DNA of 60,561 nucleotides from Streptacidiphilus neutrinimicus (GTDB taxonomy: Bacteria; Actinomycetota; Actinomycetes; Streptomycetales; Streptomycetaceae). Each line of letters opens with the position of its first letter. The first letter of the stretch is position 1. The notes below the pieces were generated by a model. It was given only the letters and a program-made list of their open reading frames with translations, did not search any database and was not told where the DNA came from. Of this stretch, positions 1-60,561 are shown piece by piece. Location: contig NZ_BBPO01000012.1 of the NCBI RefSeq assembly GCF_000787815.1, forward strand, positions 7,668 through 68,228, read 5' to 3'. Both the position numbers and the translations under genes were made by a program.

Positions 1-504
1 CGCGAGGGTCGCGCGGGCACGCTGCAGCGCGCTGTTGACGGCGGGGACGGTCGTGTCCAACTGCGCGGCGACCTCGACGGCGCTGAACTCCAGCACCTCG
101 CGCAGCACCAGCACGGCGCGCTGCCGCGCCGGCAGCAGCTGGACGGCCGCGACCCAGGCGAGCCGCAGGTCGGCCCGCGCCTCCGCGTCGAAACGGCCGT
201 CAGGGAACGGCTCCAGCCAGGGGATGTCGATCCTGGGGGCGAGCGGCGCTCCCAGGTCGTCACTCGGCGCACCGAGGCCGGAGGGAAGCGGCCGCCGGGC
301 ACGGGCCTCCAGGGCGCTCAGGCAGACGTTGGTCGCGATCCGGTAGAGCCAGGTCCGCACCGAGGCCCGTTCGGGGTCGTACCGCTCCCGGGCCTTCCAG
401 GCCCGCAGCATCGTCTCCTGGGTCAGGTCCTCGGCCTCGTGGACGGAGCCGAGCATCCGGTAGCAGTAGGCCACCAGCTCGTTCCGGTACGGCTCCGTGT
501 CCAC
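1..504 (-). CDS. ECF-type RNA polymerase sigma-70 factor, 3' end outside window
   Basis: Alternative sigma factor that would direct RNA polymerase to a small regulon. Reading the minus strand gives region 2 (about residues 8-70, with [18 protein letters not shown] and [13 protein letters not shown]) and region 4 (about 118-165, with [19 protein letters not shown] followed by a helix-turn-helix). The spacing and wording fit the larger ECF factors that carry a SnoaL-like C-terminal domain (TIGR02960 type), but that domain would lie beyond position 1, so the subgroup is not proven. Start chosen at GTG 504, which has GGAGGG just upstream; another in-frame GTG lies four codons earlier. The gene is divergent from the next plus-strand gene. 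About 168 residues are visible. Confidence 0.85.
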
Positions 505-823
505 CCGTCCCTCCACTGCTCCATCATCCCGTAGCCGACCTGCGCTGTCCGGCGGATCGCGAGCCCGCCCCCGCGCCGGAGCCACCCGCGCCGGAGCCCG
601 CTCCGCACGCCGCCCGAAGGAGCGCCGCTCAGCTGCGGATTCCTGCGGGGCGTCAGTTCGGGTAACTCGGAATGCCTAGCTGAACAGGCGGTTCCGGTTC
701 CGCATTTCTAGCGTGGACAGAGACGGCCGCCGAGGACCCGCATCCATCCGCTCCCACCGCGGAGGCCGCCGCTCCCTCCCGTCCTCAGCGTGCCCCGGCG
801 CGCCCGGCTGGAAGTAGGTCCGC
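505..823. other. Divergent intergenic region, 319 bp
   Basis: No convincing gene on either strand; the open frames here have Arg/Ser-rich translations typical of GC-rich antisense frames. It must hold the divergent promoters for the sigma factor and the plus-strand gene at 824. Weak candidates only: a TAGCGT hexamer near 709 on the plus strand, and a doubled GGAACC near 690-700 on the minus strand that resembles an ECF -35 element. Neither has a convincing partner. Confidence 0.4.
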
Positions 824-1564
824 GTGGGTGTACCAGCGTCGCCGGAGTCCGTCTCGGAGAACACCGCCGAGGAGCCCGCGCAGTCGGCGGGCGGACCGAT
901 GCCGCCGAAGAAGCAGCGCTTCCGCCGGCCCCGCCGAATACTCCTGCTGCGCGGGGTGCACGCCGTGCTCACCCTGCCGACGGCCTTCTTCGCCTGGCTG
1001 TGCCGGTCCATCGGCTCCGCCCTGGCTGCCCCAGGCGACGAGGGCGTCGTCGCGCGCAGGGCGGAGTGGGCCCGCGACCACCGCCTCGGTCCGGTGGTGA
1101 CCTCCCTGGAGGACCGGCAGAACGAGGCTCATCCGCCGAGGATCGGCGGCAGGCCCGGCATGGCGCCGGCCCCGGACGGCGGCCCGGCGCACCACACCAC
1201 CTCGAACCGGCCCGCGCTGAAGCCGATCACACCGGCGCAGCCGATCACACCGGCGCGGCTGGTCTCCCCGGCCGGCGCGCCGCTGCCGGGTGAGGGCGCC
1301 TGGCAGACCCTCGTCGACGGCACCCCGGCCCTGTTCGGCGCCTTGGTGCGACCGGACAACGCACACACCTCCTACCTGGCGGCGGTGGTCTCCATGGACG
1401 AGCGCCTGGTGCGCTTCCCGCTCCATCCCGGACAGTCCGACTACCGGCCGCAGCCGAACCCGGCGGACCCGACGCCGGTCGAACTGCTGCCGGAGCAGGA
1501 GCGCCCGGCCGTCCGGTACGACGAGGACACCAGTCGCGACCGCACCGCGGTGTGCGCCCGATGA
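824..1564 (+). CDS. Shortened phosphodiester-glycosidase-like membrane protein, catalytic core apparently deleted
   Basis: The 246-residue product has an N-terminal basic stretch and one membrane segment (about residues 42-70), then PLPGEGAWQTLVDG and LVRPDNAHTSYLAAVVSMDE. These resemble the region just before the catalytic domain of actinobacterial phosphodiester glycosidase (NAGPA, PF09992) proteins. The tail ELLPEQERPAVRYDED ... RDRTAVCAR resembles the extreme C-terminus of the same proteins, which usually run to about 400 residues. About 150-200 residues that should lie between them are missing, in frame. It is therefore probably non-catalytic. The start is GTG 824; ATG 899 is an alternative. 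Its TGA overlaps the ATG of the next gene (ATGA), so it is translationally coupled to the prenyltransferase. The family assignment is from memory of family sequences. Confidence 0.6.
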   Translation: MGVPASPESVSENTAEEPAQSAGGPMPPKKQRFRRPRRILLLRGVHAVLTLPTAFFAWLCRSIGSALAAPGDEGVVARRAEWARDHRLGPVVTSLEDRQNEAHPPRIGGRPGMAPAPDGGPAHHTTSNRPALKPITPAQPITPARLVSPAGAPLPGEGAWQTLVDGTPALFGALVRPDNAHTSYLAAVVSMDERLVRFPLHPGQSDYRPQPNPADPTPVELLPEQERPAVRYDEDTSRDRTAVCAR

Positions 1565-2550
1565 GCGCGCCGCAGCCGATCCGACCGGCGCCGCAGTCGC
1601 CGGTGCCGCCGCTCCCGCTGGACGTCGACGCGGTCCGCCGGGGCGCCTGGGTCCGCGTGCCGTCCGCCCTGCTGCGGACCTCACGGCCGCGGCAGTGGGT
1701 CAAGAACCTGCTGGTCTTCGCCGCGCCGCTGACGGGTTCGGAGCTCACGGCCCGCCAGTTCGAGGCGCGCGGCGGGAGCGCGCTGGGCGGCGCGGCGCTG
1801 GCCTTCGTGGTCTTCACGCTGGCCTCCTGCGCGGTCTACTTCGTCAACGACACCGTCGACGCCGAGCGCGACCGGCAGCACCCGCGCAAGTGCCGACGCC
1901 CCATCGCCTCCGGCGAGCTGAGCGAAAGCACGGCGGTGACCGTCGCCGGGATCTGCCTGGCCGCGGCGCTGACCCTCAGTCTGGCCGCGCCCGGCTACGG
2001 TCTGACCGTCGCGGTCACGGCGTACCTGGTCACCTCGTTCCTGTACAGCCTGGGGCTGAAGCACCTCGCCGTGCTGGAACTGACGCTGGTGGCGTCCGGC
2101 TTCGTGCTGCGCGCGCTGGGCGGCGCGGCCTCCTCGCAGGTGCCGCCGTCCGGATGGTTCGTGCTGGTCTGCAGCCTGGGCGCGCTGCTGGTGGCCACCG
2201 CCAAGCGGCACACGGAGCTGGCGGGCCTGGGCGCCCCCGCCGCGGCGCACCGCCCCTCGCTGCGGCACTACACGGCCTCCGGCCTGCGGGTCGCCCAGCG
2301 GGTCATCGCCCTGGCGATGGTCGCGGCCTACCTGGCCTGGGCGCTGGTGGAGCGGGACGGACGCGAACGCGTCTGGCACGTGGCCACGGTGGTTCCGCTG
2401 ATCGGGGCGCTGGTCCGCTTCGACCGGCTGACCTCGCGCGGGACCACGAGCCACATCGAGGACCTGCTGATCCGGGACACCCCGATGATCCTGCTGGAAC
2501 TGTGGTGGCTGGTGCTGTTCGCCGTCGGCTTCGCGGCTCCCGCGCTCTGA
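1561..2550 (+). CDS. UbiA-family decaprenyl-phosphate phosphoribosyltransferase-like protein
   Basis: Integral membrane prenyltransferase of the UbiA superfamily, closest in wording to decaprenyl-phosphate 5-phosphoribosyltransferases, which move phosphoribose from PRPP onto a polyprenyl phosphate. Evidence: SRPRQWVKNLLVFAAPL near the N-terminus; the Mg-binding motif FVNDTVDAERD (NDxxDxxxD) followed by RRPIASGEL; YSLGLKHLAVLEL; GALLVATAKRH; and about eight to nine hydrophobic segments over 329 residues. The start ATG 1561 overlaps the upstream stop by four bases. An ATG three codons upstream in the same frame region is less likely. In mycobacteria this enzyme feeds arabinogalactan; here the acceptor and the product are unknown. 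Confidence 0.85.
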   Translation: MSAPQPIRPAPQSPVPPLPLDVDAVRRGAWVRVPSALLRTSRPRQWVKNLLVFAAPLTGSELTARQFEARGGSALGGAALAFVVFTLASCAVYFVNDTVDAERDRQHPRKCRRPIASGELSESTAVTVAGICLAAALTLSLAAPGYGLTVAVTAYLVTSFLYSLGLKHLAVLELTLVASGFVLRALGGAASSQVPPSGWFVLVCSLGALLVATAKRHTELAGLGAPAAAHRPSLRHYTASGLRVAQRVIALAMVAAYLAWALVERDGRERVWHVATVVPLIGALVRFDRLTSRGTTSHIEDLLIRDTPMILLELWWLVLFAVGFAAPAL

Positions 2551-2568
2551 CCGGTTCCTGGCGCGCGG

Positions 2569-3528
2569 TCAGCGTCCGCCGGGGGTCGCCGCGGGATCGG
2601 GGCCGGCGGCTGCCTCCGCCTCGCTGTAGAGGTCCGGTTCGAGGTAGATGACGCGGACCGTGGGCTCCGCCGCCCGGACGCGGGCCTCAGCTGCGTTGAT
2701 GGCGGTGGCGATGCGCCGGGCGTCCGCGGCCGCGGGGACCGCGATCTTGGCGGCGACGAGCAACTCCTCGGGGCCGAGGTGCAGGGTACGCATGTGGATC
2801 ACCCGGTCCACGTCCCGCCCGTCCAGCAGCGCGGCGCGTACCCGCGCCACCACCTCGGGGCCCGCGCCCTCGCCCAGCAGCAGCGACTTGGTCTCGACCG
2901 CCAGCACCAGCGCGATGCAGACCAGCAGCGCGCCGATGCAGACCGTGCCGACGCCGTCCCAGACGCCGTTCCCCGTCAGCACGGCGAGGCCGACGCCGAA
3001 GAGCGCGAGGCAGAGACCGATCAGCGCGCCGAAGTCCTCCATGAGGACGACCGGGAGCTCGGGGGCCTTCGCCGTGCGGATGAAGCGCCGCCAGGACTGA
3101 CGGCCCTTCAGCGACCGGGCCTCCCCGATCGCCGTGCGGAAGGAGAAACCTTCGGCGACGACGGCGAAGAGAAGCACGCCCACCGGCCAGTACCAGGCGT
3201 CGACCGGGTGCGGGTGACGGATCTTCTCGTAGCCCTCGTAGAGGGCGAACACGCCGCCGATGGTGAAGAGGACGACGGAGACGAGGAATCCGTAGACGTA
3301 GCGCTCGGCGCCGTAGCCGAACGGGTGCTCCTCGTCGGCCGCGCGCCGGGAGCGGCGTCCGCCGAAGAGGAGCAGCAGCTGGTTGCCGGAGTCGGCGAGC
3401 GAGTGCACGCCCTCCGCGAGCATCGACGAGGAGCCGCTGAAGGCGAACGCGACGAACTTGGACACCGCGATCGCGACGTTGGCGCCGAGAGCCGCGAGAA
3501 CGGCCCTCGTACCTCCGGAGGCGCTCAT
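2569..3528 (-). CDS. Cation diffusion facilitator (CDF) family metal transporter
   Basis: Metal/proton antiporter of the inner membrane, 319 residues. Six membrane segments span roughly residues 8-210, with the metal-site residues of TM2 (EGVHSLADSGNQ) and TM5 (LMEDFGALIGL). A cytoplasmic C-terminal ferredoxin-like domain follows from about residue 225, including HLGPEELLVAAKI and VIYLEPDLYSEAE. Length and order fit the CDF (SLC30) family; metal specificity (Zn, Co, Fe or Mn) cannot be read. It is convergent with the prenyltransferase (18 bp between stops) and separate from the stress protein upstream. The start ATG has only a weak ribosome-binding site. Confidence 0.9.
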   Translation of the reverse strand: MSASGGTRAVLAALGANVAIAVSKFVAFAFSGSSSMLAEGVHSLADSGNQLLLLFGGRRSRRAADEEHPFGYGAERYVYGFLVSVVLFTIGGVFALYEGYEKIRHPHPVDAWYWPVGVLLFAVVAEGFSFRTAIGEARSLKGRQSWRRFIRTAKAPELPVVLMEDFGALIGLCLALFGVGLAVLTGNGVWDGVGTVCIGALLVCIALVLAVETKSLLLGEGAGPEVVARVRAALLDGRDVDRVIHMRTLHLGPEELLVAAKIAVPAAADARRIATAINAAEARVRAAEPTVRVIYLEPDLYSEAEAAAGPDPAATPGGR

Positions 3529-3671
3529 GGACGAAGGACTCCCGTCATGCTCCGAGCTGCATTCTTACCGCTCTTACTTACCTGGGCGGGCAACACCGTA
3601 GAGCATGCCGCCGGGCGGCGGCGAGGGCGGCCCGGCCACGACGGCGGCCACGACGGCAGTGCGGCGACGGG

Positions 3672-4115
3672 TCACGGCACCACGGTGACCGGCCAGCGGC
3701 CCGACTTGACCAGGCGCACGCCGACCGAGCCGACGAGCCGGTGCCCGGCCTTCTCGGACGCGCCGATCACCACGCCGTCCGCCTTGAGCTGGTCGGCGAG
3801 GTCGACGATGCCCTGGTATGGGTCGCCGGCCTGGCTGTAGAACTCCCAGCGGACCCGCTGCTCCTCGGGCATCCGCTCGGCGGCCTCGCGGATCTCCGCG
3901 AGGAGCTTGTCCGCGACCTCCTGCTCCGCCTGCATGACGGCGGCGCCGACGTCGGCGCCGCCCATCGCGCTCAGCGGCTGCACGTAGACCAGTGCCAGCT
4001 TGGCCCCCTGTCGCCGGGCCAGGCCCGCCGCGTACGCGGCGGCCCGCATCGACGAGTCGGAACCGTCGATCCCCGCCACGATCACCGACGGCCCGTCTGT
4101 GCCGAGCTCGAACAT
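3672..4115 (-). CDS. Universal stress protein (UspA family)
   Basis: 147-residue single-domain Usp. Evidence: N-terminal IVAGIDGSDSSMRA strand-helix, LALVYVQPLS, and the C-terminal nucleotide-binding pattern GASEKAGHRLVGSVGVRLV ... WPVTVVP. This corresponds to the G-2x-G-9x-G(S/T) ATP-binding signature in slightly altered form. The start was set at ATG 4115 because GGAGGGTGAC directly precedes it; the frame stays open upstream but that part reads as leader. Such proteins help actinomycetes survive stress and dormancy. It is followed at distance by the CDF transporter and preceded by chorismate mutase on the same strand, with about 100 bp gaps that suggest separate transcripts. Confidence 0.9.
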   Translation of the reverse strand: MFELGTDGPSVIVAGIDGSDSSMRAAAYAAGLARRQGAKLALVYVQPLSAMGGADVGAAVMQAEQEVADKLLAEIREAAERMPEEQRVRWEFYSQAGDPYQGIVDLADQLKADGVVIGASEKAGHRLVGSVGVRLVKSGRWPVTVVP

Positions 4116-4215
4116 GTCACCCTCCACCCCTGGCGGTCTGTCTGTCCGGTTCGACCCTACGCCGAAGATCGTCCGGACGCCGCGACCGGGGCGGAAAGGG
4201 CGCGCGGTCACCCCG

Positions 4216-4530
4216 TCAGTCCTCGGCGGCGATCTGCTCGTGGTGGCGGATCACCTCGGCGATGATGAAGTTGAGGAACTTCTCCGCGAAGGCCGGATCC
4301 AGGCGCGCGGCCGAAGCGAGCTCGCGCAGCCGCTCGATCTGCTCGCGCTCCCGCGCCGGATCGGCCGGCGGCAGCCGGTACTCAGCCTTCAGCCGGCCGA
4401 CCTCCTGTGTGCACTTGAAGCGCTCCGCCAACATGTGCACGATCGCGGCGTCGATGTTGTCGATGCTGCCGCGCAGGCGCTCCAGTTCGGCCTTCGCGCG
4501 CGGGTCGACCTCGGCGTGGCTCTCGGACAT
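4216..4530 (-). CDS. Chorismate mutase (AroQ-fold)
   Basis: Converts chorismate to prephenate, the branch toward Phe and Tyr. The 104-residue product is one AroQ helical domain: LERLRGSIDNIDAAIVHML (helix 1, with the Arg that binds substrate), ERFKCTQEVGRLKAEYRLPPADPAREREQIERL (linker and helix 2 with the Lys/Arg set), and EKFLNFIIAEVIRHHEQI (helix 3). The start is ATG 4530, behind GGGGAG. The length matches stand-alone monofunctional mutases of Streptomyces. It lies divergent from the tRNA-Lys gene. Confidence 0.9.
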   Translation of the reverse strand: MSESHAEVDPRAKAELERLRGSIDNIDAAIVHMLAERFKCTQEVGRLKAEYRLPPADPAREREQIERLRELASAARLDPAFAEKFLNFIIAEVIRHHEQIAAED

Positions 4531-4619
4531 GCACTCCCCTGTGGGCCGGTCTGGATGGGCAGCCAGGATACCGATTCGGCATTTCTCCTGGGTTCCTGTA
4601 ATGTCTTCCACGTCAGCAG

Positions 4620-4693
4620 GCGCCGCTAGCTCAGTTGGTTAGAGCAGCTGACTCTTAATCAGCGGGTCCGGGGTTCGAGTCCCTGGCGGCGCA
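4620..4693 (+). tRNA. tRNA-Lys (anticodon CTT)
   Basis: A 74-nt cloverleaf folds without mismatch. The acceptor GCGCCGC (4620-4626) pairs with GCGGCGC (4686-4692), with discriminator A. The D arm is GCTC...GAGC. The anticodon stem GCTGA/TCAGC encloses loop CTCTTAA, with CTT at positions 34-36. The T arm is CGGGG-TTCGAGT-CCCTG. CCA is not encoded. The CTT anticodon reads AAG lysine codons, the common Lys codon in this GC-rich genome. Confidence 0.97.
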
Positions 4694-4698
4694 CAGAC

Positions 4699-4749
4699 GG
4701 TTGGAGGGCTCCTCCGCTTCGGCGGGGGAGCCCTCCGGCGTTTCCAACC
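4699..4749 (+). terminator. Rho-independent-like hairpin after tRNA-Lys
   Basis: Inner stem GGAGGGCTCCTCCGC / GCGGGGGAGCCCTCC around a TTCG tetraloop (4703-4736), with outer pairing GGTTGG / CCAACC. It begins six bases after the tRNA 3' end. There is no strong T run, as is common in actinomycetes. Confidence 0.75.
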
Positions 4750-4778
4750 GACCTCCATGGAACGGCAGGGAAGACGTT

Positions 4779-5633
4779 GTGATGGCCACTCCGCCCGACT
4801 CCCCGCTGCTCCCCGACGTCGTCGCCCGGCTGCGCGCCGCGGGGTGCGTCTTCGCCGAGGAGGAGGCGCAACTGCTGCTCGCCGCGGCGGCCGAGGCGTC
4901 CGCGTCGCAGACGTCCGACCCGGGCGACCCCGCCGGGGCGACGTCCGCGCTCGACGCGCTGGTGCGGCGCCGGGCGGAGGGCGAGCCGCTGGAGTACGTC
5001 CTCGGCTGGGCACGCTTCTGCGGTCTGCGCGTCGAGGTGGACCCCGGCGTCTTCGTCCCGCGCCCGCGGACGGAGTTCCTCGTCGAGTGCGCGGCGGAGG
5101 CCGGACGCGAAGCCTCCGTGATCGTGGACCTGTGCTGCGGGACCGGCGCCCTCGGCGCGGCCCTCACCGAGCGCCTGGGCGCCGCCGGGAGCCGGGCCGT
5201 GGAACTGCACGCCGCCGACATCGACCCGGCGGCCGTGCGCTGCGCCGCCCGCAACATCGCGCGCTTCGGCGGGCGGACGTACCAGGGCGACCTGTTCGAC
5301 GCCCTCCCGGAGGCGCTGCGCGGCCGGATCGACATCCTCCTCGCCAACACGCCCTACGTGCCGACGGACGACATCCCCTTCCTCCCGTCCGAGGCCCGCG
5401 ACCACGAGGCCCGCGTCGCCCTGGACGGCGGCGCGGACGGCCTGGCCGTGATGCGCCGCGTGGCAGCAGAGGCGCACCGATGGCTCGCCCCGGGCGGCGT
5501 GGTGCTGGTGGAGACCAGCGAGCAGCAGCGGGACGCCGCGCTCGCGGAGTTCGCCGCAGGCGGGCTCGATGCGACGACGGAGTCGTCGGAGGAGTTCTGG
5601 GCAACCGTCGTCCTGGGCCGGCGAAGCCGCTGA
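4779..5633 (+). CDS. PrmC/HemK-like protein N5-glutamine methyltransferase (TIGR03704-type)
   Basis: SAM-dependent methyltransferase related to PrmC, which methylates the GGQ glutamine of release factors. An N-terminal helical domain spans about residues 5-85. The Rossmann fold follows with the SAM loop VDLCCGTGALGAAL (about residue 115) and HAADIDPAAVRCA. The catalytic motif is NTPYVP, where classical PrmC has NPPY. The Thr at the second position fits the PrmC-related subfamily named 'putative protein N5-glutamine methyltransferase', so the substrate may not be a release factor. GTG 4779 was chosen as the start (CAGGGA seven bases upstream); ATG 4782 is equally possible. About 284 residues. 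Confidence 0.82.
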   Translation: MMATPPDSPLLPDVVARLRAAGCVFAEEEAQLLLAAAAEASASQTSDPGDPAGATSALDALVRRRAEGEPLEYVLGWARFCGLRVEVDPGVFVPRPRTEFLVECAAEAGREASVIVDLCCGTGALGAALTERLGAAGSRAVELHAADIDPAAVRCAARNIARFGGRTYQGDLFDALPEALRGRIDILLANTPYVPTDDIPFLPSEARDHEARVALDGGADGLAVMRRVAAEAHRWLAPGGVVLVETSEQQRDAALAEFAAGGLDATTESSEEFWATVVLGRRSR

Positions 5634-6028
5634 GCCTCGGCAACCGAGCGCGGCAAGGCCGACCGGGCGCGCGGCGGCCGGCCACGACGACGGGCCGGTG
5701 GTCCGGGGGCGCGGCGCACTCGGGGGGCGGGCCCGCCGAGTGCAGCCCCGGCGAAGCCGCGAACCCTCAGACCGAGGCCCTGAACACCCGAAGCGGCGGA
5801 CCAGGGCTCCGACGGCCCGGCGAGCGCGGTGCGCTCGATGCCGTCGGTGCACCGGCTGCCAGGGCGACCCGGCGAACGGGCCCGCCCAACGGCCGAAGGC
5901 CCGGCAACCACCCGAACCTGACCGGCCGCCGGTGGGCTGGTGGGCTCGGGCGGCTGCCGGGCCGGCGCTTCCGGGAAGACGAGAGAGGCGGGGCTCCGCG
6001 GAGCCCCGCCCCCGACCGTGTGGCGCCC
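5634..6028. other. Convergent intergenic region, 395 bp, no gene seen
   Basis: Lies between the 3' ends of the methyltransferase and the MFS gene. Apart from the strong hairpin near its right end, no coding frame with sensible composition and no recognisable RNA or repeat was found. Confidence 0.5.
5987..6010. terminator. Bidirectional terminator hairpin
   Basis: Perfect 12-bp inverted repeat with no spacer (GGCGGGGCTCCG / CGGAGCCCCGCC), 18 bp beyond the stop of the minus-strand MFS gene and downstream of the plus-strand methyltransferase. The placement suits a shared terminator. Confidence 0.75.
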
Positions 6029-7273
6029 TCAGCGCGCAGCGGTCACCGGCTCCGGCCTGGACGCGGCGATCGTGCGGGTCTCCACCGCCGGGACGAGGAG
6101 GCCGCGGAAGCCGAGCAGGGCGATGAAGCCCAACGCCGAGCCCGCCGCCGGGACGAGGAAGCCGGCCGACGCGCCGTGGGCGTCGATGAGGCGTCCCGCG
6201 ACCGTGGAGCCCAGGGCGAGGCCGAGGCCGATCGCGCCGGTGAGCCAGGTGAACGCCTCCGTCTTCGCGCCAGCGTCGACCAGGGTCTCGACGAGCGTGT
6301 ACGCGGAGATGAGCGTGGGGGCGATCGCGAGGCCGCAGCAGAACGCCGCCACCGCGAGCGTGAGCAGGTTCGGCATCGCCCACAGCGAGGACGTGCCGAC
6401 GACCAGCGCCCCGTACGCGGCGAGCAGCCGGGCCCGTGGGGAGCGCTTCCAGCTGACCGCGCCGAACGCCGTGCCGGCAAGCACGCTGCCCGCGGCGAAG
6501 AGGCCGTAGACCACGCCGCTCAGGCCCGCCTTGCCGGCCGCCTCGCTGGCGGCGGTGATGGAGACCTGGAGCGCGCCGAAGACCGAGCCGACGCCGAGCA
6601 GCGCCACGACCAGCAGCCGGACGCCGGGACGCGACAGGGCGGAGGCGGAGCCGCTGCCCCCGGCCGTGCGGATCGGCGGCGCGGTGCGCCGCTGCGCGGC
6701 GAAGGCGAGGCCACCGAGGACGGTGAGCCCGGCCTCCGCGGTGAGGCCCGCCGCGGGAGCGACGGTGGTGCAGAGCGTCGTGGCGAGGACCGGTCCGAGG
6801 ACGAAGGTCAGCTCGTCCGTGACGGACTCGAAGGCGAAGGCGGAGGAGACCGCCTCGGAGCGGCCGTCCAGGGCGTGCAGCCAACGGGCGCGGACCATGG
6901 CGCCGATCTGCGGCAGCGACGCGCCGGCGAGGCCCGCGGCCAGGAACAGCGTCCAGACCGGCGCGCCCGACAGAGCCAGCACGATCAGGCCGACGACGGA
7001 GCCGCCGTGCAGTGCGAGACACGGAAGCAGCACGGGGGCCTGGCCGCGGCGGTCGGCGAGGCGGCCGGTGAGCGGCGCGCCGACGACCTGGGTGATCGAG
7101 GCGACGGCGGCCACCGCGCCGGCGGTGGTGTAGGAGTGGGTGGTGTCCAGCACGAGCAGGACCGTGCCGAGCCCGAGCATCGCGTAGGGCATGCGCGCGA
7201 CGAAGGCCGGCAGCAGGAAGGTCCAGGCGCCGGGGGTGCGCAGCAGCGCACCGTAACCGAACGGACGGGCCAT
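6029..7273 (-). CDS. MFS transporter
   Basis: 414-residue major facilitator protein with about twelve hydrophobic segments. It has the loop 2-3 signature region GRLADRRGQAPVLL (about residues 70-84) and a typical halfway loop near residue 200. Many small residues and a lack of sequence-specific motifs prevent a substrate call; proteins of this make are usually annotated as drug or sugar efflux permeases. Start ATG 7273. It is transcribed away from a 350-bp divergent region shared with the VOC gene. Confidence 0.85.
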   Translation of the reverse strand: MARPFGYGALLRTPGAWTFLLPAFVARMPYAMLGLGTVLLVLDTTHSYTTAGAVAAVASITQVVGAPLTGRLADRRGQAPVLLPCLALHGGSVVGLIVLALSGAPVWTLFLAAGLAGASLPQIGAMVRARWLHALDGRSEAVSSAFAFESVTDELTFVLGPVLATTLCTTVAPAAGLTAEAGLTVLGGLAFAAQRRTAPPIRTAGGSGSASALSRPGVRLLVVALLGVGSVFGALQVSITAASEAAGKAGLSGVVYGLFAAGSVLAGTAFGAVSWKRSPRARLLAAYGALVVGTSSLWAMPNLLTLAVAAFCCGLAIAPTLISAYTLVETLVDAGAKTEAFTWLTGAIGLGLALGSTVAGRLIDAHGASAGFLVPAAGSALGFIALLGFRGLLVPAVETRTIAASRPEPVTAAR

Positions 7274-7621
7274 GTGGGGAGGTCTCTCCGCTGCCTGGTG
7301 ACGCGCGGGAGCATAAGGGTGGTGTCCCGGGCGCCGAGGGTCGTCCTCTGTGCGTCGACCGGGGTAGATACCGCGCGCCTCGCCGGGGAGTGACGATGGC
7401 CGCGGCCGCCGAGCGGTCTAGCCGACTCTGCTTCAGGCAGATGTAGCTGGTCTCGGTAGATCTGCCGCCCAGTGTAGCCGATCGCGCGTGACGCGCGTAG
7501 ACCCCTCTTCGTCCGGACGCCTCGTGACCGGACGGACGCATGCGGTTGCGGGGTGTTCACCCCGCGGGAATCGTGGCTTTCGTTGCCACCCACCATCACC
7601 TGAGCACCCCCGGAGGGCCCG
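7274..7621. other. Divergent intergenic region, 348 bp
   Basis: Holds the promoters of the MFS gene (minus) and the VOC gene (plus). It contains two small palindromes: TCTGC-TTCAG-GCAGA near 7428-7442 and the CGCGCGT/ACGCGCG element listed separately. No gene is visible. The VOC start is preceded by CCCCGGAGGGCCCG, a good ribosome-binding site. Confidence 0.45.
7483..7497. promoter_or_regulatory. Candidate operator palindrome
   Basis: Perfect 7-1-7 palindrome CGCGCGT-G-ACGCGCG in the divergent promoter region. GC-rich palindromes are frequent by chance at this base composition, so function is only inferred from its position. Confidence 0.3.
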
Positions 7622-8419
7622 ATGCCCGACGTCACCTCGTACCCCGACGGCGCGCCCTGCTGGGCGGATCTGAACGCCCCCGACCTGGAGAGCGCCCGCC
7701 GCTTCTACGGCGCCGCCCTGGGCTGGGAGTTCCAGGACAAGGGCCCCGAGTACGGGCACTACACGATGTGCCTGTGGAAGGGGAAGCCGGTCGCCGCGCT
7801 GATGCCGCCCCCTTCCAGCGCCGACGGTCTGGCCCCCGCGTGGAACGTCTACCTGCGCACGAGCGACGTCGACGCCACGGTCGCCGCCGTCGAGGCGGGC
7901 GGCGGCAAGATCGCGATGGGGCCCCACGACGTGCCGGCGGCCGGACGGCTGGCCTTCGCCTTCGACCCGCAGGGGGCCTCGTTCGGGCTGTGGCAGCCGG
8001 CGGGCCACGAGGGCGCCGCTTTGTACGGGGAGCCGGGCGCGATGTGCTGGAACGAGGTCTACACGACGGCCGGTGGCGCCGCCGACGCGTTCTACGCGGG
8101 GCTCTTCGACTACAAGCAGGTCCAGATCGGCGACGGCACCAACTTCGACTACACCGCCTGGACCCCGCGCGGTGCCGACCGGCAGGTCTGCGGCCGGCTC
8201 CGTGCCACCGACCCGGCCCACGAGCTGGCCGCGGGCGGCGGGCAGCCGTTCTGGTCGGTCTACTTCGCCGTGGCGAAGGTGGACGAGACCGCCGAGCAGA
8301 TCGCCGCGCTCGGCGGATCCGTCCTGCACGGCCCCTTCGACTCGCCCTACGGACGGCTGTGCGTGGTCCGCGACCCGTCGGGCGCGCACTTCTCCGTCAT
8401 GACACTCGCCCCGCGGTGA
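7622..8419 (+). CDS. VOC (glyoxalase/bleomycin-resistance fold) protein, two-domain
   Basis: 265-residue protein with two tandem VOC half-units. The first (about residues 8-125) starts CWADLNAPDLESARRFYGAALGW and ends with FAFDPQGASFGLWQ. The second (about 135-262) has CWNEVYTTAGGAADAFYAGLF and ends RLCVVRDPSGAHFSVM. The pattern is common in Streptomyces proteins of unknown substrate, sometimes named hydroxylases. Metal ligands are not certain. Start ATG 7622 behind GGAGGG. It is followed on the same strand by OsmC with its own apparent promoter. Confidence 0.88.
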   Translation: MPDVTSYPDGAPCWADLNAPDLESARRFYGAALGWEFQDKGPEYGHYTMCLWKGKPVAALMPPPSSADGLAPAWNVYLRTSDVDATVAAVEAGGGKIAMGPHDVPAAGRLAFAFDPQGASFGLWQPAGHEGAALYGEPGAMCWNEVYTTAGGAADAFYAGLFDYKQVQIGDGTNFDYTAWTPRGADRQVCGRLRATDPAHELAAGGGQPFWSVYFAVAKVDETAEQIAALGGSVLHGPFDSPYGRLCVVRDPSGAHFSVMTLAPR

Positions 8420-8442
8420 GCGGGCCCGCGCCCGTCCGCTCC

Positions 8443-8466
8443 TAGGATGGGTGACGGCCTGTCACC
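8443..8466 (+). promoter_or_regulatory. Candidate promoter -10 and overlapping inverted repeat upstream of osmC
   Basis: TAGGAT (8443-8448) looks like a -10 element. It is followed at once by the inverted repeat GGTGAC-GGCCT-GTCACC (8450-8466) at the expected transcription start. The layout suits a repressor operator for a peroxide-response gene, but no regulator gene is adjacent. Confidence 0.4.
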
Positions 8467-8487
8467 AGCACCGAACGGAGGCCCCCG

Positions 8488-8913
8488 GTGGCCACGACCC
8501 GCACCGCGCACACGACCTGGGAAGGCAACCTGCAGGAGGGCCAGGGCGTCGTCGCCATGAAGTCCTCCGGCATCGGGGAGTTCCCGGTCTCCTGGCCCTC
8601 GCGCGCCGAGCAGGCGAACGGGAAGACCAGCCCGGAGGAGCTGATCGCCGCGGCGCACAGCTCCTGCTTCTCCATGGCGCTCTCCTTCGGCCTGAGCAAC
8701 GCCGGCACTCCGCCCACCAAGCTGGAGACCACCGCCGACGTGACCTTCCAGCCGGGCACCGGCATCACCGGCATCCACCTGACCGTGGTGGGCACCGTGC
8801 CCGGCCTGGACGAGGCGGGCTTCGCCAAGGCGGCCGCGGACGCCAAGGCCAACTGCCCGGTCAGCCAGGCCCTGAGCGGCACGACCATCACCCTGACCGC
8901 GTCGCTCGGCTGA
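8488..8913 (+). CDS. OsmC/Ohr-family peroxiredoxin
   Basis: Detoxifies organic hydroperoxides with paired thiols. The 141-residue product carries both family cysteines: Cys60 in AAHSSCFSMALS and Cys123 in KANCPVSQALSG. The flanking strand WEGNLQEGQGVV is present, as is EFPVSWPSRAE, the wording of the OsmC rather than the Ohr branch. Start GTG 8488 with CGGAGG upstream. It is monocistronic, with its own -10 and inverted repeat, and is probably induced by stress. Confidence 0.92.
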   Translation: MATTRTAHTTWEGNLQEGQGVVAMKSSGIGEFPVSWPSRAEQANGKTSPEELIAAAHSSCFSMALSFGLSNAGTPPTKLETTADVTFQPGTGITGIHLTVVGTVPGLDEAGFAKAAADAKANCPVSQALSGTTITLTASLG

Positions 8914-9078
8914 ACCGGCCCGCAACCGAACTCCTGACCGGACAGCTCCTGGACGGGGCCGGCACCCCAAGGCCTACACCCGAAGCGCTCCGCCTGAACA
9001 GGAAAGCTCCGGTCGCTCACCGGAATGGGCGAACGAGGGCGCGCAGATACAGCGAATGTCCCGCTCGCGGGGGTGAAT

Positions 9079-9111
9079 CGGCCCCGGAATGCTGGATTGA
9101 TTCCGGGGCCG
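9079..9111. terminator. Strong hairpin between osmC and the GGDEF-EAL gene
   Basis: Perfect 12-bp stem (CGGCCCCGGAAT / ATTCCGGGGCCG) with a 9-nt loop. It lies 165 bp after the osmC stop and just upstream of the next -10 element. It most simply ends upstream transcription and insulates the next promoter. Confidence 0.6.
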
Positions 9112-9116
9112 CTGCC

Positions 9117-9122
9117 TACGAT
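9117..9122 (+). promoter_or_regulatory. -10 element of an apparently leaderless gene
   Basis: TACGAT, with the GTG start codon seven bases after it, so transcription would begin at or next to the start codon. No convincing -35 at standard spacing was seen, and there is no ribosome-binding site before the GTG. Both facts fit a leaderless transcript. Confidence 0.45.
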
Positions 9123-9129
9123 CGCCACC

Positions 9130-11058
9130 GTGCGTAGTGGCCCGTCCGGTCCCCCCGGCTCTCCCGAGGACTTCGGCGCCCTCGGCGCCCTCGGCGCTGT
9201 GGACGCCCTCGGGGAGCGGATGACGCTCGGAGACCTGGAGGGCCTCGACCGGCTGAAGGAGTTCCGGCCGGCCGGCGCAAACGCCTCCGGTGCGGTCGGG
9301 CCCAACCCGTCCGGCGCGGTCGGCGAGCGCGGCGGCCCGGTGGATCGGCGCAGTCTCGAGGACGCGCTGCGGGCCAGCGAGAACCGCTTCCGGGCGGCCT
9401 TCGTCGACGCCGGCATCGGCATGGCGCTGGTCGACCGGGACGATCTGATCATCGAGGCCAATCCGGCCCTGGCCGAGATGCTCGGGCACACCGTGCCCGA
9501 GCTGATGCGGATGCACATCCACCAGCTGATGGACGTGGAGGAGCGCGCCCGGCATCTCTACCGGCAGCTCGTTCGGGGCGAGCGGGACCGGGTGCGCCTG
9601 GAGAAGCGGCTGCGGCACCGTCAGGGCCACGCGGTGTGGACCAACATCACCGTGTCCCTGATCCGCGATTCGACGGGCGAGCCGCTCTACACGCTCGCCA
9701 TGGTGGAGGACGTCTCCGAGGCGCGGCGCCTGGGCGACCGGCTCCAGTACCAGTCGATGCACGATCCGCTGACCGGGCTGCCGAACCGGGCGCTCTTCTT
9801 CGAGCGGCTGGCGGACGCCTGCGCCGAGGCCGACCAGCGGATCGGGCTCTGCTACCTGGATCTGGACGGCTTCCAGGCGGTGAACGACACGCTCGGCCAC
9901 CCGGTCGGGGACGAGCTGCTGGTGGCCGTGGCGCGTCGGCTGGAGCACCGGTTCTCGCCGCGCGGCCATCTGGTCGCGCGCGTGGGCGGGGACGAGTTCG
10001 CGGTGCTGGTGCCGCGCAGCGCGGGCGCGGAGGAGCTGACGGCCCTGGCGGCGGAGGTCGTCGAGGTCCTCGACGCCCCCTACGACCTGGCGGACCGGCG
10101 GGTCGCGGCGACGGCCAGCGTCGGCGTGGTGGAGCGGCCCGTCCCCGGCACCTCGCCGACGGAGCTGGTCCGGGACGCGGACGCGACACTGAGCTGGGCC
10201 AAGTCGGACGGGCGCTCGCGCTGGGCGCTCTACGATCCGGAGCGGGTCGCGACGCAGATGACGCGGCAGGTCCTGGCCACCACGATGAGGCCGGCGCTGG
10301 AGCGCGGCGAGTTCCTGCTGGAGTACCAGCCCCTGGTGGAGCTGGCGACAGGCCGGCTGCAGGGTGTCGAGGCGCTGGTGCGCTGGCGGCATCCCGAGTT
10401 CGGCCGCCTCGCGCCGGATCGTTTCATCCAGATCGCCGAGGAGACCGGCGCGATCGTCCCGCTGGGCCACTGGGTCCTCGAGGAGGCCTGCCGCCAGACG
10501 CGCGCCTGGCTCGACCGCTTCCCCGACGCGCGGCTGCTGGTCAGCGTGAACCTGGCCGCCCGTCAGTTCCGGGACTCCGACATGGTGGCGGACGTGGCCG
10601 AGGTCCTGGGCCGGACCCGACTACCCGCGCGGCTGCTGCAGCTGGAGCTGACGGAGAGCGCGGTCATGGGCCCCGCGGGTCGCCCCGTGGAGGCGCTGCA
10701 CGCGCTGGACGCGATGGGCGTGCGGATCGCGATCGACGACTTCGGCACGGGCTACTCGAACCTGGCCTACCTCAGCCGCCTGCCCGTGCACGTGCTGAAG
10801 CTGGCGAAGTCGTTCGTCGAGGGCTTCCGCACGGAGCCGTACGTCGCCGAGGAGACGGCCGGGGACGCGGTGGACGAGAAGATCGTCACGGCGCTGGTGC
10901 GCCTGGCGCACGTCCTCGGTATCACGGTCACGGCGGAGGGCGTGGAGAGCGCGGGGCAGGCCGAACGGCTGCGGCTCACCGGCTGCGACGCGGCCCAGGG
11001 CTGGCACTTCGGCAAGGCCGTCCCGGCGGAGGAGATCACCCGCCTGCTCTGCGGTTGA
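9130..11058 (+). CDS. Cyclic-di-GMP turnover protein, PAS-GGDEF-EAL
   Basis: Predicted to make and/or break c-di-GMP, the signal that controls development in Streptomyces. The order is: Gly/Ala-rich N-terminus; PAS (about residues 80-200, SENRFRAAFVDAGIGMALVD to MVEDVSEARRL); GGDEF domain with intact GGDEF at 286-290; EAL domain with EAL at 414-416, DDFGTG at 536-541 and TAEGVES. Both catalytic signatures are intact, so either activity is possible. The allosteric RxxD site five residues before GGDEF is absent. An upstream ATG (9025) would add 35 residues that read through a perfect hairpin; GTG 9130 beside a -10 element is preferred. No transmembrane segment was seen, so it should be cytosolic. 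Confidence 0.88.
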   Translation: MRSGPSGPPGSPEDFGALGALGAVDALGERMTLGDLEGLDRLKEFRPAGANASGAVGPNPSGAVGERGGPVDRRSLEDALRASENRFRAAFVDAGIGMALVDRDDLIIEANPALAEMLGHTVPELMRMHIHQLMDVEERARHLYRQLVRGERDRVRLEKRLRHRQGHAVWTNITVSLIRDSTGEPLYTLAMVEDVSEARRLGDRLQYQSMHDPLTGLPNRALFFERLADACAEADQRIGLCYLDLDGFQAVNDTLGHPVGDELLVAVARRLEHRFSPRGHLVARVGGDEFAVLVPRSAGAEELTALAAEVVEVLDAPYDLADRRVAATASVGVVERPVPGTSPTELVRDADATLSWAKSDGRSRWALYDPERVATQMTRQVLATTMRPALERGEFLLEYQPLVELATGRLQGVEALVRWRHPEFGRLAPDRFIQIAEETGAIVPLGHWVLEEACRQTRAWLDRFPDARLLVSVNLAARQFRDSDMVADVAEVLGRTRLPARLLQLELTESAVMGPAGRPVEALHALDAMGVRIAIDDFGTGYSNLAYLSRLPVHVLKLAKSFVEGFRTEPYVAEETAGDAVDEKIVTALVRLAHVLGITVTAEGVESAGQAERLRLTGCDAAQGWHFGKAVPAEEITRLLCG

Positions 11059-11194
11059 GATGCGCGGCGGGCCGCACGAAGGGCAGGCCGGACGGCCGGA
11101 CCGTGTGGACCGATGCCCCCGAACGGGTGAGGTGTGACACCTGTTCAGCTTGCATGGAGAGCACTGACGGTTCATCAGTCCATAGGCTGAAATC

Positions 11195-12703
11195 ATGTCA
11201 CAGCGTCGCCTGCTCGCGGTCCTGGCTCTCGCCATGAGCGCGCTGCTGCTCGCCTTCGCGGCCGGGGCGTGGGAGTTGGCTCCTCCGGTCGGCGCGGGGG
11301 CGGGGCGGGTCCAGAGCGGAGACGCCGTGCCCGCCGCCGGCGACGCCTCGCTGTGGGCGGACCCGACCGTGCTGCCCGCGCACGCGGTGCCCTTCGGGGC
11401 GTTCGTCGGCTCCGACTTCGCCGCCGATCGGCAGAACGAGCTCTCGGCCTGGCTGCACCGGGCGGACCTGCAGGTCGGGCACACCTACCTGCCGGGCAAC
11501 ACCTGGTCCGACATCGAGGGCTCGCCCTCGCTCCTGGCGCCCTGGGCCCAGTGGCGGCTCGCCCGTCCGGACCGGATCTTCGTACTGGCCGTGCCGATGC
11601 AGGAGCAGAACGAGGGCGACCTCGGCGACGACGAGGTCGCCGCGCTGCTCGAGCAGGCCGCGGCCGGCGCCAACGACACGCACTTCCTCACCCTGGCCCG
11701 CCGCCTGGTCGCGCTCGGGGTGCCGGACGCCGTGATCACGCTCGGCTGGGAGATGAACGGCATCACCTACACCAGCCGCTGCGGCCCGGACCCGGCCGCC
11801 TGGAAGGCCTACTGGCGGCGCATCGTCGCCGTGATGCGCAGCGTGCCGGGGCAGGACTTCCGCTTCGACTTCACCCCGAACCGGGGTCCCGACGCGCATC
11901 CGTGGACGGACTGCTATCCGGGCGACGACGTGACCGACGTCATCGGAACGGACAACTACGACCAGGGGCCCGGCGACACCTTCGCCGACTACGTGACGGA
12001 GCCGTACGGGCTGCTGGAGCAGGTGCGTTTTGCCGCGCAGCACCACAAGCCCGTCTCCTACGCGGAGTGGGGCATGTTCCGGCACGGCGACGATCCGCGG
12101 TTCGTGCGCGACATGATCGACTGGATCGAGACGCACGACACGCTCTACCAGACGATCACCGACTACTGCCCGCACGGCGTGCTGAACTGCGACGACAATC
12201 CCGAGTCCAGCGCGGTGTACCGGCAGATGATGTCGCATCAGCCGCCGCCGCTGCCGACGCCCTCGCCCAGCCCGTCGGGTTCCCCGTCCGCGTCCCCGTC
12301 CGCGTCCCCGTCCCCGTCGGCGTCCGCCTCGGCCTCCGCCTCGGCCTCGGCCTCGGGGGCGGCGTCGCCCTCCTCCTCGGTCGCCCCGTCGGCCTCCGTC
12401 CCCGCTTCCCCGTCCACGTCGCCCGGCGTCACCGCGAGCGCCGGGCCCGTCGCGAGCGCCCCACCCAGCGGGAGCGCGAGTGCCGGGGCGAGCGTGAGCG
12501 TGAACCCCACCACGAGCGTGGGCGGGAGGACAAGCACGAGCGTGCAGGCGGCCCCGACGCCGTCGCCGAGCCCGTCCTGCCACCGCCGGCGCTCCGCCGA
12601 CCCGTGCGCGGGTCTGCGGTCCCGGCCCGCGGGCGCCGGCCACCCGGCCGCGCCCGCGCCGCTGCCGACCGTTCCACGGGTCAAGCTGCCGGGTCGTTCC
12701 TGA
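11195..12703 (+). CDS. Secreted GH26-like glycoside hydrolase with low-complexity C-terminal tail
   Basis: 502 residues: signal peptide (residues 1-26), catalytic beta/alpha-barrel (about 60-345), and a tail of Pro/Ser/Ala/Thr repeats from about 350. Likely catalytic glutamates are E186 in LGWEMNG (acid/base) and E291 in YAEWGMF (nucleophile), the arrangement of family GH26 mannanases and related enzymes. Substrate is not proven. The PSPSGSPSASPSASPS-type tail resembles a linker, but no carbohydrate-binding domain follows. Instead there is an Arg-rich end (CHRRRSADPC...), so the gene may have lost or shifted out of a terminal domain. Its last 23 bp overlap the convergent permease gene. Confidence 0.8.
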   Translation: MSQRRLLAVLALAMSALLLAFAAGAWELAPPVGAGAGRVQSGDAVPAAGDASLWADPTVLPAHAVPFGAFVGSDFAADRQNELSAWLHRADLQVGHTYLPGNTWSDIEGSPSLLAPWAQWRLARPDRIFVLAVPMQEQNEGDLGDDEVAALLEQAAAGANDTHFLTLARRLVALGVPDAVITLGWEMNGITYTSRCGPDPAAWKAYWRRIVAVMRSVPGQDFRFDFTPNRGPDAHPWTDCYPGDDVTDVIGTDNYDQGPGDTFADYVTEPYGLLEQVRFAAQHHKPVSYAEWGMFRHGDDPRFVRDMIDWIETHDTLYQTITDYCPHGVLNCDDNPESSAVYRQMMSHQPPPLPTPSPSPSGSPSASPSASPSPSASASASASASASGAASPSSSVAPSASVPASPSTSPGVTASAGPVASAPPSGSASAGASVSVNPTTSVGGRTSTSVQAAPTPSPSPSCHRRRSADPCAGLRSRPAGAGHPAAPAPLPTVPRVKLPGRS

Positions 12704-14315
12704 CCTCGAGCGCGGCGACCTCCGCCTCGGTGGCCGCGCTCACCGGCACGTCCGGATGGCGGAACCAGGATCCCTGGACGGCCCACTGGATCAGCATCAG
12801 CACGAAGCCGAGCAGCAGCGAGCCGATGCCGATCACCGAGACGCCGCCTACCTTGCCCCACGGCATGGTGACGGTGGTGCTGCCGTAGTCGGGCGCGGCG
12901 TAGACGTCGAAGGCGGCGTAGCAGAAGAAGTACAGCAGCATCAGGCCGCCGAGCAGCGGCAGGATGCCCTTGAACCACAGGTCGCGGGCGCTGCGGCGGA
13001 GCACCTTGCGGAAGTACCAGACGCAGGCGAACCCGGTCAGGCCGTAGTAGAAGGCGATGCCCAGGCCGACCGAGGAGATCGAGTCGGCGAGCACGTTGGT
13101 GCTGATCCGGGTCATCAGCACGTAGAAGGCGATCGAGACCAGGCCCATCGCCACCGTCGACCAGGTCGGCGTGGCGAACCGGGGGTGCACCCGGCCGAAC
13201 TGGGACGGGATGGCCTTGTGCAGGGCCATCGAGAAGCTGGTGCGTGCGGTCGGCAGGATCGTGGTCTGGGTCGAGGCCGCGGCCGAGGTCAGCACCATGA
13301 AGATGAGCACCTTGGAGAGGAACCAGCCGAAGCCGGTGGTACCGAAGATGGCCCCGCCGAGGCCGGAGAGCACGTCCCCGGAGTTGTCCGGATTGGCCAG
13401 TCCGATGCCCTTGTCGCCGACCCCGGCGAAGGCCTGGGTGGAGGTGGAGACGAGGGCGTAGATGAGCAGCAGGATCACGGTGGAGAGCACCGCCGCCCGA
13501 CCGGGGGTGCGGGTCTTGTCGGCGGTCTCCTCGTTGACGGACACGGCCGTGTCCCAGCCCCAGTAGATGAAGACCGCGGACAGGATGCCGGCGGTCAGCG
13601 CGCTCGCCGTCGGCACCTGGAAGGGGTTGAACCAGGAGCCGGAGATGTGGATCGCGGTCGCCGGCGGGTGGCTGCCGTAGACCTTGACCAGCGCGGTCAC
13701 CGAGAGCAGCACCAGCATGGCGACCTCGACGCAGAGCAGCACGCGCTGCAGCGCGGCGGAGATCTCGATGCCGATGTAGCAGATGAAGGTCATCAGGACG
13801 ATCCAGACCACCCCGGCCACCGTCGTCCACAGGTCACTCGACGCCAGGGACGGGTGCCCGACGAGCTGGAAGCCGTAGGAGCCGGCGATCTGGGCCAGGT
13901 TGGCCATGACGATGATGTCGGCGACGATGATGCCCCAGCCGCCCATCCAGCCGGTACGCGGCCCGAACGCGCGGGCGGCCCAGGTGAAGGTCGTGCCGCA
14001 GTCCGGGTCGACCGCGTTCATCTCCTTGTACGCGTACGCGATCAGCAGCATCGGGATGAAGGCCAGGATCGTGATGATCGGGGCCTGCAGGCCGACGCCG
14101 ACCACGATGAGGCCCAGGGTGGCCGCGAGGCTGTAGGCGGGAGCGGTGGAGGCCAGGCCGATCGCCACCGAGGAGAACAACCCCAGCGCGTTGCCCCTGA
14201 GCCCCTTCTCTCCGGAACCCGAGCCGGACACCTCACCCGGTGCGACGACGACGGAGGCCCCGGAGGGATGTTCCGGGCCCGAGGGGCCCTCAGCAGGCGG
14301 AACCGAAGCACTCAT
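12681..14315 (-). CDS. APC-family amino-acid permease
   Basis: Membrane transporter of 544 residues with about twelve to thirteen hydrophobic segments. It has the family N-terminal pattern LFSSVAIGLASTAPAYSLAATLG and later AYAYKEMNAVDPDCGTTFTWA, both typical of actinobacterial APC permeases. GWDTAVSVNEETADKTRTPGRA (a central family motif) lies around residue 260. Substrate is unknown. The start was set at ATG 14315, preceded by GGAGGGTCAC; the frame stays open upstream without sensible sequence. It is convergent with, and slightly overlaps, the GH26-like gene. Confidence 0.88.
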   Translation of the reverse strand: MSASVPPAEGPSGPEHPSGASVVVAPGEVSGSGSGEKGLRGNALGLFSSVAIGLASTAPAYSLAATLGLIVVGVGLQAPIITILAFIPMLLIAYAYKEMNAVDPDCGTTFTWAARAFGPRTGWMGGWGIIVADIIVMANLAQIAGSYGFQLVGHPSLASSDLWTTVAGVVWIVLMTFICYIGIEISAALQRVLLCVEVAMLVLLSVTALVKVYGSHPPATAIHISGSWFNPFQVPTASALTAGILSAVFIYWGWDTAVSVNEETADKTRTPGRAAVLSTVILLLIYALVSTSTQAFAGVGDKGIGLANPDNSGDVLSGLGGAIFGTTGFGWFLSKVLIFMVLTSAAASTQTTILPTARTSFSMALHKAIPSQFGRVHPRFATPTWSTVAMGLVSIAFYVLMTRISTNVLADSISSVGLGIAFYYGLTGFACVWYFRKVLRRSARDLWFKGILPLLGGLMLLYFFCYAAFDVYAAPDYGSTTVTMPWGKVGGVSVIGIGSLLLGFVLMLIQWAVQGSWFRHPDVPVSAATEAEVAALEVRNDPAA

Positions 14316-14724
14316 GTGACCCTCCATGCGGACGCGTCGCCCGGCCCGCGGCGCTGCCGAACGGGTTGACGTGGGGCGCTTTGGGTTGTTTACGGCTAAT
14401 CCTCCCTCTTCAGGCGCCCAATCCGCATGGGCGACCGCATTGACTTCTTCGGCGTGGCGGCCGACTCTCGGCTGCACCCGTCACCACCCGACTGTCCCGC
14501 CGTGCCCCGCATCGCCGGCGTGACGCCCGCGCGGGACCGCACCGCCCGGCGCTTTCATCCACCCCTTCTCGCCGTGCGTCGGCGTGCGCCTGACCAGCGG
14601 TCCCCCCTACACGGCCTCCGTCCCCCGGACGAAGGTCCGGCGTGCCGGGCCGGTGAAGCGCGAGCACCTCGGCTGCGACGTCGCGCACGGCTGTGCTCCC
14701 ACCCGAGCCAACCGGAGGACAGTC
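14316..14724. other. Divergent intergenic region, 409 bp
   Basis: Separates the permease from the cholesterol oxidase gene. Seen here: a TTGACG hexamer near 14356 and a short AT-richer patch (TTTACGGCTAAT, near 14388-14400) that may be promoter elements, plus a CCGGAC-GAAG-GTCCGG hairpin at 14625-14640. No gene or RNA was recognised. Confidence 0.4.
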
Positions 14725-16461
14725 ATGGACCAGCACGATCGCGCGCGCCTGTCGCGTCGCGCCTTCCTCGGCGCGACGGCGGCCGGTGCCGCCCTGGGAG
14801 CCGTCTCGTGGACGCCCGCATTCAGGGTCACCCCCGCGGAGGCGGCCACCGCGGCTCCCCCGAACCTCCCCGCCTCGATCCCCGTCTACCAGCAGGCCTT
14901 CCGCAACTGGTCGGGGGAGATCCAGCTGAACCCCACCTGGACCTGCGCCCCGACCAGCCCGAACGACGTGGTGACCCTCGCGAACTGGGCCAACGCCAAC
15001 GGCTGGCGGCTGCGCGCCATGGGCATGGGCCACGGCTGGTCGCCGCTGCTGGAGCCGAGCGGGGCGGCGGGCGACATCCTGCTCGTCGACACGACCCAGC
15101 ACCTGACCGCCGTCACGGTGAACTCCGGCTCCCCGGCCAGTGTGACCGCCCAGGCCGGGATCACCATGGTGAACCTGCTGACGACGCTGGAGAACGCGGG
15201 CTACGGCCTGACCAACACCCCCGCGCCCGGCGACCTGACCCTCGGCGGCGTCCTGGCCATCGACGGGCACGGCACCTCCGTTCCGGCGAACGGCGAGACG
15301 CCGCTCGCGGGCAAGACGTACGGCTCGGTCAGCAACCTGGTCGTCTCGCTGACGGCCGTGGTCTGGGACCCGGGCAGCGGCGCCTACGTGCTGAAGACCT
15401 TCCAGCGCAGCGACCCCGACATCGGCGCCTTCCTCGTCCACCTGGGCCGGGCCTTCGTCACCGAGGCCACCCTGCGGGTCGGCGCGAACCAGCGGCTGCG
15501 CTGCGTCTCCACGTACACCACCCAGGTCACCGACCTGTTCGCGCCGCCCGCCTCGGCCGGTTCCAGCTCGTTCGCCGCGCTGGTGCAGCAGAGCGGCCGG
15601 GTGGAGACGATCTGGTTCCCGTTCACGACCGTGCCGTGGCTGAAGGTCTGGTCGGTCTCCCCGAGCAGGTCGTGGCTGTCGAGGGAGGTGGACAGCCCGT
15701 TCAACTACAGCTTCTCGGACTCGGTCAGCAGCCAGGAGTCCCAGTACATCTCCGACATCGTGGCCGGGAACGTCTCGGTGACGCCGACCTTCGAGAACCT
15801 GGAGATGAGCATCGTCGGCTCCGGGTTGATCGTCACCGGCACCTGGGACATCTGGGGCTGGGCCAAGAACACCCAGCTGTACGTGCGCCCGACGACCCTG
15901 CAGGTGACCGCGAACGGGTACACCATCCTGTGCCGGCGCGCCGACATCCAGCGGGTCGTCAGCGAGTTCTACAGCTATCTGAGCGGACAGCTGAGCACGT
16001 ACGCCGCGGCCGGACAGTACCCCATGAACGGCCCGTGGGAGGTCCGCGTCACCGGTCTCGACCACGCCGCCGACTGCGGCGTCCCGGGTGCGGTGGAACC
16101 GCTGCTGAGCGCGCTGAGACCGAGACCCGACCAGCCGCAGTGGGACACCGCGGTCTGGATGGACCTGCTGACCATCCCCGGCACCCCGCAGTCGCAGCAG
16201 TTCTACCGCCAGACCGAACAGTGGGTGCTCTCCAACTACACCGGCAGCTACGCGGCGGTGCGCGCGGAGTGGTCCAAGGGCTGGGCCTACTCGGGCACCG
16301 CCGCCTGGGCCGACCCGACGGTCCTCGGCAGCACCATCCCGGCGTCCTACCGCGCCGGGCAGCCCGGCTCGGCCAACTGGGACACAGCGGTGGCGACGCT
16401 GGACCGCTACGACCCCGGCCGGGTCTTCTCCAACTCCTTCCTGGATACCCTGCTGCCCTGA
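14725..16461 (+). CDS. Tat-exported FAD-dependent cholesterol oxidase (BCO2-type)
   Basis: Would oxidise 3-beta-hydroxysterols outside the cell. The 578-residue product starts with a twin-arginine signal (SRRAFLGATAAGAALGA) and a cleavage-like TPAEAAT. The FAD-binding PCMH-type domain follows: NPTWTCAPTSPNDVVTLANW, GMGHGWSPLL (the His here is a candidate for covalent FAD attachment), and APGDLTLGGVLAIDGHGT. A long substrate-binding domain ends in PGRVFSNSFLDTLLP, which matches the cholesterol oxidase substrate-binding family (PF09129) rather than the GMC-type enzyme. Start ATG 14725 with CGGAGG. The neighbouring crotonase could act in lipid or sterol side-chain breakdown, but no other steroid genes are here. 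Confidence 0.85.
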   Translation: MDQHDRARLSRRAFLGATAAGAALGAVSWTPAFRVTPAEAATAAPPNLPASIPVYQQAFRNWSGEIQLNPTWTCAPTSPNDVVTLANWANANGWRLRAMGMGHGWSPLLEPSGAAGDILLVDTTQHLTAVTVNSGSPASVTAQAGITMVNLLTTLENAGYGLTNTPAPGDLTLGGVLAIDGHGTSVPANGETPLAGKTYGSVSNLVVSLTAVVWDPGSGAYVLKTFQRSDPDIGAFLVHLGRAFVTEATLRVGANQRLRCVSTYTTQVTDLFAPPASAGSSSFAALVQQSGRVETIWFPFTTVPWLKVWSVSPSRSWLSREVDSPFNYSFSDSVSSQESQYISDIVAGNVSVTPTFENLEMSIVGSGLIVTGTWDIWGWAKNTQLYVRPTTLQVTANGYTILCRRADIQRVVSEFYSYLSGQLSTYAAAGQYPMNGPWEVRVTGLDHAADCGVPGAVEPLLSALRPRPDQPQWDTAVWMDLLTIPGTPQSQQFYRQTEQWVLSNYTGSYAAVRAEWSKGWAYSGTAAWADPTVLGSTIPASYRAGQPGSANWDTAVATLDRYDPGRVFSNSFLDTLLP

Positions 16462-16505
16462 CCGCGCCTGGGTCCCAGGCGCTCGTGAGTACGCGGGTGG
16501 TGCGG

Positions 16506-17264
16506 GTGAGCACAGCAGGGAACGCAGTACGGATCGAACGCTCCGGGCCGGTGTGGACCGTGGTCCTCTCGCGCCCGGAGCGGCGCAACGCCGTGGACGG
16601 CCCGACCGCGGCCGCGCTGTTCCGCGCGTTCGCGGAGTTCGACGCGGACGAGAGCGCGTCGGTGGCGGTCCTGTGGGGCGAGGGCGGCACGTTCTGCGCG
16701 GGTGCGGACCTCAAGGAGGCCGACGGCCCGCACGGCAACACCCTCTCGCCCGACGGCCCCGGCCCCATGGGCCCCAGCCGGATGCGCCTGGGCAAGCCCG
16801 TGATCGCGGCGGTCGCCGGCCACGCGGTGGCAGGCGGGCTGGAGTTGGCGGCCTGGTGCGACCTTCGCGTGGCGGCGGAGGACGCGGTCTTCGGGGTCTT
16901 CTGCAGGCGCTGGGGCGTCCCGCTGATCGACGGCGGAACCGTCCGTCTCCCGCGTTTGATCGGCGCGGGGCGTGCGATGGACCTGATCCTCACCGGCCGC
17001 GAGGTCCCGGCGGCGGAGGCGCTGTCGATCGGGCTGGTCAACCGGGTCGTCCCGAGCGGCACGGAACGCGAGGCGGCGGAGGAGCTCGCCCGCGAGATCG
17101 CGGGCCTGCCGCAGATCTGCATGCGCAACGACCGGCTCTCGGCGCTGGAGGCCGAGGGCCTCCCCGAGGAGCCGGCGCTGGCCAACGAGTTCCGACGCGG
17201 CATGTCGACCCTCAGCAGCGAAGGCCTCCCGGGCGCCGCCGCCTTCCGCAACCGCCACACCTGA
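16506..17264 (+). CDS. Enoyl-CoA hydratase/isomerase (crotonase) family protein
   Basis: About 252 residues with the crotonase fold: oxyanion-hole segments GTFCAGADLKE and GHAVAGGLELAAWCDL. The first catalytic Glu (in GGLELA) is present. The second Glu of classical hydratases is replaced in the stretch FCRRWGVPLIDGGTVRLPRL, so the reaction may be isomerisation, hydrolysis or another crotonase chemistry. Three in-frame GTG codons lie close together (16485, 16497, 16506); 16506 gives the usual family N-terminus. It sits 44 bp or less after the cholesterol oxidase and may be cotranscribed. Confidence 0.85.
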   Translation: MSTAGNAVRIERSGPVWTVVLSRPERRNAVDGPTAAALFRAFAEFDADESASVAVLWGEGGTFCAGADLKEADGPHGNTLSPDGPGPMGPSRMRLGKPVIAAVAGHAVAGGLELAAWCDLRVAAEDAVFGVFCRRWGVPLIDGGTVRLPRLIGAGRAMDLILTGREVPAAEALSIGLVNRVVPSGTEREAAEELAREIAGLPQICMRNDRLSALEAEGLPEEPALANEFRRGMSTLSSEGLPGAAAFRNRHT

Positions 17265-17344
17265 CCCGCCGCCCGGCCGGACAGACCTCCCCGGCCCGCC
17301 GCCCTCAGGGGATCTCAGGCGCGTTCAACGACAGGACGGACCCC

Positions 17345-17640
17345 CTGGGCCTCGGCGAGATGCTCGCGCTGGACGCCCACAGCGGCAGCCGGCTCTGGAC
17401 GTCCCAGGTCCGCCTGAGCCTCCACCCCAGCCCGCTGGTGGTCGTCCGGGACGCCGTCTTCTGCACGGCCGCGAGGGCCTCGGGCGGCGACGCCATCGCC
17501 GCCTTCGACCGCACCGACGGCCACCTGCTGTGGACCTTCACCGACGGCGGCAGCCAGGACGCCAGTTGGTGGTGCGCGACGGGGGGCACCCTGCTCTACG
17601 CGCGCACGACAACCACGTCTACGCACTGCCGGCGCGCTGA
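17345..17640 (+). pseudogene. Frameshifted 3' remnant of a PQQ-repeat beta-propeller protein
   Basis: Reads EMLALDAHSGSRLWTSQV, then HPSPLVVVRDAVFCTA, AAFDRTDGHLLWTFTDGG and GGTLLYA. These are alternating blades of a PQQ-binding-like propeller, as found at the C-terminus of Streptomyces Ser/Thr kinases. At about 17603 the frame must shift to recover the expected ending HDNHVYALPAR and stop (TGA 17638). There is no start, kinase or N-terminal propeller upstream; the crotonase gene ends only ~80 bp before. A decayed fragment left by deletion is the simplest reading. Confidence 0.7.
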
Positions 17641-17682
17641 CCCGCGCCACGCGGCGTCCCGCGGTGTCCGCGGCGAAGGCCC

Positions 17683-18306
17683 TTACGGCAGCTTGAGCGC
17701 GACGAGCTGCTGCTCGAACGGCACGACCTCCGCGAAGGCGTCGGGCCGTCGGGTCCGCGCGGGCTGCCGGAGCAGGACGGCCGCCAGCTCGTCGGCCGCA
17801 CGGTCGATGTGCCGGCGCAGGCCGTTCCGCTCCGCCGAGGCCCAGTCCTCCGAGGCCGCGTAGACAGCCGTGGGGACGACGGCCGCACGCAGGTAGGCGA
17901 AGAGCGGGCGCAGGGCGTGGTCCAGCGCGAGGGAGTGGCGGGCGGTGCCGCCGGTCGCGCCGAGGAGGGCGGGCTTGCCGGTGAGCGCGCCCTGCTCCAG
18001 CACGTCGAAGAAGGACTTGAACAGGCCGCTGTAGGAGGCGGAGAAGATCGGCGAGACCGCCACGAGCGCGTCGGCGCCGGTCACGGTGTCGATCGCCTGC
18101 CGCAGCGCCTCGCCGGGGAAGCCGGTCACGAGGTTGTCCGCGATGGGGTGGGCGAGCTCGCGCAGCTCGACGTGCTCGATCCGGACCTCGCGCCCCGCCT
18201 CGACCAGCCGGTCCCGGACCGCCTCGCCGAGGCGGTCCGCCAGCAGCCTGGTCGACGACGGCTGGCTCAGACCTGCCGAGACCACGGCCAAGGTGATGGC
18301 TTCCAC
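17683..18306 (-). CDS. NAD(P)H-dependent FMN reductase, CE1759 family
   Basis: Supplies reduced flavin to the partner monooxygenase encoded just upstream. The 207-residue flavodoxin-like product begins ITLAVVSAGLSQPSSTRLLADRL (phosphate-binding loop) and has VAVSPIFSASYSGLFKSFFDVL (isoalloxazine contacts), then KPALLGATGGTARHSLALDHALRPLF. This wording matches the reductase of the LLM-duo system (TIGR04037). It lies 34 bp downstream of the LLM gene, so the two should be one operon. Confidence 0.9.
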   Translation of the reverse strand: MEAITLAVVSAGLSQPSSTRLLADRLGEAVRDRLVEAGREVRIEHVELRELAHPIADNLVTGFPGEALRQAIDTVTGADALVAVSPIFSASYSGLFKSFFDVLEQGALTGKPALLGATGGTARHSLALDHALRPLFAYLRAAVVPTAVYAASEDWASAERNGLRRHIDRAADELAAVLLRQPARTRRPDAFAEVVPFEQQLVALKLP

Positions 18307-18340
18307 GACGTTCTCTCCTTCTTTGTCGCTTGACGGTGTT

Positions 18341-19444
18341 TCAGGCCTGGACGGACCCCGCCTCGGCGGTCGCCCGGGAGGCGGCGAGCAGCGAGGCGTG
18401 GTCGGGCGCGTCCGGCACGTCGGCGGGGCGGTCCTTGGCGAACTCGCGGCGCAGCACCGGCACGACCTCCTCGCCGAGCAGGTCGATCTGCTCCAGCACC
18501 GTCTTCAGCGGCAGACCGGCGTGGTCGACCAGGAACAGCTGGCGCTGGTAGTCGCCCGCGTAGTCGCGGAAGCTCAGCGTCTTCTCGATGACCTGCTCGG
18601 GCGTGCCGACGGTGAGCGGGGTCTGCGCGGTGAACTCCTCCAGCGACGGGCCGTGCCCGTAGACCGGCGCGTTGTCGAAGTAGGGCCGGAACTCGCGCAC
18701 CGCGTCCTGGGAGTTGCGGCGCATGAACACCTGGCCGCCGAGGCCGACGATCGCCTGCTCCGGCGTGCCGTGGCCGTAGTGCGCGTAGCGGGTGCGGTAG
18801 AGCTCGATCATCCGCTCGGTGTGGTCCTTGGGCCAGAAGATGTTGTTGTGGAAGAAGCCGTCGCCGTAGTACGCGGCCTGCTCGGCGATCTCCGGCGAGC
18901 GGATCGAGCCGTGCCACACGAAGGGCGGCACGTCGTCGAGCGGGCGCGGCGTCGAGGTGAAGGACTGCAGCGGCGTGCGGAACCGGCCCTCCCAGTCGAC
19001 CACGTCCTCGCGCCAGAGGCGGCGCAGCAGTGCGTAGTTCTCGACGGCGAGCGAGATGCCGTCGCGGATGTCCTTGCCGAACCACGGATAGACCGGCCCG
19101 GTGTTGCCGCGGCCCAGCATCACGTCCACGCGCCCGTCGGCGAGGTGCTGCAGCATGGCGAAGTCCTCGGCGATCTTCACCGGGTCGTTCGTGGTGATCA
19201 GGGTGGTCGAGGTGGAGAGGATGATCCGCTCGGTCCTCGCCGCGATCCAGCCGAGCATGGTCGTCGGGGAGGACGGCACGAAGGGCGGGTTGTGGTGCTC
19301 GCCGGTGGCGAAGACGTCGAGACCGACCTCCTCGGCCTTCTCGGCGATGGCCACCATGGCCTTGATCCGCTCGCGCTCGCTCGGGGTGTGACCGGTGGTG
19401 GGGTCGGGGGTGACGTCACCGACCGTGAAGATCCCGAACTGCAT
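18341..19444 (-). CDS. LLM-class flavin-dependent oxidoreductase, CE1758 family
   Basis: Bacterial-luciferase-like monooxygenase that uses free reduced flavin. 367 residues: MQFGIFTVGDVTPDPTTG at the N-terminus, VFATGEHHNPPFVPSSPTTML, LGRGNTGPVYPWFGKD, and FVWHGSIRSPEIAEQAAYYGDGFF. All fit TIGR04036, the partner of the CE1759 reductase. The start ATG 19444 follows GAGAGGTGAG. The substrate is unknown. The divergent MerR gene and the TTGAA-N2-TTCAA element between them suggest local control. Confidence 0.9.
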   Translation of the reverse strand: MQFGIFTVGDVTPDPTTGHTPSERERIKAMVAIAEKAEEVGLDVFATGEHHNPPFVPSSPTTMLGWIAARTERIILSTSTTLITTNDPVKIAEDFAMLQHLADGRVDVMLGRGNTGPVYPWFGKDIRDGISLAVENYALLRRLWREDVVDWEGRFRTPLQSFTSTPRPLDDVPPFVWHGSIRSPEIAEQAAYYGDGFFHNNIFWPKDHTERMIELYRTRYAHYGHGTPEQAIVGLGGQVFMRRNSQDAVREFRPYFDNAPVYGHGPSLEEFTAQTPLTVGTPEQVIEKTLSFRDYAGDYQRQLFLVDHAGLPLKTVLEQIDLLGEEVVPVLRREFAKDRPADVPDAPDHASLLAASRATAEAGSVQA

Positions 19445-19489
19445 GGTGCTCACCTCTCTGGCTCGGCTGGGTGCCTCGAAGCCTTGTTG

Positions 19490-19501
19490 TTGAAAATTCA
19501 A
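19490..19501. promoter_or_regulatory. Candidate operator TTGAA-AA-TTCAA
   Basis: AT-rich inverted repeat that stands out in this GC-rich region. It lies 46 bp before the LLM start and 98 bp before the MerR start, where a divergent operator would be expected. A second short repeat, ACAG-N5-CTGT, lies at about 19549-19561 nearer the MerR gene. Confidence 0.45.
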
Positions 19502-19599
19502 TCATGCTCCACAACATCTCGCCACCCGCCGCCATTCCCGAGGATGTGACAGCGATACTGTTGAGCCCACTGAGCGGGCGGGGCGGCGGGAGGCAGGGT

Positions 19600-20361
19600 G
19601 TGGCGGACGAGGCGTGGTTGACGGTTGAGGAGTTGGCGGCGCGAGCCGGGATCACGGTCCGCACACTGCGCTTCTACGCCGCGAAGGGCCTGCTCCCGCC
19701 GCCCGAGCTCGGTCCGCGCCGGGTGGGCCGCTACGGCCCGGAGCACCTCGGCCGACTGGAGCTGATCGAGGAGCTGCAACGGCAGGGACTGACCCTGGCC
19801 GCGATCGAGCGCTACCTCGCCCAGCTGCCCGACGACGTCGGCTCCCTGGACCTCGCCGTGCACCGCGCTCTCGTCGCCTCCTGGCAGCCGGAGACCGCCC
19901 AGCGGATCAGCCGCGAGGAGCTGGAGCGCCGGGCCGGCCGACCGCTCACCGACGAGGATCTCCACCGTCTCGCCGCGATGGGGGCGATCCTCCCCGAGCC
20001 TTCGGCCGAGGGCGGCCACAGCCCCGAGCCGCCGCAGGGATGCGCGACGAAGGACGACTCCTTCCCCGTCGACCCGGGGCTGCTCCCCCTCGGCGTGCGG
20101 ATCCTGGACGTGCCGATCCCGCTGGAGACGCTGGTCGCCGCCCGCGCCGTGGTCCGCCTCCACAGCCGCGCCACCGCGCACGACCTGCACCGCCTCTTCC
20201 GCGACACGGTCTGGCGCCCGTTCCGCGCCTCCGACCCGGACGCCGAGGGGCTGGAACGGATGAAGGAGCTGACCGCCCACATCGAGCCGCTGGCGGTCCA
20301 AGCCCTGGTCACCGCCTTCCAGCGCTCGCTCGCCGAGGAGCTGTCCGCCCCGGCGGAGTGA
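19600..20361 (+). CDS. MerR-family transcriptional regulator
   Basis: 253 residues. The N-terminal winged helix-turn-helix is LTVEELAARAGITVRTLRFYAAKGLLPPPEL...GRYGPEHLGRLELIEELQRQG (about residues 9-70), followed by a dimerisation helix and a long C-terminal region without recognised ligand motifs. No Cys cluster for metals was seen. The start GTG 19600 has GGGAGG seven bases upstream; the frame is open further upstream but passes through the promoter region. It is divergent from the LLM/FMN-reductase pair and is probably its regulator. Confidence 0.88.
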   Translation: MADEAWLTVEELAARAGITVRTLRFYAAKGLLPPPELGPRRVGRYGPEHLGRLELIEELQRQGLTLAAIERYLAQLPDDVGSLDLAVHRALVASWQPETAQRISREELERRAGRPLTDEDLHRLAAMGAILPEPSAEGGHSPEPPQGCATKDDSFPVDPGLLPLGVRILDVPIPLETLVAARAVVRLHSRATAHDLHRLFRDTVWRPFRASDPDAEGLERMKELTAHIEPLAVQALVTAFQRSLAEELSAPAE

Positions 20362-20402
20362 GCGACCGCGAGCAGGACGCGGCGGTTGTCAGTGGCGGCG
20401 GC

Positions 20403-20408
20403 TAGCGT
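20403..20408 (+). promoter_or_regulatory. -10-like element for a leaderless macro-domain gene
   Basis: TAGCGT seven bases before the preferred GTG start, with no ribosome-binding site between them. The spacing suits a leaderless transcript; no clear -35 was seen. Confidence 0.35.
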
Positions 20409-20415
20409 CGGGACC

Positions 20416-20943
20416 GTGAACGCGGGGGGTGGCAGCGCGCGGGATGGCCGCGCGGGGGATGACGGGATCCGCTATCTGCGCGGCGACGCGACGGCGCCGC
20501 AGGGCGGGGGACCCAAGGTGATCGCGCACGTCTGCAACGACCTGGGCGGCTGGGGCAAGGGCTTCGTGGTGGCCCTCTCCCGGCGCTGGCCCGAGCCGGA
20601 GGCGGCGTACCGGAAGTGGCACCGGGAGCGGGCACGGAACGACTTCGGGCTGGGCGCCGTCCAGCTCGTGCCGGTCGGTCGGGCCGAGTCGCGGCTCTGG
20701 GTCGCCAACATGATCGGCCAGCGCGGCATCCGCACCGGCAGCAAGGGCGTGCCCGTGCGCTACGAGGCCGTCGAGCGGGCGCTCGTGGCGCTCGCGCCCC
20801 AGGCGCGGGAGCTGGGCGCGTCCGTCCACATGCCGCGGATCGGCTGCGGGCTGGCCGGCGGGCGGTGGGAGCGGATCGAGCCGCTGGTCCGGCACGCCCT
20901 GGTGGCCAGGGGTGTGGCGGTCACGGTCTACGACCACGACTGA
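20416..20943 (+). CDS. Macro-domain (ADP-ribose-binding) protein
   Basis: 175 residues, essentially one macro domain. It has YLRGDATAP (first strand and Asp), IAHVCNDLGGWGKGFVVALSRRWPEPEAAYRKW (the adenine and ribose loop; the GGWGKG form is typical of Poa1p/ALC1-like macro domains), and VHMPRIGCGLAGGRWERIEPL (distal ribose loop). Such domains bind or hydrolyse ADP-ribose esters. Start GTG 20416 next to a -10 element. An ADP-ribosylglycohydrolase gene lies 1.1 kb downstream on the other strand, so an ADP-ribose-related role is plausible. Confidence 0.88.
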   Translation: MNAGGGSARDGRAGDDGIRYLRGDATAPQGGGPKVIAHVCNDLGGWGKGFVVALSRRWPEPEAAYRKWHRERARNDFGLGAVQLVPVGRAESRLWVANMIGQRGIRTGSKGVPVRYEAVERALVALAPQARELGASVHMPRIGCGLAGGRWERIEPLVRHALVARGVAVTVYDHD

Positions 20944-20971
20944 GTCGGGCTTCCCGGGGCGACGCGCCGGG

Positions 20972-21880
20972 CTACGAGGCCCCCGTGTCGTGCCAGTGGA
21001 CGAGGGCGCGGACGACCGCGCTCAGGCGGCCGTTCATCCAGGCGGTGGCCAGTGTGCCCGCGACGAAGCGTTCGGCGCGGAGGACGGAGGTCGCGGTGCG
21101 GACGGCGTCGGCCGGGGTGAGGGTGCCGTCCGTGGCGAGGAGCGGGTAGCTGAAGGCGTTCCAGTCGTAGGCCGGCCGCACCGCGCCGACCGCGTCGAGC
21201 GAGGTGGCCACCGCGCCCACCCGTGGCCCGTACACCCAGTGCCGGCCGTCCCAGCGCGCGTCGGCGTCCTGCACCGCCCAGCCGGAGGCGAACTCGCTGA
21301 GGCGGCCCCACGCGTCCGAGGCGACATCGAGGCCGGCCAGCAGCTCCGCGTCGGTCGGATCGCCCTCGTCGCCGTCGCCCACCGGCAGCGGCGCCTGCAC
21401 GTCGGGGTGGAGCAGGCGGCGCATGCGCTCGTACTTCGCCGTCAGGCGGGAGCGCTTCGCCGCGTCCGGGAGCAGGGCGAGCCGCCGCGCGGCGGAGTTG
21501 CTCGCCAGGTCGGCGTCCTTGACGGTGACGGCGCCCGGGGTGGACAGGATGCGCGCGGTGTAGTCCGGGAGGGCCTCTCCCTCGCGTCGGGTGAGCGCGA
21601 GCACGATGTCCTTCGTGCGCTGCGGGAGCGCGGCCGCGGCCAGCCACTCGGCCGTCAGCACGCCGTCCTCGACGGCGTCGTGCAGCCACGCAGCCGCGAT
21701 CTGCGCCTCGTCGCCGCCGTGCCGGGCCGTGCCGGCGGCGACCTCCGCCAGGTGCCCGACGTAGGGGCGGCCGGCCTTGTCGACCTGATCGGCGTGGGCG
21801 GTGCGGGCGATCGCCTCGACCTCGGCGAGGGACAGCGGCGGCGGTGCGGAGTCCTCGACCTCCGGCGTGCGCTGCGGCAT
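20972..21880 (-). CDS. HD-domain phosphohydrolase-like protein fused to a DUF6508-like domain
   Basis: 302 residues. The N-terminal half (about 18-150) resembles the hydrolase part of RelA/SpoT-like HD proteins: IARTAHADQVDKAGRPYVGHL, then AAAWLHDAVEDGVLTAEWL (the HD pair), and VTVKDADLASN. The C-terminal part (about 215-302) has VAGTLATAWMNGRLSAVVRALVHW, similar to DUF6508. The HD part could hydrolyse a nucleotide such as (p)ppGpp or related alarmones, but no synthetase domain is present and the substrate is unproven. The start ATG 21880 was chosen from composition. It is convergent with the macro-domain gene. Confidence 0.75.
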   Translation of the reverse strand: MPQRTPEVEDSAPPPLSLAEVEAIARTAHADQVDKAGRPYVGHLAEVAAGTARHGGDEAQIAAAWLHDAVEDGVLTAEWLAAAALPQRTKDIVLALTRREGEALPDYTARILSTPGAVTVKDADLASNSAARRLALLPDAAKRSRLTAKYERMRRLLHPDVQAPLPVGDGDEGDPTDAELLAGLDVASDAWGRLSEFASGWAVQDADARWDGRHWVYGPRVGAVATSLDAVGAVRPAYDWNAFSYPLLATDGTLTPADAVRTATSVLRAERFVAGTLATAWMNGRLSAVVRALVHWHDTGAS

Positions 21881-22076
21881 CTGGTCCGGCCCCTTCCCGG
21901 TTCGGTGATCCCTACCCGTCCAGTGTGGCCCGGGGCGCGGCGGGAACGACCGGAGACACGGGCTGGAGACGAGGTGGGGGTGGCCCGTCCGCTCGCCCGC
22001 CGGCTCCCCCCGGTCAGGGTTCGGTGCCGGCGTTCGCCTGGTCGGCGGCGGAGCCGACGGCTCGCGATCAGCCGGC

Positions 22077-23201
22077 TCAGCGCCGGGCCAGCAGTTCGTC
22101 CGCGACCCGCAGCAACGTCTCCCGGCCCTCGATCTCCGCCGCCCAGGCCGCGGGGAGCGCCCGCTTGCCATAGGCGGCGCCGAGCAGGTTGCCGCAGACG
22201 GCACCGGTCGAGTCGCTGTCGCCCGAGTGCGTGACGGCCAGGGTCAGCGCCCGCCCCGGGCCGACCTCGGCCGCGGCCAGCAGGGCGAACACGGCGATCG
22301 CCAGGCACTCCTCCGCGATCCAGCCGAGGCCGACGCGCTCGACCGTGTCGAAGCCCGGCTCCTCCTCGGCGGCCAGCCGGACGGCTCGTTCCAGCGCGGC
22401 CACGGTCTCCCCCGCTCCGGGAAAGGCCGCTGTCTGCCTGATCGTCGCCTCGACCGCCGCACCCGGTTCGACGCCCGCGACCAGCCGCTCCACGAGCGCG
22501 GCGAACGCGCCCGCGGCGAGGTAGCCCGTGGGGTGGCCGTGCGTCAGCTGAGCGCAGTCCGAGGCGAGTCGGAACGCCCGATCGACGCCCAGGCCGAGGA
22601 GGCCGAAGGGTGCGGAGCGCATCACGGTGCCGCAGCCCTTGGAGTCGGGGTTCACCGGGCCGCGTTCGCCCGGCTGGACGGGCACGGACCCGGGCGGCCC
22701 GGCGTGCGCCTCCAGGCCGGACAGGCACGCGTTGCCCGGCGCGCGGGAGGCGTAGAGCCAGCCCTCGGCCAGCAGACCGGTCGCGTCCGGCTTCGGCGCG
22801 GCCTCGCACTGCGTGCGCAGCCAGCGGCGATAGGCGGCGTGGACGGCGGGCAGCACGGCCTCCGGCGTCGGCCGTTCGGCCAGGAGCAGGCCCTCCGCGG
22901 TGAAGAGGGTCATCTGCGTGTCGTCGGTGACCTCGGCGAGCGCGCCCAGGGGTCTCGGCAGGGAGCGCACCCCCTCCGCGCCGTGGCGGTCGAGGATTCG
23001 CTCCAGCCGCTGGAACTCCACCGGCCAGCCCAGCGCATCGCCCAACGCGCCGCCGAGCAGGCAGCCGCGCACCCGCTCGGCTGGGCACGCCGGGTCCACG
23101 TGGTCGAGGTGGTCCATGTGGTCCACGTGCTCCGTCCCGGGGGCGCCCGGTGCGTCATCCGTGCCCGGCGAGCCCGTCGAGCCCGTCGATCCCGTCGTCA
23201 T
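22077..23201 (-). CDS. ADP-ribosylglycohydrolase (DraG/ARH family)
   Basis: Would remove ADP-ribose from proteins, nucleic acids or small molecules. 374 residues. Family metal-site motifs are present: CLLGGALGDALGWPVEF, TDDTQMTLFTAEGLL (Thr-Asp-Asp), GCGTVMRSAPFGLL, QLTHGHPTGYLAAGAFAALV, and the C-terminal HSGDSDSTGAVCGNLLGA that completes the dinuclear Mg site. A short His/Asp-rich leader (EHVDHMDHLDHVDP) precedes the fold. Start ATG 23201. Its 5' end overlaps the 3' end of the ArsR-type gene by 47 bp, so the two are probably cotranscribed. Confidence 0.92.
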   Translation of the reverse strand: MTTGSTGSTGSPGTDDAPGAPGTEHVDHMDHLDHVDPACPAERVRGCLLGGALGDALGWPVEFQRLERILDRHGAEGVRSLPRPLGALAEVTDDTQMTLFTAEGLLLAERPTPEAVLPAVHAAYRRWLRTQCEAAPKPDATGLLAEGWLYASRAPGNACLSGLEAHAGPPGSVPVQPGERGPVNPDSKGCGTVMRSAPFGLLGLGVDRAFRLASDCAQLTHGHPTGYLAAGAFAALVERLVAGVEPGAAVEATIRQTAAFPGAGETVAALERAVRLAAEEEPGFDTVERVGLGWIAEECLAIAVFALLAAAEVGPGRALTLAVTHSGDSDSTGAVCGNLLGAAYGKRALPAAWAAEIEGRETLLRVADELLARR

Positions 23202-24207
23202 GGCGTTCCCCCGTCGTCCCCGCGGCGAGCACCTCGCCCGCCTCGGTGCGACGGTAGACCACGCGCCGTCCGACGCGCTCCCCGACCACGAGTTCCGCCT
23301 CGCGCAGGACGGCGAGGTGACCGCCGACCGTGCCCAGCGAGAGGTCAAGCTCCGCCGCGAGTTCGCTGCTCGTCGCGGGTCGTGTCAGCGCGCGCAGGAT
23401 CGTGGCGCGGCCTGCGCCGAGGAGCCGCGCGAGCGCGCGGTCCCGGCGGCCCCGGTCGCCCGCCGGGGCGGAGGACGGCTCGGCGCCCGGGCCGCGCGCC
23501 GGGTAGACCATCGCGTACGGGCGGCCGGGCGCCTCGCAGAGCCAGGAGCCCCGGGCGCCGGTGTAGGGGACGAACAGCATGCCGTCGGCGCCGACGACGC
23601 GGTCGGGGCCGGGCCGGTCGCTGAACCGGATCGCGTCGGCGCCGATCCAGGCGGTACGGCGGGCCATCTGTTCCAACGCGCCCGACCATCCGTACGCGGC
23701 GAGCAGGCCGGCCCGGTAGGTGACGTCGCGTTCGAGCAGCCTCCGGCGGCGGGGCCACTCGGCGGCGAGGTGGGCGTCCCAGGTCCGGCGGTAGAGCTCG
23801 GCGGTCCGGGCGGCGAAGTCACGACCGGTGAGCCAGGAGGCGACGTCGTGCTCCTCCCAGCTGGCCGCGGCCGAGAGCCGGACGCTCTCGACGACGGCCT
23901 CGTCCGGGACTTCGCGCATCAGCGCCAGCTCGTCCTCGAGACGGGTGCGCATGCCGTCGGTCGGCGGCAGGCTGACCTGATCGGGCAGGTACTTCGTGGA
24001 GCTGACCAGCCGGACCAGGCCCGCGGCGAACCGGTCGGCGGCGAGGGCCGCCCGCAGCGCGGCGTGGTGACGGGCGTGCCAGGGCGCGAGCCACGGATCG
24101 ACGCACGGGCGCGCCAGCGCCATCAGCGCGCCGAGCGTCTCGGCGGCGGGCGAGAGGGCGAACCGCGAGCGGGACAGCGCGAGCGAGTCCAGGCGCAGCA
24201 GCACCAT
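23155..24207 (-). CDS. ArsR-type winged-helix regulator with DUF5937 N-terminal domain
   Basis: 350 residues. The N-terminal two thirds match the actinobacterial DUF5937 proteins (FALSPAAETLGALMAL, HARHHAALRAALAADRFAAGL, YTGARGSWLCEAPGRPYAMVYPARG). The C-terminal ArsR-like HTH follows (about 265-340): GAGRATILRALTRPATSSELAAELDLSLGTVGGHLAVLREAELV and RRVVYRRTEAG. Divergent from the MFS gene with 134 bp between starts, so it probably represses that exporter. Its 3' end overlaps the ADP-ribosylglycohydrolase gene. Confidence 0.88.
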   Translation of the reverse strand: MVLLRLDSLALSRSRFALSPAAETLGALMALARPCVDPWLAPWHARHHAALRAALAADRFAAGLVRLVSSTKYLPDQVSLPPTDGMRTRLEDELALMREVPDEAVVESVRLSAAASWEEHDVASWLTGRDFAARTAELYRRTWDAHLAAEWPRRRRLLERDVTYRAGLLAAYGWSGALEQMARRTAWIGADAIRFSDRPGPDRVVGADGMLFVPYTGARGSWLCEAPGRPYAMVYPARGPGAEPSSAPAGDRGRRDRALARLLGAGRATILRALTRPATSSELAAELDLSLGTVGGHLAVLREAELVVGERVGRRVVYRRTEAGEVLAAGTTGERHDDGIDGLDGLAGHG

Positions 24208-24341
24208 CCCCGTGCTCCCCTCTCCCGTGCGCCCTCGCCCGTGGCCGCGCCGACGCGGACGCGCGGACGTCGCCCGCTCGGCCCGCGCCGAGCTTTCGGG
24301 CGTGGGCGAAAGATTAGTGCCGTCCCGGGGCGCGAGGCAGT

Positions 24342-25709
24342 GTGTGGCCGGTGCCCACTCCACCCTCCACGGCCTCCCCGCTGCGTCGGGCGGCCTTCCG
24401 CTGGTTCTTCGCCGGACAGACCGTCTCCCTCCTCGGCAGCTCGATGGCGCCGGTGGCGCTGGCGTTCGCGGTGCTCGACGCCTCGGGCCGCGCGGGCGAC
24501 CTCGGCATCGTGCTGGCCGCGCGGATGCTGCCGCTGCTCGGCTTCCTGCTGATCGGCGGCGCGGTCGCCGACCGACTGCCGCGCCGGGCCGTGCTCGTCG
24601 TGTCCAACCTCGGCGCGGCGCTGACCCAGGGCGCGGTCGCCGCGATGCTGCTGACCGGCCACTACACGCTGGGCACGATCGCGGGCCTGGAGTTCCTCAA
24701 CGGGCTGCTCTCGGCGTTCACCACGCCGGCGTTGCGCGGTCTGGTGCCGGAGCTCGTCCCGCCCGACCAGATCCAGCGCGCGAACGCGCTGCTCGGGACG
24801 GTCCGCAACGGCAGCAGGGTGCTCGGCCCGAGCGTGTCGGGCGTTCTCGTCGTGGCGACGGGCGGCGGGGCGGCGATCGCGCTGGACGCGCTCAGCTGTC
24901 TTCTCGCCGCCGGATGGCTGGGGCGCCTCCCGTCGAACCAGGCGAGTCCCCCGGCAGCCGGGCCCGCGCGGCGCCATCTCGCCCGCGACCTGCGGGAGGG
25001 CTGGGCGGCGTTCCGCGGCACCGACTGGCTCTGGCCGGTGACCCTGGCCTTCTGCGCGGTGAATCTGGTGCAGACCGGCACGTGGCAGATCCTCGGCCCG
25101 GAGCTCACGGCACGCGCGGGATCGGCCGCGACCTGGGGCCTGCTGCTGAGCGTACGCGGCGCCGGCATGCTGCTGATGAGCAGCGTGCTCTACCGGCTGC
25201 ACGTGCGACGGCTGCTGGCGTTCAGTCAACTGATGAGCGCCCTGCTCGGGTTGCCCCTGCTGGCGCTCGGCACGCGACTGCCCCTGCCGTGGCTGCTCGC
25301 CTGCGCTTTCGTCGCCGGGCTGGGTTCGTCCGTCGCGTCGATCGGTTGGGACACCTCGTTGCAGGAGCACGTCCCCCAGCGGCTGCTGTCACGGGTCGCC
25401 GCATACGACGACCTCTTCTCCTACATCGCCATCCCCGTGGGGCAGTTGTCGGTGGGACCGGCCTCCGCCGCGTTCGGGCCCTACGCCGCGACCGCAGTCT
25501 CAGGCCTGGCCTCCACGGTGTTCGCCCTCCTCCCGCTCACGCTCCGATCGGTCCGCCGACTGCCGCACGCGGGTCCCGAGCGTCGGTCGTCCGAGCCGGC
25601 TCCCCCGCTGCGGACGACCGTCGAGCCCGCCGCGGCCGCGCTCCCGGATGGGGGAGGACATGGAGCGGGACATGGAGCGGACGAACCCGCCGCCCCGGGA
25701 GCGCTCTGA
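24342..25709 (+). CDS. MFS exporter
   Basis: 455-residue major facilitator protein. About twelve hydrophobic segments follow RWFFAGQTVSLLGSSMAPVALAFAVLD, with the loop VADRLPRRAVLVVSNL. An A-type repeat (ANALLGTVRNGSRVLGPSVSGVLV) near residue 145 is frequent in Streptomyces drug-efflux proteins of the MdtH/EntS-like group. The tail is soluble and low-complexity (about 400-455). GTG 24342 was taken as the start; GTG 24351 is possible. It is divergent from the ArsR-type gene, which suggests inducible efflux. Confidence 0.85.
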   Translation: MWPVPTPPSTASPLRRAAFRWFFAGQTVSLLGSSMAPVALAFAVLDASGRAGDLGIVLAARMLPLLGFLLIGGAVADRLPRRAVLVVSNLGAALTQGAVAAMLLTGHYTLGTIAGLEFLNGLLSAFTTPALRGLVPELVPPDQIQRANALLGTVRNGSRVLGPSVSGVLVVATGGGAAIALDALSCLLAAGWLGRLPSNQASPPAAGPARRHLARDLREGWAAFRGTDWLWPVTLAFCAVNLVQTGTWQILGPELTARAGSAATWGLLLSVRGAGMLLMSSVLYRLHVRRLLAFSQLMSALLGLPLLALGTRLPLPWLLACAFVAGLGSSVASIGWDTSLQEHVPQRLLSRVAAYDDLFSYIAIPVGQLSVGPASAAFGPYAATAVSGLASTVFALLPLTLRSVRRLPHAGPERRSSEPAPPLRTTVEPAAAALPDGGGHGAGHGADEPAAPGAL

Positions 25710-25751
25710 CCTCCCCGCGAAGCGGCCTCTCCGGGCCCGGCAGGGCTCCCA

Positions 25752-26504
25752 CTACTGCTGGTCGCCGGTGGTGCCGGAGACGACCGGGTGGATCTGGAGG
25801 GTGCAGGCGGTGGGCTGGACCGAGGCGATGCGGGTGGAGGTCTTGGTGCCGGGCGGGGTGACCAGGACGCTGTTGTAGGTCGGGCAGGAGGTGGCGTTGC
25901 CCTCGGGCACGTCGGTCCACTCGAGCAGCGCGGAGGCGCGGCCGTGCGCGGGGACGGTGATGGTGGACGGGCCGGTCGCGCCCTGGGACAGGCCGCCGGT
26001 GAAGCCGCGCAGGGTCCGGGTGGCCTGGACGGCCTGGTTCCCGCTGGAGTCGAGGCCGGCGACGCCGGGGTAGCCGTAGAGGGTGCAGGACGTGCCGCTG
26101 ACGTTGGTGAAGAGGAGGGGGACCTCCAGGTGCCCGGTGGCGGCGCCGCCCTGGCCGACGCCGACGGTGACCTGGGAACCGGTGCAGGCCGCCAGACCGC
26201 CGCCCGTCGAACCACCGGAACCGCCCGAGCCGCCCGAGCCGCCCGAGCCCCCGGTGCCGCCGGTGCCGCCGGTGGTGGAGCCGCCCGTGGTCCCGCCCGT
26301 GGCGGAGCCGGTCGTCCCGCCGGTTCCGGTGGCCTCGGTCGAACCCGTCGCGCCGGTGGAACCGTCCACGCCGGCGGATGCGGAGGCCCCGGACGACGCC
26401 GAGGTGGTCGGGCCGCCCGTGGTGCCGGTGGAGCCGCTGCAGGCGGAGAGCGTGAGACAGAGGGCCGAGGCCGCGAGTATGCCGAATGCGGAGAAGCGCG
26501 TCAT
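25752..26504 (-). CDS. DUF4232-like secreted lipoprotein with Gly/Ser-rich linker
   Basis: 250 residues: lipoprotein signal with lipobox LSAC (Cys22); a long Gly/Ser/Thr linker (about 25-105, GGSGGSGGSGG repeats); then a DUF4232-like beta domain (about 108-248) with LAACTGSQVTVGVGQGGAATGH, FTNVSGTSCTLYGYPGVA and ASALLEWTDV. The family is extracytoplasmic and its role is unknown. The best start is ATG 26504, though no good ribosome-binding site precedes it. It is convergent with the MFS gene and lies downstream of the ABC exporter genes. Confidence 0.82.
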   Translation of the reverse strand: MTRFSAFGILAASALCLTLSACSGSTGTTGGPTTSASSGASASAGVDGSTGATGSTEATGTGGTTGSATGGTTGGSTTGGTGGTGGSGGSGGSGGSGGSTGGGLAACTGSQVTVGVGQGGAATGHLEVPLLFTNVSGTSCTLYGYPGVAGLDSSGNQAVQATRTLRGFTGGLSQGATGPSTITVPAHGRASALLEWTDVPEGNATSCPTYNSVLVTPPGTKTSTRIASVQPTACTLQIHPVVSGTTGDQQ

Positions 26505-26580
26505 GCCGGGAGGGACGGCACCCGTCCCGCCCCGGGTTGCGGGTCCCGCGTCACAGCCGCGTCCCGGCCGCGCCACCGAA

Positions 26581-26640
26581 CCGTCCCGCGAACCGGTCCG
26601 CGAACCGGTCAATGCACCGCTCCGCGAACCGTCCCGCGCG
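26581..26640. repeat. 12-bp tandem array, five imperfect units
   Basis: Five consecutive 12-mers of the form CCGNTCCGCGAA, with unit three (CCGGTCAATGCA) most diverged. They lie between the lipoprotein start and the permease stop. Period and phase are clear; function is unknown. Confidence 0.7.
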
Positions 26641-26656
26641 TGCCCCCGGGCACGCC

Positions 26657-27553
26657 TCACGACAGCACCCGGCGCCGGAAGTTGCGCAGGCCGACGCTGA
26701 GGAAGAGCACCAGGAAGCCGATCAGCACCGGGTAGACGACCACGAGCGGCATGTGGGCCGCGTCGGTGAGGCCGGCACGCATGCCCTCGGCGATGTAGAT
26801 GAGCGGGTTGACCAGGACCAGCACCTGCAACCAGTGGAAGCCGTCGACGCTCACCGCGCCCAGGCGGGTCCACTGGTAGTACGTCCCGCCCAGGAAGACC
26901 AGGGGCAGCACCACGAAGCCGAACATCAGGCCGATGTTGCGCGGCTCGAAGGTGGTCCCGAGCACCAGCCCGAGCGAGGTCATCGCCACGCACGCCAGCG
27001 GGATCAGGGTGACCACGATCCACCAGTGCACGGTCAGGTGCGCGTGCACGCCCGGCGCGTGGACGACCGCGGCGATCGGGAAGACGATCAGCGCCGAGAT
27101 CAGCGCCTGCGTCGCGCCCGACAGGACGCGGGCGACCGCGACGAGCCAGATCGGGCACGGCGCCTGAACCCGGTCCTCGATCTCGCGGGTGTAGCCGAAC
27201 TCCTGCGAGAGCTGGATGGCCACCGACTGGATGCCCTGGAACATGATCGAGATCGCCACCACGCCCGGCACCAGCACGGTGGCGAAGTCCGACTCCCCCG
27301 CGCGGCCGCCCGCTCCGCCGACGCCCTGGCCGATGGTGGGGAAGACGTAGAGGAAGACGAAGACCAGCAGCAGCGGCTGCATGAGCGTGCGGCCGACGAA
27401 CTCCCAGAAGTTCTTGCGCAGCACGGTCAGGTCACGCCTGATCAGCGCCCGCAGCGCGGCGCGGCTCGCGGCGGCGCTCGAACGCGGGGGCCGGATCACC
27501 GCGACGGAGGGGCCGTCGCCCGCGCTGGTCACCGGAAAGGTCTCGGTCGTCAT
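26657..27553 (-). CDS. ABC-2 type exporter permease
   Basis: 298-residue membrane half of an ABC-2 exporter. It has a cytosolic N-terminus (about 1-50), six hydrophobic segments, and the family features FWEFVGRTLMQPLLLVFVFLYVFP, FGYTREIEDRVQAPCPIWLVAVAR, LVLGTTFEPRNIGLMFGFVVLPLVFLGG and VNPLIYIAEGMRAGL. It resembles the daunorubicin-resistance (DrrB-like) group, which exports drugs or lipids. Its ATG overlaps the stop of the ATPase gene (TGATG), so the pair is translationally coupled. Confidence 0.9.
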   Translation of the reverse strand: MTTETFPVTSAGDGPSVAVIRPPRSSAAASRAALRALIRRDLTVLRKNFWEFVGRTLMQPLLLVFVFLYVFPTIGQGVGGAGGRAGESDFATVLVPGVVAISIMFQGIQSVAIQLSQEFGYTREIEDRVQAPCPIWLVAVARVLSGATQALISALIVFPIAAVVHAPGVHAHLTVHWWIVVTLIPLACVAMTSLGLVLGTTFEPRNIGLMFGFVVLPLVFLGGTYYQWTRLGAVSVDGFHWLQVLVLVNPLIYIAEGMRAGLTDAAHMPLVVVYPVLIGFLVLFLSVGLRNFRRRVLS

Positions 27554-28599
27554 CAGTCCCGCAGCTCCTTGCCCGTGAGTCGGATGAAGACGGTCTCCAG
27601 AGTCGTCTCGGCCACGGACAGGTCCGCGACGTCGAAGCCGCCGGACTCGGCGGCCTCCAGCACCCGCGGCAGCAGCCGGTCACCGCCGTTGACCTGCAGC
27701 TCCACCCTGCCGTCGGCGACCCGGGTGCGCACCACGCCCGGGACGGTGCGCGCGAGCAGCTCCGCCAGTGCGTCACCGGGCCCGTCGGCCGCGGCCGACG
27801 GGCCCGACGCGGTCCCGGGACCGGCGCCCGCGGCGGGCTCCGGACCTGCTCCGGCCAGCTGGACCGTCACCTGCGCGTCGGCCTCGACGCCGCGCTTGAG
27901 CGCCGCCGGGGTGTCCAGCGCCAGGATCCGGCCGTGGTCGATGATGGCGACCCGGTCGCAGAGGCGGTCCGCCTCCTCCATGTTGTGGGTGGTGAGCAGG
28001 ATCGTCTGCCGCTCGGCCACCAGTTCGGCCAGCACCTCCCACAGCGCGAGCCGGCTCTGCGGGTCGAGGCCGGCCGTCGGCTCGTCGAGGAAGAGCACGG
28101 CGGGCCGGTGCAGGATCGCCCTGGCCACCATGAGCCGCTGGGCCATCCCGCCGGAGAGCACGAACACGGGGTCGTCCGCGTGGCCGCTGAGACGGAAGCG
28201 CGCGAGCAACTCGTCCGCGGCGTCCCGGGCGCGGCGCGAGGTCATCCCGAACAGCAGGCCGTGGAAGTAGAGGTTCTCCCGCACGGTCAGCGACCGGTCC
28301 AGAGTGTTCTGCTGCGTCACCACCGCGATCAGCTGCTTGACCAGCGTCGAACGGGCGACGATGTCGATCCCGCCGATCAGCGCCCGGCCGCCGGTCGGGA
28401 CGACGCGGGTGGTGAGCATGCCGACTGTGGTGGTCTTGCCCGCGCCGTTCGGCCCGAGCAGCCCGAAGAGCTCGCCCCGGCCCACCGCCAGGTCCAGCCC
28501 GTCCACGGCGGGGACGGACGAGCGCGGGTAGACCTTGGTCAACCCTTCCGTCCAGATCACGGTCTCGTTCGCGGTCTCGCGGCGCTGCGATGCGGTCAT
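27553..28599 (-). CDS. ABC exporter ATPase (DrrA-like)
   Basis: 348 residues. Walker A GPNGAGKTT at 49-57; Q-loop VVTQQNTLD; signature VLSGGMAQRL; Walker B LFLDEPTAGLD; H-loop LLTTHNMEEADRL. The C-terminal extension after residue 235 has an Ala/Gly-rich insert and ends ETTLETVFIRLTGKELRD, as in DrrA-type ATPases. It powers the permease encoded by the overlapping downstream gene. Start ATG 28599. No resistance target is indicated by the neighbours. Confidence 0.92.
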   Translation of the reverse strand: MTASQRRETANETVIWTEGLTKVYPRSSVPAVDGLDLAVGRGELFGLLGPNGAGKTTTVGMLTTRVVPTGGRALIGGIDIVARSTLVKQLIAVVTQQNTLDRSLTVRENLYFHGLLFGMTSRRARDAADELLARFRLSGHADDPVFVLSGGMAQRLMVARAILHRPAVLFLDEPTAGLDPQSRLALWEVLAELVAERQTILLTTHNMEEADRLCDRVAIIDHGRILALDTPAALKRGVEADAQVTVQLAGAGPEPAAGAGPGTASGPSAAADGPGDALAELLARTVPGVVRTRVADGRVELQVNGGDRLLPRVLEAAESGGFDVADLSVAETTLETVFIRLTGKELRD

Positions 28600-28683
28600 G
28601 CCCTCACGTCCCGTGCGGAAGCGCGCCCTCGTCCTCCAGGATGCTCCCTCCGCTCCCGCGCGGCACGACCGCGGGAAGGGGAA

Positions 28684-28712
28684 GGCGGCCCACCCGTGAG
28701 GGGTGGGCCGCC
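28684..28712. terminator. Terminator hairpin after the SPW gene
   Basis: Perfect 12-bp stem GGCGGCCCACCC / GGGTGGGCCGCC with loop GTGAG, placed between the SPW stop and the ABC ATPase start on the same strand. Confidence 0.75.
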
Positions 28713-28766
28713 GAGCTGGAGCCGCAAGGCCGCACCGCAGCCGCACGGCCGTGGGCCGGCTGTCCG

Positions 28767-29228
28767 CTATCTGCCTGCGCCCGGAGGACGGGCGGTCTGG
28801 CGCACCACGCCCATCATGGCGGCGAGCCCGAGCAGGCAGCACACGGCACCGATGAGCACGTTGTTCCAGATGATCCCCCGCGTCGCCGTGTGGCCCACGG
28901 TCACCACCCACGGCGAGATGATCATCCAGACGCCGATCACGGCGACCACGCCGCTCATCCGGTACATCCGCTCCGGTGCGAGGGCCAGCGCCATGCCGAT
29001 CACCGCCAGGGCGATGCCCACCAGCAGGTTGTTGGTCCGAAGCTCGGGGTTGCTGAAGTTGAAGTGCACCACCCAGGGCGAGATCGCCGTGTAGAGGCCG
29101 GTGAGCAGCACCAGGCCGTCCAGTGCGGTCACGCCGCGCGCCGACTCGATGCGCGCGTAGCGTTCGCGCATCTCGGCGATGTCCGGGTGTTCCGCCATAT
29201 CCGCATGACGGTGGAAGAGATCAGCCAC
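28767..29228 (-). CDS. SPW-repeat membrane protein
   Basis: 153 residues with four hydrophobic segments and two SPW repeats (YTAISPWVVHF and MIISPWVVTVGH), the PF03779 hallmark. A short charged N-terminus (MAEHPDIAEMRERYARIE) precedes the membrane part. The function of the family is unknown. The start is GTG 29228 with a weak GAAGAAGG upstream; ATG 29198 is an alternative. Confidence 0.88.
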   Translation of the reverse strand: MADLFHRHADMAEHPDIAEMRERYARIESARGVTALDGLVLLTGLYTAISPWVVHFNFSNPELRTNNLLVGIALAVIGMALALAPERMYRMSGVVAVIGVWMIISPWVVTVGHTATRGIIWNNVLIGAVCCLLGLAAMMGVVRQTARPPGAGR

Positions 29229-29257
29229 GGTTTTCGCCTTCTTCGAAGACTCGCAGC

Positions 29258-29282
29258 GGACTCCGGGAGGGACCCGGAGTCC
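29258..29282. terminator. Hairpin between the PPOX and SPW genes
   Basis: Perfect 10-bp stem GGACTCCGGG / CCCGGAGTCC with loop AGGGA, followed on the plus strand by a T-rich run. It is downstream of the PPOX gene and 30 bp before the SPW start on the minus strand, so it may end the first and shield the second. Confidence 0.65.
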
Positions 29283-29349
29283 CTTATGTTCCTTTTATCC
29301 TGCTTCCATCGCCCCGCCAAGGTCAACGCCCCGGTCGACCGGATTCGGC

Positions 29350-29874
29350 TCAGTCCGCGAAGCGCCAGCGCGTCGCGCCGTAGGGCTCCACGGTCGCGAC
29401 GCCGAAGACCGTGAGGACCCGCATCCGGTACAGATGCCACGGCGGCGGGCCGGCGCTGGGCGCGTTGAACGGCGCGGTGAACCCCTCCCCCTCGACCTCG
29501 GCGGGCCACCCCGCCCCTGCGTAGACGGCCGCGAGCCGCTCCAGGGTCTCCGCGTCGGTCACCCGCGCGGCCTCGCCCTCGGCCACGACGTCGATCCCCT
29601 CCAGCCGCACCGACAACGTGCACATCGGGTTGCCGGCCAGGTTGCGCGCCTTGCGCGCGGCGGGGCCGCTGGTGAAGTACAGGCCCCCGTCGCGCCAGAC
29701 CGCGCCGACGCCCGCCGCGCTCGGCCGCCCGTCCGAACGCACCGTGCCCAGGAAGGACGTCACCGCCGGGCTCGGCATGGCGCCGGCGAGCGCCGCCTCC
29801 GCCCTGCTCCACGCCAGCGGCGGATTGCCGTAACGGTCGAGGTTGGCCACCTCGACGGGTTCCCTGCCGGACAT
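29350..29874 (-). CDS. Pyridoxamine-phosphate-oxidase-fold (PPOX) flavin/F420 protein
   Basis: 174 residues with the split-barrel flavin-binding fold: TSFLGTVRSDGRPSAAGVGAVWRDGGLYFTSG (residues about 40-72), ARKARNLAGNPMCTLSVRLEGIDVVAEGEAARV, and a C-terminal YRMRVLTVFGVATVEPYGATRWRF. Typical of actinobacterial PPOX proteins that bind FMN or F420; substrate unknown. Start ATG 29874. It is the last gene before the biosynthetic cluster. Confidence 0.85.
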   Translation of the reverse strand: MSGREPVEVANLDRYGNPPLAWSRAEAALAGAMPSPAVTSFLGTVRSDGRPSAAGVGAVWRDGGLYFTSGPAARKARNLAGNPMCTLSVRLEGIDVVAEGEAARVTDAETLERLAAVYAGAGWPAEVEGEGFTAPFNAPSAGPPPWHLYRMRVLTVFGVATVEPYGATRWRFAD

Positions 29875-30064
29875 CGTCGATCACCTCTCCGGAGACGTGG
29901 CGGCCCCTGACGACGGACCGCGCCGAGTCGTCCCCCACACTCTCACCCGCCCCCGCGCCGGGGCCCGGAGGCGGTCCCCGGGCGGCCCCGGCGCGTCCCG
30001 ACATCACCCGCCCGGCCCTGCGCCGACGCGGGCGTCGGCCGTACGCGGCGACCGCGCCTCGCGA

Positions 30065-30095
30065 GGGCGGCCCACCCGGCGGGGGTGAACCGCCC
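30065..30095. terminator. Terminator-like hairpin downstream of mbtH
   Basis: Stem GGGCGG-CC-CACCC / GGGGTG-AA-CCGCCC with small internal mismatch, 48 bp beyond the mbtH stop on the minus strand. Confidence 0.6.
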
Positions 30096-30142
30096 TACCG
30101 GGACCGGCCCTTGTGCCCGCGCGTTCCGCGGAGGACGCCCGG

Positions 30143-30355
30143 TCAGGCCGGCTCGGAGGCGAGCATGCGCTGCCGCAGGCTGAGCGGGCGCATGTCCGTC
30201 CAGACCTGGTCGATGTGGTCCAGGCAGGACTGACGGGGGCCCTTGGTGCCCTCCGCGTGCCAGCCCGCGGGCAGCTCGCGATCGGCGCGCCAGATGGAGT
30301 ACTGCTCCTCGTCGTTGTGGACGACGAGGTACTCGGGTTCCTGAACGGTGGTCAT
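30143..30355 (-). CDS. MbtH-family NRPS adenylation partner
   Basis: 70-residue MbtH-like protein that binds A domains and activates or stabilises them. It has NDEEQYSIWRADRELPAGW and CLDHIDQVWTDMRPLSLR, the invariant Trp-containing family signature. The ATG 30355 follows GGAGGAGC. It is transcribed divergently from the NRPS operon across about 250 bp that should hold both promoters. It probably serves the A domains of the two large synthetases and perhaps the free A protein. Confidence 0.95.
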   Translation of the reverse strand: MTTVQEPEYLVVHNDEEQYSIWRADRELPAGWHAEGTKGPRQSCLDHIDQVWTDMRPLSLRQRMLASEPA

Positions 30356-30604
30356 GCGCTGGGCTCCTCCTCGGTCGGGTCGATGAACGGTCGCCGCGGC
30401 GACGGGGCCCAGCGTGCCCGGGGACGGGCGGGCGCGGACAGGGGCGAACACGCGGTCGGCGTCGCGGTCGTGACTGCCGGTTCTTCTCTGTCGCCGCGGT
30501 GCGCGACGACGGCAGGGTGCTTGAAGGCCGGATCCGGCCGCGGCGGACCGGGCGGACCGGCTGCCCCGACCCTCACCGCACCCACCCATGGAAGGAGTCC
30601 CGCC

Positions 30605-32971
30605 ATGCCGTCGGACGACCCCGAGAACGTGCTGCTGCCCGGTGGGAGGTGGCGGCTGTGGGAGCACTTCGCGCTGCGCGGCCCCGGCTTCCCCGCCGAG
30701 GGCGTGCTGCGGATGGCCCCGGCCGGACTGGCCGAGGCCGCCGACAAGTTCGGCCCCGGGGACGCCCTGACCGGCCCCGAATGGGACGAGTTCAGCAAGG
30801 CCGTCGACGAGGCCGCGGTCGAGACGGCCCGCCGCCTGCAGACCATCGCCGCCACGCCGCGCTTCCGCGCCGCCGTGGCCTGGCAGAACCCGGCCGTGCT
30901 GCGCACCGGCATCGCGCCTTTCCTGAACTGGACCCCCACCGCGGCGAGCCGCACCAGCATGCCGCGTCAGCGCGAGGAGCTGGTCGCCCACTACTGGCAG
31001 CGCTTCTGCGTCAAGAACGACACCATCGGCTTCTTCGGCCCCGTCGGCTGGGGCCGTTGGGACCTCGCCACCCGTGGGGTCGAGGTCGCGCCCGGTGCGC
31101 CCGGCCAGGGATTCCTGGCGGCCTCCCGTGTGTACTTCGCCAGTTGGGGCATCGACGCGCTGGCGAAGTCGCTCGGCGAGGACCCGGAGCTGATGGCCTG
31201 GATGCCGCCCTACCGGATCTCCTTCGTGCGCGTCGTCGACAGCACGGTCCGGGTGCCGGGCCGGCCGCCGCAGCAGATCCAGCCGCTGGACCGGTCGGTG
31301 CTGGAGCTCTGCGACGGCACCCGAAGCGCAGCCGTGATCGCCGAGTCGCTGGGCGAGAGCCCGGACGCGGTGCTCGACGCGGTGCGCCGGCTGGCGCGCA
31401 AGCGCTGGGTGCGCTGGCAGGTGGACGTCCCCGCGAGCACCTACCCGGAGCAGGCGCTGCGCGCCGTGCTGGAGCGGGTCGGCGACGCCGGTCCGCGCGA
31501 GCGGGCGCTGGCCAAGCTGGACGTGCTGGAGCGCGGCCGGGACGCGGTGCAGGCCGCCGGCCTGGACGCGGACGCGCTGACCGCCGCCGTGGCCGCGCTG
31601 GAGACGGACTTCGCGGAGCTGACCGCGACCGCGGCGCAGCGCGCCAAGGGCGAGCGCACCGCGCCCTGCCGCAGCCTGGTCTACAGCGACTCGCGGCGCG
31701 CGGCGACGGCGACGCTGGGCACCGCCCTGCTGGACGAACTCGCCCCGCTGGAGCTGTGCCTGACGGCGGCCCGGTGGATGACCAACCGCTTCGCCGAGGC
31801 GATGGAGGGCCACCTGCGCGAGGCCTGGCAGCGACTGCGGGCCTGGCAGCGGCTGCGCGAGCCGAACGGTCGGCAGAGCGTCGACCTCGGCGCCCTCTGG
31901 CTGGAGTGCCTGCCCTCGCCGCACCCGATGTCCAAGACCGAGATCACCGCGATCCAGACGGAGCTGCGCGCCAAGTGGGCCCGCATCCTGGACATTCCGG
32001 CCGGTGTCCGCCGGGTGCGGCTGAGCTCGGCGGAGTTGGCCGGCCGGGTGGCGGAGGAGTTCGGCGAGGCGGGCGCCGGCTGGTCGCTGGCCCGCTACTT
32101 CAGTCCGGACCTGCTCCTGCTGGCCGAGAACGCCGACGCGGTCGCGCGCGGCGACTTCGAGCTGGTGCTCGGTGAGATGCACTGCGCCCTCAACACCATG
32201 GGCGCCTCCCTCTTCGTCCACCAGCACCCGGACCGCGAGGAGCTGCTCGCGGAGACCTCGCGGGACTTCGCGGGCCCGCGCCTGCTGCCGATGCTGGCCA
32301 AGGAGCTGCCGATCAAGTGGTCGGCACGCAGCCGTCCGTCGCTGGACCGGCCCGAGGACCACGTGGTGGCGCTGATCGACCAGACCGGCGACCCCTACCG
32401 GCCGCGCACGGTGCTCAGCGCCGACGTGGAGGTCGTCGAGGGCGAGAACGGCCGCCTCGAGGTCCTGCTTCCGGACGGCGCCCGCTACCCGCTGCTGGAC
32501 GCGTACGCCAACACCCTCACCCAGAAGGTGATGGACCGGTTCACGATCCACCCGGAGGGCGACCACACGCCCCGGATCACCGTCGACAAGGTCGTGGTCG
32601 CCCGCGAGACCTGGCAGGTCCCCGTCGCCGAGCTGGCCTTCGCGGAGGAGAAGACCGAGTCCGGCCGCTTCGTCAAGGCCCGGCACTGGCAGCGCGAGCG
32701 CGAACTGCCGCGCTTCGTCTTCGTGGTCTCCCCGGCCGAGCCGCGCCCCTTCTACGTCGACTTCGACAGCCCCGTCTACCTCACCATCCTGGCGAAGGCG
32801 GCACGCCGGCTGGCCCGCAAGGACCCGGACGCCCGGCTGAAGATCAGCGAGATGCTGCCCACGCCGGAGCAGGCGTGGCTGACCGACGACGAGGGCAACG
32901 CCTACACCAGCGAGCTGCGCTTCGTGGCGGTGGACCAGACGGCCCCGGGCGTCCGGAACGGGGTGTCGTGA
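30605..32971 (+). CDS. LanB-like tRNA-dependent glutamylation-domain protein 1 (no elimination domain)
   Basis: 788 residues, all accounted for by one lantibiotic-dehydratase N-terminal type domain (PF04738). Near residues 133-148 it has RFCVKNDTIGFFGPVGWGR, the counterpart of the TPFGLFAGVGLGR segment of LanB enzymes. Late in the domain are RHWQRERELPRFVFVVS and FYVDFDSPVYLTIL (about 716), also LanB-like. Classical LanB proteins are ~1000 residues with a C-terminal elimination domain; that domain (SpaB_C/ThioPEP type) is absent. The size resembles 'small LanB' proteins, some of which (PEARLs) ligate aminoacyl-tRNA amino acids to peptides. Start ATG 30605 behind GGAAGGAG. First gene of the operon; TGATG coupling to the A protein suggests joint work on a carrier-bound substrate. 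The reaction is inferred. Confidence 0.82.
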   Translation: MPSDDPENVLLPGGRWRLWEHFALRGPGFPAEGVLRMAPAGLAEAADKFGPGDALTGPEWDEFSKAVDEAAVETARRLQTIAATPRFRAAVAWQNPAVLRTGIAPFLNWTPTAASRTSMPRQREELVAHYWQRFCVKNDTIGFFGPVGWGRWDLATRGVEVAPGAPGQGFLAASRVYFASWGIDALAKSLGEDPELMAWMPPYRISFVRVVDSTVRVPGRPPQQIQPLDRSVLELCDGTRSAAVIAESLGESPDAVLDAVRRLARKRWVRWQVDVPASTYPEQALRAVLERVGDAGPRERALAKLDVLERGRDAVQAAGLDADALTAAVAALETDFAELTATAAQRAKGERTAPCRSLVYSDSRRAATATLGTALLDELAPLELCLTAARWMTNRFAEAMEGHLREAWQRLRAWQRLREPNGRQSVDLGALWLECLPSPHPMSKTEITAIQTELRAKWARILDIPAGVRRVRLSSAELAGRVAEEFGEAGAGWSLARYFSPDLLLLAENADAVARGDFELVLGEMHCALNTMGASLFVHQHPDREELLAETSRDFAGPRLLPMLAKELPIKWSARSRPSLDRPEDHVVALIDQTGDPYRPRTVLSADVEVVEGENGRLEVLLPDGARYPLLDAYANTLTQKVMDRFTIHPEGDHTPRITVDKVVVARETWQVPVAELAFAEEKTESGRFVKARHWQRERELPRFVFVVSPAEPRPFYVDFDSPVYLTILAKAARRLARKDPDARLKISEMLPTPEQAWLTDDEGNAYTSELRFVAVDQTAPGVRNGVS

Positions 32972-34479
32972 TGCGCACCTTCGTGGACGAGATCGCGGCG
33001 CACGCCGGCGCGGACCCGGGCCGGGTGGCGCTGACCACCGAGGCCGGGGAGACGACCTACGGCGAGCTCGCCGAGCGGATCGACGCCGCCGCGCGCCTGC
33101 TGCGCGCGGCGGGCGCCGGGCCGGAGCGGGTCTGCGCGGTGGCCGTGCGCCGCGGACCGGACGCGGTGGTGGCCATGGCCGCCGTGCTGCGCGCCGGGGC
33201 GGCGTTCCTCGCGCTCGACGTCGAACAGCCGCCCGCGCGGCTGGCCGCGCTGGTGCGCAGCGGCGGCGCGGACCTGCTGCTCGCGGCCGAGCCGGACCTG
33301 GTCGCCCGGCTGGAGCTGCCGATCGACGGTCCGACGGTCCTGCTGGGCGCCGAGCCGCCGGGGGGCGGCGCCGGCGCCCGGCAGGCCGGTCCGACGGAGC
33401 CCTGCGGGCTGGCGTACGTCAGCCACACCTCCGGGACCACCGGCGAGCCGAGCGCGGTGCTGATCGAACACCGCGGCCTGGACAACTACCTCCGGTTCGT
33501 GGTCCACGACTACGGGCTGGGCCCGGACACCGTGGCCCTCCAGGTCGCGCCGCTCGGCTACGACGCCTCCATCCGCGACACGTTCGCGCCGCTGCTGGCC
33601 GGGGGCCGACTCGTGCTGCTGCCGCGCGGGGACGTGCTGCGGCCGGAGTCCTTCGGCGCGGCGGTGCGGCGGCACGACGTCAACACGCTGCTGAGCGTGA
33701 CCCCGTCGTTCCTCTCCCACCTCACCGGACGCCCGGACGGCGCCGAACTCCTGGACGGCGTCGAGCTGGTGGTCTCCAGCGGGGAGTCGCTGCGCCCGTA
33801 CCTGACGGCCGGAGGACGGGCCTCGGTGCGCGGCCGTCTGGTCAACCAGTACGGGCCGACCGAGTGCACGATGACCTCCACCCGGTACCCGGTGCCGGCC
33901 GAGCCGGCGACGGACGCCGACATCGTCGGCGCGCCGATCGACGGCGTCGTGGTGCGGCTGCTGGACGAGTCGCTGACGCCGGTCCCGGACGGCGGGACGG
34001 GCGAGGTGTTCATCGGCGGCGCGGGCGTCGCCCGCGGCTACCGCGACCGTCCCGGCCGCACCGCCGACCGTTTCGTGCCGGACCCGCTGGGCCCGCCCGG
34101 GGCGCGGTTGTACCGGACCGGCGATCTGGCCCGGCGCGGCCCCGAGGGGCTGTCCTACCTGGGACGCGTCGACCGGCAGATCAAGATCCGCGGCTACCGG
34201 GTGGACCCGGCCGAGATCGAGGGCGCGCTGCTGACCCACGACGCCGTCACGGGGGCGGTCGTCATCTCCGACACCGACACGCAGGGCCGAGTCTTCCTGG
34301 TGGCGCACGTCACGGGCGAGTTGGGTGAAACGTCCGATCCGGCGCTGCGGCTGCACCTCGCACGCACGCTGCCGCCGCACCTGATGCCGCGCCGCTTCGT
34401 GCGGCTGACCGCGCTGCCCACCACGCGTGGCGGCAAGACCGACCGCACCGCGCTCGCGCAGGCGGGAGCGACCAGATGA
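32971..34479 (+). CDS. Stand-alone NRPS adenylation protein
   Basis: 502-residue acyl-AMP-forming enzyme without a carrier domain. Core motifs: TSGTTGEPS (A3; the usual Lys is Ser), APLGYDASIRDTF (A4), NQYGPTECT (A5), GYRDRPGRTADRF/YRTGDLARR (A6-A7), GRVDRQIKIRGYRVDPAEIE (A8), and GGKTDR (A10, catalytic Lys). Aligning to GrsA gives specificity residues D-A-R-S-V-S-Q-M-T, which I cannot assign to a known amino acid. Asp235 is kept, which implies an alpha-amino substrate. It overlaps LanB-1 by one base (TGATG) and the PLP gene by four (ATGA). It probably loads the free carrier protein encoded two genes later. Confidence 0.9.
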   Translation: MRTFVDEIAAHAGADPGRVALTTEAGETTYGELAERIDAAARLLRAAGAGPERVCAVAVRRGPDAVVAMAAVLRAGAAFLALDVEQPPARLAALVRSGGADLLLAAEPDLVARLELPIDGPTVLLGAEPPGGGAGARQAGPTEPCGLAYVSHTSGTTGEPSAVLIEHRGLDNYLRFVVHDYGLGPDTVALQVAPLGYDASIRDTFAPLLAGGRLVLLPRGDVLRPESFGAAVRRHDVNTLLSVTPSFLSHLTGRPDGAELLDGVELVVSSGESLRPYLTAGGRASVRGRLVNQYGPTECTMTSTRYPVPAEPATDADIVGAPIDGVVVRLLDESLTPVPDGGTGEVFIGGAGVARGYRDRPGRTADRFVPDPLGPPGARLYRTGDLARRGPEGLSYLGRVDRQIKIRGYRVDPAEIEGALLTHDAVTGAVVISDTDTQGRVFLVAHVTGELGETSDPALRLHLARTLPPHLMPRRFVRLTALPTTRGGKTDRTALAQAGATR

Positions 34480-35534
34480 CCGCCGACACCCTGCTCGCCC
34501 TCCCCCGGCCGGGACTGCTGTCCCGGCCCGGCACGGTCGACCCGGCGGAGGTGGAATACGCCGCCGCCCGGCTGGTCGACCGCGCCCGCCGCACCCCCCT
34601 GCTGCCGTTCCTCCCCGGGCTGCGCCTGAAGGCCGAACACCTGCAGCACAGCGGCTCGTTCAAGCTGCGGGGCGCGACCAACGCGGTGCTCGCACTCGGG
34701 GCCCGGTCCGTCGTCACGGGCTCCTCGGGCAACCACGGCATCGCCCTGGCCCGGCTGGCCCAGGACCTCGGCGTCGCGCTGACGGTCGTGATGGCCGGGG
34801 GCGCCAACCCGGACAAGGCAGCACTGATCCGGGCGCTCGGCGCCCGCACCGTCTCCGTGTCCGGCGGCGTCGCCGAACGCGAGGAACGGGCGCGGGAGTT
34901 GGCCGACCGCACGGGCGCGGTGCTGATCCCGTCCTCGGACCACGCCCTGGTCGTCGCCGGGCAGGGCACGGTGGGCCGGGAGATCCTGGCCGACGCCCCC
35001 GAGGTGGAGACCCTCTACGTTCCGGCCGGCGGCGGCGGACTGCTGGCCGGGGTCTGCCTGGCCGCGTGGGACCGCCCGGTGCGGGTGGTCGGCGTCGAAC
35101 CCGCCGCAACGCCCCGCTACGCCCGCTCGCTCGCCGCCGGACGCCCGCTGCGGCTGCCGCCGAGCGACACGGTCGCGGACGGACTGCGCGGCCAGCAGCC
35201 GGGCGTGGTCACCTACCCGATCGTCCGCGACCGCGTCGACGCGGTGGTCGAGGTCACCGACGCGGAGATCCTGGCCGCGGTCGCCCTGCTCGCCGGGCAC
35301 GGCGTCGAGGCGGAGCCCAGCGGCGCGGTGGCGGTGGCCGGGGCGCTGCGCCACCGCGGCGCAGAGCACGCCGTGGCCGTCGTCTCCGGCGGCAACACGC
35401 CCGCCGCGCTGCGCGCCGCGACGGCCCGCGTCACCAGGCTCTCCGACCTCCGGTCCTCCCGTTCGTCCGACACACCCGGCTCGTCCGGCTCTTCCCACGC
35501 GTCCCGCTCGTCCCATTCCCCGAAGGAGCAGTAG
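34476..35534 (+). CDS. PLP-dependent threonine/serine dehydratase-like enzyme (fold type II)
   Basis: 352 residues related to threonine ammonia-lyase and serine racemase. It has HSGSFKLRGA (PLP Lys63), GSSGNHGIALARLA, MAGGANPDKAALIRALGA, PAGGGGLLAG (phosphate-binding Gly loop) and HAVAVVSGGNT. No regulatory ACT domain. The C-terminus carries a Ser-rich tail (about 325-352). Possible roles: deamination of Thr or Ser to a 2-oxo acid, epimerisation, or replacement to make a diamino acid; the sequence does not decide. The ATGA overlap with the A gene and three bases to the carrier gene place it in precursor supply or starter processing for this pathway. Confidence 0.85.
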   Translation: MTADTLLALPRPGLLSRPGTVDPAEVEYAAARLVDRARRTPLLPFLPGLRLKAEHLQHSGSFKLRGATNAVLALGARSVVTGSSGNHGIALARLAQDLGVALTVVMAGGANPDKAALIRALGARTVSVSGGVAEREERARELADRTGAVLIPSSDHALVVAGQGTVGREILADAPEVETLYVPAGGGGLLAGVCLAAWDRPVRVVGVEPAATPRYARSLAAGRPLRLPPSDTVADGLRGQQPGVVTYPIVRDRVDAVVEVTDAEILAAVALLAGHGVEAEPSGAVAVAGALRHRGAEHAVAVVSGGNTPAALRAATARVTRLSDLRSSRSSDTPGSSGSSHASRSSHSPKEQ

Positions 35535-35536
35535 CC

Positions 35537-35791
35537 ATGACCATCACCACCGCCTCCGGCATCAGCACCGTCGACCTGGTCGTCTCCGTCTACCAGGACG
35601 CCCTGGGGGTCCCCGGCATGGACCAGGACAGCGACTTCTTCGAGAACGGCGGCGACTCGCTCACCGCCTTCCAGATCACCAGCCGGCTCCAGGAGGCGCT
35701 GGGCGCCGAGATCCCGGTCGCGCTGGTCTTCGCCTATCCGTGCCCGGGCGAGCTGGCGGAGGTCGTCGAAGCAGACCTCGGCCAGGCGTGA
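35537..35791 (+). CDS. Free-standing peptidyl carrier protein
   Basis: 84 residues forming a single T domain. DSDFFENGGDSLTAFQITSRL holds the phosphopantetheine Ser41, followed by LGAEIPVALVFAYPCPGELAEVV. AAGGAGC lies before the ATG. The 'FENGGDS' and 'VFAYP' wording is that of NRPS carriers rather than fatty-acid ACPs. Together with the stand-alone A protein it makes a split loading module, since the first synthetase starts with a condensation domain and needs an upstream donor. It is also the most likely scaffold on which the two LanB-like proteins and the PLP enzyme act. Confidence 0.92.
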   Translation: MTITTASGISTVDLVVSVYQDALGVPGMDQDSDFFENGGDSLTAFQITSRLQEALGAEIPVALVFAYPCPGELAEVVEADLGQA

Positions 35792-35822
35792 CCGGGCGGG
35801 CAAAGGGAGGAGGAGAGCTGAG

Positions 35823-38141
35823 GTGACCGAGATCCGTCTGCCCGGCGGCCGTTGGCGGCTGTGGGAGCAGTTCGCCCTGCGCGGCCCGGGCTTCCCAGCC
35901 GACGGAGTGCTGCGCCTGGCCCCCGCCGGACTGGCCGGGGCGGCCGACAAGTTCGGCCCCGGGGACGCCCTGTCCGGCCCCGACTGGGACGCCTTCGCCG
36001 AGGGGTTCGACGAGGCCGCCGTCGCGACCGCGCACGCGCTGCAGGACATCGCCCGCACCCCCGCCTTCCGCGAGGCCGTGGCGTGGCAGAACCGGCCCGT
36101 GCTCGACTCGGGCATCAAGCCCTTCCTGAACTGGACCCCGACCGCCGCCGGACGCACCAGCATGCCCCGCCAGCGCGAGGAGCTGGTCGCCCACTACTGG
36201 CAGCGCTTCTGCGTCAAGAACGACACCATCGGCTTCTTCGGCCCCGTCGGCTGGGGCCGGTTCGACCCCGAGGCGGGCGCGGGCGTCCGCGTCGACCCGG
36301 GCGAGGGGCTGGTCGCCGCGACCGAACTGTACTTCGCCGGCTGGGCGGTGGACGCGCTCGCTGCGAGCCTTGCCGCCGACCCGGCCGCACGGGAGTGGAT
36401 CGCGCCCTGGCGTGTTCCCTTCGTCCGCGCGGACGGCGACCGGGTGATCGTGCCGGGCCGTCCGCCGCAGCAGGCGGGCGCCGAGCTCACGGCCGTGCTG
36501 GCCCGCTGCGACGGCGTCCGCACGGCCCACCGGCTCGCCGAGGAACTGCCGGAGTGGGACGTCCCCACCGTGCTGGACGAACTCGTGCGCCGCCGCTGGG
36601 CGGTGTGGCGGCTGGAGGTCCCGGCCGCCACCCGGCCCGAGCGCTGGCTGCGCGCCTGGCTCGACACCGTCGGCGACGCAGGACTGCGCGAACGCGGCCT
36701 CCACGGGCTCGAGTTGCTGGAACGCGGACGCGAACGGGTGCGCGCCGCCCGGGGCGCCGACCAGGTCGTCGCCGCGATGTCGCTGCTGGAGCAGGAGTTC
36801 GTCGAGCTGACCGAGACCGCCGCGGTGCGGGAGAAGTCGGCCGGGACCGCGCCCTGCCGGGCGCTGGTCTACTCCGACTGCCGTCGCGCCGCGACGGCCC
36901 GGATCGGCGCCGAGGTCGCCGAGGTCCTGGCCGCTTCCCTGGAACCGCTGTTCACCGCGGCCGGGTGGCTCACCTCGCGCCTCGCGGCGGAGGTGATGGA
37001 GGCGGCCAAGGGCGTGCACGCGCGGCTCGCCGCCGAGGGGCCGGTGGACCTGGCGTCGTTCTGGTTCGCCTGCATGCCGATCCTGCACGGCGACGCGCGG
37101 GAGGCCGCGCAGCGGCTCCAGCAGGAGTTCCAGGCTCACTGGCAGGCGATCCTCGCCCCCGAGCCGGGGGTGCGCCGGGTCGGGCGTGAGCTCGCGGACG
37201 TCGCCGCGGCCGTCGCCGAACGCTTCGCTGCGGGGCCCTTCGCCGACGCCGGCCCGGGCTGGACCGCCGCGCGCTACCTCAGCCCCGACGTGATGATCGC
37301 GGCGCGGCGCGCGGAGGCGATCGAGCGCGGCGAGTTCCAACTCGTCCTCGGCGAGCTGCACCTGGCCTCCAACACGCTCGGCGCCTCGCTCTTCGTGCAC
37401 CAGCACGCCGAGCCCGCGGAGCTCGCCGCGCTCACCGACCGGGACCACCCCGGACCGCGACTGACCCCGCTGCTGCCCAAGGAGCACCGCTCGCGGCTCT
37501 CCGCCCGGGTCAAGTACGCGCTGCGCCGGCCCGAGGACTACCAGGTCGCCCTGGTGGACCAGACCGGCGACCCCGCGGATCCGCGCACCCTGCTGAGCGC
37601 GGACCTGGCGGTAGTGGAACAGGACGGCGACCTGCGGGTCGTCCTGCCGGACGGGACCGGGTTCCCCGCGGTCGACGTCTTCGCGCACGTGCTCACCACG
37701 CTCGCGATGGACCTGTTCCAGATCCTGCCCGAGGCGGAGCACACCCCGCGCGTCACCGTCGACCGGCTGGTCGTCGCCCGCGAGACGTGGCGCCTGCGCG
37801 CCACGGACCTCGACTTCCCGGAGGAGAAGGACGAACGCCGCCGCTTCGTCCGGGCCCGCCACTGGCGCGAGCAGCAGGGCCTGCCCCGCTTCGTCTTCGT
37901 CGTCTCACCGGCCGAGTCCCGCCCGTTCTACGTGGACTTCGACAGCCCCGTGTACGTCACCGTGCTGGCCAAGGCGCTGCGACGCCTGGCCCGCCGGGAC
38001 CCTGACGGACGGGTGGTCATCACCGAGATGCTGCCCACCCCGGAGCAGACCTGGCTCACGGACGACACGGGGCGCACCTACACCAGCGAACTCCGCTTCG
38101 TCGCGGTGGACGAGCGCCACCTCCCCGGAGGTGATGCCTAA
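35823..38141 (+). CDS. LanB-like tRNA-dependent glutamylation-domain protein 2 (paralogue of protein 1)
   Basis: 772 residues, colinear with LanB-like protein 1 from start to end and likewise without an elimination domain. Shared blocks include LPGGRWRLWE, FALRGPGFPA, ADKFGPGDAL, KNDTIGFFGPVGWGR, CRALVYSDCRRAATA, GELHLASNTLGASLFVHQH and FYVDFDSPVYVTVL. An 89-bp segment is identical at DNA level (30968-31056 and 36171-36259). Start GTG 35823 with GGAGGAGAG. Two paralogues in one operon suggest either two successive tRNA-dependent additions or a heterodimer. It is the last gene before a 263-bp gap and the large synthetases. Confidence 0.82.
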   Translation: MTEIRLPGGRWRLWEQFALRGPGFPADGVLRLAPAGLAGAADKFGPGDALSGPDWDAFAEGFDEAAVATAHALQDIARTPAFREAVAWQNRPVLDSGIKPFLNWTPTAAGRTSMPRQREELVAHYWQRFCVKNDTIGFFGPVGWGRFDPEAGAGVRVDPGEGLVAATELYFAGWAVDALAASLAADPAAREWIAPWRVPFVRADGDRVIVPGRPPQQAGAELTAVLARCDGVRTAHRLAEELPEWDVPTVLDELVRRRWAVWRLEVPAATRPERWLRAWLDTVGDAGLRERGLHGLELLERGRERVRAARGADQVVAAMSLLEQEFVELTETAAVREKSAGTAPCRALVYSDCRRAATARIGAEVAEVLAASLEPLFTAAGWLTSRLAAEVMEAAKGVHARLAAEGPVDLASFWFACMPILHGDAREAAQRLQQEFQAHWQAILAPEPGVRRVGRELADVAAAVAERFAAGPFADAGPGWTAARYLSPDVMIAARRAEAIERGEFQLVLGELHLASNTLGASLFVHQHAEPAELAALTDRDHPGPRLTPLLPKEHRSRLSARVKYALRRPEDYQVALVDQTGDPADPRTLLSADLAVVEQDGDLRVVLPDGTGFPAVDVFAHVLTTLAMDLFQILPEAEHTPRVTVDRLVVARETWRLRATDLDFPEEKDERRRFVRARHWREQQGLPRFVFVVSPAESRPFYVDFDSPVYVTVLAKALRRLARRDPDGRVVITEMLPTPEQTWLTDDTGRTYTSELRFVAVDERHLPGGDA

Positions 38142-38170
38142 CGGCTACGCCTGACGCGGTGTTGCACCTC

Positions 38171-38274
38171 CAGGGGCGCGGGGACCCGCGCGAGCAACCG
38201 CCCTGTGCGGACGGCCCCGCGCGGTCGGGCCTCTCCGTGGGTGGGCGCTTGTCGCGCGGTTCCCCGCGCCCCTG
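38171..38274. repeat. Streptomyces-type intergenic palindromic repeat, copy 1
   Basis: The outer arms CAGGGGCGCGGGGA (38171-38184) and TCCCCGCGCCCCTG (38261-38274) are perfect 14-bp complements. Further imperfect pairing (CCGCGCGAGCAA / TTGTCGCGCGG) lies inside, with an inner GTGCGGACGGCCC. It lies between LanB-2 and the first synthetase gene and could form a long hairpin in the transcript, either attenuating or separating the two parts of the operon. Confidence 0.85.
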
Positions 38275-38404
38275 AGGCGGTGCGGCTACCTGCGGGAGCG
38301 AAGCTGAGCGCGCAGTGCGGGTTGCGCGCAGCGCTGCGTCTTCTTCCCTACTGGCCGATGCGGCCCGAGCGGCAGTCTGCAGGAAACACCGCTTGGAGGC
38401 CCCC

Positions 38405-41400
38405 GTGACTGCAACCTCAGCCGTCCCCGACGGCGCGCTCGACCACGAGCGTCCACGCACCGCGTCCTTCGCGCAGCGCCGGCTCTGGTTCCTGGACCAA
38501 CTCGCCAAGGACGCCTCCGGCTCCCTGCTGCCGCTGGCCCTGCGGCTCCGCGGTCCCCTCGACGCCGACGCGCTGGAGCGCGCGCTCGCGGGGATCGCCG
38601 ACCGGCACGAGGTCCTGCGGACCCGCTTCACCGCCGTCGGAGGCGAGCCCGTGCCGCGGGTGGACCCGGCGGGCAGCACCGCGCTGGAGCGGGTCGAGGC
38701 GACGGACGTCGCCTCCCTCTTCGCCGAGCAGCTGGCCCGCCCGCTGGACCTCGCCACCGAGCACCCGATGCGCGCCGTCCTGGCCCGGCTCGGGGCCGAC
38801 GACCACGTCCTGCTGGTGACGATCCATCACATCGCGGTCGACGGCTGGTCCTGGGACGTGCTGATGCGCGAACTCGCGGCCGGGTACCAGGGCGAGGCCG
38901 TCGCCGCGCCGGCACTGCAGTACGGCGAGGTGGCCGCCGCGCAGGCCGAACGGCTCAGCGGCGCGCGGATGGAGAAGCTGCTGGGCTACTGGCGTGAGCG
39001 CCTCGACGGTCTGACGCCGCTGGCCCTGCCCACGGACCGGCCGCGGCCCCGCTTCTGGGACGGCGCGGGCGACGTCGTGCGCTTCCGGCTCCCGGCCGAC
39101 CTCGTGGCCGAGGTGGACGTGCTCGCCCGCAAGCACCGGGCGACCCGCTACATGCTGCTGCTCGCCGTCTACCAGGCGCTGCTGGGCCACTGGTCCGGCC
39201 GGACCGACATCGCCGTCTGCTCCACCCTGGCCGACCGCGGCAGCGCCCAGGTCGCCGACCTGATCGGCCCGTTCGTCAACACCGTTGTGCTTCGGGCCGA
39301 CCTGTCCGGCGGGCCCGACTTCGACACGCTGCTGGACCGGGTGCGGGGCGGCGTGCTGCAGGACCTCTCCCGCTGCGAGGCCCCGTTCGACACCGTCGTG
39401 CGGGCCGTCGGCGGCGAGCGCGACCTGTCCCGGCACCCGCTGGCGCAGGCCTCGTTCACCCTGCTCAACACCGCCCACCACGAGCTGCGCCTGCCCGGCC
39501 TGGAGGTCGAGCTGGTGCCGCCGCCGCTCGGCGGGACGCCGCTCGACGTCTTCCTCGACCTCAACCTGTGCCCGGACGGCTCCGTCGCGGCCCGGCTCCA
39601 GTACGCGACGGCCCTGTTCGATGCGGCGACGATGGAGCGGTTCAGCTCCGCCTACGTCGAGCTGCTGCGCGCGGTGCTGGCCGATCCGCGGACCCCCGTG
39701 CGCGAGCTGGCGGCGCGCCTGGCGCTGCTGCCGAGCGCGGCCCAGGGCACGGACGTCGCCACCGTCGTGAACGAGTGGAGCCGGGCCGCCGACCGGCCCG
39801 AGGGTGAGCCGGCCCCGGTCGCCTTCGCCGGTCCGGCCGAGGCGGTCGCGCTGGTCTGCGCCAGCCGCACCGTCAGCTACGGCGAGCTGGACGGGCTGAC
39901 CGGCGGTCTCGCCACCGCCCTGCGCGAGGCGGGGGTCACGGCGGGCGGCCCGGTCGGCGTGCTGGTCCGGCGCGGTGTCTGGTCCGTGGCCGCGATGGGC
40001 GCGGCCTGGCGGGCCGGCGGCGTCTACGTGCCGCTGGACGCGGACCTGCCGCAGCAGCGCCTGGCCTTCATGGTGCGGGAGGCGGGCCTGGTCGCGCTGG
40101 TGGCGGACGAGCGGACCGCGTTCCTCGCCGAGGAGCTGGCCGCGCAGGCCGCGACCGACGAGGCGCACCCCGGCCTCCGGCCCCGCGCCGCTGCGCCCAC
40201 CGCGCACAAGGCGGGCGCGGCCCCAGCCGGCTCACCGGCGGCGGCCGGCGACTGCGGAGCCACGGGTCCCGCGGCTGTTCCGGCCACGGGTGCGCCGGCC
40301 GCGGGCGGCGCACCGCTGCCGGTCGTCCGGGTCGAGGCCGTGGTGCCCGACGCCGGCGCGCCGCGTCACACCCCGCACCCCCACGAGCTGGCCCACGTCA
40401 TCTTCACCTCCGGCTCCACCGGCCGCCCCAAGGCGGTCGGCGTCGAGCACCGGGCGCTGGCCGCGCACGTCGCCGCCGCCCGCGAGCGGTTCGCCGTCAC
40501 GGCGGACGACCGGGTCCTCGCCTTCTCCTCCTTCTGCTTCGACGCCTCACTCGACCAGCTGCTGCCCGCCCTCGGCTGCGGCGCGCGGGTGGTGATCCGC
40601 CCGGACGAGCCGTGGCTGCCCACCCAGGTCGCCGAGGCCGTCGCCCGGCACGGCCTCACCGTGGTCAACCTGCCGCCGACCTTCTGGACCGAGCTCGCGT
40701 TCAGCCTGGACCGCCGCAGCGCCGCGCAGCTGGCCACACTGCGGCTGCTGATCCTGGGCGGCGAGGCGGTCCCGTCCGGCGCGCTGGCCGCGTGGCGGGA
40801 AGTCGTGCCGCAGGTCCGGGTCTGCAACGCCTACGGCCCGACCGAGACCACCGTCACCGCCGCCACCTTCGACGCGGCCGAACCGGTGGACGGCCGGGTG
40901 CCGATCGGCCGGCCGCTCGGTCGGCGCCGCGCCTACGTGGTCGACGCGCACGACGAGCCCGTGGCCGTCGGCGTCCCCGGCGAGCTGCTGATCGGCGGAC
41001 CGGAGGTGGCCCGCGGCTACCTCGGCCGTCCGGCCCTGACCGCCGAGCGCTTCGTGCCGGACCCCTTCGCCGCCGACGGCAGCCGTCTCTACCGCACCGG
41101 CGACGTGGCGCAGTGGCTGCCCTCGGGCGACCTGGAGTTCCTGGGCCGCCGCGACGACCAGGTGAAGATCCGCGGCTTCCGCGTCGAGCTGGGCGAGGTC
41201 GAGGCGGTGCTGCGGTCCGCTCCCGGCGTGACCGCCGCCGCCGTCCGTCCGGACGCGGCCACGGGGCAGAGCCTGGGCGGGTACGTGGTGGGCGAGGGCG
41301 TCGACGCGGCGGCGCTGCGCGCGTGGTGCGCCGAGCGGCTGCCGCACTACGCGGTGCCCGCGGACTTCCTGGTGCTGGACGCGCTGCCGGTCACCGTCTC

Positions 41401-44400
41401 CGGCAAGCTGGACCGGGCCGCCCTGCCGGACCTGCGCCCGGACCGCTCCGCCTCCGGCGCCGGCTACGCCGCGCCGCGCACCGACGACGAACGGCTCATC
41501 GCCTCCATCTGGGCCGACGTGCTGGGCGTCGAGCGCATCGGCATCGACGACAGCTTCTTCGAGCTGGGCGGCCACTCGCTGCTGGCCACCATGGCCGTCT
41601 CCCGTGTCGCGGAGCGGCTGGGCCGCGACGTCGAGCTGCGCGCGCTCTTCGAGAACCCGCGCATCCGCGAGTTCGGCCCGCTGGTCGCCGCCGCCCGCAA
41701 GGCGGCCGGGGCGCAGGTGGTCCCGGTGGACCGCTCCGGCCCGCTGCCACTCTCCTTCGCGCAGGAGCGCCTGTGGTTCCTTGACCGCACCTCGGACCAG
41801 GGCGACGAGTACGTGCTCTGGTTCTCCTGGCGGCTGCGCGGCCGCCTGGACCGGGCCGCCTGGCAGGCCGCGCTCGATGCCATGACGGACCGCCACGAGG
41901 TGCTGCGCACCGCCCTGCTGGAGGTGGACGGCCGTCCGGTGCAGCAGGTCTGCGACCCGGTCCCGGTGCCGCTGGAGTGGTGCGACGCCCAGGAGGGCCT
42001 GGACGAGGACGAGATCCGCCGCCAGGCCCACGCCCTCGCCACCCGCCGCTTCGACCTGACCCGGCCGCCGATGCTGCGCGCGGGCGTGTGGCAGTTGGAC
42101 GCCGAGGACCAGGTCGCCGTCGTCGTCTTCCACCACGTCGCCACCGACGGCTGGTCCAAGGACGTCTTCCTGCAGGAGCTCACCGAGCTCTACCGGGCCG
42201 AGCTGGCCGGGCGCCGCGCGGTGCTGCCGCCGCTGCCGGTGCAGTACGGCGACTACGCCGTCTGGCAGCGCGACCGCGCCGAGAGCGGCGCGCTGGACGA
42301 GCAGTTGGCGCACTGGACCGGGGCGCTGCGCGGCGTGCCGGTGCTGGAGCTGCCCACCGACCGGCCGCGACCGGCCGGCTGGTCCGGCCGCGGCGGCGCG
42401 GTGGAGCTGACCCTGCCGACCGAGATGGGCGCGCGGCTGGACGCCTTCGCCCGCGAGCACGGCGTGACCCGGTTCATGGTGCTGCTCGCCGTCACCCAGG
42501 CGGTGCTGGCCCGCTGGACGGGACAGACGGACGTGGCCGTCGGCACCCCGGTGACCGGCCGCGGCCGCGCCGAACTCGAGCGGCTGGTGGGGTTCTTCGT
42601 CAACACCGTGGTGCTGCGCACCGACCTCGCCGGCGAGCCGACCTTCACCGCGCTGCTGGAGCAGGTCAAGGGCCGCGTGCTGGACGCGTTCGACCACCAG
42701 GACGTGCCGTTCGAGCGCGTGGTGGAGCAGCTGCGGCCCGAGCGCGACCTGTCGCGCAACCCGCTGTTCCAGGTCATGGTCGACGTGCAGGAGTCGGCGA
42801 CCGGCGGGCCCGGCATCGACGGCCTCTCAGCGAGCGACTTCACCCTCCCGTGGCGCTCGGCCAAGTTCGACCTGACCGCCGCCTTCCTGCTGTATCCGCA
42901 CCGCTTCGCGCTCAACGTCGAGTTCGCCGCCGACCTGTTCGACCCGGAGACGGCGCTGCGTTTCGCCGCACACGTCGGCCGGGTGCTGGAGGCGGTGCTG
43001 GAGGACCCCGACGCGGTCGTGGACCGGATCGACCTGCTGACGGCCGAGGAGCGCGCCGAGCTGGTCGCCGCCGCGGGCGTCGAGGCCGCGGCCGCGCCGC
43101 CGTTCGCGGTCGCGGGCGAGCCGGACGCCGTCGCGCTGGTCTGCGAGGGCGAGCGGCTCACCTACGCGGAGCTGGACGCGCTGACGGGTGGCCTGGCGGC
43201 GGCGATGACCGACGCCGGGGTCACCGGGGGCACACCCGTCGGCGTCTGCCTGCGGCGCGGCACCGGCTCGGTGGCGGCGATGACCGCCGTCTGGCGCGCG
43301 GGCGGCATGTACGTGCCGCTGGACCCGCAGCTGCCCGTCGAGCGCCTGCGCTACATGCTGGCCGAGGCCGGCGTCGGCCTGGTCCTCGCCGACGCGGCGA
43401 CCGCCCCCGCCCTCGCCGGACTGGACGTGCCGCTGCTGCGCGCGGACCAGGTGCGGCCCGACGCGGCCGGCCCCCGGTGCGAGGGCGCACCCGACGGCCT
43501 CGCCTACACCATCTTCACCTCGGGCTCCACCGGTCGCCCGAAGGCCGTCGGCGTCGAGCACCACGCACTGGCCGCGCACGTCGCCTCGGCGCGCGAGCTC
43601 TTCCGGCTGACGCCGCAGGACCGGGTGCTGGCCTTCGCCTCGCTCTCCTTCGACGCCTCCCTGGAGCAGATCCTGCCCGCGCTGAGCGTCGGCGCGCGGG
43701 TGGTGATCCGGCCCGACGAGGTCTGGTCGGTGGAGGAGCTGGCGGCCCGGGTCCGCGACGAGGGCGTCACCGTGATGGAGCTGACCCCGTCGTACTGGGA
43801 GGAGGTCGTCGCCCGCCTGGATGTGGTCGCGGCCGACCTGGCCTCGCTACGGCTGCTGGTGACCGGCGGCGAGGTGCTGCCGTCCGGCCCGCTGGCGGCC
43901 TGGTTCCGGCATCTGCCGGACGTCCACGTGGTCAACACCTACGGGCCCACCGAGACCGTCATCTCCGCGACCGCGCACGAGATCGACGCGCCGGTCCAGG
44001 GCCGGGTCCCGATCGGCCGCCCGCTCGGCTCGCGCCGCGCCTACGTGGCCGACGCGCACGGCGCGCTGGTCCCGGTCGGCATCCCCGGCGAACTGCTGGT
44101 CGGCGGACCGGAGCTGGCGCGCGGGTACCTGGGCCGCACGGCGCTGACCGCGGAGCGGTTCCTGCCCGATCCGTTCGGGCCCGGCGGCGGCCGGATCTAC
44201 CGCACCGGCGACCTGGTGCGCCGACTGCCCAGCGGCGAGCTGGAGTTCGTCGGCCGCAGCGACAACCAGGTGAAGATCCGCGGCTTCCGGGTCGAGCCCG
44301 GCGAGGCCGAGGCGGTGCTGCGCCGCCACGCGGGCGTGCACGCCGCCGCCGTGCTGGTGCGCGAGCTGCGCGGCGAGCCGGCGCTGGTCGGCTACGTCGC

Positions 44401-44863
44401 GGGCGCCGGGCTCTCCGCCGACCGACTGGCCGCACACTGCCGCGCCGAACTGCCCGGCTACCTCGTCCCCTCGGTCTTCGTGCTGCTGGACCAGCTGCCG
44501 CTGACCGTGCAGGGCAAGCTGGACACCGCCGCCCTGCCCGAGCCCGAGCCGCCGGCGCCCGTGGCGTTCACGGCGCCGCGCACGCCCACCGAGACCGTCA
44601 TCGCGCAGATCTGGGCCGAGGTCCTGGGCGTCGCCAAGGTCGGCGTCCACGACGACTTCTTCGCCCTCGGCGGTCACTCGCTGCGCGCCGTCTCCGCCGC
44701 CTCCCGGCTCCGGACCGCCTTCGACTGCCCCGTCCAGGTGCGCGACCTGTTCGAGCACCCGACCGTCGAGCTGCTGGCCGCCGAGGTCGAGCGGCAGCTC
44801 GTGGAACTGATCTCCGCCATGAGCGAGGACGAGATCGACCTGTCCCTGACGTGGACCGACTGA
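38405..44863 (+). CDS. Nonribosomal peptide synthetase 1 (C-A-T-C-A-T)
   Basis: 2152 residues, two modules. C1 (about 15-450) with HHIAVDGW at 141; A1 (about 480-985) with TSGSTGRPK near 668; T1 phosphopantetheine Ser1058; C2 (about 1110-1545) with HHVATDGW at 1243; A2 (about 1560-2020); T2 Ser2092. Both C domains keep the HHxxxDG motif. GrsA-aligned specificity residues: A1 D-A-D-N-I-G-A-V-T, A2 D-A-E-E-V-G-T-I-S. The second has acidic residues at two pocket positions and resembles codes for Lys, beta-Lys or Orn; the first is unassigned. There is no epimerase. A leading C domain means it extends a donor, presumably the free carrier protein. The start GTG 38405 follows GGAGG. Confidence 0.93.
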
Positions 44864-44886
44864 GACCTGATTGGACCCCAAGCATC

Positions 44887-52166
<7,280 letters not shown>

Positions 52167-52170
<4 letters not shown>

Positions 52171-53402
52171 GCACCCCCACGCTGACCCGCACCCGCTTCG
52201 CCGAGCGCTACCTGCTCGACCCGGCCGTCAACGCCGACCCGTACCCGTACCTGAACGCGCTGCGCGAGCACGAGCCGGTCTTCTGGAGCCCGATGCACCG
52301 CGCCTGGCTGATCACCGGCTACGACCAGGTGATGCGCTGCCTGCGCGACCCGGCGGTCTCCGCCGACCGGGTGCGCCCGCTCATGGACGCCGTCCCCGAG
52401 GGCGCCCGCGAGGACGCCGAGCGCGCCTTCGGCATCCTCTCCAGCTGGATGGTCTTCAACGACCCGCCGAACCACCGCCGGCTGCGGCAGGTCTTCCAGG
52501 AGCAGTTCGCGGCACGGGCGGTGGCGCGCTACCGCACCTTCACCGAGCGGGCGACCCAGGCCATGCTGGCCCGCAAGGCGGCCCCGGGCCGCACCGGCGA
52601 CCTGTACGCGGACATCGCCAAGCCGCTGCCCGCGCTGGTCTTCGCCCGCTGGCTGGGCGTGCCGCAGGCCCACGGCCCCTCGTTCTGGTACTGGAACGCC
52701 AAGGTGGCCGACCTGGTGCTGGGCACGGCCCAGCAGGAGAGCGAGTACCGCACCTCGCTCCAGTCGCTGTGCAGCCTGGAGGACTACCTCGCCGACCTGG
52801 TCGCCCAGCGCCAGGCCGACCCCAAGGACGACCTGATCAGCTCGGTGCTGGCGGCCGGGCGCATCGGCGACAGCGTCACCGAGGCGGAGTTCGTCGGCAT
52901 GCTCACCCAGATGGCCTTCGCGGGCGGCGAGACCACCAGCAACCTGATCGCCAACACCATGCTGGCGCTGCTCGGGCAGCCGGAGCTGCTGGACGCCGTC
53001 CGGGCCGAACCGGGGCTGGCGGCGGTGGCGGTCGAGGAGACGCTGCGCCTGGACGGACCGTCGAAGATGTCGATCCGCAACGCCGCACGGGACTTCGAGC
53101 TGGACGGCCACACCGTGCGCGCCGGGGACCGGATCTTCCTCGTCACCGCGGCCGCCAACCGTGACCCGGCCAAGTTCCCCGACCCGGACGCCTTCGACCT
53201 GCGCCGCGCGGACGGCACCCACCTCGGCTTCGGGTTCGGCGCGCACTTCTGCATCGGCGCGGCGCTGGCCCGCCTGGTGGCCGGCGTCGTGGTCTCGGTC
53301 CTGGTCCGCGAGCATCCGCGGCTCGCCCTGGACGCGCGACGGCTCGCGTGGCAGCCGTCCCTGCTCAACCGAAGCCTGACCGCGCTGCCCGTCCGGTACT
53401 GA
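52167..53402 (+). CDS. Cytochrome P450 tailoring enzyme
   Basis: 411 residues. I-helix AGGETT at 252-257 (acid-alcohol pair as Glu-Thr); ExxR E291-R294; heme loop [15 protein letters not shown] with the ligand Cys362. Class I bacterial type, needing ferredoxin and reductase, neither of which is encoded nearby. The ATG overlaps the stop of synthetase 2 (ATGA), so expression is coupled to the assembly line. The likely role is hydroxylation or oxidative coupling of a carrier-bound amino acid or the released peptide. Confidence 0.95.
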
Positions 53403-53462
53403 TCCCACCGACCGGGGCGCCGCCCGCCCGGACGGCGCCCCCACGAAAGGTCTCCCCTCACC

Positions 53463-54728
53463 ATGGCTGCCACCGCCTCCGCCCCCGCACCCGCCGTCGA
53501 GGCACCCACCCCCACGCTCTGGGCGCCGCTTCGGCTCCGCTCCTTCCGACTGCTCTGGCTCGGTCAGTCCCTCTCCCTCCTCGGCGACGGCTTCAGCACC
53601 ATCGCCTTCTCCTGGATCACCCTCGCGGTCACCCACTCGACCCTCGACCTCGGCTACGTGCTCACCCTGCAGGCCGTCCCGCGCGCCCTGCTGACGCTGG
53701 TCGGCGGCTCGCTCAGCGACAAGTGGTCCCCGCGCACGCTGATGACGGCCTCCAGCCTCACCCGCGCCCTGGTCATGGGCGCGGTCGGCGTGGCCGGCCT
53801 GAGCGGCGGCCTGGGCCTGTGGCTGCTGCTGGCCGCGGCCGGGCTCTTCGGCGCGGTGGACGCGTTCTTCCAGCCGGCGCGCGTGACGGTGCTGCCCTCG
53901 GTGGTGGACAAGGCGCTGCTCACCCAGGCCAACTCGCTGCTCGGCACCGGCACCAGGATCAGCGCGGTCCTCGGCCCGGCACTCGGCGGCATCGTGGTCG
54001 CGGTGACCCAGCCGTCGGTCGCCTTCGTGGTGGACGCGGTCTGCTTCGCGCTGTGCGGCCTGCTGGTCTCCCGCATCCGGCCGCTGACGAGCCGCCCGAA
54101 GGCGGCCGCCGCCGGGGAGAAGGGCGAGGGCCTCGGCGCCCGGATCCGCGTCGGCGTCGGCTTCGCCCTCAAGGACCCGCGCATCCGCACGATCCTCGCC
54201 CTCGACACGGCGGTCAACTTCTCCTACGCGGGCCCGTTCACGGTCGGCTTCGCCACGCTGGCCCGCGCAGCGGGCCACGGCGGCTCCACCACCCTGGGCC
54301 TCCTCAACGGCGCGCTCGCCGGCGGCGCGATGCTCGGCACCCTCGTCGGCGGCACGGTCAAGGGCAGCCCCCGCGTCGGCCTCATGGTCGCGGCGCTGGC
54401 CGGCTGGCTGGCCATCGGCATGGGTGCGCTCGGGCTGGTGAACAGCCCCGTCGCGGCGGTGGCGACGGTCCTCGCGATGGGCTTCGGCATCGGGTTCCAG
54501 GGCGTCTTCGGCCTCAGCTGGATCCAGCGCAACATCCCGGGCGAGGTGCTGAGCCGCGTCGTCTCGGTGGACATGGTCCTCGGCTACGCGGCCGCGCCGA
54601 TCTCGCTCGTCGCCTGCGGGGCGCTGGCGCGCACCGGCGCGGGTGCCTTGTTCGCGCTTCCGGCCGTCATCCTGGCCCTGACCGCGCTGGCGACCCTCTC
54701 CTCCGCGCAGGTCCGTTCAATGAGGTAG
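53463..54728 (+). CDS. MFS exporter of the NRPS cluster
   Basis: 421 residues with about twelve hydrophobic segments. LRSFRLLWLGQSLSLLGDGFSTIAFSW opens the protein, and GGSLSDKWSPRTLMTASS is the loop 2-3 signature. ANSLLGTGTRISAVLGPALGG matches the same efflux subgroup as the MFS gene at 24342. Last gene of the plus-strand cluster, 60 bp after the P450, so export and self-protection for the peptide are the obvious roles. Start ATG 53463 with a modest AAAGG upstream. Confidence 0.9.
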   Translation: MAATASAPAPAVEAPTPTLWAPLRLRSFRLLWLGQSLSLLGDGFSTIAFSWITLAVTHSTLDLGYVLTLQAVPRALLTLVGGSLSDKWSPRTLMTASSLTRALVMGAVGVAGLSGGLGLWLLLAAAGLFGAVDAFFQPARVTVLPSVVDKALLTQANSLLGTGTRISAVLGPALGGIVVAVTQPSVAFVVDAVCFALCGLLVSRIRPLTSRPKAAAAGEKGEGLGARIRVGVGFALKDPRIRTILALDTAVNFSYAGPFTVGFATLARAAGHGGSTTLGLLNGALAGGAMLGTLVGGTVKGSPRVGLMVAALAGWLAIGMGALGLVNSPVAAVATVLAMGFGIGFQGVFGLSWIQRNIPGEVLSRVVSVDMVLGYAAAPISLVACGALARTGAGALFALPAVILALTALATLSSAQVRSMR

Positions 54729-54737
54729 TCGCGACTC

Positions 54738-54868
54738 CCAGGGGCGCGGGGCTCTGCCGATATGCGGCTCCGCCGCGTGGGCGCGGGCAACCACCCTGTG
54801 CGGACGGCCCTGTTCAGCGAGGACCCGCTGCCCCGGGTGGCTTCTCGCGCAGTTCCCCGCGCCCCTGG
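54738..54868. repeat. Streptomyces-type intergenic palindromic repeat, copy 2
   Basis: Outer arms CCAGGGGCGCGGGG (54738-54751) and CCCCGCGCCCCTGG (54855-54868) are perfect complements. The inner GCAACCACCCTGTGCGGACGGCCC portion is near-identical to copy 1 (GCAACCGCCCTGTGCGGACGGCCC, split here at 54787-54810). It lies between the convergent MFS and LAL genes, where it can terminate both, but its right half is also coding for the LAL C-terminus. Confidence 0.85.
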
Positions 54869-57771
54869 AGGGTGGAGGCCGACAGCGCGCAGAGCGCGGC
54901 TCGGTTGGGCACGGCTGTCTTCGCGATCAGCGAAGCGATGTGCTTCTCCACCGTCCGCGGCGAGATGTACAGCCGCTCCGCGATGTCCTTGTTGCCCAGC
55001 CGCTCCGCCAGCACCACGAAGACCTCGTACTCGCGGACCGTCACCCCCTGGGCACGGAGGCCTTCGGGGATGCGGTCAGCGCCGCTGCGGTGCTGGTGCA
55101 CCGACGCGCCCATGGCGCGCAGCGCGGCACGGCAGGCGTTGGCGACCGCAGGGACCTCGCGTTCGTGGAAGAAGTGCTCCGCTCCGCGCAGCCAGGCGAC
55201 CGGCTCGCCCCAGCCGTCGGCGTGGGCCGCCTCCGCCACCAGGCGCAGGCCCAGCTGCTGGGCCACGGGGTAGGCCTCGGCCTCGCGGACGGCGTGGGCC
55301 ACCGCCGCCGCGGCCGCCTCGCCGCGGCCCTCGCGGCCGAGGAGGACCGCGTCGGCCAGGGCCAGGAACTGGCGGTTCCAGCGCATGCGGCCGGGGGCCG
55401 TCGCCGCCGCCGCGCTCAGCGCGGTCTGGTCGGCGCGGCCGTCGAGGACGTCCAGCAGGACGCCGACGCCGAGCCGGCCGCTGAGGTAGTACGTGCTGGG
55501 GTTGTCCCGCTCCAGCCGTGCCACCTCCGCGAGTTCGCGCAGCGCGAGCCCGCGGTCCTCCTCCATCAGCGCGCAGAAGGTGCGGGCCAGGCCGACGGCC
55601 AGCACCTCCTCCTGGGAGCCGGCTCCGTCCCACGCCGAGAAGGCGCTCAGCGCCTCCTCCATGCCCGCGCGGTCGCCCAGGTGCGCGCACGCGCTGGCCC
55701 TGGCCATGAGCGTGTAGCGGATCACGGGGGCCAGACGCAGGCGGCGCACCACGGCCAGGCACTCCTCCGCGGCCTCCCGGGCGCGGTCGAACTCGCCGCG
55801 CAGCACGGAGTCGAGGATCAGGATGCCGTCGATGGTGTAGACGATGGTGGCCGCGCCGAGGCGCAGCGCCTCCTCGCGGGCGGTGCGCAGCCCGCTCGGG
55901 TCGGTCTCGGCCAGCCAGCCGTTGCCGCCGATCCGGGTGAGCGCGTAGAGGCGTTGCAGCGGCAGCCGGTGGCGTTCGGCCGCCCCCAGCGCGCGTTCCA
56001 GGACGGCCTGGGCCTCCTCGGGGTCGCGCTCCCTGGCGACGACCGCGAGCAGTTCCCAGCCCTGGCAGGCGACGATGGACAGTTCGTGCCGCTCGGCGAC
56101 CTCCACCGCGGACCGGGCCAGCTTCTCGGCGAACAGGGTGCGGTCCGGCCCGGGGGTGTCCAGCGCGAGGTAGGCCGCGACCACGTCGACGGGCGCGACG
56201 TGGGCCTCGTCCGCGAGCGGGCCGAGGGCCTCGCGGGCGAGCGCGACCTGCCGGTTGCCGTCGACCCAACGCCCGGCCGTGTGGGCGACCTTCGCCAGGC
56301 GGGTGTGCAGCGCCGCGATCCGGGCGCGGCTGAGGTCGGCACCGCCGAGCTCGCGGAGGTGTTCTGCCAGGTCGAAGGCGCGCCCGAACTCCCCGGCCTC
56401 GGCGAGGGCGGGCAGCAGCGACTCCAGGACCTCGGCGCGGGCGACCGCGTCGTCCAAACCGCTCAGCAGGCACTCGGCCCGGTCCAGCAGGGCGACGGCG
56501 GAGCCGATCGCGCCGTCCGCCAGGGCGCGGCGTCCGGCCTCGGCGTAGAGGCGGCCGGCCTCGGCCTCCTCCCCCGCCTGCAGGCGCAGTTCGGCGGCCA
56601 GGGGGCACCACTCGCCGGTGAGCCTCGGGTGCAGCTCCTCGACCGCGTCCGCCGCCCGGTGCGCGAGCTGCGCCCGGTTGTCGGGGGTCAGCTGGGTGAA
56701 CAGCGCCTCCAGGGTCAGCGAGTGCCGGAAGGCGTACCAGTCCGGCGCGGGCTCGTCGGGCAGCACCAACTGCGCGGCGACGCCCGCGTGCAGGTGGCTG
56801 AGCAGGCTCCGGTCGTCGATTCCCGTCATCCGCTGGAGCACGGTCAGCGGGAACCGGCGGCCCAGCACGGCCGCCGCCGACAGCAACGCCAGGCCCTGCG
56901 GGCCCAGCCGGTCGATCCGCCGCAGGATGCCGCGGGCCAGCGAGCCGGACACGTCGCTGCGCAGGTCGCCGACGACCCGCCAGCCGTCAAGTCCCTGCAC
57001 CAGCGCGCCGCCGCCGACCAGCGACTGGAGCAGCTCCTCCACCAGGAACGGGCTGCCGGAACTGTCGTCCCAGAGGCGTTCGAGCACCGGCGGCGGCACC
57101 TGCGCGGGCTCGACGCCGAGGCCGACGGAGATCAGCTCCTGGACCTGGGGCCGGGTCAGCGGCGGCAGGTCCAGGACGGTGCCGGTGCCCCGTCTGCGGG
57201 CGGCGGAGGCGAGGTCGAGGGCGTCGCTGAACTCGGTGCGGATGGTAGCCAGCAGCGTCACCGGGGTGTACTCGAGGTTGTCGACCAGGTACTCCACGAC
57301 GGCGAGCGTCTCCGGGTCGGCCTCGTGCAGGTCCTCCAGGAGCAGCAGTTGGCCGCGGCCGCGCCCCGCGGCGATCAGCAGGCGCAGCACCGCCTCGCCG
57401 AGGATCACCATGGAGCTGTTCTCCTGGTCCCCGACGCTCCACTCGGGTATGAGCCGGCCGAGGACCGGCCGGTAGGGGCCGAGTGCCTGGTCGTCGATCG
57501 GCTCGCCGCCGCGGAAGAGCGACATCAGCGCCTCGGTCAGCGGCCGGAACGGCACGGTGGGACCGGTGGCGGTGCTCCGCCCGCGCAGCACCCGCATGCC
57601 CGCGGTGAACGCCTCCCCCGCCGCCTCGGCGGCGAGCCGGGACTTACCGACGCCTGCCTCACCGACGATGAAGACGGCTCCGCCCCGGCCCTGGCGGGCA
57701 TCCTCGAGTGCCTGCCGCAGGTGCCCCAGTTGGGTATCGCGTCCGATGACGCGTGCCGTCTGAGAACGCAT
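54814..57771 (-). CDS. LAL-type ATPase/LuxR transcriptional regulator
   Basis: 985 residues: N-terminal ATPase with Walker A GEAGVGKSR (37-45) and Walker B LLLLEDLHEADPETL; a long helical repeat (TPR-like) middle; C-terminal LuxR HTH (about 915-970) with LTVREYEV-like VTVREYEVFVVLAERLGNKDIA and SPRTVEKHIASL. Large LAL proteins are common pathway-specific activators of Streptomyces antibiotic clusters. The start ATG 57771 was preferred because upstream sequence reads as leader. The last ~18 residues (LQGRGELREKPPGAAG...) come from the intergenic palindromic repeat, which suggests that repeat insertion replaced the original end. It may control the NRPS operon, the LanM pair, or both. Confidence 0.92.
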   Translation of the reverse strand: MRSQTARVIGRDTQLGHLRQALEDARQGRGGAVFIVGEAGVGKSRLAAEAAGEAFTAGMRVLRGRSTATGPTVPFRPLTEALMSLFRGGEPIDDQALGPYRPVLGRLIPEWSVGDQENSSMVILGEAVLRLLIAAGRGRGQLLLLEDLHEADPETLAVVEYLVDNLEYTPVTLLATIRTEFSDALDLASAARRRGTGTVLDLPPLTRPQVQELISVGLGVEPAQVPPPVLERLWDDSSGSPFLVEELLQSLVGGGALVQGLDGWRVVGDLRSDVSGSLARGILRRIDRLGPQGLALLSAAAVLGRRFPLTVLQRMTGIDDRSLLSHLHAGVAAQLVLPDEPAPDWYAFRHSLTLEALFTQLTPDNRAQLAHRAADAVEELHPRLTGEWCPLAAELRLQAGEEAEAGRLYAEAGRRALADGAIGSAVALLDRAECLLSGLDDAVARAEVLESLLPALAEAGEFGRAFDLAEHLRELGGADLSRARIAALHTRLAKVAHTAGRWVDGNRQVALAREALGPLADEAHVAPVDVVAAYLALDTPGPDRTLFAEKLARSAVEVAERHELSIVACQGWELLAVVARERDPEEAQAVLERALGAAERHRLPLQRLYALTRIGGNGWLAETDPSGLRTAREEALRLGAATIVYTIDGILILDSVLRGEFDRAREAAEECLAVVRRLRLAPVIRYTLMARASACAHLGDRAGMEEALSAFSAWDGAGSQEEVLAVGLARTFCALMEEDRGLALRELAEVARLERDNPSTYYLSGRLGVGVLLDVLDGRADQTALSAAAATAPGRMRWNRQFLALADAVLLGREGRGEAAAAAVAHAVREAEAYPVAQQLGLRLVAEAAHADGWGEPVAWLRGAEHFFHEREVPAVANACRAALRAMGASVHQHRSGADRIPEGLRAQGVTVREYEVFVVLAERLGNKDIAERLYISPRTVEKHIASLIAKTAVPNRAALCALSASTLQGRGELREKPPGAAGPR

Positions 57772-57916
57772 GATCGCTGATCGTAGTTGATAGGTGCACG
57801 TCCACGGCAGACTGCGAACGCTCTTTGTGGAGGACCTGTGACGAAGCGAGGACGCCGACCCGCACAAGCGGATCAACGTCCTCGCCCGATATGCCGAGTT
57901 CTTACCTGATTCGTGA

Positions 57917-58132
57917 TCAGGAGATGTGCGGCGCGGAGACCGAGGTGTCGACGGTGCTCAGCGCGACCACGAGACCGCTGGTCAGCACCAGGCCGGCCAG
58001 GACCCGGGCCCGGGCGCAGACCCGGTTGCGGCCGGAGAGGGTGATCCCGCCCGCGGGGTCCTGCTCCGTCGCGTCCACGGCCTCGGCGGAGAGCTCGGTC
58101 TCGACGATCGCGGCGGTGGAGATCTGGTTCAT
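57917..58132 (-). CDS. Candidate class II lanthipeptide-like precursor peptide (71 residues)
   Basis: Starts MNQISTAAIVETELSAEA, is acidic through DATEQDPAGG (a Gly-Gly leader motif at about 28-29), and then has a 42-residue putative core. The core begins ITLSGRNRVCARARVLAG, is hydrophobic in the middle (LVLTSGLVVAL) and ends STVDTSVSAPHIS. The leader form and the position 150 bp after a LanM gene on the same strand support a RiPP precursor. The core has one Cys only, so at most one thioether ring; six or more Ser/Thr could be dehydrated. Start ATG 58132 with GAAAGGGA. Alternatively it is a small single-pass membrane protein. I do not recognise the peptide. Confidence 0.6.
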   Translation of the reverse strand: MNQISTAAIVETELSAEAVDATEQDPAGGITLSGRNRVCARARVLAGLVLTSGLVVALSTVDTSVSAPHIS

Positions 58133-58249
58133 CGGGATTCCCTTTCGTGGTTCTGCGCGGTCACGGCGGCAGAGAGAGGACGGTGGCGGAGCGGGTTTCG
58201 GGTCGCGCGGTCCAGCGGTGCGGTGCCTTGTGGTGCGTCGTGGTGCGTC

Positions 58250-58285
58250 CAGCGTGTTCGTGCGGTTCAGCGTGTTCGTGCGGTT
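58250..58285. repeat. 18-bp tandem duplication between LanM and precursor genes
   Basis: CAGCGTGTTCGTGCGGTT occurs twice in exact succession (plus-strand sense) and is followed by CAG. It abuts the LanM stop codon and lies in the leader of the precursor gene. Just beside it, TGGTGCGTC is also doubled (near 58231-58249). Confidence 0.8.
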
Positions 58286-60561
58286 CAGGTCGCGGCCGGT
58301 GACGGCAGCAGCGGGGAAGGGACGTCGTCGGGACAGGCGAGGCGGAGCAGGCCGTAGCCGATGCCGGCCAAGCCGTTCAGCAGGCCGGGGGTCGGCACCT
58401 GGTCGGGCGTCCCGCAGCGCGGGCCGAGCAGTTCCACCGCGCCCAGCAGCTCGCCGCTGCGGCGCTCGAGCGCGGTGCGGGCGGTGCGGCTGCCGCGTCC
58501 GGCCAGGACGCTCAGCGCCTCCAGCGCGCCGAGCGCTCCCCGGCGCAGGCTCTGGTCCTCCGGGAGCAGCCGGCCGGCGCCGGCGTCCACGGCCGCGGCC
58601 AACTCCTCGGCCAGCTCCTCGTCGAGGTCGTCGTCGAGGTCGTCGTCGAGCTCGTCGTCCCGGTCGCGGACGTCGCTGGAGTCCGCGGCGGCGAGGACGA
58701 CGCCGGACAGTCCGGAGTGCCAGGAGGCGTCCTCCGTGCCCGTCCGTGCGGCCGTGAGTGCGGTGCGCAGCAGCTCGGCCGCCGCTGCGGCGTGCCGGGC
58801 GACCGCGGGGACGTCCCCGTGCGCCGCGGCGTAGCGCCTCAGCGCCCAGCCGATCCCGGCGTCGCCCTCGGCGAATCCCGGCACCGTGGCGTCGGCGGCG
58901 GAGCGGGCCGCCACACGGTCGAGCAGGGTGTCGGCGACGGCCCGGGCCAGCTCCGCCGCCTGGGCGGATCCAGTCGCCTGCCAGGCCGCGACCGCGGCGG
59001 CGAGCGCACCGGCGAGCCCGGTCGCCACCCCGTCGGCGCTCGACCACTCGGCGGCCGGTCCTTCGACCGTCCCCTCCGCCGGTCCGGCGACGGCGTGGGC
59101 GAGCGCGACCAGCGCCAGCTCCAGGCAGTCGTCCGGCGCGGCCTCCGCGAACCCGGCGCGGTCGCCCAGCAGTTCACGCAGCCGCAGCAGGCCGTGGACG
59201 ATGCCGCCGATCCCGTCGAGCCCGCCCGGCCCGGCGGCCAGGCTGAGCTCCGGGTCCAGCGCGAGGGCGCGCAGAAGCGAGGGCAGCGGGCGCAGCACCG
59301 CGCAGGCGAGGTCGAGGTAGCGCTCGGCGCCGACGAGCCGTCCGGCCTGGGCGAGGAAGAGGGCCACCCCGGTGTAGCCCTGGGCGAGCCCGGCGCCCAT
59401 CGGCAGCACCGCCCAGTGGGCGTCCACGACCTGCTCCAGACCGAGCCAGTTGGCGCGCCCCCCGGCGTGCACGGCCCGGGCGACGAGCTCGTCGGCGACG
59501 CCGCAGGCGGCGGCGAGCAGCCGGCCCCGGGTCGGCGGGGCGACGGCCGGAGCCGACGCGGTCAGCAGCTGGGACCGCGGTCCTCCCGAGCCCGCGGTCC
59601 CGGCGGAGACGGCCAGCGAGGCCGCGATGACCCATTCCTGGTCGTACCGGTCGACCTCGCCCATCCCCGCGATCTTGGCGTGCACCGCGGTCAGGGCCGG
59701 CACCGGCAGGACCGCGTCCACCCCGGCGCCGCCGGAGGTCCACACGGCCGTCCGGTCGGGACGGTGCGTGAACAGCGGCACGTCGCCGCGCCACAGGTCG
59801 GCGATCTCGTACTCCACCAGCCGCTGCCGGGCCGGGTCCTGGGCCGACTCGGTCCACAGCACCGCGAAGACGGCGTCCCTGGCCAGCGCGTCGTGCAGCA
59901 GGTCGGGGTGGGTCGACTCCTCCAGCAGGGTCGTGTAGAGCCGGGTGGCCCGCACGATCAGCCGCCCCGGAGCGTCCGCCCAGCGCGCCAACGGCCCTTC
60001 AGCGTCCAGCAGTTCGTCAAGGTGACCGGCGAGGGCGTCGTAGCCGAGCCGGAACCCGGCGAGCAGCGCCGCGCGGTGGTCGGCCGGGGCGGCGGCCAGC
60101 CCCTGCGGCAGCGGCTGGTTCTGCGCCGCCGGGCTGTCGGCTCCGCCGCGCACGGCGCGCATCAGGTCGGTCCCCGCGTGCTCCCAGCGCAGGCAGGCGC
60201 TCGGGTAGGCGCCGGAGTCGACCCGGCCCAGCGCGGAGATGTCCAGCGCGCCCTGCTCGCCGATCAGCAGCGTGGGCAGCAGGCAGGTCCGCTGGACCGA
60301 GGCCCGCAGCGCCTCGGCCGCCGGATCGTGGCCGACGGTGGTGGCCTGGGGCAGGCCGCCGTGGAGCAGCGTCTCGGCGTCCACCAGCACGGGCTGGTCG
60401 CCGCAGGCGATGAGGTTCTCGTAGTGCATGTCGGCGCCGTCGACCGCGTAGAGCAGGGCGAGCAGCGCGCCCTGGCGGCGGTAGAAGCGGTCCGCCTCGG
60501 CGGTGGTGGCGCACCAGCGGTGCTCGACGAACTCCAGCCAGCCGTAGCCCGGTCGGCGCAG
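58285..60561 (-). CDS. LanM-type lanthipeptide synthetase, 5' part outside window, cyclase domain degenerate
   Basis: About 758 residues are visible. The dehydratase part (DUF4135) shows GYGWLEFVEHRWCA, RFYRRQGALLALLYAVDGADMHYEN and PVLVDAETLLHGG, the kinase-like LanM signature. The LanC-like part begins about residue 395 (MGAGLAQGYTGVALFL). Its key positions are lost: GFAEGDAGIGWAL has Glu where the catalytic His of GFxHG should be; ASWHSGLSG lacks the zinc Cys of WCxG; SLRRGALGALEAL has Arg-Arg in place of the Cys-His zinc pair. An acidic insert (DDELDDDLDDDLDEEL) sits between the last two. So phosphorylation and elimination may remain while zinc-dependent cyclisation should not. Confidence 0.88.
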   Translation of the reverse strand: MRRPGYGWLEFVEHRWCATTAEADRFYRRQGALLALLYAVDGADMHYENLIACGDQPVLVDAETLLHGGLPQATTVGHDPAAEALRASVQRTCLLPTLLIGEQGALDISALGRVDSGAYPSACLRWEHAGTDLMRAVRGGADSPAAQNQPLPQGLAAAPADHRAALLAGFRLGYDALAGHLDELLDAEGPLARWADAPGRLIVRATRLYTTLLEESTHPDLLHDALARDAVFAVLWTESAQDPARQRLVEYEIADLWRGDVPLFTHRPDRTAVWTSGGAGVDAVLPVPALTAVHAKIAGMGEVDRYDQEWVIAASLAVSAGTAGSGGPRSQLLTASAPAVAPPTRGRLLAAACGVADELVARAVHAGGRANWLGLEQVVDAHWAVLPMGAGLAQGYTGVALFLAQAGRLVGAERYLDLACAVLRPLPSLLRALALDPELSLAAGPGGLDGIGGIVHGLLRLRELLGDRAGFAEAAPDDCLELALVALAHAVAGPAEGTVEGPAAEWSSADGVATGLAGALAAAVAAWQATGSAQAAELARAVADTLLDRVAARSAADATVPGFAEGDAGIGWALRRYAAAHGDVPAVARHAAAAAELLRTALTAARTGTEDASWHSGLSGVVLAAADSSDVRDRDDELDDDLDDDLDEELAEELAAAVDAGAGRLLPEDQSLRRGALGALEALSVLAGRGSRTARTALERRSGELLGAVELLGPRCGTPDQVPTPGLLNGLAGIGYGLLRLACPDDVPSPLLPSPAAT
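58619..58660. repeat. 12-bp tandem repeat encoding the acidic insert of LanM
   Basis: Roughly three and a half units of GTCGTCGAGGTC (plus-strand sense), coding on the minus strand for Asp/Glu/Leu repeats inside the LanC-like domain. Slippage expansion is the likely origin. Confidence 0.7.

Follow-up and report, generated by a model that had tools for sequence, protein, structure and literature searches.

Results

Genes and motifs at the locus

The stretch of DNA that we analyzed (the window) comprises 60,561 nucleotides from Streptacidiphilus neutrinimicus. At one end of it are a LanM gene that is cut by the edge of the window, a small peptide gene, and a regulator, followed by a nonribosomal peptide synthetase (NRPS) cluster on the other strand. 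The features that we discuss are given below, and residue numbers of the window's LanM are counted from the window edge.

38276..52170, + strand: two NRPS genes of two modules each, with a terminal thioesterase (Pfam); the first start is not fixed
52167..54728, + strand: P450 and MFS transporter of the adjoining cluster (P450 by Pfam, MFS via an annotated S. fungicidicus relative)
54814..57876, - strand: LAL-type LuxR regulator, longest open reading frame; the true start probably lies about 105 bases inward
57917..58132, - strand: precursor peptide gene, 71 amino acids (homologs by tblastn); putative leader up to ...RVLAG, then the putative core LVLTSGLVVALSTVDTSVSAPHIS
58285..60561, - strand: lanM, the 3' 758 codons plus stop (DUF4135 and LANC_like, TIGR03897)
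58540..58545, - strand: R673-R674 in place of zinc ligands 2 and 3 (RRG for CHG; alignment)
about 58600..58665, - strand: acidic D/E/L insert, longer in this species (compared with locus L020)
58717..58719, - strand: H615 in place of zinc ligand 1 (WHSG for WC-G; alignment)
58867..58869, - strand: E565 in place of the catalytic His (GFAEG; alignment)
59944..59964, - strand: R200...T206, equivalents of CylM R506 and T512 (phosphate elimination)
60367..60390, - strand: VLVDAETL, with the equivalent of CylM D364
60415..60432, - strand: DMHYEN dehydratase motif, with the equivalents of CylM D347, H349, and N352

The lanM reading frame is open up to the window edge. Directly beyond the edge, the contig has a run of Ns (an assembly gap), and the 5' part of lanM lies behind this gap in another frame (L004). 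Because the residues that flank the gap position are contiguous in the LanM of the Streptacidiphilus melanogenes locus L020, which is 91% identical to the window's LanM over their common part, the Ns are probably scaffolding padding. The part of the protein that we can read has the architecture of a LanM, with a DUF4135 dehydratase (277 bits in Pfam) fused to a LanC-like domain (LANC_like, 67 bits, residues 388-752), and it scores 470 bits against NCBIfam's LanM model (TIGR03897), whose cut-off is 304. It is not a class III synthetase, as it reaches just 33.6 bits against the LanKC model (NF038151), whose cut-off is 575. Its closest relatives in the named collection are from Streptacidiphilus melanogenes, S. 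anmyonensis, and S. jiangxiensis.

The peptide gene has 71 codons and begins about 150 bases after lanM. The regulator that follows has an AAA_16 ATPase domain and a GerE helix-turn-helix (Pfam, 54817-57876), which are the marks of a LAL regulator. A consensus scan for promoters and terminators between the genes found none, and such a consensus says little for organisms of this kind.

The zinc cysteines of the cyclase domain are lost across a clade

The first-pass annotation of this DNA claimed that the three zinc ligands and the catalytic His of the cyclase domain are all replaced, and our alignment bears this out. E565, H615, R673, and R674 stand at these positions, within the motifs GFAEG, WHSG, and RRG, so that H, R, and R are found where a LanM has its Cys-Cys-His zinc site. 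The acidic insert that was described between these motifs is also real. It is 12 residues longer than in the LanM of L020, and by this comparison its length is a local expansion.

We also searched the alignment for ligands that were displaced and still present. There is no Cys pair near the site, as the four Cys in the window's LanC domain are residues 420, 479, 716, and 743. Two Cys or His columns (H382 and C716) are invariant among the 55 clade rows (three of them repeats), and neither fits as a replacement ligand: H382 precedes the LanC-like match, and C716 lacks a partner Cys and is found in 43 of the 53 other rows too. This is an argument from sequence and not from a structure model. A frameshift or a misalignment does not account for the loss of the site either. 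For L068 and L078, whose translation needs more than one frame, the ligand letters were left out; each of the remaining rows is a single open frame, and W and G columns without variation in 48 rows serve as anchors.

To place the window's LanM among its relatives, we aligned it with the hits at 75 loci, among them its own copy and a few repeats, and then left these repeats out of a tree of 70 rows. In this quick IQ-TREE analysis, for which the motif columns were removed, 46 rows including the window's form one clade of Streptomyces and Streptacidiphilus LanMs, with SH-aLRT support of 100; several rows are on long branches, and the tool flagged their placing as uncertain. L048, the sister row, retains Cys-Cys-His, and so do the rows next to it; overall, 22 of the 70 rows do. 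L067 and L071, which lie outside the main clade, lost their ligands separately (support 100).

The 55 clade rows contained three repeat strains, and we give counts for 52 distinct LanMs. One of these (L073) still has Cys as ligand 1, none has Cys as ligand 2, and 17 have His as ligand 3; 51 have neither of the two Cys. Given these counts, the alignment implies that the replacement of the ligands is not due to chance and that it belongs to the clade rather than to a single gene. More precisely, what is lost across the clade is the two Cys ligands; the additional loss of the His ligand, as in the window, is the commoner state and not the only one. The catalytic His is less informative. In the tree, 13 of the 22 rows that keep the zinc ligands have another residue in its place, and 8 of the 52 clade LanMs retain it, so its loss is broader than the loss of zinc and does not distinguish the clade.

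The family is common. A member is present in 43 of 245 sampled genomes from the window's order (E of 1e-90 or better, with the window's own genome counted), and 17 of those 43, again with the window's included, match the zinc-less clade at 60% identity or more. At least 4 of 394 genomes sampled from the class have a member (the window's included), which is probably a lower bound because two candidates were scored per listed genome.

The dehydratase domain is more constrained than the LanC domain

The dehydratase motifs HYEN and VLVDAETL were reported to be intact in the window, and they are intact in its relatives as well: the D, H, and N of the first and the D and E of the second are invariant in all 44 clade rows that we compared, as are R200, R204, and T206. 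In the N-terminal half, which was read in part for the window itself, further D, H, and K columns do not vary among 48 aligned rows. These probably correspond to CylM D252, H254, and the kinase Lys. When aligned to CylM itself, all 44 clade rows agree at the equivalents of D347, H349, N352, D364, R506, and T512, and the residues for both phosphorylation and elimination are in place. The effects of mutating these residues of CylM on phosphorylation and elimination are described in the passages available from a paper in eLife (PMC4550811).

We used an AlphaFold2 model of the LanM from L020 (pLDDT 88.5, pTM 0.89), rather than of the window's copy, to compare folds with Foldseek and VIA-align. The model matches LicM2 (6st5; Z of 37.2, rmsd of 4.5 over 865 residues) and CylM (5dzt; Z of 32.2, rmsd of 6.6), and structures of LanCL1 with GSH are also among its matches. 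The LanC fold is predicted to persist without the metal site.

The two domains evolve at different rates. Using the Nei-Gojobori method, the median ratio of dN in the LanC domain to dN in the dehydratase was 1.7-2.35 for pairs from the clade versus 1.1-1.3 for zinc-keeping pairs; the exception was a bin with one very close pair, at a ratio of 4.4. Within the clade, the median dN/dS was 0.37-0.59 for the LanC domain and 0.19-0.38 for the dehydratase. These genes are GC-rich, with synonymous sites that are biased and to some extent saturated, which makes the comparison within pairs safer than these values. Because its median dN/dS is 0.37-0.59, we conclude that the clade's LanC domain is constrained, but it is less constrained than its own dehydratase.

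The associated peptide has a putative core without Cys

Homologs of the peptide were found at 53 of the 54 clade loci that were searched, and none was found at L024. Five loci (L025, L030, L065, L068, and L078) have a copy on the opposite strand, past the LAL gene; at L065 and L078, this copy is additional to the usual one. A search of NCBIfam with the peptide gave no family. In S. fungicidicus, its relative lies between lanM and a LuxR family regulator and is annotated as a "hypothetical protein."

Many of the peptides from outside the clade have PAG-x-I...R-x-L-x-G/A in common and then diverge freely. The clade's presumed leader has the same PAG-x-I...R-x-L-x-G that is found in relatives beside zinc-keeping LanMs, and it may resemble the class II leaders of the actagardine type. 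Because the relatives are conserved up to R-x-L-x-G/A and variable behind it, the sequences suggest that the leader ends at about this point.

Behind this putative boundary, the clade's core reads (M/L)VLTSGIVITLSSxDTSVSAP, with 7-9 Ser or Thr. If the boundary is right, the core does not have the Cys that would be expected of a lanthipeptide precursor: there is no Cys behind ...LAG in any of the 55 clade peptides, nor in the peptide of L048. Eight positions of the core are Ser or Thr in at least 49 of the 55 peptides, and the pooled dN/dS of the core is 0.25 (two repeats included).

The clade's presumed leader does have one conserved Cys (RNR(A/V)CAR). The pattern that we used for these counts required this Cys, and the tblastn list shows it independently. 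If the peptide were cleaved at the upstream GG instead, its core would hold one Cys. Also, the genome encodes two other LanC-like proteins (L001 and L002) with intact WC and CHG motifs, which could in principle act on the peptide in trans. Both the conserved leader Cys and these two proteins count against the view that the peptide is dehydrated and nothing more.

Cys-free cores are found outside the clade as well, in 30 of 36 peptides of relatives, and nearly all of the LanMs of these relatives keep their zinc ligands (L116 is uncertain). The 36 cores, which were split off by eye at R-x-L-x-G/A or its nearest equivalent, comprise 31 distinct sequences, and 6 of them have a Cys. The 36 cover loci with a recognized peptide (as opposed to, for example, L013, L016, L018, L019, L081, L108, L114, L115, L117, and L120). 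It is therefore too simple to say that the zinc site was lost because the peptide has no Cys; as far as these sequences go, Cys-free cores alone do not explain the loss.

The cassette occurs in varied neighborhoods

The lanM gene, the small peptide gene, and the LAL-type regulator form a cassette. A LAL gene lies downstream of lanM on the same strand at 66 of 74 loci (four of them from repeat strains) and at 37 of 38 further loci (some from repeated strains). A LAL is not found beside every LanM. Eight of the 74 loci have no LAL match, and neither does L120 among the 38. At L048, L049, and L052, the sequence ends too soon; L010, L013, L016, L018, and L019 have no LAL in the available stretch, and L013, L018, and L019 have the most distant LanMs.

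What adjoins the cassette varies. Homologs of the window's MFS and P450 genes are present at 29 of the 74 loci and at 28 of the 46 zinc-less loci (44 from the clade plus L067 and L071), mostly with NRPS genes; some of the others end too soon. An NRPS match adjoins the cassette at many clade loci, and S. fungicidicus has the same layout of cassette and adjoining cluster as the window. At L025 and L026, the NRPS genes match those of the window distantly. At other loci, the cassette adjoins housekeeping genes: malate synthase and isocitrate lyase at L055, where there is no NRPS in the available 18 kb, and genes for solute-binding proteins, cyclophilin, or acyl-CoA dehydrogenase at L056 and L057. 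L124 and L125 have regulators nearby (of the BTAD type, and in L124 of the LacI type) along with LanKC-like genes, and L067 also has a LanKC-like gene nearby.

We saw no transporter-protease in the cassette; the window's genome has a single hit to a C39 peptidase, and this hit is on another contig. There were no agr genes among the neighbors that we scanned. As the cassette stands beside an NRPS in most clade loci, a hybrid product is possible.

Discussion

The reading that we favor, and that we think is probably correct as a whole, is that this class II synthetase uses its dehydratase function alone to make a linear dehydropeptide that may be a regulatory ligand of the LAL protein. LanM would bind the leader of the 71-residue peptide, phosphorylate Ser and Thr in its C-terminal core, and eliminate the phosphate to give Dha and Dhb. 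It would not close thioether rings, because its LanC domain has lost the zinc site and the putative core is free of Cys; the domain may be retained as a scaffold. The linear dehydropeptide would then be the ligand or autoinducer of the LAL protein, and we consider this role because lanM, the peptide, and the LAL gene travel together into unrelated gene neighborhoods. In the window, the LAL protein would control the adjoining NRPS cluster. The parts of this account are not equally certain. The sequences themselves show that the zinc site is lost, that the dehydratase residues are intact, that the region behind the putative leader has no Cys, and that the three genes are linked; from these we infer where the leader ends, that the core is dehydrated and not cyclized, that the LanC domain is a scaffold, and that the peptide signals. 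We believe that it is likely that the window's LanM only dehydrates. A role of its product as a signal to the LAL regulator is plausible and less certain.

The first-pass annotation had also expected dehydration without thioethers by the usual zinc route, as in class III or dehydroamino-acid-only systems. The expectation itself agrees with our comparisons (the invariant dehydratase residues, the loss of Cys ligands across the clade, the weaker constraint on the cyclase domain, and a core that seems to be free of Cys). The class III half of the analogy is of less help: class III enzymes make thioethers without zinc, so likeness to them does not predict that rings are absent.

Could the product have a single ring? 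If the peptide were cut at DPAGG, then the lone Cys of RNR(A/V)CAR could add to a Dhb or Dha upstream of it, whether non-enzymatically, by a zinc-independent route like that of class III, or with the help of another LanC in the genome. The Cys is present in the clade peptides that we found, GG is a usual cleavage motif of class II leaders, and the genome does encode two intact LanC-like proteins. Also, class III LanC-like domains without zinc-binding residues are described in the passages available from two papers (PMC7268733; PMC10604976). On the other hand, the leader that the relatives have in common apparently extends to about R-x-L-x-G/A, with variable sequence behind it, which would put the Cys in the leader. 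Furthermore, L077 has no Ser or Thr between the GG and the Cys, and among the peptides from outside the clade that we compared, only that of L048 has a Cys at this place. We find a single ring improbable. Another idea is that the dehydrated peptide, or a fragment of it, is joined to the NRPS product of the adjoining cluster. The window and S. fungicidicus have the same layout, and MFS and P450 homologs accompany over half of the zinc-less loci (28 of 46, with some of the others ending too soon), mostly with NRPS genes. But nearly identical cores are found at L055, without an NRPS in the available 18 kb, and at L025 and L026, whose NRPS genes match distantly; and L067 and L071, which are counted in the 46 and lie outside the main clade, do not have these neighbors. 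Such a hybrid seems quite unlikely to us.

It is also quite unlikely that LanM no longer modifies the peptide and is a mere protein partner, as CA_C0082 may be in the Agr signaling of clostridia. Homologs of CA_C0082 are indeed without zinc ligands and tied to quorum sensing, according to the passages available from PMC10301443. However, the dehydratase residues and parts of the dehydratase domain are missing from them too; these residues are invariant in the zinc-less clade, and the Ser/Thr-rich core is conserved. As for a decaying gene without function, the faster evolution of the LanC domain and the two rows that are read in more than one frame (L068 and L078, which may be assembly errors) would fit. 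But the 44 other rows have open frames and invariant dehydratase residues, median dN/dS is below 1 in both domains, and the peptide is conserved, so we regard decay as largely refuted and very improbable.

The reading of a LanM that dehydrates without cyclizing has partial parallels among known systems. Class II enzymes such as CylM, LicM2, and LctM have the same two-domain architecture, fold, and dehydratase residues as the window's LanM, which differs from them in its natural loss of the zinc site, in the Cys-free core (as we have drawn it), and in that no C39 transporter-protease was seen in its cassette. Zinc-ligand mutants of LctM are reported to keep dehydration, to go by a title that is cited in PMC10301443. 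The same paper, in its available passages, describes the CA_C0082 family of Clostridium, whose members resemble the window's LanM in being LanM-like, in having no zinc ligands, and in their link to regulation. These homologs are shorter, have lost the dehydratase residues, and lie beside Agr genes, whereas the window's LanM keeps the residues and is not beside agr. Similarly, the LAL regulators (MalT-like LuxR proteins) of known clusters have AAA_16 and GerE domains and adjoin a biosynthetic cluster, as the window's does; the difference is that the window's LAL belongs to a conserved cassette with lanM and the peptide, and this cassette is found outside of such clusters too.

LanMs with Cys-free peptides have already been published, as far as the available text goes. 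For example, the cyanotins are a family of precursors from cyanobacteria. Some of their cores have no Cys even though they are made beside a LanM, as here (PMC7268733, in part); the window's LanM differs in having lost its zinc site. In its available passages, the same paper reports that the LanM-associated peptides in clusters with both LanM and LanKC have no Cys, as in the window's clade, and are not counted as lanthipeptides. Those passages mention neither a loss of zinc ligands nor a LAL partner, and "LuxR" is absent from the main text. Because L067, L124, and L125 have LanKC-like genes nearby, they may belong to these clusters. For Streptacidiphilus, a genome survey reports on lanthipeptide and hybrid clusters in general terms, in the part available (PMC7601586). 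Within the literature that we searched, whose coverage is partial and which does not extend to a 2015 survey of actinobacteria, we found no description of a LanM-LAL cassette or of a zinc-less clade of LanMs with an intact dehydratase.

If our reading is correct, then a LanM does not have to make rings. One conserved branch of these enzymes would be a natural dehydratase-only tool for placing Dha and Dhb in peptides, and the cassette of lanM, peptide, and LAL would offer a way, open to testing, to activate silent NRPS clusters. A broader idea, which is tentative and somewhat doubtful, is that this is a widespread signaling cassette of actinobacteria, in which LanM turns a Cys-free peptide into a linear dehydroamino-acid autoinducer that is read by the LAL protein; one branch, without a cyclase, would have become an on-switch for NRPS clusters.

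Our results also pose a puzzle, as most of the zinc-keeping relatives have a zinc site beside a peptide with an apparently Cys-free core. LanCL proteins add glutathione, which is a small free thiol. One idea, by analogy, is that the LanC domain of the zinc-keeping relatives adds a small free thiol to their Cys-free peptides.

An assembly gap in lanM and LanC-like proteins elsewhere

The zinc-less synthetase gene lanM is interrupted, at the window's edge (position 60561), by a run of Ns, and the two halves of the gene fall in different frames. At L004, the locus that holds the 5' part of this gene, the N-run lies upstream of locus position ~8230 (minus strand). Because the sequences that flank the position of the N-run are contiguous in the lanM of Streptacidiphilus melanogenes (L020), the length of the run in the window's gene is probably arbitrary. 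The same genome encodes two further LanC-like proteins (L001 and L002, on contigs C157 and C167), which keep the WC and CHG motifs and do not belong to the window's cassette of lanM, peptide gene, and LAL-type regulator.

Variation among relatives

Outside the main zinc-less clade, L067 (Streptomyces sp. A012304) and L071 (Kitasatospora sp. A2-31) form a second, separate pair of zinc-less LanMs, and their peptides have a different, Cys-free core with the C-terminal end DPETIS(T/A)A(L/F)L. In a group of zinc-keeping relatives, cores such as that of L102 (SEGESGFSHDLPWTTMTAPW) also lack Cys, though the LanMs retain the zinc site. At the zinc-keeping loci L124 and L125, genes for LanKC-like proteins and BTAD-type regulators adjoin the cassette. 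Five loci (L025, L030, L065, L068, and L078) carry a peptide gene behind the LAL gene, on the opposite strand, and an NRPS match comes next; at L065 and L078 this copy is an extra one, as the usual copy is also present.

LanB-like genes beside the NRPS

In the window, the NRPS genes adjoin a PLP-dependent enzyme that has a Lant_dehydr_N-only protein on each side:

30089-32968, plus strand: first N-terminal LanB (Lant_dehydr_N) protein, no other LanB domain
34329-35531, plus strand: PLP-dependent enzyme, between the two Lant_dehydr_N proteins
35541-38138, plus strand: second N-terminal LanB (Lant_dehydr_N) protein, no other LanB domain

The Lant_dehydr_N pair and the PLP-dependent enzyme may supply an unusual building block through a tRNA-dependent pathway. 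In S. fungicidicus, a PLP-dependent enzyme is grouped with two annotated "lantibiotic dehydratases," along with an acyl carrier protein, an adenylation protein, an MbtH protein, and a phosphopantetheinyl transferase.
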